From positions 1-42,757 of the forward strand of contig JAFPWS010000007.1 of the NCBI GenBank assembly GCA_017412705.1: DNA of 42,757 nt, read 5' to 3'. Shown here one piece after another: positions 1 through 42,757 of this stretch (positions are counted from its first letter, which is position 1; every line of letters begins with the position of its first letter). This DNA comes from Prevotella sp. (GTDB taxonomy: Bacteria > Bacteroidota > Bacteroidia > Bacteroidales > Bacteroidaceae). The translations under genes and the position numbers were made by a program. Under the pieces are notes generated by a model. That model was given only the letters and a program-made list of their open reading frames with translations, was not told where the DNA came from and made no database searches.

Positions 1-782
1 TAGTTCGTATTATTGCTCGTCACACGGTAGCGGACGGTATATTCTCCGGCATTGGTGCCTTGTGGCAGCGTTGTATCCCATGTGGTGCCGTCTAACGAGT
101 ATTGCATTGTGCCGACAGAGGTTGTGCCGCCGGTAATGAGCGTCTGCGCCTGTTTATTATAGACCAGATTGGGGATTGCCGTCGGGGCCGTCACTTGAGG
201 TGTGGCCTTGTTGATGGTGAAGTTCGCCGTGGCCGTACCGCTGTAGGTACCCTTGCCAGTGACTGTCACCGTAGCCTCGCCGGCGTTGGTATTATTGGAA
301 TACTCCAAGCTGTAGTCTGTGTCTTTGATCAGCTCTGTGTCTCCATCCTTCACGGTGACTTCAGGCGTCTGAGCCGCTTTGTTGTACGTGAACGATTCTC
401 CGGCAATCGAAATCCAGCCGTCCTGCACCACCTTGGTATAGGTGGCACTGGCCGAGACGTGGGCCTCGGGCATCTCAAAGGTATAGGTATTGTCGTCTGC
501 CTTGGTCAGCGTCACGGAAGCGATGTCTGGTGCACGGTGGGCGGGGGCCTTGGCCTCGCCCCATGTTCCGTAGACTTCGGCAGTGACGTCTGCCGTAGCA
601 TAGCCTTCGTTAGGGGTAATGACAATGGTGACAGTCTTTCCGGCGTCAGCCGTCTCAACTACAGCATCATCCACCTTGAAGGTGATGGTGCCGTGGGGCG
701 TTGTACCTGACTTCAGGTCATAGGCACTGGCTGTCATGGCAGCCATCAGCAGTGCGAACAGGGTTATCATCTTCTGTTTCAT
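1..782 (-). CDS. Secreted Ig-like repeat surface protein (3' end outside window)
   Basis: A reading frame begins at an ATG at 782 and runs leftward without a stop to base 1, so at least 260 residues are present and the C-terminus is missing. The N-terminus (MKQKMITLFALLMAAMTASA) is a clear signal peptide. After it comes a beta-rich segment with 'GKTVTIVITPNEGYA', resembling Bacteroidales surface repeats, and then two segments rich in 'YNKxAQTP', 'SNNTNAGEATVTV' and 'GTYSGTATANFTI' that look like MBG/Ig-like repeats of surface proteins. A consensus Shine-Dalgarno sequence fixes the start. It lies 16 nt after the 431-aa gene on the same strand and is probably co-transcribed. The role is likely structural or adhesive on the cell surface. 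The domain names are inferred from motif appearance only. Confidence 0.8.
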   Translation of the reverse strand, partial: MKQKMITLFALLMAAMTASAYDLKSGTTPHGTITFKVDDAVVETADAGKTVTIVITPNEGYATADVTAEVYGTWGEAKAPAHRAPDIASVTLTKADDNTYTFEMPEAHVSASATYTKVVQDGWISIAGESFTYNKAAQTPEVTVKDGDTELIKDTDYSLEYSNNTNAGEATVTVTGKGTYSGTATANFTINKATPQVTAPTAIPNLVYNKQAQTLITGGTTSVGTMQYSLDGTTWDTTLPQGTNAGEYTVRYRVTSNNTN

Positions 783-790
783 AGTCTTTT

Positions 791-800
791 CTCCTCCTTT
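791..800 (-). promoter_or_regulatory. Consensus Shine-Dalgarno for the edge gene
   Basis: Read on the minus strand this is AAAGGAGGAG, 8 nt before the ATG at 782. Such a full anti-16S match is uncommon in Bacteroidetes, which usually lack strong ribosome binding sites. It overlaps the stop codon (799-801) of the preceding gene, which suggests translational coupling. Confidence 0.7.
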
Positions 801-2094
801 ATTTTGATGACATCACTACTTTCTTCCCATCTACGATGTAGATGCCCTTCTGGGCTGTTCCGGCTTCGTATCGGCGGCCTTGAAGGTCGTACCATGCCCC
901 GTCAGCCGGTGTGGCACCGGCATTGGTGCGTGTCACGGGACTGACAGCAGTGATGCTGTTCCGGGCTACGGCAATAAACTGCGGTGCAGCGGCACTTTTG
1001 GCGATTTCCAGCCAACAGCGGTTGGCTGCAACAGTACCGGCGTCATTCACACGGGCAAAGGCCTTGCCATTGCAGATATAATAATCCTTTGTGTCGCTGC
1101 TGGCATCCATCTCCTTGTCTTCAAGGGTTCCTACGAAGCCGCTAAAGGTTGTAGGACCGTCGGCATCGGTGTATGCCTTGACCAGCTTGACGGTTTGTGC
1201 GGTCTCGGTGCCGTTGTAGACCAGCAGCGGCTGGCCGGCCTCTGCCACAGCCACCTCGGCAGTGGTGACGCTTTCGCCTGCTACTGCCGTCACTGTCAGC
1301 AGTTGCACGCCCTCTACGTTGTCTGCATGCAGGCGGAGCCGATGGTCCAGCACGTAGGTGGCGTAGCCCTTGGCAGGTACTGTCAGTTCGATGTCGGGCT
1401 CAGGTGTTCCCAACACGGTGACGTTGCCCACCTGGCTCTCTGAGTTCGTACAATAGGACAGTCCCTCTGATGTCCCGGCAGTAAAGGGGTCTTCAGTATA
1501 TTCTCCCAACAAGTCCGTGAGTTCCTTGCCGACACCCATGATGCGGATGTACACATTAGCTTTGCCGATGGCGCCGTCAGGCAGCGTCAGGCTTACCTCC
1601 TTCAAGGTCTCAGCCGTCAGCGTCCAGTTCTCGCCTAAATCCGTGAACGTGGTGCCGTCCGTCGACCATTGCGCCTTCCACGTTTTTGTCGCGGCATTCT
1701 TGGCGGCCATGCCGAACTGGAAGGTGGCACTGATGAAGCCGATGGTCGAGAAGCGGTATTGCCAGGCGATATCAGCGGTATGGTATCCGTTCTGGAAAAG
1801 ACCGGTGAGACCAGCTACAATGGCATCGTCCTTACGGTTACGGATGATGGGGTTGCCGAAGTCGCCATTCACCTGCGAACCGTCGGCTTGCTTGACAATG
1901 CAGACCTGGTCATTACGGTTGTCGTCGAATACCTCATCGGCTGCAAACGGATATTGATTATTATCGGCGGCTAGGCCTGTAATCTTACTGGCATCGAACT
2001 TGACGATGACGACATCGTCAGCTGCCACAGCCGGCAGCGAAAGGAAGGCGGTAAGCCCGAGGCTCAAGGCCATTGTGAGGATGCGATGTTTCAT
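799..2094 (-). CDS. Secreted protein with Prevotella-type C-terminal tail
   Basis: This 431-aa protein has a signal peptide (about residues 1-24, MKHRILTMALSLGLTAFLSLPAVAA, cleavage after AVA/A). Residues about 30-200 form a beta-rich region with 'WKAQWSTDGTTFTDLGENWTL', similar in style to discoidin-like modules of Bacteroidales surface proteins. A segment starting 'TVPAKGYATYVLDHRL' follows. The last 30 residues read 'WYDLQGRRYEAG...GIYIVDGKKVV', a C-terminal motif common on secreted Prevotella and Bacteroides proteins, probably a sorting or anchoring tail. It lies between two other surface genes on the same strand and probably belongs to their operon. No enzymatic motif is visible, so the function is unknown. 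Confidence 0.8.
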   Translation of the reverse strand: MKHRILTMALSLGLTAFLSLPAVAADDVVIVKFDASKITGLAADNNQYPFAADEVFDDNRNDQVCIVKQADGSQVNGDFGNPIIRNRKDDAIVAGLTGLFQNGYHTADIAWQYRFSTIGFISATFQFGMAAKNAATKTWKAQWSTDGTTFTDLGENWTLTAETLKEVSLTLPDGAIGKANVYIRIMGVGKELTDLLGEYTEDPFTAGTSEGLSYCTNSESQVGNVTVLGTPEPDIELTVPAKGYATYVLDHRLRLHADNVEGVQLLTVTAVAGESVTTAEVAVAEAGQPLLVYNGTETAQTVKLVKAYTDADGPTTFSGFVGTLEDKEMDASSDTKDYYICNGKAFARVNDAGTVAANRCWLEIAKSAAAPQFIAVARNSITAVSPVTRTNAGATPADGAWYDLQGRRYEAGTAQKGIYIVDGKKVVMSSK

Positions 2095-2168
2095 AAATAC
2101 TTCTTTATTATGTTATTATCTGGAGCGACGGCCGTCAGGCCGCGCATGGGTTTCTATGCAGGTGGGCG

Positions 2169-3056
2169 TCAATAGACAACGCCGGTCGTAAAGGTTTTGT
2201 CTTTGAACTGGAGCAGGCGTGTGCCGGTCCAATCGTAGGTGGTGTACTGTTTGTCACCGGTAAGGGCGATTACTTGCAGGTTGCTGTAAGTCCCGGCAAT
2301 GATGGGTATGCAGTAGCTGTCGTAGCTGGTTGCCGGGTCGAGGTTGATGCGCAGGGTGTCGCCGGTGACGGCGTCTTCGGCAGGTGCCAGCGCTGGCGAG
2401 CCAGTAAGCACGGCCTCAAACATACCGGAAAGCGGTTCGTCCTGTCCGCCTTGAACGGTTTCTCCGTTCAGCAGGAAGCTGTTGTGTGTGACGATGAGCA
2501 GAGCTCCGCATGCTGCGGGTATCGAAGAGGAAGGAATTGTCAGCAGGGCAGTCAGTGGGCGCAGCTCGGCACGCATCAAGCCGTCCTGGGTAAAGCTGAT
2601 GGGCGACCAGAGGGCTACAGGGCGGGGTACTACTGTACCACTGACACCCACCTCGTCTGCCTCATAGGCGTGGGGGATGCGCTGGCCAAGGATGGTCTCA
2701 TTGTCTTTGTTGGCCCAGAGACCCTTTAAATTGGTGTTGGGGGTGTAGGCATTGACTGTCTCGTCGCCGGTAACCAGGTCTGCTGAACCCTCCACAAGCG
2801 TAAACTCGGCCGTCGCACCGCTTGAGGCACTACTGGCAACATAGCGGTTGGGGCTGATGGACGATAGGTTCAGTACGCGCACCTCATCGCCTACAGACCA
2901 CTTGGCGGCGGGCTGGGCAGGCAGGGTGGCACTTAGGCGCGTGCCGTCCTTCACTGCTGGCGCATCTGACTTGTCATCACTGCTGCACGCTGCCAGAGCT
3001 ATGGCCAGACAGCAGCCATAAAGGCCTATTGCCTTGTTTATATACGTTTTTAACAT
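2169..3056 (-). CDS. Fimbrillin-like surface lipoprotein
   Basis: This 295-aa protein has a lipoprotein signal ending at 'IALAAC' (Cys24) followed by SSDDKSD. That acidic stretch resembles the lipoprotein export signal that sends Bacteroidetes lipoproteins to the outer face of the cell. The next segment ('TRLSATLPAQPAAKWSVGDEVRVLN') and later 'LRPLTALLTI', 'GETVQGGQDEPLSGMF' and 'YCIPIIAGTYSNLQVIA' are shared in order with the first 300 residues of the 1288-aa neighbour, so the two are paralogues of a fimbrillin-like fold. It is probably a pilus-associated or surface lipoprotein. It is shorter than typical FimA/Mfa-type proteins because it ends straight after the N-terminal domain. Confidence 0.8.
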   Translation of the reverse strand: MLKTYINKAIGLYGCCLAIALAACSSDDKSDAPAVKDGTRLSATLPAQPAAKWSVGDEVRVLNLSSISPNRYVASSASSGATAEFTLVEGSADLVTGDETVNAYTPNTNLKGLWANKDNETILGQRIPHAYEADEVGVSGTVVPRPVALWSPISFTQDGLMRAELRPLTALLTIPSSSIPAACGALLIVTHNSFLLNGETVQGGQDEPLSGMFEAVLTGSPALAPAEDAVTGDTLRINLDPATSYDSYCIPIIAGTYSNLQVIALTGDKQYTTYDWTGTRLLQFKDKTFTTGVVY

Positions 3057-3072
3057 CGTTTTTTGATGGTAA

Positions 3073-3109
3073 ATGAGGGTGCACAGCCTCCAGGCGTGCG
3101 CACCCTCAT
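3073..3109 (-). other. Intergenic hairpin between two fimbrillin-like genes
   Basis: The arms ATGAGGGTGC (3073-3082) and GCACCCTCAT (3100-3109) pair perfectly over 10 bp around a 17-nt loop. It lies in the 100-bp gap after the 1288-aa gene. No T-run follows directly on the minus strand, so it may be an attenuator or RNA-stability element rather than a full terminator. Confidence 0.6.
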
Positions 3110-3156
3110 GATTATAGTTTTTAATGTACAGAACGCTTAAGCGTCTGTGTCATCTC

Positions 3157-6100
3157 TTACTCCCAAGGAGTGTCTGCAGCTGCGAAACCACTCAGAGGAG
3201 TATTCCAGTCGTAGTACAGGTTGTAGTTGACGTTACCCTGCAGAGGAGTACCGTTCAGCTTGTAAGAACCACCACCAGCTGCGCTGTTGTTGTTAACACC
3301 TACATAACCGTTCTCATCACCCCAGAAGTATGTTCCCTGACCAGTGAGAGCCTGCTGAATCTGAGTTGACTGAGATACGTTCTGCAGAGTGAACAGCAGA
3401 TCAAGCTTCTTCTCGTTGGTGAAGATCGGGTTCTTAGAGGTGAAAGTAGGAGCACCCCAATAGTTGGTATCGGTGCGGCTGAATACCTGCAGAACACCAT
3501 TAGTAGCAGTAATATTCAGGTTAGCGTCAGTGATGCTGATGACATTGTTCAGCATACCAATCACTGTACCGAATGAACCGGCAGCCTTAGCCTGATTTGT
3601 TCCAGCATACCAACCGGGATAAACCACGTTCTCATTTGCATCTGTAGTAACACAAGGACTTACATAGTCAGGTCTTGTGTACGTAGTCTTCTTAACAGTA
3701 CCATTCTTAGTGTTGGTCCACTTCGGAGCCGTCACAGTGATAGGATACTTGTCAGCAGCAGTGATAATCTTGAGCTGATTTTCGTTATTAGCGGTAGCAG
3801 AACCGTTGTTGTTATAACCAACGATACCACCAACAGCCATTGCACCTTCAATCTCACCAACGCTAATTGAGATAGAACCCTTCTTGGCGTTGCGACCAAT
3901 CTGAATCTCGTTACCTGCATTCAGGATACCATACAGACCACCTACATAACCCTCAATACCCTCAAGAGTCTTCTTGATGTTAACATTGTTGGCATTGTCA
4001 GAGTCACCAGTCTTCAGGTTGTTAGCCTGGTATTGACCTACGAAACCACCGGCATTGCGGTTCTCGGCAATCACATTACCATCTACACGGACAGAACCCT
4101 CGACGACAGTTGTCTCAGTTTGGTTCGTTTTTGCACCAAAGATGTACATATAACCTACGAGACCACCGACGTTAGAACCAGAAAGGTTAGAGTTGTCAAA
4201 AGCCTTAGCCTTCTCGTTGTACTCAGCATAAATCTCCTTGCCTACCTCAACAGTACCGCGAACGAGAGTTGCATTGTCCTGATAATAGGCGAGACCAATC
4301 AGACCACCTACGTTTGCACCAATCGTGCGAACCTTATCGTTGACGTGAGCAGTATTGGATTTCATATCGGCACCATAGGTGAGATTTTCTGCCTTGATGA
4401 AACCTACCTGACCACCAACGTTGTTAGCCTGAGAGATAACGAACTCATTGTAAACTTTAACACCTGTAGCCTCAACTGTTTCGGTATATCCAGTTGCACC
4501 ATCCATGATGTATGGATCGTCGCCAGAAATCAGACCGACGGCACCACCAACGTTATCAGACTTAGAAACAACCCAAGACTTACCGTAAATAGCGCTGTTC
4601 TCAGCAACTGTGAGGTTCTCAATGATAACCTCAGCGTCAGAATTCAGCCAACCGAAGGCACCACCGATGTTGCTGCCGTTAGCGTCGAGACGGATAGCGT
4701 GAGCGCTGTTGTCTGTCAGGTAAATACCTTCGTCAGCACTGATACGTCCGCAGATAGAACCGATGTTGTTGATGTTGAAGCGGTGAGCGTCCATCAGAGC
4801 GTCAGACAGGTCAACATTCTTGATTGTTGCAGTTGCTTCAGTGTCGATACGACGAATCAGACCCAGACCCTCGTCTACAGCGATACGGTTAGGACCTGCG
4901 CAGCAGCACTCGATAGGCAGAGCAGGCTCATACAGGTCGAAGTACATGTTGCGGAAGTTACAGTTCTTACCGTCGAAGGTGAAATCTTCAGTAATAGGAC
5001 CGTCAAGAGGATCTGTTACGTCAGCACCAACCCAGGGGAAGTATGTACCACCGAGCCATACGCTACGTGTAGCAGCGGCCATGTAATAGTTGTAAGGAGA
5101 TGTACCCAGAGTTGACTTGCTGGCCAGACCCATAGAAGACAGCTGAGCAGCAGTGAAGATCTCAGACTGGTCGTAACCATTAGCAAGAGCATAGTCAGAA
5201 AGTTTCTGCTGAGTCCAAGAAGCGCTCAGGTTCACCTTGTTGGTGTGATCCATGTCAGTCTCGGTAATTTTCTTAATAGCAGAGTTACCAGTCGTAAAGA
5301 TGTGTGTCTCAGCGTTGTCACCCAGAGCGTAATAGTTGATTCTCTCAATCAGCATATCGGTAACGCGGAGGGCAATCTGAGAGTCCTGACCCTTCTGCAG
5401 ACCAGTAAGCTCATAATTATTAGCTGTTTGAGAAGCACGTACAAATGAGCCTCTAAATGTGAGCAACAGGATTTCGTCATCTTCGGCATCACCATTTGCA
5501 TAAACGTCACCGAACTGACCCGGCGCAATATTAACCTTATTCCAGCTACCACGAATCACGATACCTGCGTTACGATAGTTGCGTGGAGTGTTCCAGATAC
5601 CAAGCTCATCATCGGTGTAACCAGATACCTGACGGGTGTTAGAACCCAGAAGTACCATAGTACCTGTTGCAACACCTGCTTCTTTCAGAACGATGTTAGA
5701 AGAGGGCAGGATGATATGGTGCTTGTTAGCCTCACCGTCAGCGAAGGTAAGAGTAACGGTACGAGCCTTGTCGAGAGATGTGAGACCATCGTAGTTAGCA
5801 ACAGGAATATTCATCCAAGGCAGAGAAGTACTCAGAGTCTTCCAGCCAGACATCTCGGGATTGTAGTTAGCAAAAGCCTCAACAACGTCGAATTCAGAAC
5901 CAGAGGCGTCCTCGAACTCGATATCAACAGAAGACTGCTTGATCTCGGGGTTGTTCATGAGGAGCAGCTTGTCACCGGTGATGGCACCCTTAACGAGCAC
6001 CTTCAGAGTGTGCGTGCCGTCGTTGATAATCTGCTCGGCAATCCACTTAGAAAGATCCTCAGCGTCAGAACCCTTTTCAGCTGTGTCATACACCAGAGTA

Positions 6101-7023
6101 GCGGTCTGAGCAATGCTGTACTTGCCATTTACTTCGAAGTCCTGATCCTCGAATACGCGGAGAACCTCAGCACCGGGCCAAGAATAAGAGTCTTTGTCGT
6201 CTTCAGAAACGGCCAGAACGCTCAGCTTGTCATAGTGACCGGCAATGATGGGAACATAGATAATCTTGTCCTGATCCTTGTCCAGCTCGTCGATGTCAAC
6301 GCGCAGGGTATCAGCATGCTTGTAGTCCTCGTCCACCTTCAGGTATGCACCGTCCTCAAGGATAGTGGTCAGTGTACCAGACAGAGCCTCGTCGCTACCG
6401 CCAAGCTCAGTCAAACCGTCTACAGTAGCGCTGTGATGGGTGTTCAGCACGATAGCCTTTGTGCCTTCGGGCAGAGCCTTGATGTCAATCTTCAGCAGGG
6501 CAGTCAGAGGCTTCATGTTGGCATTCAGCTGATTACCGGTGAAGCTGATGTTGGTGTCATAGTAGGGGATAGCCAGAGGCCAGTAAACGGTCTTCTGGTC
6601 ATTCACCAGCTCGTTCTGAGTGAAGTTGGCAGGGATAATGGCAATGAGATTCATCTTGTTGTTCTCATCGGCATGTACACCCTTCAAATACTCACTTGAA
6701 GAAACAGCCACCAGGTCGCCCAGGCTTGCTACGCCATTGTCCTTAGAGACAGTGAAAGAAGCAACGCTCTCACCAGCACCTGAAGTCAAGTCATATACGT
6801 TGAACTTCAGAGCATTAGCGCTGTACACGTTAATTACATCACCCTCACTCCAAACTACTGCCTTGTTCTCAAGAACACCCATACGGGTAGTCTCTTCGCT
6901 TGGCAGAGAAGCATAGAGGTCAGCATTGGCGTCTAAGCCCTTGCTGATTGAGAGGTCGTCAGAGCAGCTTGCCAAAGCACCTACAAAGGCAGCTGCAGTA
7001 AACAATTTAATTAAACCTTTCAT
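3157..7023 (-). CDS. Large fimbrillin-like / GLUG-repeat surface lipoprotein
   Basis: This 1288-aa protein has a lipoprotein signal with lipobox 'GALASC' (Cys20) followed by SDD, implying an outer-membrane, probably surface-exposed, lipoprotein. Residues about 30-300 form a fimbrillin-like domain ('VVWSEGDVINVYSANALKF', 'MKPLTALLKIDI', 'IIYVPIIAGHYDKLSVLAV') shared with the 295-aa neighbour. From about residue 740 to 1130 it has many glycine-rich repeats such as 'NVGGAVGLI', 'NVGGQVGFI', 'NVGGLIGLAY', 'NVGGLVGYMY', 'NAGGFVGQY' and 'YVGGLYGIL', typical of GLUG-type beta-helix adhesins. Codons are strikingly uniform (CTG, AAC, TAC, GGT, GCT), unlike the neighbours, which points to high expression. 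A 45-aa small gene and a good promoter lie just upstream. A likely role is major surface adhesin or fibre subunit. The exact ligand is unknown. Confidence 0.85.
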   Translation of the reverse strand: MKGLIKLFTAAAFVGALASCSDDLSISKGLDANADLYASLPSEETTRMGVLENKAVVWSEGDVINVYSANALKFNVYDLTSGAGESVASFTVSKDNGVASLGDLVAVSSSEYLKGVHADENNKMNLIAIIPANFTQNELVNDQKTVYWPLAIPYYDTNISFTGNQLNANMKPLTALLKIDIKALPEGTKAIVLNTHHSATVDGLTELGGSDEALSGTLTTILEDGAYLKVDEDYKHADTLRVDIDELDKDQDKIIYVPIIAGHYDKLSVLAVSEDDKDSYSWPGAEVLRVFEDQDFEVNGKYSIAQTATLVYDTAEKGSDAEDLSKWIAEQIINDGTHTLKVLVKGAITGDKLLLMNNPEIKQSSVDIEFEDASGSEFDVVEAFANYNPEMSGWKTLSTSLPWMNIPVANYDGLTSLDKARTVTLTFADGEANKHHIILPSSNIVLKEAGVATGTMVLLGSNTRQVSGYTDDELGIWNTPRNYRNAGIVIRGSWNKVNIAPGQFGDVYANGDAEDDEILLLTFRGSFVRASQTANNYELTGLQKGQDSQIALRVTDMLIERINYYALGDNAETHIFTTGNSAIKKITETDMDHTNKVNLSASWTQQKLSDYALANGYDQSEIFTAAQLSSMGLASKSTLGTSPYNYYMAAATRSVWLGGTYFPWVGADVTDPLDGPITEDFTFDGKNCNFRNMYFDLYEPALPIECCCAGPNRIAVDEGLGLIRRIDTEATATIKNVDLSDALMDAHRFNINNIGSICGRISADEGIYLTDNSAHAIRLDANGSNIGGAFGWLNSDAEVIIENLTVAENSAIYGKSWVVSKSDNVGGAVGLISGDDPYIMDGATGYTETVEATGVKVYNEFVISQANNVGGQVGFIKAENLTYGADMKSNTAHVNDKVRTIGANVGGLIGLAYYQDNATLVRGTVEVGKEIYAEYNEKAKAFDNSNLSGSNVGGLVGYMYIFGAKTNQTETTVVEGSVRVDGNVIAENRNAGGFVGQYQANNLKTGDSDNANNVNIKKTLEGIEGYVGGLYGILNAGNEIQIGRNAKKGSISISVGEIEGAMAVGGIVGYNNNGSATANNENQLKIITAADKYPITVTAPKWTNTKNGTVKKTTYTRPDYVSPCVTTDANENVVYPGWYAGTNQAKAAGSFGTVIGMLNNVISITDANLNITATNGVLQVFSRTDTNYWGAPTFTSKNPIFTNEKKLDLLFTLQNVSQSTQIQQALTGQGTYFWGDENGYVGVNNNSAAGGGSYKLNGTPLQGNVNYNLYYDWNTPLSGFAAADTPWE

Positions 7024-7079
7024 AAAATTAAAATTTAAGTTAATAATAAAAGAAAATTATAATTCTCAATTTTTCAGAG

Positions 7080-7217
7080 TTATTCATCTATGCCAGGTGC
7101 ATCCATAGGATAATCGTTACCTGGGTCGATAGATACATCCAGCAATGTCGATTCCATCTCAGCTTCATAGGTCTCCATTTCTGGAGATACATACCATTTC
7201 AAATCCTTTTTGTCCAT
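7080..7217 (-). CDS. Small 45-aa acidic leader-position protein
   Basis: An ATG at 7215-7217 opens a 45-codon frame ending with TAA at 7080-7082. The protein begins MDKKDLKWYVSPEMETYEAE and ends in a Pro/Asp/Gly-rich acidic tail (DPGNDYPMDAPGIDE). Bacteroidales carry many small proteins of this style (an aromatic residue plus 'PEME' motif, a Glu-rich helix, then a 'LL.VS' step and an acidic tail). They often sit just before surface or secreted-peptide genes, and their function is undefined. Here it is the first gene after the promoter and lies 56 bp before the 1288-aa lipoprotein gene. No signal peptide is visible. A peptide precursor or a translated leader are both possible. Confidence 0.6.
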   Translation of the reverse strand: MDKKDLKWYVSPEMETYEAEMESTLLDVSIDPGNDYPMDAPGIDE

Positions 7218-7285
7218 TTTCGTTTGTAAGTTTAAAAAAGTAATTTAATATGTTAATTATCGCTATTTCAGAGTAATTGCAGCTG

Positions 7286-7317
7286 CAAATATACGACAAA
7301 TAATATTACCGTGCAAG
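7286..7317 (-). promoter_or_regulatory. Bacteroidetes promoter of the surface-protein operon
   Basis: On the minus strand the -33-like box CTTG (7314-7317) is separated by 20 nt from a perfect -7 box TATATTTG (7286-7293), matching the Bacteroidetes sigma-ABfr pattern. Transcription would start about 60 nt before the small gene at 7217. Confidence 0.6.
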
Positions 7318-7513
7318 TTTTTTGAGCATTTTTTTTCAATTTTTGACCAAAAATTGATAAAAAAACCTCTTTTGATAGTAATTTCACTATATTTTGTCGC
7401 AAAAATCGCTTCTTTAGTCATTCCCTCGGATTGCGCCCTACAATGGGGAAGGGGGGGGGTGGTGGCTTGCTGTGGCACGAAGATGTGCCATACAGACGGC
7501 TCTGGGTCTGTAT

Positions 7514-7551
7514 ATATATTAATGTACGGGCACGCCCGTACATTAATATAT
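7514..7551 (-). terminator. Long perfect stem-loop after the aldolase gene
   Basis: An 18-bp perfect inverted repeat (7514-7531 and 7534-7551) with a two-base centre (AC), starting 22 bases beyond the aldolase stop codon. The outer part is A/T-rich and the core is GTACGGGC. It probably acts as a terminator or 3'-end stabiliser for aldolase mRNA. Confidence 0.65.
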
Positions 7552-7573
7552 TATAGGGGATCAGCGGGTATCC

Positions 7574-8578
7574 TTACTCGGCCAGCTTGCCGTCAGAACC
7601 GAGGACGTTGACAATCTTGTGGATGTACATCTTCTTCATGTTCTCGCGGGCGGGCTTGAGATACTGGCGGGGATCGAAGTGGTCGGGATGCTCAGCAAGG
7701 TACTGGCGGATGGCAGCAGTCATGGCCAGGCGGGAGTCTGAGTCGATGTTGATCTTGCAGACAGCGCTCTTGGAAGCCTTGCGGAGCTGCTCCTCGGGGA
7801 TGCCTACGGCATCGGGCAGGTTGCCGCCGAACTTGTTGATGGTGTCGACCTCGTCCTGGGGGACAGACGATGAGCCGTGTAGCACGATGGGGAAGCCGGG
7901 GAGCTTCTGCTCAATTTCAGCGAGCACGTCGAAAGCCAAGGGAGGAGGCACGAGCTTGCCGGTCTTCGGGTCGCGTGTGCACTGCTCGGGCTTGAACTTA
8001 TAGGCGCCGTGAGAGGTACCGATGGAGATGGCCAGCGAGTCGCAGCCTGTGCGGGTAGCGAAGTCGATGACTTCCTCGGGCTTGGTGTAGTGGGACTCCT
8101 CAGAAGCCACCTCGTCCTCAACACCGGCCAGCACGCCGAGCTCGCACTCAACGGTGACATCGTACTTGTGGGCATATTCTACCACCTGACGGGAAATCTT
8201 GATGTTTTCCTCGTAAGGCAGTGAAGAGCCGTCGTACATCACGCTGGAGAAGCCCATGTCGATGCAGTCCTTGCAGAGCTCGAAGCTGTCGCCGTGGTCG
8301 AGGTGCAGCACAATCTCGGGATGGGCGCAGCCTAACTCCTTGGCATAGGCGACAGCACCCTCTGCCATGTAGCGCAGGATGGTGGCGTTGGCATAGTTGC
8401 GGGCACCCTTGGACACCTGCATGATGACGGGTGACTTGGTCTCTACGGCAGCCTGTACGATGGCCTGCATCTGCTCCATGGTGTTGAAGTTGAAAGCGGG
8501 AATGGCATAGCCGCCGGCTACTGCTCTCTTAAACATCTCGCGGGTATTCACGAGTCCTAAATCCTTGTAGTTTACCAT
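7574..8578 (-). CDS. fba: Class II fructose-bisphosphate aldolase
   Basis: This 334-aa cytoplasmic enzyme reversibly splits fructose-1,6-bisphosphate into dihydroxyacetone phosphate and glyceraldehyde-3-phosphate in glycolysis and gluconeogenesis. Family features are visible. 'LHLDHGD' (about residues 91-97) has the catalytic Asp and a zinc-ligand His. 'YDGSSLPYEENI' follows, then 'VECELGVLAGVED' with a metal-binding Glu. 'IGTSHGAYKF' and 'VLHGSSSVP' supply further zinc and phosphate-binding residues. 'CKINIDSDSR' is the late conserved strand. Length fits the class IIA/B family. The start ATG at 8578 lies about 44 nt after a -7 box. It is a single-gene unit with its own promoter and a 3' stem-loop. 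Confidence 0.95.
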   Translation of the reverse strand: MVNYKDLGLVNTREMFKRAVAGGYAIPAFNFNTMEQMQAIVQAAVETKSPVIMQVSKGARNYANATILRYMAEGAVAYAKELGCAHPEIVLHLDHGDSFELCKDCIDMGFSSVMYDGSSLPYEENIKISRQVVEYAHKYDVTVECELGVLAGVEDEVASEESHYTKPEEVIDFATRTGCDSLAISIGTSHGAYKFKPEQCTRDPKTGKLVPPPLAFDVLAEIEQKLPGFPIVLHGSSSVPQDEVDTINKFGGNLPDAVGIPEEQLRKASKSAVCKINIDSDSRLAMTAAIRQYLAEHPDHFDPRQYLKPARENMKKMYIHKIVNVLGSDGKLAE

Positions 8579-8621
8579 AATTGTTAATGATTAAATTGTT
8601 TGCTAAAAATCTATCTGACCG

Positions 8622-8629
8622 CAAAGATA
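8622..8629 (-). promoter_or_regulatory. -7 box of the aldolase gene
   Basis: The minus strand reads TATCTTTG, the Bacteroidetes -7 consensus, 43 nt before the aldolase ATG. No good TTTG box was found at the expected upstream distance, so only half of the promoter is supported. Confidence 0.5.
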
Positions 8630-8773
8630 CGAAAAAGTTTAGAGTTTAAAGTTGTTAGTAGGGAGATTTTTATGATGGGGCAGCATTTTTTTTTCATTGA
8701 TTAACACATCGAGCGTCGAACATTCCTCAAAATGCAAACTGCATTGAGCAAATAGCCTTCTCATCATCCCCAA

Positions 8774-8795
8774 CCCCTCCCTCTCCAGGGAGGGG
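8774..8795 (-). repeat. REP-like palindrome (copy 1)
   Basis: CCCCTCCCT pairs perfectly with AGGGAGGGG around a 4-nt loop. Read on the minus strand the hairpin is followed by a G-rich tail (TTGGGG), as in four other copies in this window. It lies between the aldolase and aquaporin genes. Confidence 0.65.
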
Positions 8796-8800
8796 CTAAA

Positions 8801-8831
8801 ACAAAAAATTGCGGAAACCGCAATTTTTTGT
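8801..8831 (-). terminator. Rho-independent terminator after aqpZ
   Basis: A 14-bp perfect stem (ACAAAAAATTGCGG and its complement) with an AAA centre. The stem has a GC core and ends in a T-run on both strands, so it can stop transcription from aqpZ on the minus strand. It may also work in the other direction. A second small hairpin (8842-8858, AAGGCG/CGCCTT) precedes it. Confidence 0.8.
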
Positions 8832-8864
8832 AGGTTTTGGTAAGGCGGGACACGCCTTGTTTTT

Positions 8865-9542
8865 TTACTTCTCAGCGGGCTCAATGAGCTTCCAGATGCA
8901 GGCAGCGAGGGCACCGCCTACGAAGGGGCCTACGATGAATATCCACAGGTTGGCCAGTGCGGTGCCACCCTGGAAGATGGCAGGAGCCAGCGAGCGTGCG
9001 GGATTGACCGATGTGCCTGTGTAGCGGATGCATACGAGGTGTACCAGCACGAGGCTCAGGCCGATGGCCAGTCCTGCGAAGTTGTTGGTAGCGCCATTGG
9101 TCTTGGCTGTGGCACCGAGCACCACGAGGACGAAGACACAGGTGAAGATAATCTCGGCAAGCAGACCGCCCAGCATGGAGACGTTGGCCTGCAGGTCGTT
9201 GGCACCCGTGCCCTCCATGCCGGGAACATTGGCCACGAGGACGGCGAGCAGTGCGGAGCCTATGAAGGCGCCAATGCACTGGAACAGCATGTACATGCAT
9301 CCCTCCTTGGCATCCATGCGGCCGGCGATGATGCAACCCAAGGTGATGGCAGGGTTGATATGGCAACCCGAGATGCCACCGATGGTGTAGGCCATGGCTA
9401 CCACGGCCAGACCGAAGGCGAAGGCTGTACCCACGACAGCGGGGATGTTGTTAACAGGATCGCAACCCAGGCTGACAGCCACGCCGCAGCCCATCAATAC
9501 GAGCACCATAGTGCCCACCATTTCTGCTAAATACTTTTTCAT
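8865..9542 (-). CDS. aqpZ: Aquaporin Z, water channel of the MIP family
   Basis: This 225-aa inner-membrane protein has the six-helix MIP fold and both pore loops: 'GCHINPAITLG' (NPA at residues 63-65) and 'GTSVNPARSLAPA' (NPA at 180-182). The selectivity-filter residues Phe43, His168, Thr177 and Arg183 match the water-selective AqpZ pattern rather than the glycerol facilitator pattern. It would pass water during osmotic change. Its ATG at 9542 follows the GH43 gene stop by 34 bp on the same strand with no obvious promoter between, so the two are probably co-transcribed. A strong terminator follows. Confidence 0.93.
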   Translation of the reverse strand: MKKYLAEMVGTMVLVLMGCGVAVSLGCDPVNNIPAVVGTAFAFGLAVVAMAYTIGGISGCHINPAITLGCIIAGRMDAKEGCMYMLFQCIGAFIGSALLAVLVANVPGMEGTGANDLQANVSMLGGLLAEIIFTCVFVLVVLGATAKTNGATNNFAGLAIGLSLVLVHLVCIRYTGTSVNPARSLAPAIFQGGTALANLWIFIVGPFVGGALAACIWKLIEPAEK

Positions 9543-9576
9543 GTCTGTAATGTTTTAAAAGTTTATAATAGGTTTA

Positions 9577-11106
9577 CTATTGTTCCTTGTAGTCGAAGTA
9601 GCTGAAGGTGGCTGAGCCGTCGCCATCGGCATACATGCCTACGGTGACACCCGTGAAGCCGCCTACCACCTCCGTGCTGACCAGCGAGCAGTCTTGCTTG
9701 GTGACTTCTTTCCACGGGCCTCCCTGACAGGAGTAGAGGAAACGGTACTGGTTGCCGTCGCTGGTGATGCGCAGGCGTACCTTGCCCTGCATGAGGGGAA
9801 GGCCGGAATCCTCGCCCATCACCTCGCCCTGCAAGGACTTGATGTGGTATTTCATGACCACGGCGACGGTGCCTGTCTGGTACTTGACCAGCGCGAGGTC
9901 CATGTGGCCACCCTGTATCTGATAGACGGTGAGGCCTGCCTCGGTGCCAAAGCCGAGGTTGTCGGTATCGATCTCGGTCTCTACCGTCATCTCGGGACTC
10001 TCCTGACGACGCCCTAAGAAGGTGGGCTGGTTGTTCTCTGACAGCGAGCCGTGGGCCTTCATGCGCCAGCCGCGTCCCACAGGGGTGTAGTTCTCGCTGA
10101 TGGGGTTCTGTATATACACCATGTGCAGCGGGGTGGTCACGCAACGGCGGGGCTGCTGCTCTGCCAGCGTCTTGACAGCCATCAGCGTGTCGATGGCCTG
10201 GCCGCCATTGACGACAGGCCACTGGCCCTCGGGCCACTCCACAGGAGCAAGGCAGGTCTCACGGCCCAGGTGGTGATAGCTGCCCCCGAAGTTGCGGTAA
10301 GCCAGGAATGTGACCCACCAGGAACCGTCAGCGGCCTGCACAAGGTCGCCATGGCCGGTGCCCTGAATCTGCGAGTTCTGTCCTGCCATGCGGCAGTTGG
10401 TGAGGATGGGGTTGGCGGGGTTGGACTCGTAAGGACCATAGATGTGACGGCTGCGGGCTATGGTGAGCTTATGGGCCAGCTCGGTGCCACCCTCAGAGAT
10501 GAGCAGGTAGTACCAGCCGTCCTTCTTATAGATATGGGGACCCTCAGGATGACGGCCGCCGGTGCCACGCCACAGCTGCCTGCTCTCGGTGAGCTGCTCA
10601 CCCGTCTTGGGGTCGATTTCGCACAGCCAGATGGCCGCGCCGGGGTTGCTGACCATGTAGCACTTGCCACCCTCGAAGTACAGCGAGGGGTCGATACCCT
10701 CCTGCTTGAGCCAGACAGGCTCGCTCCAGGGACCTGCGGGATTGGTGGCGGTGACCATGAAGTTGCCGCCATTGGCCACATTGGTGGTAATCATATAGAA
10801 GGTACCCTCGTGATAGCGGATGGTGGGGGCATAGATGCCCAGCCACGAGTTGGCACCCTTCAGGGGCAGCTGGCTCTCGCGGTCGAGCACGTTGCCTATG
10901 AGTTCCCAGTTCACCAGGTCCTTGGAGTGGTAGACGGGCACACCGGGGAAATAATGGAACGACGACTGCACCACATAGAAGTCGTCGCCCACACGGCATA
11001 CCGAGGGGTCCGGGTGGAAGCCGGGGATGATGGGATTGCGCAGCTGCTGTGCAGGCAGCGCCTGTGCACCAAGGACGAGGAGAAGGGAAATCAAGAGCTG
11101 TTTCAT
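9577..11106 (-). CDS. Secreted GH43 beta-xylosidase / arabinofuranosidase
   Basis: A 509-aa exported glycoside hydrolase. The start was set at the ATG at 11106, because residues from there (MKQLLISLLLVLGAQALPAQ) form a signal peptide. A longer frame upstream would read through the promoter. The five-bladed propeller domain shows 'NPIIPGFHPDPS' (general base Asp33), 'EGIDPSLYFEGGK' (Asp139) and 'RHPEGPHIYKKDGWYYLL' (acid Glu188). 'HHLGRETCLAPVEWPEGQWPVVNGG' precedes a C-terminal beta-sandwich (about residues 330-509) of the GH43 beta-xylosidase C-terminal type. It probably removes xylose or arabinose from xylan side chains or oligomers in the periplasm or outside. Exact specificity cannot be read from sequence. 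No SusC/D pair is adjacent, so it is not in a classical PUL here. Confidence 0.9.
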   Translation of the reverse strand: MKQLLISLLLVLGAQALPAQQLRNPIIPGFHPDPSVCRVGDDFYVVQSSFHYFPGVPVYHSKDLVNWELIGNVLDRESQLPLKGANSWLGIYAPTIRYHEGTFYMITTNVANGGNFMVTATNPAGPWSEPVWLKQEGIDPSLYFEGGKCYMVSNPGAAIWLCEIDPKTGEQLTESRQLWRGTGGRHPEGPHIYKKDGWYYLLISEGGTELAHKLTIARSRHIYGPYESNPANPILTNCRMAGQNSQIQGTGHGDLVQAADGSWWVTFLAYRNFGGSYHHLGRETCLAPVEWPEGQWPVVNGGQAIDTLMAVKTLAEQQPRRCVTTPLHMVYIQNPISENYTPVGRGWRMKAHGSLSENNQPTFLGRRQESPEMTVETEIDTDNLGFGTEAGLTVYQIQGGHMDLALVKYQTGTVAVVMKYHIKSLQGEVMGEDSGLPLMQGKVRLRITSDGNQYRFLYSCQGGPWKEVTKQDCSLVSTEVVGGFTGVTVGMYADGDGSATFSYFDYKEQ

Positions 11107-11127
11107 AGTTTTTTGCGTTTGACGATG

Positions 11128-11159
11128 CAAAGATAAAAAAAAATTCTTACCTTTGCAAA
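11128..11159 (-). promoter_or_regulatory. Promoter of GH43-aqpZ unit
   Basis: On the minus strand TTTG (11156-11159), 20 nt, then TATCTTTG (11128-11135): an exact Bacteroidetes promoter. The -7 box ends 21 nt before the GH43 ATG. Confidence 0.75.
11148..11155 (+). promoter_or_regulatory. Divergent -7 box of the esterase-like gene
   Basis: TACCTTTG matches the -7 consensus and ends only 8 nt before the ATG at 11164, so the mRNA would be almost leaderless if that start is used. It abuts the -33 box of the divergent GH43 promoter, so the two promoters may exclude each other. No TTTG lies at the right distance on this strand. Confidence 0.45.
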
Positions 11160-11163
11160 CATT

Positions 11164-12183
11164 ATGACAGAAAATCCGTATATCAAGCATTTTCCCGAGC
11201 TGATGAAGGGGAAGACAGTGCTCTACTGCCATGGCTTTGCCAGCAGTGGCCAGTCAGGAACGGTGACACGGTTGCGCGAGGTGATGCCCCATGCCAGAGT
11301 GGTGGCTCCCGACCTGCCCATACACCCTGCCGAGGCTATCCGGCTGCTGCGTGAGACATGTGAGCGGGAACAGCCAGCCCTCATCATCGGCACCTCCATG
11401 GGCGGCATGTATGCCGAGCAGCTCAGGGGCTACGACCGCCTCTGCGTGAACCCTGCCTTAGAGATGGGCGAGACCATGCGGGCCCATGGCATGACAGGTA
11501 CCCAGCAGTTTCAGAATCCCCGCCTGGACGGCGTGCAGGAGTTCTATGTCGACAAGGCCCTCGTCAAGGAATACAAGGAGCAGTCGGAACAGCGTTTCGT
11601 GGGACTTACCGACGAGGACCGCCAGCGCGTGTACGGTCTCTTTGGCGATGCGGACACGACGGTAGACACCTATGACCTGTTCCGCGAGCACTATCCGCAG
11701 GCCCTGCACTTCCATGGCGAGCACCGCATGAACGACCAGAGCTTCATGCACAGCGTGGTGCCGGTCATCCGCTGGATAGACGACCGGCAGGAGAAGCGCG
11801 AGCGTCCTATTATATATATAGGTGTAGAGAGCCTCACCTCCCGCCCTCTCCACAAGGAGAGGGAACTGATGCCTGCATCGTCAGTGCAGAAAGCAGTGAG
11901 AATGCTAATAGAAAACTACCAAGTTTACTTCATAGCTCCCCCTCCGTCGGGAGGGGGACGGGGGGAGGCCGGAGCCTGGGAGTCTTGGCTCTACGAATAC
12001 ATCAATGTCCCCGCCTGGCGGCACACCATCTACACCTGGCGCCGTGACCTGCTCTATGGCGACTACCTGGTTAGCGGACAGAAGGAGGGTGACACCATGG
12101 CCACCCTCATAGCCTTCGGTTCCGACACCTTCAAGACCTGGGAAGACATCATCGCGTATTTCTCACGCCTCGGCGGGCAATAG
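11164..12183 (+). CDS. YqiA-like alpha/beta-hydrolase fused to HAD-like domain
   Basis: A 339-aa predicted cytoplasmic protein. Residues 1-210 resemble the YqiA/UPF0227 esterase family: 'VLYCHGFASSGQSG', nucleophile elbow 'IIGTSMGGMYAE' (Ser in GTSMGG), an acid region 'LFGDADTTVD' and a late His in 'HFHGEHRM'. From residue 215 the pattern 'IIYIGVES...VQKAVRMLIENYQVYFIAP...WRRDLLYGDYLV...IAFGSDTFKTWEDIIAYF' resembles a HAD-type 5'-deoxynucleotidase, but the expected DxD after the first strand is absent ('YIGVES'), so this part is probably inactive as a phosphatase. Two REP-like palindromes are translated within the second domain. The start at 11164 is nearly leaderless relative to its -7 box. 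An ATG at 11203 (MKGKTVLYCHG) is an alternative. Confidence 0.75.
   Translation: MTENPYIKHFPELMKGKTVLYCHGFASSGQSGTVTRLREVMPHARVVAPDLPIHPAEAIRLLRETCEREQPALIIGTSMGGMYAEQLRGYDRLCVNPALEMGETMRAHGMTGTQQFQNPRLDGVQEFYVDKALVKEYKEQSEQRFVGLTDEDRQRVYGLFGDADTTVDTYDLFREHYPQALHFHGEHRMNDQSFMHSVVPVIRWIDDRQEKRERPIIYIGVESLTSRPLHKERELMPASSVQKAVRMLIENYQVYFIAPPPSGGGRGEAGAWESWLYEYINVPAWRHTIYTWRRDLLYGDYLVSGQKEGDTMATLIAFGSDTFKTWEDIIAYFSRLGGQ
11831..11863 (-). repeat. REP-like palindrome inside a gene (copy 2)
   Basis: CCCTCTCC (11844-11851) pairs with GGAGAGGG (11856-11863). Read on the minus strand the hairpin is followed by the G-rich tail CGGGAGGTGAGG. It is translated in frame as part of 'LTSRPLHKERELMP' in the esterase/HAD-like protein. 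Confidence 0.65.
11938..11968 (+). repeat. REP-like palindrome inside a gene (copy 3)
   Basis: CCCCCTCC (11938-11945) pairs with GGAGGGGG (11950-11957), followed by tail ACGGGGGGAGG. It is translated as 'PPPSGGGRGEAG'. It is inverted relative to copy 2, which lies 74 nt upstream, an arrangement like paired REPs. Confidence 0.65.
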
Positions 12184-12220
12184 TCTTTCATTATTGTTTA
12201 ATGCAAATTCAACAATAACA

Positions 12221-13084
12221 ATGTCAAGCTGGTACGTCATACGGGCGATATTCAAAAAAGAGACGGCAGTGCGCGATGCCTTGCGTGGCATGGGGCTAAG
12301 ATGTTATGTCCCTATGCATTACCGTATCGAAATGGTGCGAGGGCACAAAGTACGCTGTTTGGTGCCAGCCATTTCCGATTTGGTGTTTGTAAAAGGGGAG
12401 GTGGATGAAATCAACACCTGTCGACAAAAGTTGCGTGAGACCACTTATTGGCTGACACGTCCTGTCGCTGGCCAGGAACAAAGAGAGAAAATCATGGTCC
12501 CCGACAAGGCCATGGAAGACTTCATACGAGTAACAGAGCGGCATGAGGCGGAAGTGACGTATTTCACCCCTGACGAAGTCGTGTTGTCCAAGGGCGACCG
12601 TATCCGCATCCATGGCGGTGCCTTTGATGGTGTCGAGGGTGTGCTCCTCAAGGTCAAAGGGCGCCGTTCCAAGCAACTTGTTGTCACCATCCCCGACCTC
12701 GCTGTCGCTGCCGTCAGCATCACCCCTGAGGTCATCGAGGTGATTAACGAAAAGGCTGACGTTAGCGTTGACGTTGTCGTTGGCGTAAAGCAGCTGACAA
12801 AGCTCGCCTCACAACTGCTCTCCGCTGCCCCTGACCGTGACTCACAACCCCACGAATATAACCTGTTGCATCGTGACGTGGAGCGCTTCTATCAGGGTCT
12901 GCTGCCCCTCCGTGGCTACATACCCTCTGCCGAGGCCGAGCTTGCCCTGGCACTGTTGCTCGCTGAGCGTGCCTTAGGTGCTGTCACTGATGCCACCCTC
13001 CACCGCTGTCGTGAGGCACTCTCCCGCCTCCGCGACACCTCCCACCTCAAGGCACGTCTCCTCCAAGAGCTATCCCATTTTTAG
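12221..13084 (+). CDS. upxY: UpxY-like NusG-family capsule antiterminator
   Basis: A 287-aa regulator, start set at ATG 12221 (MSSWYVIRAIFKKE) because the earlier TTG in frame has no support. Residues 1-100 form the NusG N-terminal fold ('WYVIRAIFKKETAVRDALRGMG'), and a KOW segment lies near 'LSKGDRIRIHGGAFDGVEGVLLKVKG' (about residues 125-150). UpxY proteins ride on RNA polymerase and prevent early termination in the leader of their own capsule operon. Unlike the usual 170-190-aa UpxY, this one carries about 110 extra residues (from about 178) predicted mostly helical ('LLHRDVERFYQGLLPL', 'AELALALLLAERALG'). No UpxZ partner follows. It lies just upstream of the Wzc promoter, consistent with a locus-specific antiterminator. 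Confidence 0.85.
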   Translation: MSSWYVIRAIFKKETAVRDALRGMGLRCYVPMHYRIEMVRGHKVRCLVPAISDLVFVKGEVDEINTCRQKLRETTYWLTRPVAGQEQREKIMVPDKAMEDFIRVTERHEAEVTYFTPDEVVLSKGDRIRIHGGAFDGVEGVLLKVKGRRSKQLVVTIPDLAVAAVSITPEVIEVINEKADVSVDVVVGVKQLTKLASQLLSAAPDRDSQPHEYNLLHRDVERFYQGLLPLRGYIPSAEAELALALLLAERALGAVTDATLHRCREALSRLRDTSHLKARLLQELSHF

Positions 13085-13148
13085 CTCTCATATCCCACAG
13101 ACACCCTGCTTGCAGAGAATCTGCGGGAGAAAAAAAACAGCGTTAAAT

Positions 13149-13179
13149 TTTGCCATTCCAAATAAAATATGTACTTTTG
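13149..13179 (+). promoter_or_regulatory. Promoter of the exopolysaccharide operon
   Basis: TTTG (13149-13152), 19 nt, then TACTTTTG (13172-13179) matches the Bacteroidetes promoter closely. Transcription would begin near 13184-13187, about 190 nt before the wzc ATG. It lies in the gap after upxY and so drives wzc onward. Confidence 0.8.
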
Positions 13180-13182
13180 CAT

Positions 13183-13215
13183 CGGCATAAAAGGCGATAG
13201 GGCTTTTTTATGCCG
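13183..13215 (+). promoter_or_regulatory. Hairpin at the 5' end of the capsule leader RNA
   Basis: CGGCATAAAA (13183-13192) pairs with TTTTATGCCG (13206-13215), a 10-bp stem with a 13-nt loop, directly at the predicted transcription start. The leader continues to 13373 without a gene. UpxY/LoaP-type NusG paralogues are known to act on the 5' leaders of their target operons, so this hairpin is a candidate recognition element. The T-run in the 3' arm could also make it a weak pause site. Confidence 0.6.
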
Positions 13216-13373
13216 TGTTTTCGTATTTTACTATTCGTAATGTCTTGAATGTCAAGTGATTGAAGTAGACGTAACGAGCAGAGATTGTGCTTTCAGCCCA
13301 ATTCCTGCAAGCAAATTGTGTATGTAAGGACGTAAGCCCGACCCCTAAGAAAAAATTAAGAAAATAGAAGAAT

Positions 13374-15881
13374 ATGACTGACGAAAAAAAGATTTCTCTC
13401 GTGGAATTCGAGGACATTATAGAGTCCACCGAGTCCAAAACCTCGTTTTTCACTTTCTCCAACCTCTTTGCCATGTTTGTCCTCTACTGGCATTGGTTCC
13501 TGCTGTCTCTTGTGGCCTTTGTGGCTGCAGCTTGGTTCTATCTGCGCTATGCCGAGCCCGTGTACGAGGTGTCGGCTCGTATGCTTATCAAAGAAGACAA
13601 CAGTCGAAAGAGTAGTGCCTCGCAGATGTTGTCGCAGATGGAGGAATTCGGTTTCCTGACCAACTCTGCCGGCATCGAGAACGAGATGGAGGCAATCCAG
13701 TCTCGCATGTTGTTTCGCGATGCCGTGAAAGACCTCAAGCTCTATGTAGAGTATCGCACCGTGGGTAGTATTATCAAGCAGATTCGCTACAAGACACAAC
13801 CCGTGAGTGTTGATTTGGAGCCTGCCCGTTTGGACAGCCTTGACAGGTTACTTCTTACGGGCACTCGCAGTATACGCCTGGAACTGTCAAAGGCAGGAAA
13901 AGGTTATGCGGTGCGCGGCAGCCTGCTGCTGAAGGGAGAGGAAGTCAAGGTTTTTGCATGTCGGCTGAAGTCATTGCCTGCCTCTGTCAGGACCAGCTAT
14001 GGCACGCTCACCTTTACCAAGAATCCTGGCCAGAAATGGGTGGATGACATGGTTTACGAGATTACCATTACCCCTCCCAAGCAGGTGGCTACGGAGTATT
14101 TGAACAATCTGACCGTCAAACCCGTATCCAAGGGTTCTGCTGTAGCGCAATTGTCGCTGAAGGACAGGAATGTGCAACGTGGCTTGGACTTTCTGAGCCA
14201 GTTGGCGATGTGCTATAACCGGCAGGCCAATGCCGACAAGAACGAGATAGCCCTGCGCACCGAGGAGTTCATCAACGACCGTATGACGAAGATCAATGCC
14301 GAGCTCAGCAATACCGAAGGTGCGTTGGAGAGCTTTAAGCGCAGCAACCAGATGACCGATTCTCGTATCGATGTCTCGTCATCCGTGGCGATGTCCAGCA
14401 AGTTCTCTAATGAATTGTCAGAGGCTAATGCCCAGATCCAGATGCTCGACTATCTGCGCGAGTACGTCAACAACCCTACCAACATGAAGAATATCATTCC
14501 TTCCAATGTGGGGTTGACCGACGAGGCTTCCAAAAAACTCATTGACAGCTACAACCAGGCCGTACAGGACCGTAATCGAATGTTAAAAGGTGCCAGTGAG
14601 GAAGCTCCCCAGGTTAAGACGCTCACGGCTACCATCAATGAATTGTTACCCAGTATTCAGTCTGCTTTGCTGCAGGCCCGCAGGTCTGCCGACATCCAAC
14701 GCCAGGGCATCCAGTCGCAGTATGCCAAATACCAGGGGCGTGTCTCGGCTGCTCCTGTCCAGGAGCGTGTGCTGGCGCAGATTGGCCGCCAGCAGGATGT
14801 GAAGTCCGCCGTCTATCTCATGCTGTTGCAGAAACGTGAGGAGAACAGCATCGCCTTGGCTGCGACTGCCGACAAGGGCAAGCTTCTCGACGAACCGATT
14901 CTTGAAGGAAGAGTAAGTCCCAAACCGTTGATTATCATGGCTTTAGCTTTCTTATTGGGAATCTTGCTTCCTTCCATATTAATCTTCCTGCGCAGTATTT
15001 TCCGCTATAAGATTGAAGGTCATGACGACGTGGCTAGCCTGACCACGCTTCCCATTATTGCCGATGTGCCAGTCGTAAATGAAAAGATGAAGTCGGCAGC
15101 AGGTCTTGTGGTACAGGAGAATACCAACAACCATATTGACGAGATTTTCCGAGGCTTGCGTACCAATATCCAGTTTATGCTGAAAGAGCAGCAGAAGGTG
15201 ATTCTCTTCACCTCCTCTATACCAGGAGAGGGTAAGACGTTCAACAGTGCCAATCTTGCCGCATCCTTTGCACTGTTAGGCGAGAAAGTCATTCTCTGTG
15301 GCCTTGATATCCGCAAGCCTGCCTTGGGTAAGATCTTTAGCGTTAGTGACGACAATCATCGTGGTGTCACCAACTTGCTGACGAAGAATACCGTCACGAA
15401 GGAAGCGCTGGAAGAGCAGATTTTACCCTCTGGGGTCAACGAAAACCTCGATTTGCTGTTGGCAGGTCCCATACCTCCTAATCCTGCGGAGCTGCTGGCA
15501 CGCAAGAGCTTTGAACAGGTCATCAACCTGCTACGCCAGAAGTATGACTATATCATCCTTGACACGGCTCCTGTCGGTGTTGTCAGCGATACGCTGCATA
15601 TAGGAAGAATGGCCGACATCAGCATAGTGGTATGTCGCGCAGACTTTACCAGCAAGTCGAGCTTTGAACTGATTAACTCACTGGCTCGCGAGCGTAAGCT
15701 GCCTAATCCCAGTGTGGTGATTAACGGCATCGACATGTCGAAGCGTAAGTACGGCTACTACTATGGCTATGGCCGTTACGGTCGCTATGGCCATTATGGC
15801 AAGTACGGCACTTATGAGAGCTATGGGCGCTATGTACAGTCGCACTATGGCGACAAGGATGATGACAGCATCAAGAAATGA
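13374..15881 (+). CDS. wzc: Wzc-type chain-length regulator and tyrosine autokinase
   Basis: An 835-aa inner-membrane protein controlling polysaccharide chain length and export. It has a first membrane helix (about 36-58), a long periplasmic Wzz-like region with coiled coils, a second helix (about 518-543, 'PLIIMALAFLLGILLPSILI') and a cytoplasmic BY-kinase domain. Walker A is 'SSIPGEGKTFNSAN' (about 613), Walker A' 'LCGLDIRKPALG' (about 641) and Walker B 'YIILDTAPVG' (about 726). The tail (about 782-830) holds a dense tyrosine cluster (KYGYYYGYGRYGRYGHYG...), the expected autophosphorylation site. It is the first gene after the capsule promoter and lies 39 bp before wza. Fusion of the Wzz and kinase parts in one chain is the Proteobacteria/Bacteroidetes form. 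Confidence 0.95.
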   Translation: MTDEKKISLVEFEDIIESTESKTSFFTFSNLFAMFVLYWHWFLLSLVAFVAAAWFYLRYAEPVYEVSARMLIKEDNSRKSSASQMLSQMEEFGFLTNSAGIENEMEAIQSRMLFRDAVKDLKLYVEYRTVGSIIKQIRYKTQPVSVDLEPARLDSLDRLLLTGTRSIRLELSKAGKGYAVRGSLLLKGEEVKVFACRLKSLPASVRTSYGTLTFTKNPGQKWVDDMVYEITITPPKQVATEYLNNLTVKPVSKGSAVAQLSLKDRNVQRGLDFLSQLAMCYNRQANADKNEIALRTEEFINDRMTKINAELSNTEGALESFKRSNQMTDSRIDVSSSVAMSSKFSNELSEANAQIQMLDYLREYVNNPTNMKNIIPSNVGLTDEASKKLIDSYNQAVQDRNRMLKGASEEAPQVKTLTATINELLPSIQSALLQARRSADIQRQGIQSQYAKYQGRVSAAPVQERVLAQIGRQQDVKSAVYLMLLQKREENSIALAATADKGKLLDEPILEGRVSPKPLIIMALAFLLGILLPSILIFLRSIFRYKIEGHDDVASLTTLPIIADVPVVNEKMKSAAGLVVQENTNNHIDEIFRGLRTNIQFMLKEQQKVILFTSSIPGEGKTFNSANLAASFALLGEKVILCGLDIRKPALGKIFSVSDDNHRGVTNLLTKNTVTKEALEEQILPSGVNENLDLLLAGPIPPNPAELLARKSFEQVINLLRQKYDYIILDTAPVGVVSDTLHIGRMADISIVVCRADFTSKSSFELINSLARERKLPNPSVVINGIDMSKRKYGYYYGYGRYGRYGHYGKYGTYESYGRYVQSHYGDKDDDSIKK

Positions 15882-15920
15882 ATTTGATATAATATTAACA
15901 ATTTCAAAATTAGAATAGTT

Positions 15921-16715
15921 ATGAAAAAAATGAAGATTTACGCCCTGTTGTTGGGCTTAGTATTGCTGACTGGTTGTGCCAGCACCAAGAACGTCGCTTA
16001 CTTCCAGAACGCCAATTACGTCGACTATGAAGCCACGCGCTACCTCTACGATGCCAAGATTATGCCCAAGGACATCCTAAGCATCACAGTAGCCACCATC
16101 AATCCCGATGCTGCCAAACCTTTTAACTTGTCAGTGCCCACCACTTTTAGCTCTTCGAATAGAAGTCTCTACACCACAGGACAGTTACAGAGCTATTTGG
16201 TAGACAATGACGGCCGTATTGACTTCCCTATCGTGGGCTCCCTGAAGGTTGGCGGCCTGACCAAGTCTGACTGTGAGAAGCTCATTCGTGACAAAATTTC
16301 GCCCTACCTGAACGAGAACGAGAATCCCATCGTCACTGTCCGTATGATCAACTACAAGATATCGGTCATCGGTGAGGTCAACCATCCGGGTATGTTCACG
16401 GTCGATAATGAGAAGATCAACATCCTCGAGGCCCTCGCCAAGGCTGGCGACCTGACTATCTATGGTGTCCGTAATAATGTCAAGCTCATCCGTGAGGATG
16501 CCTCAGGACATAAGGAAATTTATACGTTGAATCTGAACGATGCCAACATTGTCAGTTCACCTTATTACTACCTGCAGCAGAACGACATCGTCTATGTCGA
16601 GCCCAACAAGGTCAAGTCCCGCAACTCCGGTATCGGCCAGTCAACCTCCCTCTGGCTTACCTCTACCAGCATCCTCATCTCCCTCTCCTCATTACTCTAT
16701 AACATCCTGAAGTAA
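15921..16715 (+). CDS. wza: Wza-like polysaccharide export lipoprotein
   Basis: A 264-aa outer-membrane lipoprotein with lipobox 'LLTGC' (Cys19). Residues about 45-140 form the Poly_export domain ('MPKDILSITVATINPDAAKPFN', 'VDNDGRIDFPIVGSLKVGGLT'). About 150-235 form an SLBB domain ('KISVIGEVNHPGMFTVDNEKINILEALAKAGDL'). The C-terminal segment 'SLWLTSTSILISLSSLLYNIL' is a membrane helix. With Wzc it would form the export channel across the envelope. It is shorter than E. coli Wza (379 aa), as is usual in Bacteroidetes. It lies 39 bp after wzc in the same operon. Confidence 0.93.
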   Translation: MKKMKIYALLLGLVLLTGCASTKNVAYFQNANYVDYEATRYLYDAKIMPKDILSITVATINPDAAKPFNLSVPTTFSSSNRSLYTTGQLQSYLVDNDGRIDFPIVGSLKVGGLTKSDCEKLIRDKISPYLNENENPIVTVRMINYKISVIGEVNHPGMFTVDNEKINILEALAKAGDLTIYGVRNNVKLIREDASGHKEIYTLNLNDANIVSSPYYYLQQNDIVYVEPNKVKSRNSGIGQSTSLWLTSTSILISLSSLLYNILK

Positions 16716-16770
16716 TGACCACTGCTAATTGTTGTTTATGACACATTAGTGCTAACGTCAGAATTGCATC

Positions 16771-18303
16771 ATGAACAACAAGCAAACGAATTACAAACTC
16801 ATCGCAAAGAACACGCTGATGCTTTATGTCAGAATGTTCCTTGTGATGGGTGTTTCCCTGTTTACTACTCGTATTATTCTGCAAAATCTGGGGGAGAAGG
16901 ACTATGGAATCAACAATGTTGTAGGCGGCATAGTGGCCATGTTTGGCTTTCTCAATTCATCGATGGTAGCCTCTACCCAGCGTTTTTTGTCATTTGAGCT
17001 TGGGAGGAATGACAGTGATTCCGTCAGGAATGTATTTTGTCAGGCGGTTGTCATCCACTGGATTATAGCATTCATTGTCTTTCTCCTGGCAGAAACAATA
17101 GGGTTATGGCTCCTATACACACAATTAAGCATCCCTGCCGACCGGTTTAGTGCGGCCTTGTGGGTATATCAGTTCGCAATCGTATCCTTTCTGATCAATA
17201 TCATCCAGGTCCCATATTCTGCATCAGTCATTGCTCACGAGAAAATGCAAGTGTATGCATGGCTGAGCATTCTTAGCGTATTTGCGAGTTTGACGGTTGC
17301 ATACTTATTGTCGGTTGTTACTGTCGACAAACTCAAATTCTTAGCTGTTTTCGGATGTGCAACGACTTTTGTGTTTTGCTTGTTTTATAAGTTTTATACG
17401 CACCACCGGTTTGAAGAGTGCCGATTCCGTATGCCAAGCGGGCGTGGTAAGATGATAGAAATGTTCTCATTTGCAGGGTGGAATATGATAGGGAATCTGG
17501 CCTACGTACTTCGGACACAAGGCTCTAACATATTATTGAATATCTTTTTTGGTCCGGCAGTCAATGCCGCTCGGGGTGTTGCGCATCATGTAGATGGGGC
17601 AGTCGAACGTTTTGTTTCTAACTTTATGGTAGCCAGTAATCCTCAGATTATCAAAACGTATGCAGCAGGAGAATACCATGAGACTATGAAGTTGTTGTGC
17701 CGGTGTTCGAAATTCAGCTTTTACCTGGTGCTGTTGCTAGGCATCCCTCTGATACTACAGGCTGACTACATACTCTCATTATGGCTGGTTAAGGTGCCTG
17801 CCTATACGACCGTCTTTGTCCAGCTTCTTTTGCTCAACGGAGTCATAGACTCTATTTCCAAACCCATTAAGACCTATGTCAAGGCAACAGGGAATGTCAA
17901 GTGGTACATGATTCTGCAAGGCGGATTCTATTTATTGGCATTACCCGTGATTTATCTGCTGTTATGGTGGGGCTATTCGCCTGTAAGTTCCATCATCGTA
18001 TTGGTTGTCTTTACTTTTCTCGGGACTTTTCTCCGCCTGGTTCTTGCACAGCAAGTTGGCGAAAGCTTTTCCATTCGCTACTTTGTAAGTCAAGTTATTG
18101 AGATTGTATTGTTGGTTGGGCTCGTAGCCTATGTCGGCAGTTTATGTATAGACGCTCTATTGCCGTCAGGGGAATTTGGGTTCTTTGTCCTGAAAACTTG
18201 CTTGATGCTGGTATCTACTGCTTTGACCATCTGGCTTGTAGGTCTAAGCTCATATGAGAGAGAATACATACGGGCTATAGTCAGAAAGGCTTTTAAACGA
18301 TGA
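16771..18303 (+). CDS. wzx: Wzx-type polysaccharide flippase
   Basis: A 510-aa integral membrane protein of the MOP/polysaccharide flippase family, with about 12-14 hydrophobic helices spread over its length (for example 'MLYVRMFLVMGVSLFTTRIIL' near the start, 'IIVLVVFTFLGTFLRLVLA' late). The N-terminus with 'QNLGEKDYGINNVVGGIVAMFGFLNSSM' is typical of Bacteroidales flippases. It would move undecaprenyl-linked repeat units across the inner membrane for Wzy. Its last codons overlap the next gene by 4 bp (ATGA). Codon use from here on is more A/T-rich than wzc-wza, as is common for the variable part of capsule loci. Confidence 0.9.
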   Translation: MNNKQTNYKLIAKNTLMLYVRMFLVMGVSLFTTRIILQNLGEKDYGINNVVGGIVAMFGFLNSSMVASTQRFLSFELGRNDSDSVRNVFCQAVVIHWIIAFIVFLLAETIGLWLLYTQLSIPADRFSAALWVYQFAIVSFLINIIQVPYSASVIAHEKMQVYAWLSILSVFASLTVAYLLSVVTVDKLKFLAVFGCATTFVFCLFYKFYTHHRFEECRFRMPSGRGKMIEMFSFAGWNMIGNLAYVLRTQGSNILLNIFFGPAVNAARGVAHHVDGAVERFVSNFMVASNPQIIKTYAAGEYHETMKLLCRCSKFSFYLVLLLGIPLILQADYILSLWLVKVPAYTTVFVQLLLLNGVIDSISKPIKTYVKATGNVKWYMILQGGFYLLALPVIYLLLWWGYSPVSSIIVLVVFTFLGTFLRLVLAQQVGESFSIRYFVSQVIEIVLLVGLVAYVGSLCIDALLPSGEFGFFVLKTCLMLVSTALTIWLVGLSSYEREYIRAIVRKAFKR

Positions 18304-19571
18304 ACTCGCATACCATTTCAGCCGTTGTTGAATCCCAACTGTGTTCTGGTTGTGGAACTTGTCATGTACTATGTCCTCATCATGCTATAGAGATGCGACG
18401 GTCATCGTTGGGCAGATTGCTGCCTGTCGTCGATGAGCGTCAATGTAGTAGATGTGGGAAGTGCTTGAAAGCTTGTCCTGGAATCGATCTGTCGGGACAG
18501 TTTCAACCAGTAGAAGAACAGCTTATCGGGGACTACCGAGGTTTATATTTTGGTAAGAGCACGACCGCGCAGATTTTTGACTGTGCTCAAAGTGGTGGAG
18601 CTGTAACAGCTGTCTTGACCTATTTGTTCAATAGTCATCACATCGATGCAGCATTATTAGTAACTCAGCGTCATCTGCAGGCGTGTTGCTATGTGGCTAC
18701 CACCGCCGAGGAATTGGCACAAAGCCAGGCATCTCAATATACTCCTATTGACTTAGTCAGTTATCTCCCTCTATTGTCTGCCTATGATAGAGTGGCTGTA
18801 GTAGGGCTTCCTTGTCATATAGAAGGACTTGTCAAGCTTCGTCAGATTCGCCCAGACTTATGCAAACAGATTGCTTATTTATTTGGCTTGATATGTGGAG
18901 GAACGTTGTCACATTTGAGCTTAGATGTGATAAGCAGTTATGGGAACATAAGGATGAACCCTAAGACCGACTATGTCTATTGGCGGCATAAGAAATTCTC
19001 TTCCTATCAACAAGCTGACCTGGTGTGGATGCAGGCAGGAAACACCTCAAAGAAGATAGACAGGAAGGTACGTCATCTCGCTAAGCAATACCTGACGCCG
19101 CCTCGCTGCCTTTTGTGCCATGACAAAATGAATATGTTTTGCGACATTGCGTTTGGCGACTGCTGGGGGATAGAAGGAGAGGATACAATAGGCGGGGGTA
19201 ATCTTATTGTAAGCAGGTCTTTGGAAGGCGACCAACTATTACAGGCCATGCATGATGCAGGACAGTTATATCTTAGGAGTTGTTCGCTCCACGAGGTTAT
19301 CAGCGGCCAGGGACTGAACAAAAAGAAAAGGATGGTAGGGCAGGCTCTCGCAGCGTATGCCGCCAACTCTTGGTCGCTGCCTGGTTGGGCACAGTACGGT
19401 GGTTTTCGTACAGAGCGTCATTCCGCAAGCGATGTTAGCCAACGCATCGATGACTACGTTCGCTGTGACCGGCAGGATGTTCACCGGTTAGCCCAATCCA
19501 TTGTTCGTAGTGTTAGAAAGAAACTATTATGGCAGAGAATAAAACATTGGTTTCATGCACTTATCAAATGA
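18300..19571 (+). CDS. Fe-S protein, F420 hydrogenase/dehydrogenase beta-subunit-like
   Basis: A 423-aa predicted cytoplasmic protein. The N-terminus carries two 4Fe-4S ferredoxin motifs, Cys15/18/21/25 ('CSGCGTCHVLCP') and Cys49/52/55/59 ('CSRCGKCLKACP'). The remainder follows the coenzyme F420 hydrogenase/dehydrogenase beta-subunit N- and C-terminal domains ('AQSGGAVTAVLTYLF', 'VAVVGLPCHIEGLVKLRQ', 'YLTPPRCLLCHDKMNMFCDIAFGDCWG'). Such proteins recur next to polysaccharide pyruvyl transferases in capsule and O-antigen loci, where a redox modification of a sugar or carrier is presumed but not shown. It overlaps the upstream flippase by 4 bp and the downstream pyruvyl transferase by ATGA, so translation is probably coupled. 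Confidence 0.88.
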   Translation: MNSHTISAVVESQLCSGCGTCHVLCPHHAIEMRRSSLGRLLPVVDERQCSRCGKCLKACPGIDLSGQFQPVEEQLIGDYRGLYFGKSTTAQIFDCAQSGGAVTAVLTYLFNSHHIDAALLVTQRHLQACCYVATTAEELAQSQASQYTPIDLVSYLPLLSAYDRVAVVGLPCHIEGLVKLRQIRPDLCKQIAYLFGLICGGTLSHLSLDVISSYGNIRMNPKTDYVYWRHKKFSSYQQADLVWMQAGNTSKKIDRKVRHLAKQYLTPPRCLLCHDKMNMFCDIAFGDCWGIEGEDTIGGGNLIVSRSLEGDQLLQAMHDAGQLYLRSCSLHEVISGQGLNKKKRMVGQALAAYAANSWSLPGWAQYGGFRTERHSASDVSQRIDDYVRCDRQDVHRLAQSIVRSVRKKLLWQRIKHWFHALIK

Positions 19572-20746
19572 AGAGACCGTTGGTAATACAAATTGATGGA
19601 GGCGGCAGCCAAAATAAGGGTGCTGAACTTATGCTGCACGCAGTATTGTCTGCTATCCAGAAGGCAGTACCCGAAGCCGAGGTCATATTGAATTGCCGTG
19701 CAGGCACGCTACAGCTCATGCAGCAATATTATGCGTTAAAGATGCGCCTCCGTCGTTCAGAATGGAAGCAGGACCTTATCAATCGTTTCCATCTGGTACG
19801 GTTGTCTTCCATGGTATCTTCCAGGATATCCAATCACTTTACGCGCTATTCTCCACGGCATGGTGTTGATGTGGTGTTCAATATCGGTGGCTATCAGTTT
19901 GGAGACCAGTGGCATCATACGAGTGCGCAGGTAAATATGTGGAAGAACTATTTGTCGGTTTTGGCACGTAACGACACAAAAATCATTTTTCTTCCTCAGG
20001 CTTTTGGCCCGTTTGAAGCCATTACGAGTCAGCAAATAGGAGAAATACTTCATCACTATGCGGATATACTGATAGCTCGTGACGAAATCTCGTTAGAGAA
20101 CTTAAGAAAGGTAGGCGTGCCATCAGGTAAACTGTGGCTTTATCCTGATTTCACGGCATTAGTCAAGACTGAGCAGACAAGCTATGGCGAGCAGTTTTCA
20201 GGGCGGGTTTGCTTTATCCCTAACTATAAGATGATAGCGTCAGGCCGTCAGTGTCATTCTGATTATGTGCATAGTTTCTGCCGGTTGATAGACGTTACCC
20301 TGTCTGCAGGCCATGAAGTGTTTCTGCTGAATCATGAGGGTGCGAGGGACGAGGCTCTGTGCCGGGAAATCTCTGAAGCGTCTGGCACACCCGTTCCTGT
20401 TTGTTCTGGCTTGAATGGCCTGCAGACTAAAGCTGTTATTTCAAACTCTTATCTTGTGGTGTCTTCGAGATATCATGGTGTGGCCAGTGCCTTGAATAGC
20501 GGTGTCCCCTGCTTATCTACCAGCTGGAGTCATAAATATCAAACGCTTCTCAAAGGGTTTGGACAAGAGCATGCGGTGGTGGACTTGGAGGATATGAACG
20601 AAGCTACTCGCAAACTGGAAAGTCTGTTGGATTCCCCAGTCCATCAGCGGGTAAGAAAAGAACTGATGGAGTTTAACAGGGCATTGGAGATGCAAATTGA
20701 GTCCATGTGGAATGCTATTTGGAATTTCGTGTCATCTGTTGCTTAA
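19568..20746 (+). CDS. Polysaccharide pyruvyl transferase family protein 1
   Basis: A 392-aa protein, start set at ATG 19568 (MKRPLVIQIDGGGSQNKGAE), which overlaps the previous stop as ATGA. An in-frame ATG at 19529 would give a 13-residue unsupported extension. It shows the pyruvyl transferase family pattern: 'NKGAELMLHAVLSAI', 'VVFNIGGYQFGDQW', 'IIFLPQAFGPFE', 'ILIARDEISLENL', 'SRYHGVASALNSGVPCLSTSWSHKY'. The family transfers pyruvate from phosphoenolpyruvate as a ketal, or acts as a GT-B-like sugar-modifying enzyme. Its neighbour, the F420-beta-like Fe-S protein, is a known frequent partner. Confidence 0.85.
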   Translation: MKRPLVIQIDGGGSQNKGAELMLHAVLSAIQKAVPEAEVILNCRAGTLQLMQQYYALKMRLRRSEWKQDLINRFHLVRLSSMVSSRISNHFTRYSPRHGVDVVFNIGGYQFGDQWHHTSAQVNMWKNYLSVLARNDTKIIFLPQAFGPFEAITSQQIGEILHHYADILIARDEISLENLRKVGVPSGKLWLYPDFTALVKTEQTSYGEQFSGRVCFIPNYKMIASGRQCHSDYVHSFCRLIDVTLSAGHEVFLLNHEGARDEALCREISEASGTPVPVCSGLNGLQTKAVISNSYLVVSSRYHGVASALNSGVPCLSTSWSHKYQTLLKGFGQEHAVVDLEDMNEATRKLESLLDSPVHQRVRKELMEFNRALEMQIESMWNAIWNFVSSVA

Positions 20747-20757
20747 CTTGTCAGACT

Positions 20758-21960
20758 ATGGAAATCAAGGCTAAGTTTCTTTTGTCGAATGCGTTTATGT
20801 GGACACTGCTACTCTTTGCAGTCTCTGTCGCATTTACTCTATTAAGTATGGTTGCAGACGATTCTGAGGCGAGCTTGTGGGGGCTTCACTATAGCTACTA
20901 TATGCTGCCTCTATTTGCTGTCAACTGGCTTGTCATTTTCAGATATGGCAGCTTTATTGGTTGGAAAAGCCAGTCTGTCATCATGTTAGGGTGGATGCTT
21001 TTCGTAAGCTTAAATGTGTTGGCATTAAGTTCGAACAAGGCTATAGATCTGGTAAAAGTTAATCTATGGGGAAGTGCCTATTTTGCCTCTTATTGCTTGT
21101 CGCGATTATACCCTGATTTTATATACAGACTCTCCAAGTGTTTTTTGGTCATTTTTATCATCGGCTTTATTATTTATATACAAGGTAAAGTCTACCAGAC
21201 TCATAATGCAGCGATGGGTATTGAGACCAGCTCAAATGGTATCTATTGCTTACTGACCGTTATTCCTTGGCTCATGTTTCTCCACAATAAGAAGCTGGTG
21301 CTCCTCCTATTGTCTGTTGCATTTATTACCACTGTCTTTTCTAATAAGCGGGCTGCCATGATCATGGTGCTATTCATTATGCTGCCATCTTTTCAGCATG
21401 TGTTGAATGAAATAGAATCAAAATGGGTCAGTAGAACAATCGCTTTCCTGTTTGTACTTGGCTTTGTATTTGTTGCTTATCTTGTAGGAGAGGAATTTGT
21501 CGGTGGCCGACTTATCGAGCGATTTAACACGATAGAGTCAACCGGAGGCAGTGGGCGCTTGGAAATATGGACCAGGGTATGGAAGGCTTTTGGCTCATTG
21601 CACTGGTCAGAACAGTTGATGGGGCATGGTCATTATGCTGTTCACTCCTTGGGTGTGGCCAGTGCTGCCCACAATGACTTTTTGGATGTCTTGTATGACT
21701 ATGGTATAATTGGGTTGATACTATATGTGATACTCCATATATATTTCTTATATAGAATGTATAACCTCTATACAAAGAAGAGTGACTACTTCATCCCTTA
21801 TACATGCATGTGGCTGATATTCTTTGTGATGTCCATGGTAAGCATCTTAATGGTGCAGCAACGCTATCTTATCTATATGGCAGTCTTTTGGGGCGCTATT
21901 GAAGGGGATATCTATTCCAGGGAGTTGTATAGGGAAGTAAGAAAACAGATTGTTCCGTGA
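20758..21960 (+). CDS. wzy: Wzy-type O-antigen/capsule polymerase
   Basis: A 400-aa membrane protein, start set at ATG 20758 (MEIKAKFLLSNAF). The longer frame from 20707 overlaps the upstream gene without support. About 10-12 hydrophobic helices are visible, together with a large polar loop before the last helices with 'TGGSGRLEIWTRVWKAF...GHGHYAVHSLG..SAAHNDFLDVLYDYGIIGL', the O-antigen ligase/polymerase (Wzy_C-like) signature. It would join flipped repeat units in the periplasm. The stop TGA shares one base with the next ATG (TGATG). Confidence 0.85.
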   Translation: MEIKAKFLLSNAFMWTLLLFAVSVAFTLLSMVADDSEASLWGLHYSYYMLPLFAVNWLVIFRYGSFIGWKSQSVIMLGWMLFVSLNVLALSSNKAIDLVKVNLWGSAYFASYCLSRLYPDFIYRLSKCFLVIFIIGFIIYIQGKVYQTHNAAMGIETSSNGIYCLLTVIPWLMFLHNKKLVLLLLSVAFITTVFSNKRAAMIMVLFIMLPSFQHVLNEIESKWVSRTIAFLFVLGFVFVAYLVGEEFVGGRLIERFNTIESTGGSGRLEIWTRVWKAFGSLHWSEQLMGHGHYAVHSLGVASAAHNDFLDVLYDYGIIGLILYVILHIYFLYRMYNLYTKKSDYFIPYTCMWLIFFVMSMVSILMVQQRYLIYMAVFWGAIEGDIYSRELYREVRKQIVP

Positions 21961-22868
21961 TGTACGACAAGGACTTCTCAGTAATTATTCCGCATCGGGA
22001 CTCGGTATCATTGTTACCCAAGTTATTTGCTTCTATCCCCGTTTCAGAGAAGATAGAGGTCATCTTGGTGGACAACAGTCCGATTCCAATTAGTAGGGAG
22101 TTGATAGGTGTGAACCGGGATTATGAGCTCCTTTATTCTGCTCCGGAACGTGGTGCCGGCGGTGCGCGCAATGTCGGTATAGAGCATGCTCACGGCAAAT
22201 GGCTGATTTTTGCTGATGCCGATGACTATTTTACGGAGGATGCCTTTGATACTTTTCTTTCAATGAAAGATACAAAGGCGGAAATAGTATTCACATGCAT
22301 GGGAGGTGTATATCTTGACACTGGGGAAAGGTCTTCAAGAGGTGATAAATTTACGCTTATGGTGAAAGGCTATCTGGCAGGGAAAAAGTCAGAGATGTCA
22401 CTCCGGTTGGGCTTCTCCTCTCCGTGTTGCAAGATGATAAGCCATGATTTAGTTCGTCGTGAGCATATCCAATTTGATGAAGTGAAAGCCTCTAATGATA
22501 CGTATTTTTCTCTGCTGACAGGTTACTATGCCAAAACGATAGAAGCAATAGACAAAATAACTTATATAGCGACAGTTTCACGCGGAAGCTTGACACGCCG
22601 GCGTGATTTGAGTGTTGTGGAGGCTCGCTTTCGGGTTAAGTTACGCTATAACCAGTTTGTCAAAAACCATGGTTACCCGAACCATCAAAAGTCAATCATG
22701 ATTCAAATGCGTCAGATTGTGGGCTTTGGCCCATTAGTGTGGTTGCATTTCTGCCGGCTTCTTATACAATACCGTCAGAACCCTCTGGTAGGATGGCGGA
22801 ACTGGATGAGAACTTGGAGTAAAGTAGTCAAACAAGATAAAAAGGATAAGCGATATATAGTAAAGTAA
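21960..22868 (+). CDS. Glycosyltransferase family 2
   Basis: A 302-aa cytoplasmic or membrane-associated transferase. Start set at ATG 21960, preferred over the GTG at 21957. GT-A motifs: 'FSVIIPHRDSVSLLPKLFASI', 'EVILVDNSPIPI', 'GAGGARNVGIEHAHGKWLIFADADDYF' with the DAD metal site (about residues 85-87), and 'FSSPCCKMISHDLV'. It adds one sugar of the repeat unit, and donor and linkage cannot be read. Its second half ('PCCKM', 'GYYAKTIE') is clearly paralogous to the GT2 at 37698. Confidence 0.9.
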   Translation: MYDKDFSVIIPHRDSVSLLPKLFASIPVSEKIEVILVDNSPIPISRELIGVNRDYELLYSAPERGAGGARNVGIEHAHGKWLIFADADDYFTEDAFDTFLSMKDTKAEIVFTCMGGVYLDTGERSSRGDKFTLMVKGYLAGKKSEMSLRLGFSSPCCKMISHDLVRREHIQFDEVKASNDTYFSLLTGYYAKTIEAIDKITYIATVSRGSLTRRRDLSVVEARFRVKLRYNQFVKNHGYPNHQKSIMIQMRQIVGFGPLVWLHFCRLLIQYRQNPLVGWRNWMRTWSKVVKQDKKDKRYIVK

Positions 22869-24139
22869 TGATGGATAGTATAAACATTGGCGTAATTGGT
22901 CTTGGCTACGTGGGTCTGCCCTTAGCCAGACTGTTTTCGACCAAATATCCGACTATAGGATTTGACATGAATCAAAGCCGTGTGGATGAACTGATGCAGG
23001 GGCATGACACGACGATGGAAGTAAGTGACGAACTGTTGCAGGATGCAATCAATAATCATGGGTTTAAGTGCACCACTTCCATTGAAGACATCAAAGACTG
23101 TAACTTTTATGTGGTGGCAGTACCAACGCCTGTTGATGTGAACAACCGGCCGGACTTAATGCCCTTGATTGGGGCCAGTGAAACGGTGGGCAAGGTCATC
23201 TCAAAAGGAGATGTTGTCGTCTACGAGAGTACGGTATATCCTGGAGTGACGGAAGAAGAATGCCTCCCTGTGGTGGAACGTGTCAGCGGATTAAAGTATA
23301 ATGTGGATTTCTTCGCCGGCTACTCGCCTGAGCGTATCAACCCCGGCGATAAACAGCACACGGTGGAGAAAATCAAGAAGGTGACCTCGGGCTCGACTCC
23401 TGAAGTGGCCGACCTGGTGGACAGCGTGTATAACTCGGTGTTGGTGAATGGAACACATAAGGCACCGAGCATCAGGGTGGCTGAGGCGTCGAAGATTATC
23501 GAAAACTCACAGCGTGACGTGAACATCGCCTTTATGAATGAGTTGGCTAAGATTTTCAATGCCATGGGCATTGACACGCACGACGTGATAGAGGCTGCTT
23601 CCAGCAAATGGAACTTCATCAAGCTGAGTCCTGGACTGGTGGGGGGGCATTGCATCAGTGTGGACCCTTATTACCTCATCCAAAAAGCCCAGGTATATGG
23701 CGTGTTGCCACGGGTAATGACCAATGCACGCCGACTGAATGACGGCATGGGCGACTATGTGGCCAACCAGGTCATCAAGCTGATGAACAAAAAGGGTGTG
23801 CTGGTAAAGGATGCCAAGATTCTGATTCTGGGCATCACCTTTAAGGAAAACTGTCCTGACATACGTAATACCAAGGTGGTGGACATCTATCATACGCTGT
23901 CAGAGTACACTTCTGATATTACCATCTATGACCCTTGGGCAGACAGGGAGCGTGTAAAACATGAATATGATATTGAAGTGACCAATGTGGCTCCCAAGTC
24001 GAAGTTCGATGCTGTCATTCTTGCAGTGGCTCATCAAGGGTTTATGAATCTCGACATCAGGGATATGGTAGGATCAAATGGTGTCATTTATGACGTCAAG
24101 GGTGTTTTGCCACGAGACGTCATTGATGGAAGACTCTGA
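22868..24139 (+). CDS. UDP-sugar 6-dehydrogenase (WbpA/WbpO/TviB type)
   Basis: A 423-aa NAD-dependent enzyme that oxidises C6 of a UDP-sugar, probably a UDP-N-acetylhexosamine, to the uronic acid. It has the N-terminal Rossmann motif 'IGVIGLGYVGLPLARLFS', 'VVAVPTPVD', 'VYESTVYPGVTEEECLPV' and 'FAGYSPERINPGD'. The active-site loop 'GLVGGHCISVDPYYL' has its catalytic Cys near residue 262. The C-terminal NAD-binding half contains 'ILILGITFKENCPDIRNTKVVDI'. These features favour the WbpO/TviB branch over UDP-glucose dehydrogenase. The start codon overlaps the upstream TAA. A second ATG follows directly and either may be used. It supplies an acidic sugar to the glycan. Confidence 0.92.
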   Translation: MMDSINIGVIGLGYVGLPLARLFSTKYPTIGFDMNQSRVDELMQGHDTTMEVSDELLQDAINNHGFKCTTSIEDIKDCNFYVVAVPTPVDVNNRPDLMPLIGASETVGKVISKGDVVVYESTVYPGVTEEECLPVVERVSGLKYNVDFFAGYSPERINPGDKQHTVEKIKKVTSGSTPEVADLVDSVYNSVLVNGTHKAPSIRVAEASKIIENSQRDVNIAFMNELAKIFNAMGIDTHDVIEAASSKWNFIKLSPGLVGGHCISVDPYYLIQKAQVYGVLPRVMTNARRLNDGMGDYVANQVIKLMNKKGVLVKDAKILILGITFKENCPDIRNTKVVDIYHTLSEYTSDITIYDPWADRERVKHEYDIEVTNVAPKSKFDAVILAVAHQGFMNLDIRDMVGSNGVIYDVKGVLPRDVIDGRL

Positions 24140-24197
24140 TGCTTCTGATGGCTTTTGTAGAAGTAGGGCCCTTGACAGATATACGAAATAATCACTG

Positions 24198-25049
24198 ATG
24201 AAGATTCAAAAAGACTGCGACTTGCATTTGTACAATACCATGCGCCTGCACTCGGTAGCAGATGTGGTTTATTTTCCTGAGAACCGACAGGAGTTGAAAG
24301 AGCTTGTCAAAGACTTCAAGCGGAAAGGCCAGTCTTATAAGGTGTTCTCAGGCGGGAGCAACATCATCTTTGCAGAGCGAGTGAAGACGCCACTGGTCAA
24401 CCTGATGTCGTTAGATAAAGAGATGGCTTTTCAGGACGATGGCCGTGTGAAAGTAGGCTGCTCAGTGCGCATACAGTCGCTGATACGCGAACTGCAGAAA
24501 CACAGCATGGGGGGGATAGAGTACCTCTTTTCTGTTCCTACAAGTGTAGGTGGTGCCGTATATATGAATGCAGGCCGCGGTAAAAGAGCGGGTTTGACCA
24601 TATCAGACTATTTGGAAGAGGTGGAGTACTATTGTCCGAAAGATGACGAAATCCGGATATACCATAAGGCTATGGGGGATTTCTCACATCGGAATTCACC
24701 CTTTCAGGAGAAAGAGGCAATTATCTTGTCTGCAACCTTCAGGTTCCCTCAACAGGACCATGAAGAAACGGAACGACTGATACAGCAGCGGATGGAATAC
24801 TCAAGAAAACACCTTTCGGCAGACAAGCCGAGTTGCGGGTCAGTGTTCTGCGAGGGGAATCGTGTGGTCTATCGGCTGCAGATGGGGATGCGGGCAGGTG
24901 GTGCTATGTATTCGAAAAAGACCCCCAACTGGATCTCTAACATGGGGGAGGCTACTGCTGGCGACGTCATGGCACTGATCAAGAAGAGCAAGAGATTGCA
25001 TAAACTGTTCTTTAGCCGCTGCAAGGTAGAAATAAGATATATCTCATAG
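24198..25049 (+). CDS. MurB-like UDP-GlcNAc-enolpyruvate reductase paralogue
   Basis: A 283-aa FAD protein. FAD-binding motifs are 'VFSGGSNIIFAE' (about 49-60) and 'FSVPTSVGGAVYMNAG' (about 111-126). 'FSHRNSPF' holds the Arg that matches the MurB 'YRxS' site. The MurB C-terminal domain shows 'KPSCGSVFCEG' with the proton-donor Ser near 215, 'NWISNMGEATAGDVMALIKK' and a terminal 'VEIRYIS' with the conserved Glu. Key residues are present, so reductase activity is plausible. Lying inside a capsule operon, and without a MurA homologue in the window, it is unlikely to be the housekeeping peptidoglycan enzyme. It might reduce an enolpyruvyl sugar to a lactyl ether for the glycan. It lies 58 bp after the dehydrogenase. 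Confidence 0.85.
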   Translation: MKIQKDCDLHLYNTMRLHSVADVVYFPENRQELKELVKDFKRKGQSYKVFSGGSNIIFAERVKTPLVNLMSLDKEMAFQDDGRVKVGCSVRIQSLIRELQKHSMGGIEYLFSVPTSVGGAVYMNAGRGKRAGLTISDYLEEVEYYCPKDDEIRIYHKAMGDFSHRNSPFQEKEAIILSATFRFPQQDHEETERLIQQRMEYSRKHLSADKPSCGSVFCEGNRVVYRLQMGMRAGGAMYSKKTPNWISNMGEATAGDVMALIKKSKRLHKLFFSRCKVEIRYIS

Positions 25050-25052
25050 CCG

Positions 25053-26210
25053 ATGCACATACTGCACATTTCAAACAGCTATGGTGGCACAAGGGTTTAT
25101 GAGAACCTGTACACCCAATTGGACCGGCTGGGCGTACGCCAGACGGTGTTCGTCCCGCTGAATGCGGCCAACCATTCTCGAGTGGGCAATCAGATGATTG
25201 ACTTCCAGACCCCAGGGTCGAGGATTATCTACTCGACGGTGCTGAAGCCTATCCATAGAATCCTTTATATGGCGAAGATTAATGCCATTGTGAAGGACTT
25301 GAAAAAGAATGTGGATTTAGGCAGTGTTGACGCGATCCACGCCAGTACCTTGTGCCTTGATGGTGCGGTGGCTTACAAGTTGCATCAAGAAACAGGCCTT
25401 CCCTATATGTGTGCCATCCGGAACACCGATGTAAACAACTATTATGAGGTGTTCAAGTGGCGCAGGGGCTTCTTTGTCAAGATACTGAAAGCAGCTGGCA
25501 AGATAGTCTTCATTTCTCCTAAATACAAGGAGAAGTTCTTGGGAAAGATTGTCCCTGCTGATGTCAGGAAATTGATAGAGGAACGGGTAATGGTTATACC
25601 CAATGGTGTCAGTAATGTGTTTCTTGCCAATAAAAGTTCTGATCACAAGACCTTTGAAGGTGTACTGAATCTGATTTTCGTAGCCGGCTTTTTTAAGAGG
25701 AAAGGTCTTTTGGAAACCCTCCGGGCCATAGAGCTGCTTAGGAACAAAGGCTACAAGATAACGCTGAATGCCATCGGCAAGGGACTGCCCAACCGACCTT
25801 ATGACAAGGAGTATATAGAGCAGGTGGAAGAGCTTGCCCGTGGGAAGGATTGGGTAACGTTACAACCCTTCAAGAAACCTGAGGAGATTATTGCGGAGAT
25901 GCGGCAGGCCAATGCTTTTATCATGGTGTCAAAGTTTGAGACTTTCGGCCTGGTTTATGTGGAGGCGCTGAGCCAGCACTTACCTATCATCTATGCGAAA
26001 GAAGAAGGTTTTGACGGTTTTTACCCAGATGGTTTTGTAGGCTATCCGGCAGAGGCTGGCAATATAGAGGGTATAGCCAACAAGATAGAGATGTTGATCA
26101 AGAACTATGAAGCTATAGCCCGCAATGTTGAGACACTGGAGCTTGAAACGGATTTTTCTTGGAGCAATATAGGTAAGAACTACTTGAACATATACAAGAC
26201 GTTAAAATGA
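25053..26210 (+). CDS. Glycosyltransferase family 4
   Basis: A 385-aa GT-B fold enzyme, starting 3 bp after the MurB-like gene. N-terminal 'HILHISNSYGGTRVYENLYTQLDRLGV' is the acceptor-side Rossmann start. The C-terminal half shows 'LIFVAGFFKRKGLLETLRAIELL', 'NAIGKGLPNRPYD' and 'NAFIMVSKFETFGLVYVEALSQHLPIIY', where the E..G..E pattern (ETFGLVYVEAL) marks the donor site of GT4. It adds a sugar to the growing repeat unit on the cytoplasmic side. It overlaps the next gene by 4 bp (ATGA). Confidence 0.9.
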   Translation: MHILHISNSYGGTRVYENLYTQLDRLGVRQTVFVPLNAANHSRVGNQMIDFQTPGSRIIYSTVLKPIHRILYMAKINAIVKDLKKNVDLGSVDAIHASTLCLDGAVAYKLHQETGLPYMCAIRNTDVNNYYEVFKWRRGFFVKILKAAGKIVFISPKYKEKFLGKIVPADVRKLIEERVMVIPNGVSNVFLANKSSDHKTFEGVLNLIFVAGFFKRKGLLETLRAIELLRNKGYKITLNAIGKGLPNRPYDKEYIEQVEELARGKDWVTLQPFKKPEEIIAEMRQANAFIMVSKFETFGLVYVEALSQHLPIIYAKEEGFDGFYPDGFVGYPAEAGNIEGIANKIEMLIKNYEAIARNVETLELETDFSWSNIGKNYLNIYKTLK

Positions 26211-27319
26211 AATTAGGTTTGCTGACATTCCATAATACTGCCAACTACGGTGCGGCCTTGCAAGCATATGCCTTTGAGAAGTTTCTTACTGATAAGGGTT
26301 ATGATTGTGAATACATCAACTATGTGAATAAGGCAAGGGCGCGTGGCTATAATATGACTTGGCATATCGTGAACTCTATAAAACATGGGCGTGTAAAATC
26401 AGCAATGACATACCTGCTTGGAAGCCCCTTCCTCATGTTACGCAAATATCGTTTCAATAAGTTTTATGCAAAATATGTCAGAGCGACAGTAAAAGTGTAT
26501 CATACGTCGGCAGAAGCGAGAGAATTGAATCCTGTTTATGATTTTTTCATTGTTGGCAGTGATCAGGTGTGGAATCCGCGGCATAATGGAAATGATATGG
26601 CCTATCTTCTTGATTTCGTGAAAGAGAATCGTAAGCGCATTTCTTTTTCTTCGAGTTTTGGTATGGCCAAGATTGAAGAAAAGCATCGCGAGGCTTATAA
26701 GAAGCATCTGTCATCGTTCCATGCCCTGGCTGTCCGTGAGCGTATAGGATGTGATATCATCAGGGAATTGACGGGGAGGGACCCTCAGTTGGTATTAGAT
26801 CCGGTCATGCTGTTGACCAAGGAGCAGTGGATGCAGGTTGTTTCAAAGAGGCGTTATAAAGAGAGGTTTATTTTCACTTATACCAACCGCAATAGCCAGA
26901 TAGCAGATTTCTTTAAGACTGGTTATCAGCTGGAAGGTAGAAAGCATTACATTCTGTCCAGATACACACAGCCATTTGATTTCTTCAATCCGAAGTCGAA
27001 GGTGAAGTATTGTATGTCGCCTCAGGAGTTTGTGTCGGTGGTGGCAAATTCAGAACTGGTGGTTTCAGCCTCTTTTCATTGTCTGGTGATGTCTATCGTT
27101 ATGAACCGTCCTTTTGTGGCTATAATGGCGGGTGATAAAGGGAAAGATGAGCGGCTGATGAATATACTGCGGATTCTGGATTTGGAGAATCGAGTATTAA
27201 GTCCGACAATGACGAAGGCAGATATTGACGCTCCCATTGACTGGGACAGCGTGAACAAGAAGATAGAACAGTTGAAGGCGTCTTCTGTTGAGTATTTGGA
27301 AGAGGCAATCAATGGCTGA
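26207..27319 (+). CDS. Polysaccharide pyruvyl transferase family protein 2
   Basis: A 370-aa protein with the typical N-terminus 'LGLLTFHNTANYGAALQAYAFEKFL', then 'DFFIVGSDQVWNPRHN', 'RISFSSSFGMAKIEE', 'HALAVRERIGCDIIRELTG', 'LVLDPVMLL' and 'ELVVSASFHCLVMSIVMNRPFV'. This is the branch that is often annotated pyruvyl transferase and usually paired with the F420-beta-like Fe-S protein found here at 18300. It would add a pyruvate ketal or a related modification. It overlaps the preceding GT4 stop by 4 bp. A 71-bp gap with an inverted repeat follows. Confidence 0.88.
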   Translation: MKLGLLTFHNTANYGAALQAYAFEKFLTDKGYDCEYINYVNKARARGYNMTWHIVNSIKHGRVKSAMTYLLGSPFLMLRKYRFNKFYAKYVRATVKVYHTSAEARELNPVYDFFIVGSDQVWNPRHNGNDMAYLLDFVKENRKRISFSSSFGMAKIEEKHREAYKKHLSSFHALAVRERIGCDIIRELTGRDPQLVLDPVMLLTKEQWMQVVSKRRYKERFIFTYTNRNSQIADFFKTGYQLEGRKHYILSRYTQPFDFFNPKSKVKYCMSPQEFVSVVANSELVVSASFHCLVMSIVMNRPFVAIMAGDKGKDERLMNILRILDLENRVLSPTMTKADIDAPIDWDSVNKKIEQLKASSVEYLEEAING

Positions 27320-27370
27320 TGAGTGCATCTCAGGCAGTAAACTGAATTTTCCAGGACAAATACTCATCAG
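27316..27370 (+). other. Inverted repeat spanning the gene gap
   Basis: CTGATGAGT (27316-27324, containing the stop codon of the upstream gene) and ACTCATCAG (27362-27370) pair perfectly over 9 bp with a 37-nt loop. It could fold in the mRNA between two glycan genes. No T-run follows, so it is not a clear terminator. Confidence 0.4.
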
Positions 27371-27390
27371 TTTATACATCCACAAACGAA

Positions 27391-28602
27391 ATGAAGATTC
27401 TATATATCCATCAATACTTTAATATTCCTCAAGGTTCAGGGTGTACACGTTCTTACTGGATTGCAGAGCAACTGATCAGGCGGGGGCATCAGGTGACGAT
27501 GATAACCGCGGCGAGAGGGCAGAAGAATGCAAGGAGTGAGATGGTAGACGGCATCCATGTTGTCTATGTGAAGAACAAATACAGCAACTACATGTCGCCC
27601 TGGCGGAAGGTGCTCTCGTTCCTGAACTTTGTCAGGTTGGCGACGCAGGCAGCCATGAAAGAGAAAGGGGTCGATATGGTATATGCCACTTCAACCCCAT
27701 TGACCGTGGGGGCTATCGCTCTTTTTTTACGAAGGGTGCGAGGGTGGCGGTATGTCTTTGAGGTACGTGACTTGTGGCCGGAGTTCCCCATCCAGATAGG
27801 GGCTGTGCGCAATCCCGTGCTAATCAAGATGCTGCGTTGGTTAGAGCGACGAATCTATCAAAAAGCAGAGCATATAGTAGCTTTGTCGCCAGGAATGAAA
27901 GAGGGAGTGATAAAGGCAGGAACGCCGGCAGAAAAGGTGTCGATGATTCCCAACATGTCGAAGCCGGACCAGTTCTGGCCGAGGGAAAAGAATGAAGAAG
28001 TAGCCGGACAGTTTGGCATTGATACAACAAAGTTCAACGTCATCCATTTCGGGTCGATGGGACCTGCTAATGGGCTCAGCTATATCATTGAGGCTGCCAA
28101 ATACTTGAAAGACCGGGGGGATGATTCGGTTAGGTTTATCTTTATGGGCAGTGGCGCTACGGAGCCTGTCATCAAAAAGCAGGCTGAGCAATACGGCTTG
28201 ACGAACGTGTCCTTCATTGACCGTCAGCCTATGGCAGTGGTGTCGGAGGTGGTGAATCTGTGTGATGCAAGCATCACTACCTTTTTGAACCTGCCTGTTT
28301 TACAGACGAACTCTCCCAATAAGCTCTTTGACTCGTTGTCGGCAGGGAAACCTATTATTGTGAACTCCGCAGGATGGACGAAAGAGATGGTGGAAAAGAA
28401 CGATTGCGGCTTCTTCGCAGATCCGGAAAAGCCTTCTGACTTGGCGGATAGATTATTGCTCTGCAAAGAAGATGCTGAAACATTGGAACGCTGGGGTAAG
28501 AACGCCCGCAGGCTTTCCATAGAAGTATACGACAAAGATATCCTTACAGCGCAGGTGGCAGAGGTGATAGAAAAATCCTCAGCACGTCTTGCGACGGACT
28601 GA
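27391..28602 (+). CDS. Glycosyltransferase family 4, WbuB-like
   Basis: A 403-aa GT-B enzyme. 'ILYIHQYFNIPQGSGCTRSYWIAEQLIRRGHQVTMIT', 'VFEVRDLWPEFPIQIGAVRNP' and 'ERRIYQKAEHIVALSPGMKEGV' match the WbuB subgroup of GT4 that transfers N-acetylfucosamine-type sugars. The donor side shows 'NVIHFGSMGPANGLSYIIEAA' and 'LPVLQTNSPNKLFDSLSAGKPIIVNSAGW'. The exact sugar is inference. It is the last gene of the first half of the polysaccharide operon. Its final codons form one arm of a strong terminator hairpin. Confidence 0.88.
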   Translation: MKILYIHQYFNIPQGSGCTRSYWIAEQLIRRGHQVTMITAARGQKNARSEMVDGIHVVYVKNKYSNYMSPWRKVLSFLNFVRLATQAAMKEKGVDMVYATSTPLTVGAIALFLRRVRGWRYVFEVRDLWPEFPIQIGAVRNPVLIKMLRWLERRIYQKAEHIVALSPGMKEGVIKAGTPAEKVSMIPNMSKPDQFWPREKNEEVAGQFGIDTTKFNVIHFGSMGPANGLSYIIEAAKYLKDRGDDSVRFIFMGSGATEPVIKKQAEQYGLTNVSFIDRQPMAVVSEVVNLCDASITTFLNLPVLQTNSPNKLFDSLSAGKPIIVNSAGWTKEMVEKNDCGFFADPEKPSDLADRLLLCKEDAETLERWGKNARRLSIEVYDKDILTAQVAEVIEKSSARLATD

Positions 28603-28608
28603 GGATTT
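28573..28608 (-). terminator. Terminator shared by convergent units
   Basis: AAATCCTCAG (28573-28582) pairs with CTGAGGATTT (28599-28608), with an inner CGTC-TTGC-GACG stem. On the minus strand the stem is followed by a T-run (ATTTTTC), a good terminator for the HU/smalltalk transcript. On the plus strand it overlaps the last codons of the WbuB-like gene and can slow that transcript too. Confidence 0.7.
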
Positions 28609-28626
28609 GCGGTCAGGGATTTGCGG

Positions 28627-28722
28627 TCAGCGCATGCAACTCTGGACGAGGAATGCCGAGCTGATGGCCGTCAGGATGGTAATCACCATCTGAATGATCT
28701 GTTTCCAGGTTTCCTTTTTCAT
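28627..28722 (-). CDS. Smalltalk micro-protein (31 aa)
   Basis: ATG at 28720-28722, stop TGA at 28627-28629. The protein begins MKKETWKQIIQMVITILTAI and ends in 'QSCMR', that is a short charged start, one hydrophobic segment and a Cys near the end. This fits the Bacteroidales 'smalltalk protein' family, whose members lie beside HU-like genes as here. The hydrophobic segment may insert in the membrane, or the Cys may be a lipobox-like site. The function is unknown. It lies 198 bp after the HU-like gene on the same strand. Confidence 0.75.
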   Translation of the reverse strand: MKKETWKQIIQMVITILTAISSAFLVQSCMR

Positions 28723-28890
28723 AAGTGATGAGTGTTTAGTGTTGAGTGATGAGTGTTAGGGTAGAGTTGGGGAACAAGCATGGCCGGATGGGCTTGATGA
28801 CGGTATGTTGGATGTTGTTGCGGTAGCGCCGCCTAAGGTGTCATAGCACCATCCCTGCCCCATGCTTCTTGCCCCTAAGCCCCCTCCCTT

Positions 28891-28920
28891 CCTCCCCCTG
28901 AAGGGGGAGGTGATGGGGGC
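28891..28920 (+). repeat. REP-like palindrome (copy 4)
   Basis: CCTCCCCC (28891-28898) pairs with GGGGGAGG (28903-28910), followed by the tail TGATGGGGGC. It abuts the stop codon of the HU-like gene and may also serve as its 3' hairpin. Confidence 0.6.
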
Positions 28921-29469
28921 CTACGCAGCCGACTGCTCGGCAATCCAGTCGGCCAGCGGCGTGACCTTCTTGACGTACTGCTTCTTCGTGGGGTCGCTCT
29001 CCTGGGGCGTCAGGTCAATCTTCTCCTCGACACCGTAGGTGGTCAGGGCGCACAGCTCCTTGAAGGCACGCGAGGTGATGTCGTCGTCAGCGGCTCCCTC
29101 GGGGATGAAGCGGATGTGGATGCCGGCGATGTAGAGGGCGGCGTTCCACTTGCCTGCTAGGATGTCGGCCTTGGTGATGCCGCTCTTGACGCTCTCGATG
29201 GTGGGTACGAAGGTGCCCAGGCCGTCAATCTTGACGGGGTTGCCCTGTGCCAGCAGCTCTACCATGCAGCTCACCATCTTGGTCAGCACGCCCTCGATGA
29301 CGTCGCGGCCGAAGATGCAGTTGTGTCCTGCCATGTGGTCGCAGAGGCCGCGCAGCGAGATGGTCTTCTTCTCCACCGCCTTGGGGTAGTACTTGCCGTA
29401 GCCGGGCGAGTTGGCGTTTTCGTTCTTGCGGATGTTGACCTCGAACTGGGGACTTTTTACTTGTGCCAT
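28921..29469 (-). CDS. HU-like DNA-binding protein, Bacteroidetes long form
   Basis: A 182-aa protein. Residues about 40-130 show the HU/IHF fold in the Bacteroidetes variant: 'ISLRGLCDHMAGHNCIFGRDVIEGVLTKMVSCMVELLAQGNPVKIDGLGTFVPTI'-type helices, then a beta-arm region 'IHIRFIPEG'. The N-terminal 'KYYPKAVEKKTIS' matches the substitute-HU style. Compared with the 90-aa HU it has N- and C-terminal extensions (ending 'PLADWIAEQSAA'). It probably bends or packages DNA. It follows the AAA ATPase-DUF6371-DUF4248 genes and precedes smalltalk, the usual order for this module. Four 22-bp repeats lie in its leader. Confidence 0.85.
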   Translation of the reverse strand: MAQVKSPQFEVNIRKNENANSPGYGKYYPKAVEKKTISLRGLCDHMAGHNCIFGRDVIEGVLTKMVSCMVELLAQGNPVKIDGLGTFVPTIESVKSGITKADILAGKWNAALYIAGIHIRFIPEGAADDDITSRAFKELCALTTYGVEEKIDLTPQESDPTKKQYVKKVTPLADWIAEQSAA

Positions 29470-29531
29470 AGTTTTTTGTTAAGTGTTAAGTGTTAATGGT
29501 TAAGGGTTATGGTTCTCTCGGTGACGCGGAG

Positions 29532-29619
29532 TTTGTCGGCATGTAACTACCGGTTTCTCGGTAGGAAACTACCAGTTTGTCGGTAGGAAACCCTTGCTTT
29601 GTCGGTACCTAACTTCAGC
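29532..29619 (-). repeat. Four 22-bp direct repeats in the HU leader
   Basis: Units begin at 29532, 29554, 29576 and 29598, exactly 22 bp apart. The shared core on the plus strand is TTTGTCGG followed by TAGGAAACTACC or variants. GGTAG/CTACC can also pair locally with a GAAA loop. A further TTTGTCGG lies at 29664, in phase (3 x 22). The array lies between a -7 box and the HU start codon, so it is in the 5' leader. Size and phase are like iterons or an autoregulatory operator. Confidence 0.8.
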
Positions 29620-29647
29620 TCGGGCCGCCGCTCCCTCGTTGTCAGTG

Positions 29648-29655
29648 CAAAGATA
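29648..29655 (-). promoter_or_regulatory. -7 box of the HU-smalltalk transcript
   Basis: The minus strand reads TATCTTTG, a consensus Bacteroidetes -7 box, 178 nt before the HU ATG. No TTTG box is seen at the expected upstream position. If used, the leader contains the whole 22-bp repeat array. Confidence 0.5.
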
Positions 29656-29717
29656 CGACATCTTTTGTCGGCACCTGCGCTCGTTGGCGTTCCTTCGCCC
29701 TCCTTGGGGAACAATTT

Positions 29718-29996
29718 CTACGGTTCGCAGAGATATTCGATGATGAGTTCGACCTCCTGGCGGGTGTAGTGCTGGGCCTTGGGGGGATTGCCGAGGGCAC
29801 GGAGCCGCTCACGCAGCTCGCCGTTGTAGTTGATGCGGTAGTTCAGGTTCTTCAGCGCACCCTTCTTGGTCTTGGCGTGGGGGAAGTACAGCATGGCCAG
29901 CTCGGCCTTGCCGTAGCTGCGGATTTCAAACGACTGCACCGGCGGCAGCTCCTGCCGGAGAAGACGGAGAATCTCTTTGATAGCTTTTTCTGTCAT
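29718..29996 (-). CDS. DUF4248 family protein
   Basis: A 92-aa protein with the DUF4248 pattern: 'FEIRSYGKAELAMLYFPHAKTKKGALKNLNYRINYN', 'ELRERLRALG', 'QHYTRQEVELIIEYLCEP'. The layout resembles a small DNA-binding helix-turn-helix-like protein, but no function is established. It lies 27 bp after the DUF6371 gene on the same strand, and an HU gene follows. This grouping recurs in Bacteroidales genomes. It probably acts with the module's ATPase and HU-like proteins. Confidence 0.8.
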   Translation of the reverse strand: MTEKAIKEILRLLRQELPPVQSFEIRSYGKAELAMLYFPHAKTKKGALKNLNYRINYNGELRERLRALGNPPKAQHYTRQEVELIIEYLCEP

Positions 29997-30023
29997 AGGT
30001 GAAATGGTTATTTAAGTTGCCCT

Positions 30024-30728
30024 TCAAAATAGGAAGTCTACGAGGTCAATCTTGGCCGCTTTCTGCCTGGCAGAGGCATGGTCTTCCAAGAAAGTACTGA
30101 CCGTGATGTCAAGGTGACAGGCCCGACGGGCTTGGTCAGCCAGCTCACAGCAGAACAGGTAGTTGTCCATCTCCGCGTCAGTGCGGGGAAACAGCGTGAC
30201 ATGGTGGCCTTGCAGAGGCTCCAACAGTTCGGCGTTAAAGAATACAGGAGAGACGTATGCCATCCAGAGGCTCTGAGGGTAAAGCTCGGAAAGGACTACT
30301 GCCGATGGCTCGGACTCAACGATGCAAACAGGAGAGGATGGGACGCCAACGCTGACGTCAACATCAGGCTTCAACAGGTGCAGGCCGAAAAGACAGTGGC
30401 TGGCCATCACATAGCGGGCGAGGTCAGGACAGCGCGACTTGAGCATTTGTGTTACCCAGCTGTCACCGATATGCCCGTCGTGAAGACGGCCCTGGCGGTC
30501 AATCATCCAATAGATGGTCTTGCCACTGCGGCTCTTGCCTAAGCGATAACGTTCCGCAGCACGGTGCATGGCCTTCTCCGTGAAGCCATAGCGGCTGGTC
30601 AGCTGCAGGCACAGCTCGGAGTCGTCAGCACGGCAGGTTTCCACCATAGGGCGGCGGTGAGGCTCCTTCAGGCCTAACTGCCTGCGCAGGTTCTTGAACG
30701 TATCGGGGAATGCTTCTTCGAATTTCAC
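30024..30728 (-). CDS. DUF6371-like protein with Toprim-like core
   Basis: A 234-aa protein starting at GTG 30728 (MKFEEAFPDTFKNLRRQLGL). Residues about 45-90 ('LTSRYGFTEKAMHRAAERYRLG...TIYWMIDRQGRLHDG') resemble the N-terminal fold of phage/plasmid primase-like proteins. 'SSPVCIVESEPSAVVLSELYP' (about 131-151) is the VESE-type strand of a Toprim-like centre, followed by 'HHVTLFPRTDAEMDNY', where the DxD-like acidic residues fit the second Toprim site. This suggests a primase-related role, probably in nucleic acid handling with the adjacent AAA ATPase, but activity is unproven. It lies 139 bp after the ATPase gene and 27 bp before DUF4248. Confidence 0.7.
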   Translation of the reverse strand: MKFEEAFPDTFKNLRRQLGLKEPHRRPMVETCRADDSELCLQLTSRYGFTEKAMHRAAERYRLGKSRSGKTIYWMIDRQGRLHDGHIGDSWVTQMLKSRCPDLARYVMASHCLFGLHLLKPDVDVSVGVPSSPVCIVESEPSAVVLSELYPQSLWMAYVSPVFFNAELLEPLQGHHVTLFPRTDAEMDNYLFCCELADQARRACHLDITVSTFLEDHASARQKAAKIDLVDFLF

Positions 30729-30785
30729 GACAAAGGAGTGTCAGGTGATGGGGATATCCCCGTGCGAGTTGCCCGGTGAAGGGCG

Positions 30786-30847
30786 CTTCAACCTGCCCCA
30801 CATACTACCTTCTCTCTCGTAGAGAGAAGTACGTATGGGGCTTGAAG
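30786..30847. other. Large imperfect hairpin between ATPase and DUF6371 genes
   Basis: CTTCAA (30786-30791) pairs with TTGAAG (30842-30847). GCCCCA and ATAC pair with GTATGGGGC, and TTCTCTC pairs with GAGAGAA, with small bulges and a TCGTA-type loop. The whole gap 30729-30867 contains no gene. It may be a transcript processing site or a decayed palindromic element. Confidence 0.55.
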
Positions 30848-30867
30848 CCTTCACCTCGGCAGGGATG

Positions 30868-32109
30868 TCAGAAGGGTGCTGCATCATTGTTGTCGAATGG
30901 GAGCTCCTGTTGTTCGGGACTGACGGGGTGCCGGGTACGCAGCAGATAGATTTTCCTGCCGTTGAGTGCGCTGACGGACTGCATGACGACACCTTCGGAA
31001 ACAGCCTTGGACAGCTGCTCGTTGGCGATACGGTCGGTAGTGATGTTCGCCTCCATGCCAATCTTGGTGCGCAGCGCCTCTTCCTCGTACTCCCGGCCCG
31101 GCTCCATACAAGCCTTGAAGAGCGCAGGAAGGTCAAAGATCGTCCGGCGGTTCTCCTTGCCCAGCACATACTTCGGGTTAAACGGAGGCAGCGTCTTGCC
31201 GCTGCCCTCGCGCTGACGCTGGTCGGACAGCTTCTTCTGGGCCTGGAACATGGCTTCCTTCAGCTGTTCCTCCGTGCAACGATAGGGGATACCCTCGTCA
31301 CCGACGGCAAACTTCAGCGTGTCGAGAATATCATACTTGCGGGTGTCGGTCTGGCCCCACGTAAAGATACGCTCCGAGGACTTCTCACACTGGTAGACCT
31401 CGAAGGCCTTGTTCTTCAGCTCGGTACCTATCCAGCCACGCAGGTTGCGGTCCTCCGCCGACTTGTTCTGGTGAAGGATACACACCATGCAGCAGCGCAC
31501 CTCTGACGCCAGGCGCATCAGCCGCTCGATACAGTCCTGTGCCACCACACCGTCGTTGATGTCGGCCACCAGGTCACGGATGCCATCGAGCACCACCAGG
31601 TCGGGATGATACCGGCGCACCGCCGCCTCAAGCATGGACAACCGCTGGTCATAGCCGTCCTGCCGGACATTGAAGATGTCGAACAGTCCCATCGGGAACT
31701 GGCTCTCAGGGATTCCTGTCATCGGTATGACGCGACTCTTCAGGATGTCTTGCGTCGACTCCTCGCTCTGTTCGGTGTCATACCAGAGGACGTGCAGCCT
31801 TTTGGGCTCGATCCGTTCGACGGAGAGCACGGGACTGTGGAAGCTGAGTGCCATGAGGATGCTGCTGACAAAGGTCTTGCCACTCTTGGCCTTGCCGGTG
31901 AGTGCTACCAGCTCGCCACGAGGGAAGCAGGGTTTGTGGAACAGGCGGAAGAGGAAGTCCATCCTCGGCAGTTCCTTGTCAGGCGTGATGCGCCTGTCCT
32001 CCAGACGGCGGAGCATCATCTCCGTCTCGGCAGCCCGCAGCAGTTCCTGCGGTGTCATGGCTGCCTGTTTGACAGCCTGGCCGAGTAGTTTGAAATTGTC
32101 TTGGTTCAT
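30868..32109 (-). CDS. RecA-like AAA ATPase (RepA/DnaB-type)
   Basis: A 413-aa ATPase. Walker A 'GKAKSGKT' (about residues 72-79) sits in the context 'FPRGELVALTGKAKSGKTFVSSIL'. The Walker B strand 'PDLVVLDGIRDLV' has its Asp near 175. 'CCMVCILHQNKSAEDRNLRGWIGTELKNKA' is the sensor-type segment of RepA/AAA_25 helicase-like proteins. A C-terminal region (about 330-413) has a winged-helix-like stretch with 'ITTDRIANEQLSKAVSEGVVMQS'. It resembles the hexameric helicase RepA of plasmids and integrated elements. It leads the opposing-strand module. Upstream lie a -7 box, a perfect palindrome and a divergent broken HTH gene. Confidence 0.85.
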   Translation of the reverse strand: MNQDNFKLLGQAVKQAAMTPQELLRAAETEMMLRRLEDRRITPDKELPRMDFLFRLFHKPCFPRGELVALTGKAKSGKTFVSSILMALSFHSPVLSVERIEPKRLHVLWYDTEQSEESTQDILKSRVIPMTGIPESQFPMGLFDIFNVRQDGYDQRLSMLEAAVRRYHPDLVVLDGIRDLVADINDGVVAQDCIERLMRLASEVRCCMVCILHQNKSAEDRNLRGWIGTELKNKAFEVYQCEKSSERIFTWGQTDTRKYDILDTLKFAVGDEGIPYRCTEEQLKEAMFQAQKKLSDQRQREGSGKTLPPFNPKYVLGKENRRTIFDLPALFKACMEPGREYEEEALRTKIGMEANITTDRIANEQLSKAVSEGVVMQSVSALNGRKIYLLRTRHPVSPEQQELPFDNNDAAPF

Positions 32110-32131
32110 ACTGAGTTATTGATAACGGTGG

Positions 32132-32139
32132 CAAAGATA
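32132..32139 (-). promoter_or_regulatory. -7 box of the ATPase module
   Basis: The minus strand reads TATCTTTG 22 nt before the ATPase ATG. No clear -33 box is seen. The perfect palindrome at 32161-32178 covers roughly the -33 position, as an operator would. Confidence 0.5.
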
Positions 32140-32160
32140 AGGAGAAAACAATAAAGCTTA

Positions 32161-32178
32161 CTTCCGACATGTCGGAAG
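32161..32178. promoter_or_regulatory. Perfect 18-bp palindrome, candidate operator
   Basis: CTTCCGACATGTCGGAAG is a perfect palindrome between the ATPase gene and the divergent HTH-like gene. Its half-site TGTCGGAA shares TGTCGG with the 22-bp repeats near the HU gene. The position around the -33 region fits repression by a dimeric regulator. Confidence 0.65.
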
Positions 32179-32221
32179 CAGTGTTAAATAAATTTTGTTC
32201 AATTAATGATTATTTAGAAAA

Positions 32222-32479
32222 ATGAAACATTCAGATCCGTTCCTGATTGCAATGGGAAAACTGCTCAGTGACTATGCCTCACTGGCTGGTTGTACCTATG
32301 CTGAGGTCTGCAGTGAGCTGTCCATCAGTCCGCAGACCTATTCCGGGGTCTGAAAAGGACAAGTGGCTAACTTTGCTTACTACCGTAAGATATTTCTTTA
32401 CATCCATGGTGAGCTGTATCATTCATGGCAGCGCCAAAAGATGCAGGAAGACTTCATGAAGTTGTTTTTGCGAGACTAA
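32222..32479 (+). pseudogene. Small HTH-like regulator broken by one TGA
   Basis: ATG at 32222 opens a frame of 43 codons (MKHSDPFLIAMGKLLSDYAS... to 'SPQTYSGV') that stops at TGA 32351-32353 and then continues in the same frame for 41 sense codons ('KGQVANFAYYRKIFLYIHGE' and on, ending 'KLFLRD') to TAA 32477-32479. 'TYAEVCSELSISPQTYSGV.KG' looks like a helix-turn-helix, and a CGA-to-TGA change at an Arg codon would explain the break. The full protein would be about 85 aa and lies divergent from the ATPase with the palindrome between. It is probably the lost regulator of the module. The 43-aa product may be non-functional. Confidence 0.65.
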
Positions 32480-32505
32480 AAAGTTCTTTGCTAATGAGAA
32501 AGTAG
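32476..32505 (+). repeat. 30-bp direct repeat, left copy
   Basis: Begins CTAAAAAGTTCTTTGC and ends GAGAAAGTA. It matches the copy at 34276-34305 at 28 of 30 positions. The two starts are exactly 1,800 bp apart. It overlaps the stop of the broken HTH gene. Confidence 0.75.
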
Positions 32506-32526
32506 ATCGCCTTTTTAAGAAGAAAA

Positions 32527-32558
32527 CTTGGAAGTTTGCGGAAAAGTAGTTATCTTTG
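32527..32558 (+). promoter_or_regulatory. Promoter of the 155-aa gene
   Basis: CTTG (32527-32530), 20 nt, then the consensus -7 box TATCTTTG (32551-32558). The ATG is 55 nt further on. The -33 box is imperfect. Confidence 0.55.
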
Positions 32559-32613
32559 CAACTCGATATTATAAAGAAAGACAAGAGAAACGATATAATC
32601 ATATAATTCAAAT

Positions 32614-33081
32614 ATGACACACCTGTCAGATAAGGAGCATAAGGCTCAGATGGAGGATATGAAGTCATTTGACGAGCAGATGCCTTGCGTAGGAATCTTC
32701 TGGTATGACCCGGCGGACAAGACGCTGTTTGGTGTGCGGAAGAAGGAACTGACGCCACAAATGGTAGAGGAGGCGGCGGAAAAGGGTAAGCCCTTCATCA
32801 ACTATCCGCAGCTGCACCGGCAGGTGTGGACTAAGGAATATTTCCGGGCACAGGCTAAGCACACGGCTACAAAGTTCAAGGGTGACTATACCCAGGTGCC
32901 CCGCGGACGTGTGGCGTGGACCATTGACAAGTTCATTGTGCTCGTAGGGAACTGGGCGGAGCCCATCCAGGACGAACTCACAGAGTTGCTGGAGCAGGAG
33001 TTCTCGCTGCCATACTTCGAGTTCGTATATGACGAGCACTGGGACCTCGGTCACGGCTGGAGCGGTGACATGCCCAAATAA
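32614..33081 (+). CDS. Conserved-looking small protein of unknown function (155 aa)
   Basis: I do not recognise a named family. The protein is soluble with no signal peptide. Notable segments are 'MPCVGIFWYDPADKTLFGVRKKELTP' at about 23-48, 'TKFKGDYTQVPRGRVAW' (about 85-101) and the end 'FEFVYDEHWDLGHGWSGDMPK', which is rich in His, Trp and Gly. The 'PRGRVAW...VGNW...HWDLGHGWS' pattern appears in small Bacteroidales proteins of unknown role often found in variable regions. It is transcribed from its own promoter and is the first gene between the 30-bp direct repeats. It might be part of a defence or toxin-antitoxin-like cargo, but no catalytic motif is clear. Confidence 0.75.
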   Translation: MTHLSDKEHKAQMEDMKSFDEQMPCVGIFWYDPADKTLFGVRKKELTPQMVEEAAEKGKPFINYPQLHRQVWTKEYFRAQAKHTATKFKGDYTQVPRGRVAWTIDKFIVLVGNWAEPIQDELTELLEQEFSLPYFEFVYDEHWDLGHGWSGDMPK

Positions 33082-33305
33082 ACGTGGATTAATTCGTAGA
33101 TTTTGTTAAAAAAAAACCTTTAAATACCCATTGTCATCCTGTAAGTGCAGGTAGCACTTTCAAGCTGTTCTGCACGCCCTACTACCACTGGAAGGATATG
33201 AGGAAATACTATTTGAATTAAGTTGGCCGAGTATGGAGAAGGACAGCAGGATAAAGCTGTATGTCCTAAAAGGAAACGCTGGTGCTGGTGTTGCAAGTGT
33301 AGATT

Positions 33306-33335
33306 AACCTTGACCTTAACCTTAACGCTAACCTT
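33306..33335 (+). repeat. Tandem AACCTT hexamers
   Basis: Five consecutive six-base units: AACCTT, GACCTT, AACCTT, AACGCT and AACCTT. Such a run can slip during replication. It lies 60-90 bp upstream of the -7 box of the small three-gene cassette. Confidence 0.6.
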
Positions 33336-33394
33336 TTTGAAGCAAATAAATATAAAAAAACAAGCAGAATACGATAAGTTCCCCAACTTTTTCG

Positions 33395-33402
33395 TATCTT
33401 TG
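33395..33402 (+). promoter_or_regulatory. -7 box of the three-gene cassette
   Basis: TATCTTTG, consensus -7 box, 21 nt before the ATG at 33424. No TTTG at the expected upstream spacing. Confidence 0.5.
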
Positions 33403-33423
33403 CACCAATCTATAAATATTTAT

Positions 33424-33729
33424 ATGGTAGCAACATCTTCAAAAGAATCAGTCGATAGTCAGCATGAGGCAATTCTCAGCAGTGCAGGAGGCTTTACAGC
33501 CTTCAGTTTCGGGGGGTATAATATACGTTTCAAGGCTCCTTACAGTCTGGAGCGATATACTGATGTTGTGAAGTGGCAAAATGGATATTTGGTTGTTATG
33601 GCCAAATACCGCCATAATGCAGAACCAGAAGAAGAATACATCGATCTCAAGCCTATTTTGGATGGGCTTTATATAGAGTCTGATGTCTTTTTAAAACCAA
33701 TTAAAAGCGTACGTATTGCTTATGCCTGA
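33424..33729 (+). CDS. Small protein, first of a three-gene cassette (101 aa)
   Basis: Start set at ATG 33424 (MVATSSKESVDSQHEAILSS), 21 nt after a -7 box. A longer frame from a TTG upstream is not supported. The core 'GGYNIRFKAPYSLERYTDVVKWQNGYLVVMAKYRHN' followed by 'EEEYIDLKPILDGLYIESD' has the look of small beta-rich DUF proteins found in Bacteroides toxin-antitoxin-like pairs, possibly DUF2442-like, but I am not certain. It overlaps the next gene by 8 bp, so the two are translated together. It lies between the 30-bp direct repeats. Confidence 0.7.
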   Translation: MVATSSKESVDSQHEAILSSAGGFTAFSFGGYNIRFKAPYSLERYTDVVKWQNGYLVVMAKYRHNAEPEEEYIDLKPILDGLYIESDVFLKPIKSVRIAYA

Positions 33730-33943
33730 TATTAAAAGTATTGCCGACAAGGCTGATATAATTATCAACGGTTATTCCTTCACTCGTGAGAAGGATGGCA
33801 TCCATGTCCTCAATCTAAACTGCCCAGACAAGGCTGTTGTGCTCAGTGAGGATTGCGAAGTATTAGAGACAACAATGGATGATATCGAACTTTCTATTGT
33901 GAGCAGGTACTTACAGAGTAACTTAAAGTACATGGAGGATTGA
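33722..33943 (+). CDS. Small protein, second of a three-gene cassette (73 aa)
   Basis: Start set at ATG 33722 (MPDIKSIADKADIIINGYSF), which overlaps the upstream stop by 8 bp. The in-frame TTG two codons earlier is less likely. The protein is acidic with alternating strands ('GIHVLNLNCPDKAVVLSED') and a C-terminal helix ('DDIELSIVSRYLQSNLKYMED'). No family recognised. Tight coupling with both neighbours suggests a complex or an antitoxin-like partner. Confidence 0.7.
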   Translation: MPDIKSIADKADIIINGYSFTREKDGIHVLNLNCPDKAVVLSEDCEVLETTMDDIELSIVSRYLQSNLKYMED

Positions 33944-33946
33944 ACA

Positions 33947-34225
33947 ATGCCAAAGTACTATGACTTCAAGGTTGCGGGTTATTACTTGTATTTTACTTCT
34001 TTCTGTGTAGTTGAGTGTATGCACGTCCATGCTAGTGACAGCAAACTCACTGAGGCAGGATCGGCTAAGTTCTTCGTCAAGAGTAATGGTGATACGGTGC
34101 TTCAGAATCGGGGCATCCTCAATGACCGTGAGATAGCAAAAATCTCAGACTTTATTAAGGATCACTATCAGGAGATGTATCTCCGCTGGTCACAGTACAG
34201 CGAAAAAGGGTATTACGAAAAGTAG
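33947..34225 (+). CDS. DUF4160-like small protein (92 aa)
   Basis: Starts at ATG 33947, 3 bp after the previous stop. 'KYYDFKVAGYYLYFTSFCVVECMHVHASD' followed by 'SAKFFVKSNGDTVLQNRGILNDREIAKISDFIKDHYQEMYLRW' resembles the DUF4160 family, small proteins whose conserved 'HVH' (here 'MHVHA') and C-terminal helix suggest a role in toxin-antitoxin-like operons. The family's biochemical function is not established. It is the last gene of the cassette. The right-hand 30-bp repeat begins 51 bp later. Confidence 0.7.
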   Translation: MPKYYDFKVAGYYLYFTSFCVVECMHVHASDSKLTEAGSAKFFVKSNGDTVLQNRGILNDREIAKISDFIKDHYQEMYLRWSQYSEKGYYEK

Positions 34226-34275
34226 TATGGTGCATGATGGCATCGCCATACTCTGCTTACAGAGAATCTGAAAGG

Positions 34276-34305
34276 CTAAAAAGTTCCTTACTAATGAGAA
34301 AGTAA
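34276..34305 (+). repeat. 30-bp direct repeat, right copy
   Basis: Matches 32476-32505 at 28 of 30 positions, with changes at positions 12 and 15 of the unit. A short stem (TTACT/AGTAA) and a T-run (34311-34317) follow within it, so it may terminate the three-gene cassette. Confidence 0.7.
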
Positions 34306-34366
34306 ACCATTTTTTTCCTGTTCTGTTCACTTTCAGTAGCGGTACAGGTGACCGTAGTTTATAATT

Positions 34367-35005
34367 ATGTACCAACATTTCTTCAAACGATTTATTGATT
34401 TCTGGATATCCCTGTTGGCATTGCTGATTCTGTGCATTCCGTTGCTCATTATCTCGATATGCCTTTATATAGCAAATAGCAAAGGAAACCCTTCCCTTGA
34501 GGGAGGGGGTTGGGGTAGGCTTCTGTTTCTTCAGGAGCGCCCAGGCAAGGACGGGAAGATCTTTAAGATTATCAAGTTCAAGACGATGACGGATGAGCGG
34601 GATGCAGAAGGGAATTTGTTGCCTGATGCTGAGCGGCTTACCGAAGTGGGTAGGTTTGTACGCTCGACGAGTATCGACGAACTGCCACAGCTTATCAACG
34701 TTGTGAAGGGCGATATGGCACTGATAGGACCAAGACCTTTGTTAGTGGAATACCTACCGCTATATAGCAAGGAACAGGCTCGCCGCCATGAGGTACGTCC
34801 AGGCATTACCGGCTGGGCCCAGGTCCATGGTCGCAATGCCATCAGCTGGACAGAGAAGTTCAAGTTGGATGTATGGTATGTAGACCATATCAGCCTGATG
34901 ACTGATATCAGGGTTATCTGGTTGACTATCCAGAAGGTGTTGCAACGCGATGGCATCAGTCAGGAAGGTAATGCCACGATGGAGATGTTTGATGGTACGA
35001 ACTAA
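34367..35005 (+). CDS. Initiating phosphoglycosyl transferase (WcaJ/PglC type)
   Basis: A 212-aa monotopic membrane enzyme that starts a repeat unit by moving a phosphosugar from UDP-sugar to undecaprenyl phosphate. It has a hydrophobic re-entrant helix (about 12-36), then 'FLQERPGKDGKIFKIIKFKTMTDERD', the catalytic Asp-Glu pair in 'STSIDELPQLINVVKGDMALIGPRPL', and 'PGITGWAQVHGRNAISW' near the end. Residues about 39-52 ('KGNPSLEGGGWGRL') come from an inserted REP-like palindrome between the helix and the QERPG segment. Homologues usually join these with only a few residues. This is the first glycan gene after the opposing-strand module. No clear promoter box is visible in its 141-bp upstream gap. 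Confidence 0.9.
   Translation: MYQHFFKRFIDFWISLLALLILCIPLLIISICLYIANSKGNPSLEGGGWGRLLFLQERPGKDGKIFKIIKFKTMTDERDAEGNLLPDAERLTEVGRFVRSTSIDELPQLINVVKGDMALIGPRPLLVEYLPLYSKEQARRHEVRPGITGWAQVHGRNAISWTEKFKLDVWYVDHISLMTDIRVIWLTIQKVLQRDGISQEGNATMEMFDGTN
34489..34518 (+). repeat. REP-like palindrome inside a gene (copy 5)
   Basis: CCCTTCCCT (34489-34497) pairs with AGGGAGGGG (34500-34508) with one wobble pair, followed by the tail GTTGGGGTAGG. It is translated as part of 'NPSLEGGGWGR' in the phosphoglycosyl transferase. Confidence 0.65.
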
Positions 35006-35308
35006 AGATGCTATTCTGATAAGCAAATATGATTTATCAATGATTCGAAGCGCTTTAATCATAGTACCTCATCCCGACGATGAGATTAATGTGGCGGGAG
35101 GCCTATTTGAGACATTACAAGCTAATGGGATTTATACCTCTGTAGTCATTTGTACTAATGGAGATCATGTACCTGAATATACAGCAAAAAGGTATAGAGA
35201 GGCACAAAAAGCGCAAAGAATATTCAAGTATCAAGAATTGATTTTTTTGGGTTATGGAGATGGTTATAGAGGTACTCATATTTACGATAGTAAAGAGGGT
35301 GATGCTGT

Positions 35309-36257
35309 AAACTGTGACGAGACCTGGTGCAGAGTGAAGGTAAAAGGCAAGTACGGCAAGAAATACATCTGGTGTATGGTAAACAAGGAAGCCAAGGTTG
35401 CAGTTTACTTTTACGATGACGGAAGCCGTGGTCGCAAGGTGCTCCGTGATTTCCTTGGCGAGACTAAGATTGATGCCCTCCAGTCGGATGGATTCAATGT
35501 TTATATGTATCTGGACAACGAGCTGGTAAATGTAGATCATCTGTGTTGCTTTGCTCATGCCAGAGCTAAATTCCAATATGCATTTGAACAAGGTAAAGAT
35601 GCAGATGCCGAATACTTTATCAGGTTAATAGGATGGCTGTATGATCAGGAAGAACAATACCGATTAAGACATCTTACTCCAGAGCAGATACGAAAGGAAC
35701 GGCAAGGAGAAAAAACAGCAAAAGTCATCAGCCAGATACGGCAGCGGTTAGACAAACTTTTAGCTGACGGAAATGGCATGAGAGGAGACCTGATGCAGAA
35801 GGCACTTAACTATCTGAACAGTTTCTGGAACCAGCTCATCCTTTATCTGAAAGATGGCCGTTATAACATAGATAACTCACTTGCAGAACGCACGCTTCGC
35901 CCTATGACAGTAGAGCGCAAAAACTCGCTGACTTTTGGTAGTCATGCAGGTGCCAAAGTATCGGTTATCTACCACACGTTTATCGAGACGTGTAAGATGT
36001 GTGGAGTATCCACATTGGAATATTTTAAGGAATTCTTCAAGGCTGCGATTAAGCGAGTACAGTTCCAAATGAATTTGAGAAATGTCGAGCGTGAGCAGCT
36101 TCGGATTTTATCCAAGGCTGCGATTAAGCGAGTACAGTTCCAAATGAATTTGAGAAATGTCGAGCGTGAGCAGCTTCGGATTTTATCCAAGGCAATTATG
36201 CAGGGAAGAACAGATTATGAGAACATGTTGCCAATGACTATTGGCATTAAAAAATAA
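35309..36257 (+). mobile_element. Truncated IS66-family transposase (TnpC)
   Basis: This part encodes about 316 residues of IS66 TnpC. 'DETWCRVKVKG' holds the first catalytic Asp, 'LQSDGFNVYMYLD' the second acidic site and 'IDNSLAERTLRPMTVERKNSLTFGS' the Glu. The zinc-finger and leucine-zipper N-terminus is missing, as are tnpA and tnpB, so it cannot transpose alone. It carries a 75-bp tandem duplication. Element ends could not be placed. An imperfect inverted pair GACGCTTCAGG/CCTGAACGTC lies just downstream (36278-36332). Confidence 0.8.
36039..36188 (+). repeat. Exact 75-bp tandem duplication inside the transposase
   Basis: Units 36039-36113 and 36114-36188 are identical and each begins AAGGCTGCGATTAAGCG. 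The protein repeats a 25-residue block ('KAAIKRVQFQMNLRNVEREQ...LS') twice near the C-terminus. Lack of any difference means the duplication is recent. Confidence 0.9.
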
Positions 36258-36384
36258 TAAAAGTTTAATTTAATCTAGACGCTTCAGGTGGCCAAAGCTG
36301 CCCATAACGGCTGTTTTCAAGCCTGAACGTCAAAATTGACAGTTTACCATTCGGAGAGAATAATCGAAAAAACTCTTTCATTTG

Positions 36385-36416
36385 TTTGGAGCGAGACTGC
36401 TTTTTTTGTAATTTTG
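36385..36416 (+). promoter_or_regulatory. Promoter of the Rpn-like gene
   Basis: TTTG (36385-36388), 20 nt, then TAATTTTG (36409-36416): a good Bacteroidetes promoter 30 nt before the ATG at 36447. Confidence 0.7.
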
Positions 36417-36446
36417 CCGTCGGTAAGTGCATAAAGGAAGAAAAGT

Positions 36447-37454
36447 ATGAAGATAGCCAACCCAATATACGATATTGTATTCAAGTATTTGATGGAGGAT
36501 GAGCGTATCGCCCGAACCATTCTCTCCGCCCTCTTGAAGGTGGACGTGGTAGCCGTAGAGGTTCGCCCCCATGAGTATAGCGATGACACCCGCGACACGT
36601 TGTCGGTATTCCGCATAGACTTCGGTGCGACTATTCGCGATGACAGTGGGAAAGAGAAGCTTATTCTCATCGAGTTACAGAAGACGTGGCTTGAGACGGA
36701 GACGCTAAGGTTCCGCCAATACCTTGGTGTACACTATTCCAATCCCAAAAACATGCTGAATGATGGCAATGCCCTGCCGATGGTGGCTGTGTATCTGCTC
36801 GGCCATAAAGTAGGCAATGTTGAAGAGCCGGTGCTTTATGTGAACCACCAGTCGCTCGACTACGACGGTAATGTGGTGACGGTCGGCCTTCCTGATCCTT
36901 TTGTTGACAGTCTGACCCACAACAGCATTATCGTGCAGATTCCCCGCCTGCACGGGCGTATTAACAATCGTCTGGATATGGTGTTGAGCATTTTCGACCA
37001 GACGCGCAAGGATGAGGAAGACGGGCGTCTGCTAAGTATTGACGACCGTGCCTATAAAGGTGATGCCGACATGGAGCATATTCTTCACCGACTGACAATG
37101 GCAGCAGCCGATACAGATATGCGACATCGGATGAATGTGGAGGATGAGTATTTCAGTGCTATTGAGAAGCGAGATACGGAAATTCTTTTCCGTGATCATA
37201 AGATTGCCGAACAGAAAACTCAGCTTGCCGAGCAGAAGTCTCAGCTTGCCGAGCAGAAAACTCAGCTTGCCGAGCAGAAGTCTCAACTTGCCGAGCAGAA
37301 GTCTCAGCTTGCCGAGCAGAAGACTCAGCTTGCCGAGCAGGAGGATATGCTGCGAAATATGATTAAACTTCTGCTTGATGCAGGCAAGTCCATCAGTGAA
37401 ATTGCCAAGAGTTTAGACAAGGACCCTGAAGTAGTAAAGCGACTTTCGATTTAG
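36447..37454 (+). CDS. Rpn/PD-(D/E)XK nuclease family transposase-like protein
   Basis: A 335-aa protein with own promoter. Residues 1-110 form the PD-(D/E)XK nuclease fold of the Rpn (recombination-promoting nuclease) family: 'NPIYDIVFKYLMEDERIARTILSALL', Asp in 'VFRIDFGATIRDD', and 'KLILIELQKTWLETE' with the E-x-K pair. From about residue 253 it has six and a half heptads of '(L)AEQK(T/S)Q', a coiled coil, then 'MIKLLLDAGKSISEIAKSLDKDPEVVKRLSI', a typical C-terminal helix pair of Rpn-like proteins. These proteins are often numerous in Bacteroidales and nick DNA to promote recombination. It is unrelated to glycan synthesis and may have arrived with the IS scar upstream. Confidence 0.85.
   Translation: MKIANPIYDIVFKYLMEDERIARTILSALLKVDVVAVEVRPHEYSDDTRDTLSVFRIDFGATIRDDSGKEKLILIELQKTWLETETLRFRQYLGVHYSNPKNMLNDGNALPMVAVYLLGHKVGNVEEPVLYVNHQSLDYDGNVVTVGLPDPFVDSLTHNSIIVQIPRLHGRINNRLDMVLSIFDQTRKDEEDGRLLSIDDRAYKGDADMEHILHRLTMAAADTDMRHRMNVEDEYFSAIEKRDTEILFRDHKIAEQKTQLAEQKSQLAEQKTQLAEQKSQLAEQKSQLAEQKTQLAEQEDMLRNMIKLLLDAGKSISEIAKSLDKDPEVVKRLSI
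37203..37340 (+). repeat. 21-bp in-frame repeats encoding a coiled-coil heptad
   Basis: Six and a half units start at 37203, 37224, 37245, 37266, 37287, 37308 and 37329. Each encodes LAEQK(T/S)Q. The units are nearly identical at DNA level, so copy number can change by slippage in steps of one heptad without a frameshift. Confidence 0.9.
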
Positions 37455-37545
37455 AAAATAATCGTTTTTATTGTCAGGCCATATCCCTATGGGGGGATAT
37501 AGCTTATAAAGGCTGCTAAGGCCTATTTGGAGAGAGGACTGAAAG

Positions 37546-37701
37546 TATTCCGTGGAAGATTTGGCCATGCTTTCCATCTTGGAATCTCCGCCTTCTATGG
37601 AGGAGCGAGTAGCCTTGTCGGCCTTTTATCAGGAGAAATACTCACTGTAGAAGCAAATTGACGTATTAACTACTATTATTCTTGATCATATTAAGAGATG
37701 A
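37546..37701 (+). pseudogene. 3' remnant of a GT4 gene
   Basis: Codes for 'YSVEDLA.MLSILESPPSMEERVALSAFYQEKYSL' then a TAG (37648-37650), then 'KQIDVLTTIILDHIKR' and TGA 37699-37701. This matches the last 50 residues of the GT4 at 40792-41937 ('YSVEDLAKKMLSTLETPPSM' and on), with a 6-bp deletion and an AAG-to-TAG change. A stretch of about 65 nt around 37600-37663 is almost identical. The TGA overlaps the ATG of the following GT2 gene, so the ancestral gene joined that GT2 directly. Confidence 0.85.
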
Positions 37702-38627
37702 GCGCGTTTTATACCATTATTATTCCTCATTATAATATCCCAGATTTGCTGAGGCGCAGTTTGGCATCCATCCCGCATCGGGAAGATGTTCAGGTTATTG
37801 TTATTGATGATCACAGTAATGACGCATCTCTTTCTGAACTGAGAGAATTACAGACTGCTTTCCCGGCAGTTCAGTTCTTCTACTTAGATAAAAACATGGG
37901 GGCTGGTCATGCCAGGAACGTTGGCATCCGCTATGCAGCAGGTGAATATTTGTTGTTTTTAGATGCAGATGATTACTTTAATGACTGCATCAATGCCTTC
38001 CTGGATGACTATAAAGACGAAGAGGCCGATATAGTATTCTTCAATGCAGACGCAGTAGACCCGATAACCCTGAAGCCTTCAGACAGGGCAAATAAGCTGA
38101 ATTTGTTAATAGACGACTATTTCAGCAGGAAAGCTTCTGATAGTATATCATTACGCTATCTTCATAGTGGACCATGTTGCAAGATGGTGCGGAAAGATCT
38201 GATTGATTGTTTTGGAATCAGTTTTGATGAGATACCTGCGGTAGAAGATGTGATATTCTCGTATCTTGTTGGTTACTATGCTAAAACAATCAAGGTAGAT
38301 GATAGGAAAGTCTACTGTATAACGTATAGATCGGATAGTCTCTCAAATACATACACATCAGCTACACTCTTGATATTAACAGAGGTGATGGGCAAGAAGA
38401 ATCGTTTCATGATAGACCAACAGATACCAATCTTCGACGAGGATCTTCTGATTCCATTTCGAAAGGCTCTGAAAAGCAAGAAATGGTCTTTGCTTAACCA
38501 TTGCTTTTTGAAAGCACGTGAATATGGATTTTCCAAATCTTACATCCTGTACAAAATGGTTAGGATGTCTATTAGATGCAGAATTAAAAATTTCCAAATG
38601 ACATGCATCGGAAGGTGCAAAAAATGA
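37698..38627 (+). CDS. Glycosyltransferase family 2
   Basis: A 309-aa GT-A enzyme: 'YTIIIPHYNIPDLLRRSLASI', 'VQVIVIDDHSNDAS', 'GAGHARNVGIRYAAGEYLLFLDADDYF' with the DAD metal site, 'HSGPCCKMVRKDLID' and 'PAVEDVIFSYLVGYYAKTIKV', where the Glu-Asp pair is the usual catalytic region. It is paralogous to the GT2 at 21960. Its start overlaps the end of the GT4 remnant (ATGA). It adds one sugar of the repeat unit. A decayed second C-terminus of the same kind lies directly downstream. Confidence 0.9.
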   Translation: MSAFYTIIIPHYNIPDLLRRSLASIPHREDVQVIVIDDHSNDASLSELRELQTAFPAVQFFYLDKNMGAGHARNVGIRYAAGEYLLFLDADDYFNDCINAFLDDYKDEEADIVFFNADAVDPITLKPSDRANKLNLLIDDYFSRKASDSISLRYLHSGPCCKMVRKDLIDCFGISFDEIPAVEDVIFSYLVGYYAKTIKVDDRKVYCITYRSDSLSNTYTSATLLILTEVMGKKNRFMIDQQIPIFDEDLLIPFRKALKSKKWSLLNHCFLKAREYGFSKSYILYKMVRMSIRCRIKNFQMTCIGRCKK

Positions 38628-38640
38628 TAGAGGGAAAAGG

Positions 38641-38754
38641 ATTTGCTTGAAAGTCACCGGCATTGCTAGAAAATATGGATTCTCAAAATGGTATATTCTG
38701 TATTTAATTGCCAAAAAGTCTGTACAATGCAGAATCGGCAGGTACTTCTCATAA
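38641..38754 (+). pseudogene. 3' remnant of a second GT2 gene
   Basis: A frame without a start encodes 'ARKYGFSKWYILYLIAKKSV' and then 'QCRIGRYFS' to TAA 38752-38754. It matches the end of the intact GT2 just upstream ('AREYGFSKSYILYKMVRMSIRCRIKN') with many substitutions. It looks like the last codons of a lost GT2 paralogue left in the 210-bp gap before the GT8 gene. Confidence 0.7.
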
Positions 38755-38837
38755 TATGAAAAAACAAAACTATCATCTTTTATCTCCTTCTATCTCCAAG
38801 GCAAGCAGAGCTTGCGAAAGTTAAGTGGTTTTATCCT

Positions 38838-39812
38838 ATGAATAAAATGGATATTGTAGCTTGTACAGACAAGTGGTTTGTCATGCCAACGGGCGTGATG
38901 ATGCAGTCGGTATGTGTGAACAATCCGGAGGTGGACATCGTGTTCCATATCATTGTTGATGATAATGTGACAGAGAAAGGGATGCGTGATTTGGAAGAAA
39001 CAGTTACGGTATTTGAAGGAAAGTCTATCACGTTTTATCATGTTGACGTGACGAAATTCCCCTGCTTCCCCAATGTCAAAATGGGGTCGCATGTCACACA
39101 GGCTGCATATTATCGACTTATGTTATCAGAGATTTTGCCTAAGAGTATTCACAAAGTCTTGTATTTGGATGGTGATATCATCGTAAGGCATTCCCTGCTA
39201 CCATTGTGGAATATAGACATGAAAGAACGCCCTGTAGGTGTTGTGGTTTATCCTTACGAAGTGTTTCCGGATTTATACGATCGCTTAAATATTCCTTCCC
39301 AGTTAGGGTATTTTAATTCTGGTGTGATGCTTATTGATCTTCAATATTGGCGAAAGCATGAAGTGGTGAAAGATTTTGTGCGTATTTTACAAGAATATGC
39401 CGAGAAACTTCGATTTTGGGATCAAGATGTCTTAAATGTTGCTTTCTCAGAAAACAAGGTCATTCTTCCCATGAAATACAATATGACCTCTGGCTTCTTA
39501 AAGAAGGGGAAGAATCCACTATGGAATAATTGCAAATACAAAAAAGATGTGGAGGAGGCTCGCCGGGACCCCGTCATTGTCCATTATACAGATAAGAAAC
39601 CATGGGATGCCTATCATAGACACCCTGACCACCCTTTCCGGAGCACGTTTTATCACTATCAGGATCAAACAAGATGGATGGGGATGAAGACAGACAGGCG
39701 CCCCTTTAAAATCCGCGTCATTAACTTCGTGGCAGATTTGTTGAGAAAGCATGGCTTGAAGTCTCCACTTCCGCCTTCGTATGATTATATTGACATTGCA
39801 CCAATAGATTAG
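38838..39812 (+). CDS. Glycosyltransferase family 8
   Basis: A 324-aa GT-A enzyme of the GT8 (LgtC/RfaJ-like) family: 'MDIVACTDKWFVMPTGVMMQSV', 'GSHVTQAAYYRLMLSEILPKSIHKVLYLDGDIIVRHSLLPLW' with the LDGD metal motif (about 110-113), 'GYFNSGVMLIDLQYWRKHE', 'WDQDVLNVAF' and a late 'VIVHYTDKKPWD' with the HxxxxKPW signature. It probably transfers galactose or glucose with retention of configuration. The sequence before and at its start codon is copied at 41950-41978. Confidence 0.93.
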   Translation: MNKMDIVACTDKWFVMPTGVMMQSVCVNNPEVDIVFHIIVDDNVTEKGMRDLEETVTVFEGKSITFYHVDVTKFPCFPNVKMGSHVTQAAYYRLMLSEILPKSIHKVLYLDGDIIVRHSLLPLWNIDMKERPVGVVVYPYEVFPDLYDRLNIPSQLGYFNSGVMLIDLQYWRKHEVVKDFVRILQEYAEKLRFWDQDVLNVAFSENKVILPMKYNMTSGFLKKGKNPLWNNCKYKKDVEEARRDPVIVHYTDKKPWDAYHRHPDHPFRSTFYHYQDQTRWMGMKTDRRPFKIRVINFVADLLRKHGLKSPLPPSYDYIDIAPID

Positions 39813-39836
39813 CAATCCAGGTTGAGAAGGAAATAT

Positions 39837-40763
39837 ATGCGAGACCGAAAAAGCATAATAAGGGCAATTGTGAGACGGACACGTCATTGGTGGCACTGTT
39901 TGGCTAATACAATTTATTCGCTGAGATTTGCAAGGAAAGATGTTTTGCTTGTAAATGCTTCGATGGACTGGCATAAAGACAGAGTGGTTCATCGAAATTT
40001 CGGGGATGATCTCAACTATTACATGTTAAAGAAACTCACTGGTAAGCAAATCTTCAATTATCCTCAATTATGGAATGTCAGAAGATTCCCAATATATATG
40101 TGTATCGGGTCTATTTTGAATTTGTACTTTATGAGTCAGAAAAATAGTATAGTTTGGGGAAGCGGAGCCAGAGATGCTGGTTTACCGATGAATGGTTTTC
40201 CGAAGAAAATTTGTGCTGTACGAGGGAAATTGACGAGAGCGTATTTACAAAAACAAGGAATAGATTGTCCTGAAGTATATGGCGACCCAGCATTATTACT
40301 TCCTTTTTTGTATCGGCCCGTCAGAAAGAAGAAGCACAGACTTGGAATCATACTTCATTTTAGAGATAAGGGGAATAAGCTGATTTGTCGAATGGTTGAG
40401 AAGGCTGGGGTGAAAGCAGAAGTCATTGATATAGTAAATTATGACCGATGGGAGGGTGTCATTGATAGAATAATCGAATGTGAATGTATTGCATCAAGTT
40501 CCTTGCATGGATTGATAGTTGCAGATGCCTATAAAATACCCAATGTCTGGATTCGGTTTGGAGACGATACATTTGAGGGGGAATTTAAGTATTTAGACTA
40601 TTTCTCTGGTGTTGGACGTACGACAAAAGAACCCCTAAGGATTACAAATTCAACTACTATAGGGAAAGTGCTTGAACAGTGCGCTCATTATGCTCCCATA
40701 GATTATGATGCAACACTTCTTATCCGATCCTGTCCTTTCGAAATCACCGATTCTTTTTCGTGA
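39837..40763 (+). CDS. Polysaccharide pyruvyl transferase family protein 3
   Basis: A 308-aa protein. Start set at ATG 39837 (MRDRKSIIRAIVRRTRHW), preceded by AGAAGGA at a good distance. The in-frame TTG upstream is less likely. 'RNFGDDLNYYMLKKLTG', 'YMCIGSILN', 'IVWGSGARDAG', 'CAVRGKLTRAYLQKQGID', 'VYGDPALLLPFLY' and 'CIASSSLHGLIVADAYKIPNVWIRF' match the pyruvyl transferase family, with the SSLHG element of the active site. It is the third such enzyme in the window and clearly diverged from the other two. It probably adds a pyruvate ketal to a hexose of the glycan. Confidence 0.85.
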   Translation: MRDRKSIIRAIVRRTRHWWHCLANTIYSLRFARKDVLLVNASMDWHKDRVVHRNFGDDLNYYMLKKLTGKQIFNYPQLWNVRRFPIYMCIGSILNLYFMSQKNSIVWGSGARDAGLPMNGFPKKICAVRGKLTRAYLQKQGIDCPEVYGDPALLLPFLYRPVRKKKHRLGIILHFRDKGNKLICRMVEKAGVKAEVIDIVNYDRWEGVIDRIIECECIASSSLHGLIVADAYKIPNVWIRFGDDTFEGEFKYLDYFSGVGRTTKEPLRITNSTTIGKVLEQCAHYAPIDYDATLLIRSCPFEITDSFS

Positions 40764-40791
40764 AGTTTTAAATCCTATACAAAAACAAGCT

Positions 40792-41937
40792 ATGGACATC
40801 GATAAAAAACATCATCTGTTGTTAGACTGTTCCTACATTAGGGATATTCCATCAAATACAGAGAGCTTGCATATTTATGCAGGACGATTGTTACAAGGGT
40901 TGCGCTTAAGTACGATCTTTGATGTAACAGCTCTTGTCTGCAAAGGGATGGAAAACTACATTGACAGTCTTGCTGGCTATTGCGTTGATAAAATAGTTGT
41001 TGACATACAAGATACGGTGACGCACAGTATTGCCTTAGACCGACTTTTAGCTCTTATACCATTTGAGCAAGAGCTACGGGCAAGGAGCATCGACGTGGTC
41101 GTCACACCATGTCACGTACTAGGCCGCTATTTCTTTCCGAAACGGTATCGTCATTATTCTGTCGTACATGATCTGATTTACCTTCAGAGAAGAAAAGAGA
41201 ATACATCAAAGTGGAGATATGCCTGTGTCAGTTTGTGGAGAAAGATACTTTTCAGGAGGGTGCGTTTTATTTCTATTTCAGAAGAAACGCGTAGAGCACT
41301 GCTAAAGTGTACGAAAAGGGATTCGGCTGTATTATATAACAGTATTCCGTTTGACTTTCAACAACAAGAAAAGCCAGTCGAATCAGTTTGTGGACGAAAG
41401 TACATTCTCGATGTGAACAGGTTCGAACTGTATAAGAATGCGGAAACACTCATCAGAGCGTTGTACGAATTAAAGGACCAGATTCCTCATATATTGTATT
41501 TGAAAGGATATGACTCTCGTTATTCAGATATTGAATATCTTCAACGTGTTGTGTCCAAACTGAAAATGGACCATCGTGTGGTCTTTGACTCATCAAACCG
41601 ATCTGAGGGAGAGATGCGTTGGCTGTACACCCATGCTGATTTGTTTGTCACTCCCTCTCTTAAGGAAGGATTCGGCTGGACACCTATAGAAGCGGCTGTA
41701 CTGAAGACACCGGTCTTGATTTCCAATATTGATGTGTTGAAGGAGGTGACTTGTGGGAAGATACCCACATTTGACCCGTATTCCGTGGAAGATCTGGCCA
41801 AGAAGATGCTTTCCACCCTGGAAACTCCACCTTCTATGGAGGAGCGAGTAGCCTTGTCGGCCTTTTATCAGGAGAAATACTCACTGAAGAAGCAAATTGA
41901 CGGTCTGACCGAAATCGTATTGAGTCACATCATGTGA
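40792..41937 (+). CDS. Glycosyltransferase family 4
   Basis: A 381-aa GT-B enzyme, start set at ATG 40792 (MDIDKKHHLLLDCSYIRDIP). A longer frame from 40705 overlaps the upstream gene. Motifs: 'HLLLDCSYIRDIPSNTESLHIYAGRLLQGL', 'YSVVHDLIYLQRRKENTS', 'FISISEETRRALLK', 'YILDVNRFELYKNAETLIRALYEL', 'HADLFVTPSLKEGFGWTPIEAAVLKTPVLISN' with the donor-binding E..G..E. Its 3' end exists as a second, broken copy at 37546-37701. It adds a sugar on the cytoplasmic side. Confidence 0.88.
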   Translation: MDIDKKHHLLLDCSYIRDIPSNTESLHIYAGRLLQGLRLSTIFDVTALVCKGMENYIDSLAGYCVDKIVVDIQDTVTHSIALDRLLALIPFEQELRARSIDVVVTPCHVLGRYFFPKRYRHYSVVHDLIYLQRRKENTSKWRYACVSLWRKILFRRVRFISISEETRRALLKCTKRDSAVLYNSIPFDFQQQEKPVESVCGRKYILDVNRFELYKNAETLIRALYELKDQIPHILYLKGYDSRYSDIEYLQRVVSKLKMDHRVVFDSSNRSEGEMRWLYTHADLFVTPSLKEGFGWTPIEAAVLKTPVLISNIDVLKEVTCGKIPTFDPYSVEDLAKKMLSTLETPPSMEERVALSAFYQEKYSLKKQIDGLTEIVLSHIM

Positions 41938-41949
41938 CAATGACTCAAA

Positions 41950-41978
41950 TGGTTTTATCCTATGAATAAGATGGATAT
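41950..41978 (+). pseudogene. 5' remnant of a GT8 gene
   Basis: 29 bases match 38826-38854 (just before and at the start of the GT8 gene) with one mismatch, including TGGTTTTATCCTATGAATAA. The short frame then gives only 'MNKMDMFSQIR' before a TAG. It shows that a GT8 gene once followed the GT4 gene here and was lost before the GT2 at 42003. Confidence 0.8.
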
Positions 41979-42002
41979 GTTTTCACAGATTAGATAGAAG
42001 AC

Positions 42003-42757
42003 ATGAATAGACCTGTCATTAGTGTAATTATTCCTGTATATAATCAGGAGAAGTATGTTGGGAAGTGTATCCGTTCGGTACTCGGACAATCTTTTCAGGA
42101 CTTTGAGGTCATCATTGTCAATGATGGCTCTACGGACAAGAGTCTGAAGATATGTCAGAAATATGCAAAGAATGACCATCGTATTACTGTCATAGACAAG
42201 CAGAATGAAGGACTTGCATTTGCCCGTAGAGATGGCTTTTTGAAGGCTAGTGGTGAATATGTATGTTTTTTGGATAGTGATGATTATCTTGCGACGGATG
42301 CTCTTGAGGAACTGTATAACTTGGCGCAGGAGAAGGGTGTTGACATGGTCGTAGGCAGCTATGATATTGTCTACGATAGTTTTGGGCTCATAAAAAGGAA
42401 GAGCCATCCTTATAGCGTATGTGACGAGGAGATTCCAAACGAAGCTGTCTTGCGATGCTTGGTAGGTTATGATGGAAATATGTGTAATTGGTGGAAAACC
42501 GTCGTATGGGGGCGACTGATAAAGTACTCTTGTCTTTATAAGGCATATTGTGAATCCAGTTATTCATTATTTCCAAACAATACCGCCATAGAAGATAATG
42601 CCTTCAATTTGGCTTTGGCACCATACGTTGAGTCAATGTGGGTATCAGGTAAACTGGTCTGTCATTATCGCTATGGAGGGGTTACAAGTAAAGCTTTTCC
42701 TGTTGTAAGAAGGGGTGCGACCATCTTTGATGATAGATATGATGGTTGTATAAGGTA
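42003..42757 (+). CDS. Glycosyltransferase family 2 (runs off window)
   Basis: ATG at 42003 opens a frame still running at base 42757 (251 codons). GT2 motifs: 'PVISVIIPVYNQEKYVGKCIRSVLGQSFQDFEVIIVNDGSTDKS' in the first 50 residues and 'NEGLAFARRDGFLKASGEYVCFLDSDDYL' with the DSD metal site (near 92-94). 'FPNNTAIEDNAFNLALAPYVES' holds the ED pair of the catalytic base. The C-terminus lies outside the window. It is a classic capsule or O-antigen glycosyltransferase. Confidence 0.9.
   Translation, partial: MNRPVISVIIPVYNQEKYVGKCIRSVLGQSFQDFEVIIVNDGSTDKSLKICQKYAKNDHRITVIDKQNEGLAFARRDGFLKASGEYVCFLDSDDYLATDALEELYNLAQEKGVDMVVGSYDIVYDSFGLIKRKSHPYSVCDEEIPNEAVLRCLVGYDGNMCNWWKTVVWGRLIKYSCLYKAYCESSYSLFPNNTAIEDNAFNLALAPYVESMWVSGKLVCHYRYGGVTSKAFPVVRRGATIFDDRYDGCIR

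Follow-up and report, generated by a model that had tools for sequence, protein, structure and literature searches.

Replicons of the IncQ/RSF1010 type carry the RepA helicase, a primase and iterons, and RSF1010 RepA presumably belongs to the AAA_25 (PF13481) family. In lipoprotein signal peptides and signal-peptide-derived pheromones, a basic start is followed by a hydrophobic core and a lipobox Cys. At the level of translation, readthrough of TAA is normally inefficient. To our knowledge, conserved stops inside chromosomal bacterial genes are rare, except for selenocysteine and a few autoregulated factors.

According to the accessible part of PMC13183296, a Tn4555-type element carries an AAA ATPase beside a DUF6371 protein, together with integrase, excisionase and tnp genes. 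In Porphyromonas gingivalis, the gene for the HU protein PG0121 flanks the K-antigen capsule operon and is co-transcribed with it, and loss of PG0121 lowers capsule transcription (PMC3969353, sections available). In addition, the accessible text of a recoding survey (PMC5009743) yielded a single Prevotella case, the reported hop in the adhesin gene of P. loescheii.

Here we analyzed a stretch of 42,757 nucleotides from Prevotella sp. (assembly GCA_017412705.1, contig JAFPWS010000007.1), hereafter the window. We give an even chance to the reading that five of its genes represent a single copy of a chromosomal module that recurs in Bacteroidales, and that some Prevotella-like copies, this one included, carry a divergent HTH gene whose whole domain can be made only by recoding of a stop or by a -1 shift. 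The module resembles IncQ/RSF1010 in that it combines a RecA-fold helicase-like ATPase of the AAA_25 family with a gene of primase type and with direct repeats whose period is constant (22 bp in the window). However, its primase appears to be of the Toprim/DnaG type, which differs from RepB', and its location is chromosomal. A comparison of the module proteins with Pfam and NCBIfam gave no RepC-like match. The pairing of an AAA ATPase with DUF6371 is shared with the Tn4555-type element as far as that source describes it, but the window module lacks integrase, excisionase and tnp genes and adds DUF4248, HU and smalltalk. As with PG0121, the capsule locus harbors an HU gene. Nevertheless, the window HU gene is antiparallel to the capsule genes and lies in another operon, and its strand argues against co-transcription of the kind described for PG0121.

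Anatomy of the module

Profile annotation of the window ORFs showed that a run of five genes (28627-32109) interrupts a plus-strand capsule locus (Table 1). The initial annotation had placed an opposite-strand set of five genes inside this locus, and indeed all five lie on the minus strand and were matched to their families by profile. The boundaries given at that time, 28573 to 32479, start within the 3' end of a glycosyltransferase gene, at an inverted repeat, and stop where the HTH frame ends. The promoter-like boxes, repeats and palindrome were also present as described, but the divergent HTH gene was not intact: it contains an in-frame TGA at 32351-32353 (plus strand), in the context GTC TGA AAA GGA. 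The plus-strand neighbors encode a NusG-like protein (in the UpxY position), Wzc-like and Wza-like proteins, a pyruvyl transferase, GT2 and GT4 glycosyltransferases, a UDP-sugar dehydrogenase and a sugar transferase. The G+C content of the module was 0.56-0.59 in windows along it versus about 0.40-0.50 in its surroundings. An apparent second genomic copy of the module proved to be a contig overlap (C63:1-13384 matches window positions 29374-42757 at 99.99%).

Table 1. Positions of the module genes, signals and neighboring genes in the window
Feature	Position	Strand	Remarks
Flanking glycosyltransferase gene	27391-28602	+	3' end overlaps inverted repeat 28573-28608
Inverted repeat, then T run on minus strand	28573-28608	-	Probable terminator of module operon
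Smalltalk, 31 aa	28627-28722	-	NF033879, 3.3e-12; PF20096, 7.9e-12
HU-family protein, HU-HIG type	28921-29469	-	PF18291, 6.3e-16; TIGR01201 below its own cut-off
Direct repeats of 22-bp period	29530-29614		Between DUF4248 and HU, downstream of HU promoter-like box
TATCTTTG box	29648-29655	-	Probable -7 element, HU-smalltalk transcript
DUF4248 protein	29718-29996	-	PF14053, 5.3e-22
DUF6371, predicted Toprim-type primase domain	30024-30728	-	PF19898, 1.5e-24
Stem-loop	30798-30840		Between ATPase and primase genes
RecA-fold helicase-like ATPase	30868-32109	-	AAA_25, PF13481, E 8.9e-12; Walker A GKAKSGKT
TATCTTTG box	32132-32139	-	Probable -7 element, ATPase gene
Perfect 18-bp palindrome CTTCCGACATGTCGGAAG	32161-32178		Between AAA and HTH genes, divergent promoter region; candidate operator
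Divergent HTH-like gene, stop-interrupted	32222-32479	+	Same reading frame continues past the stop to 32479
ORF of 155 aa	32614-33081	+	No Pfam match; retained next to HTH gene in two relatives, L071 and L151

The ATPase matched phage DnaB and primase/helicase families in PHROG. Its profile matched RadA and Twinkle chains in the PDB weakly (E 0.001-0.005), and RepA chains were absent among the matches. For the DUF6371 proteins, the Toprim Glu and the second Asp of the DxD-like motif were invariant in an alignment of 25 sequences, and the first Asp varied: it is Arg in the window (FPRTD, alignment A8), L126 and L166, Ala in L151, and Tyr in L164. A CHC2 zinc finger, typical of DnaG primases, was found in the DUF6371 relatives L138 and L142, and the window protein has none. 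The DnaB and primase-helicase matches and these two CHC2 relatives support the earlier suggestion that the content is replication-like rather than devoted to glycan synthesis.

A plasmid or phage form of the module was sought and rejected, as the matches to the ATPase in plasmid (18 records) and phage (13 records) DNA were just 27-38% identical over 44-63% of its length. Many of these plasmid records look like pieces of chromosome deposited as plasmids. In addition, 18 viral contigs matched the ATPase at 25-36%, and nine matches of DUF4248 in phage records had identities of 30-52%.

Smalltalk has a basic N-terminus, a hydrophobic stretch and a lipobox-like VQSC followed by two more residues. 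The Cys was present in 38/38 smalltalk rows and lay within five residues of the end in 37, the L160 row having no fitting start; in a second set it was missing in one of 24 (L086). Judged by these features, smalltalk looks like the signal peptide of a lipoprotein in which almost nothing follows the Cys as a mature part.

Boxes of the form TAnnTTTG, which we take to be the Bacteroidetes -7 consensus, precede both the AAA gene and the HU gene. In a lag test on 40 regions, the 22-bp period was significant at p <= 0.01 in 18. Lag 22 exceeded 60/60 shuffles in 17 of the 40, compared with 10 for lag 20, nine for lag 21 and zero to five for the remaining lags between 15 and 30. The palindrome half-site was not generally shared with the 22-bp repeats (permutation p 0.34).

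Recurrence, genomic context and mobility

The initial annotation had asked if the five-gene order occurs in other genomes. We found the genes together in this order in 32/80 related loci, and in 26/47 of those with enough DNA present. In 29 of the 32 an amidase gene follows smalltalk, and the window has none. This amidase matches Amidase_2, and three zinc-ligand-like motifs occurred in 37, 23 and 22 of 40 matches. A PADLOC search for defense systems, run on the five module proteins, gave zero matches.

Per 10 kb, the surroundings of AAA-type modules had 0.51 glycan matches, those of DUF4248 loci 0.19, and 20 random 20-kb stretches 0.10. The density around AAA-type modules was about five times that of random stretches. 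Placement at random with respect to surface loci, which had been named as a refuting outcome, is at odds with this enrichment, but the association is not exclusive: 56/80 AAA-type loci had zero glycan matches in the available DNA (many contigs are short), and some other modules are surrounded by housekeeping-type genes. Twelve loci had glycan genes to either side of the module, and in 11 of these it was antiparallel to them. The Bacteroides/Parabacteroides sample comprised eight of 11 records from few strains; of its seven modules with flanks, five border glycan genes directly, one lies 3.5 kb from a glycan gene and one has none. The module prefers glycan loci but is not part of capsule synthesis. 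A general link between DUF4248 and capsules in the genus was weak: 7/75 DUF4248 matches had a sugar-transferase or export match at a distance of up to 20 kb (upper-bound expectation 5.0%), and the wider DUF4248 set was mostly away from capsule markers.

With respect to mobility, one unit was 86-94% identical between two genomes in which its flanks differ, and another genome had two copies, 88-99% identical, at separate sites. The unit common to L089 and L090 spans promoter to terminator. An integrase gene directly adjoins a Parabacteroides module (L385), and in L380 an integrase lies beyond glycan genes. No integrase, mobilization or packaging gene was found among the window module genes with Pfam and NCBIfam, and neither end repeats nor a target duplication was seen by eye at the near-identical copies. 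No empty insertion site was readable, either by way of a UbiA neighbor, where the contexts were too different, or in a first look at xseA loci. The term semi-mobile, as first applied to the module, has indirect support from the near-identical units at different sites and flanks. For exchange or copy control of capsule loci, which had also been suggested, the analysis gave evidence in neither direction.

The interrupted HTH gene

Read-through profiles (A2-A4) were searched against 348, 348 and 346 same-genus genomes. All matches with at least 80% profile coverage and E < 1e-10, which include some sequences from which the profiles were built, had exactly one internal stop each: TGA in 5/5 genes for A4, TAA in 6/6 for A2 and TAA in 12/12 rows for A3. 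A further profile (A5), run on 393 genomes of the order whereas A2-A4 were confined to the genus, matched only the window's own gene well. Over all loci searched, 31 distinct stop-type genes of relatives passed a cut-off of E <= 1e-4 and 75% coverage, and in 31/31 the only stop lay at the homologous codon (TAA in 23, TGA in 8, TAG in 0). The preceding codon was GTC in 23, GCC in six and ATC in two, so that its third base was C in 31/31. Fifteen of the 31 played no part in building any profile; the 31 are related in sequence and thus are not 31 independent cases. Among the carriers, Xylanibacter brevis ATCC 19188 (L137) is an isolate.

The stop takes the position of a Glu in an ordinary XRE protein. 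Conserved residues follow it at once (first K, N, T, S or D, and at the next position G in most cases), and no conserved start codon was seen directly after it. The two halves lie in one frame, dN was lower than dS in both for pairs with computable dS, and in most pairs tested both halves were under purifying selection. For instance, dN/dS values before and after the stop were 0.24/0.70 and 0.19/1.33 for L193/L181, 0.22/0.73 and 0.22/1.07 for L238/L241, and 0.04/0.21 and 0.08/0.41 for the window and L225. Constraint after the stop was weak for L133/L137 (dN 0.85, dS 1.12). Furthermore, a -1 frame change splits seven further distinct genes at the same place, and in 8/9 alignable distinct pairs of this type the differences fell mainly on third positions.

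As a control, other HTH-like proteins of the order gave 67 weak matches, 64 of which had no stop. One locus, L233, passed the cut-off uninterrupted (E 1.5e-5), and it encodes an ordinary XRE-like protein. The divergent HTH-like gene of a Bacteroides ovatus module is also uninterrupted, and alignment by eye indicated that the stop-bearing loop is absent. Some copies look degraded, with fragments in genome G032. The stop regions had no RNA structure in common, and local hairpins occurred in some. Read with TGA as Trp, the window gene fell below every Pfam cut-off (HTH_Tnp_1, E 0.04), and the label HTH therefore rests on similarity to XRE proteins.

The split genes are paired with the module: 30/31 are divergent from an apparent helicase or primase gene, judged by its first 45 residues. 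A recognizable split gene was found in just 16 of the 80 named AAA-type loci, 74 of which had at least 600 nt upstream, plus L148 by eye.

Discussion

The conserved-stop HTH gene looks like a case of programmed recoding, since coding is kept in frame across a conserved stop whose context is conserved as well (an NYC-type codon in 31/31). As in the bacterial cases of the accessible part of PMC5009743, coding is maintained on both sides of the break, and the sequence around the break is conserved. The present genes differ from those described there in being chromosomal and HTH-like, in combining stop and -1 types at one site, and in using TAA or TGA without TAG. Selenocysteine and pyrrolysine are disfavored by TAA. 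Sensing of suppressor tRNAs or recoded phages is also disfavored, because TAA is dominant, TAG is absent and -1 types exist.

We propose the following mechanism. The module consists of an exchangeable primase-helicase, DUF4248, HU, smalltalk and a peptidoglycan amidase (missing in the window), and probably derives from a plasmid or phage replication region. As the in-frame stop lies inside the HTH domain, the whole domain can arise only through ribosome recoding, or through a -1 shift in the sister group. Translation would normally end after about 43-55 codons and give a half-domain, and rare readthrough would give a small amount of full-length regulator. The latter may bind a DNA site in the shared promoter region, such as the palindrome, and thereby set the helicase-primase operon, perhaps by repression. 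HU and smalltalk would be read from a separate promoter-like box upstream of the 22-bp repeats. As to the biochemical output, our best guess is that DNA is unwound and primed locally, with HU at the repeats.

Other explanations have to be weighed against this. The HTH halves might be two polypeptides that assemble, the break merely separating them. Two unrelated means of break would fit a need for such separation, but the residues right after the stop are conserved without a conserved start codon, and the break lies within one small domain, so we consider this unlikely. The regulator gene might also be a pseudogene in decay that contains a mutational hot spot. This would agree with the degraded-looking copies; it is very improbable in view of the single stop at one codon in 31/31 genes, always after a third-base C, and of dN below dS on either side in computable pairs.

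The remaining alternatives concern the module as a whole. HU could act on the adjacent glycan operon, in the way that the available sections of PMC3969353 describe for PG0121 and the K-antigen capsule. This is a minor possibility: it is favored by the excess of glycan genes around AAA-type modules and by their frequent presence beside the Bacteroides modules of our sample, but the antiparallel HU gene and the modules among housekeeping-type genes do not fit, and helicase and primase are left unexplained. Equally doubtful is the first proposal, a semi-mobile cassette that spreads or aids the exchange of capsule loci. The near-identical units, the raised G+C and the adjoining Parabacteroides integrase are in its favor, but the window module has no recombinase, terminal repeats or a target duplication were not seen by eye, no empty site was readable, and the L089/L090 unit could also have arisen through ordinary recombination. 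It is improbable, finally, that the module is a lysis or abortive-infection cassette in which smalltalk gives the amidase access to the wall upon induction. The amidase after smalltalk, its Amidase_2 match and its zinc-ligand-like motifs point this way, but the window lacks the amidase, PADLOC gave no match for the five proteins it scanned, and smalltalk terminates in a lipobox-like motif.

In the open-access papers searched we found no function for the module, no paper on the module as such and none on a stop in such HTH genes. Returning to recoding of the interrupted regulator, we tentatively extend it, at slightly less than an even chance, to Prevotella and relatives at large. These bacteria may have a family of small HTH-type regulators whose DNA-binding domain is broken at one codon, either by a stop that follows NYC or by a -1 frame change, each divergent from a primase-helicase/HU/smalltalk module. 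The break would then be a gauge of translation termination through which ribosome state controls an operon for replication enzymes, and some cells would carry this switch in their capsule loci. A conserved stop is the mark of the likely regulator of a module found repeatedly around surface-polysaccharide loci in bacteria of the gut and rumen, and it offers a handle on the role of the HU, DUF4248 and smalltalk genes.

Module structure and recurrence

The window is one entire contig (G000:C5 of the Prevotella sp. genome), in which plus-strand glycan genes flank five minus-strand genes encoding AAA_25 ATPase, DUF6371, DUF4248, HU-HIG, and smalltalk proteins. Thus, the gene content and orientation in the initial annotation, an opposing-strand module inside a capsule locus, were borne out. 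The G+C content of the module is 0.56-0.59 vs about 0.40-0.50 in the surroundings. The module operon appears to terminate at a stem followed by a T run, within the end of the adjoining glycosyltransferase gene. An apparent second copy in the genome was rejected, being the same stretch on an overlapping contig.

Coordinates of the features in the window and in related loci
Feature	Location	Strand	Remark
Five-gene module	window 28627-32109	minus	
Split HTH-like gene	window 32222-32479	plus	in-frame TGA at 32351-32353
155-aa protein	window 32614-33081		no Pfam match; L071 and L151 also have it next to the split gene
PIG-L-type deacetylase start in frame with IS66 transposase tail	window 34950-36257		probably an IS66 insertion truncating a glycan gene
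75-bp tandem duplication (97%)	window 36033-36182		end of the PIG-L/IS66 ORF
Contig overlap	window 29374-42757 = G000:C63:1-13384		present twice in the assembly; locus runs on past the window in C63
Divergent gene of VapE-type module	L085:13280-13805		also in L093; nearby ATG out of coding frame, just before A6G run
Smalltalk-like 86-aa peptide, longer	L089:10143-10403		has a hydrophobic segment and SSSC; encoded between DUF4248 and HU
Site-specific integrase gene	L385:10036-10968		adjoins Parabacteroides distasonis module, divergent

The five genes also occur together elsewhere. Among the best 80 of 221 related loci (contigs of 3-21 kb, many short; read on the module strand), the ATPase gene is followed by DUF6371 in 72 and then by DUF4248 in 56; the order extends to HU in 40 and to smalltalk, completing the five genes, in 32, with an amidase (PF01510) added in 29. 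Where at least 5 kb was available past the ATPase start (47 of these 80), HU was reached in 31 and smalltalk in 26. With families counted singly, DUF4248 lies on the opposite strand in four of the 80. In the window, the gap between smalltalk and glycosyltransferase is too small for an amidase gene. In addition, 33 of 100 relatives, own genome included, had an ATPase match (E <= 0.001), many of these matches being distant, and 64 of 200 same-genus genomes had DUF4248 above the cut-off, at up to 9 places per genome.

The window ATPase has its nearest relatives in uncultured Prevotella, Prevotella sp. tf2-5, and Xylanibacter. It carries a Walker A motif, a pattern present in 79 of the 81 sequences, and has matches among DnaB and primase/helicase families of phages; RadA and Twinkle match the ATPase profile weakly (E 0.001-0.005). 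DUF6371 proteins resemble Toprim domains in a pattern that many relatives show as VVEAEKTA ... FPDTD; in the 25 sequences compared, its first Asp is replaced by Arg (window, L126, L166), Ala (L151), or Tyr (L164). Since L138 and L142 have a partial CHC2 zinc finger at the N terminus of this protein, the DUF6371 family is taken as a putative primase. Smalltalk has a Cys 0-5 residues from its C-terminal end in 37 of 38 rows, mostly as VQSC; it is missing in 1 of 24 of another set (L086). Furthermore, the ATPase and DUF6371 can be replaced, by a BT4734-like_N/VapE-like protein in L085 and L094, by a CHC2 primase and a 481-aa protein without family in L089, and by DnaB (by annotation) in L381. These modules retain DUF4248 and HU, and some have smalltalk and amidase.

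Conserved break in the divergent HTH gene

The HTH gene of the initial annotation is present and divergent, but it is interrupted: its ORF closes at an in-frame TGA and the frame is open beyond. The same break was found in a different HTH-like gene of L071 (genome G018) and in L150, L151, L192, L133, L137, L142, L193, L181, and L198, and in each case this gene and the ATPase gene are transcribed divergently. Genomes were then searched with three profiles having X at the stop, with stops read through and counted. Profile A2 (348 genomes) gave one TAA in all six full-length genes, and the seven remaining rows were partial or frame-changed; A3 (346 genomes) gave one TAA in all 12 full-length rows, and 12 partial rows, eight with one stop. 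A4 (348 genomes) gave 14 rows: at E <= 3e-5, the six genes of G000, G191, G135, G307, G268, and G127 (partial) have one TGA each, and seven mixed rows at E 0.001-0.009 include four without stop. A frame-changed copy is present in G032. Profile A5, searched order-wide, detects uninterrupted HTH proteins: apart from the gene of the window itself, it gave 67 weak partial matches, of which 64 lack a stop, and no strong split relative from beyond the genus.

The loci searched yielded 31 genes that differ in their 51-nt context and cover 75% or more of a profile at E <= 1e-4. Each has a single internal stop, at the homologous codon (TAA 23, TGA 8, TAG 0); 16 were used in one of four profiles and 15 in none. 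The sole uninterrupted match above this cutoff is L233, one of the four A4 rows without stop, an ordinary XRE-like protein with Trp-Glu-Cys-Gly at the position of Val-stop-x-Gly (aligned by eye). The stop is preceded by GTC in 23, GCC in 6, and ATC in 2 genes and followed by A in 22, G in 8, and T in 1. Codon usage alone does not account for a third-base C in 31 of 31 genes, although these are related and so not independent: of the Val codons of the window, GTC makes up 116 of 513 in 16 genes of the capsule locus and 25 of 54 in three genes of the module. Furthermore, 30 of the 31 have a divergent ORF starting 110-791 nt away and resembling, by eye on the first 45 residues, the module ATPase or a BT4734-type protein; the exception is L368.

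In seven distinct genes (L135, L140=L243, L138, L145, L146=L247, L125, L244), the second half is shifted to the -1 frame at that same position. Of the best 80 of 221 loci, the in-frame stop is seen in 10 and the -1 type in 6, and one more (L148) looks similar by eye.

We read the break as putative programmed recoding. The main rival is a split protein, with the halves as separate products. Decay of the gene is unlikely. Of nine pairs compared, those with a computable dS have dN lower than dS in both halves, by a factor of about 3-7; the values after the stop for L133/L137 (dN 0.85, dS 1.12) fall outside this range. Among -1 types, 8 of the 9 distinct pairs that could be aligned differ mainly at third positions, with the exception of L138/L145; the remaining pairs are too divergent to be counted without gaps. 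No RNA structure shared by the genes was apparent around the stop. In a Bacteroides ovatus module, the divergent HTH-like gene is uninterrupted and seems to be without the loop that holds the stop. The divergent gene of L085 and L093 is possibly another frame-change gene, judging from two similar sequences. The parts available of PMC3969353, PMC6231650, PMC10434189, PMC10394638, PMC13183296, and PMC5009743 contain no description of the module or the HTH stop.

Repeats and palindrome

Among 40 DUF4248-HU regions, a lag of 22 reached p <= 0.01 in 18 and exceeded 60 of 60 shuffles, which preserve base composition only, in 17; lags 20 and 21 did so in 10 and 9, and other lags from 15 to 30 in 0-5. 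The best lag was 14 in eight regions, mostly simple repeats. The repeat sequence varies from locus to locus, and a TAnnTTTG box lies before the repeats in 14 of the 18 lag-22 regions and after them in 4. The window also carries an 18-bp palindrome as a candidate operator, whose half-site does not generally recur in the repeats.

Link to glycan genes

With the wca/rfb/wec genes of E. coli K-12 and the glycan genes of the window itself as seeds, we found 0.51 matches per 10 kb in the AAA-type loci (at least one in 24 of the best 80 of 221), 0.19 around 40 DUF4248 loci (at least one in 7), and 0.10 in 20 random stretches from only four genomes of the genus (at least one in 4). A match was present in 15 of the 27 closest loci, L125-L151, of these 80. 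Among 128 neighbour genes from those of the 80 with genes on both sides (34 loci), the commonest Pfam family was AAA_14 (6), with Glycos_transf_1 (5), Epimerase (4), Bac_transf (2), and others. The proposed capsule link stood for the AAA-type loci against random stretches and was weak for DUF4248 overall: in 28 chosen genomes with many short contigs, 5, 7, 9, and 10 of the 75 matches listed lay within 10, 20, 30, and 50 kb of Bac_transf/Poly_export, vs an expected upper-bound coverage of 2.9, 5.0, 6.9, and 10.2%. In Bacteroides, Parabacteroides, and Phocaeicola (8 of 11 records, mostly one sample), glycan genes directly border the module in five of seven flanked records (L380, L381, L382, L384, L386); one lies 3.5 kb away in L385, and L383 has none in its flanks.

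With module direction judged from HU, smalltalk, amidase, and helicase genes, every identified glycan gene is antiparallel to the module in 11 of 12 two-sided loci (window, L072, L103, L132, L134, L149, L150, L170, L203, L380, L382, L386). In L134, the closest glycan gene to either side runs antiparallel, unlike two more distant ones; in L103, L380, and L386, DUF4248 itself is parallel to the glycan genes. The bias in one-sided loci is weak at most, because, of the 24 AAA-type loci with matches (best 80 of 221), 15 have exclusively antiparallel glycan genes, 8 exclusively parallel ones, and 1 both kinds.

Possible spread of the module

A circular Bacteroides finegoldii record (L379, NZ_OY725970.1, 3850 bp) holds DUF4248, primase/helicase, nucleotidyltransferase, and antitoxin genes, HU and amidase being absent from its annotation; it is possibly a free form or a mis-assembly. 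The module had been proposed to be semi-mobile. No transposon ends were seen by eye in near-identical copies, but a unit is shared: L085 and L093, from two genomes with unlike flanks, have a common unit of ~5.7 kb (pieces 86-94%), and L089 and L090, in one genome, share 88-99% from promoter through terminator. These shared units support the view that the module may spread as a unit.
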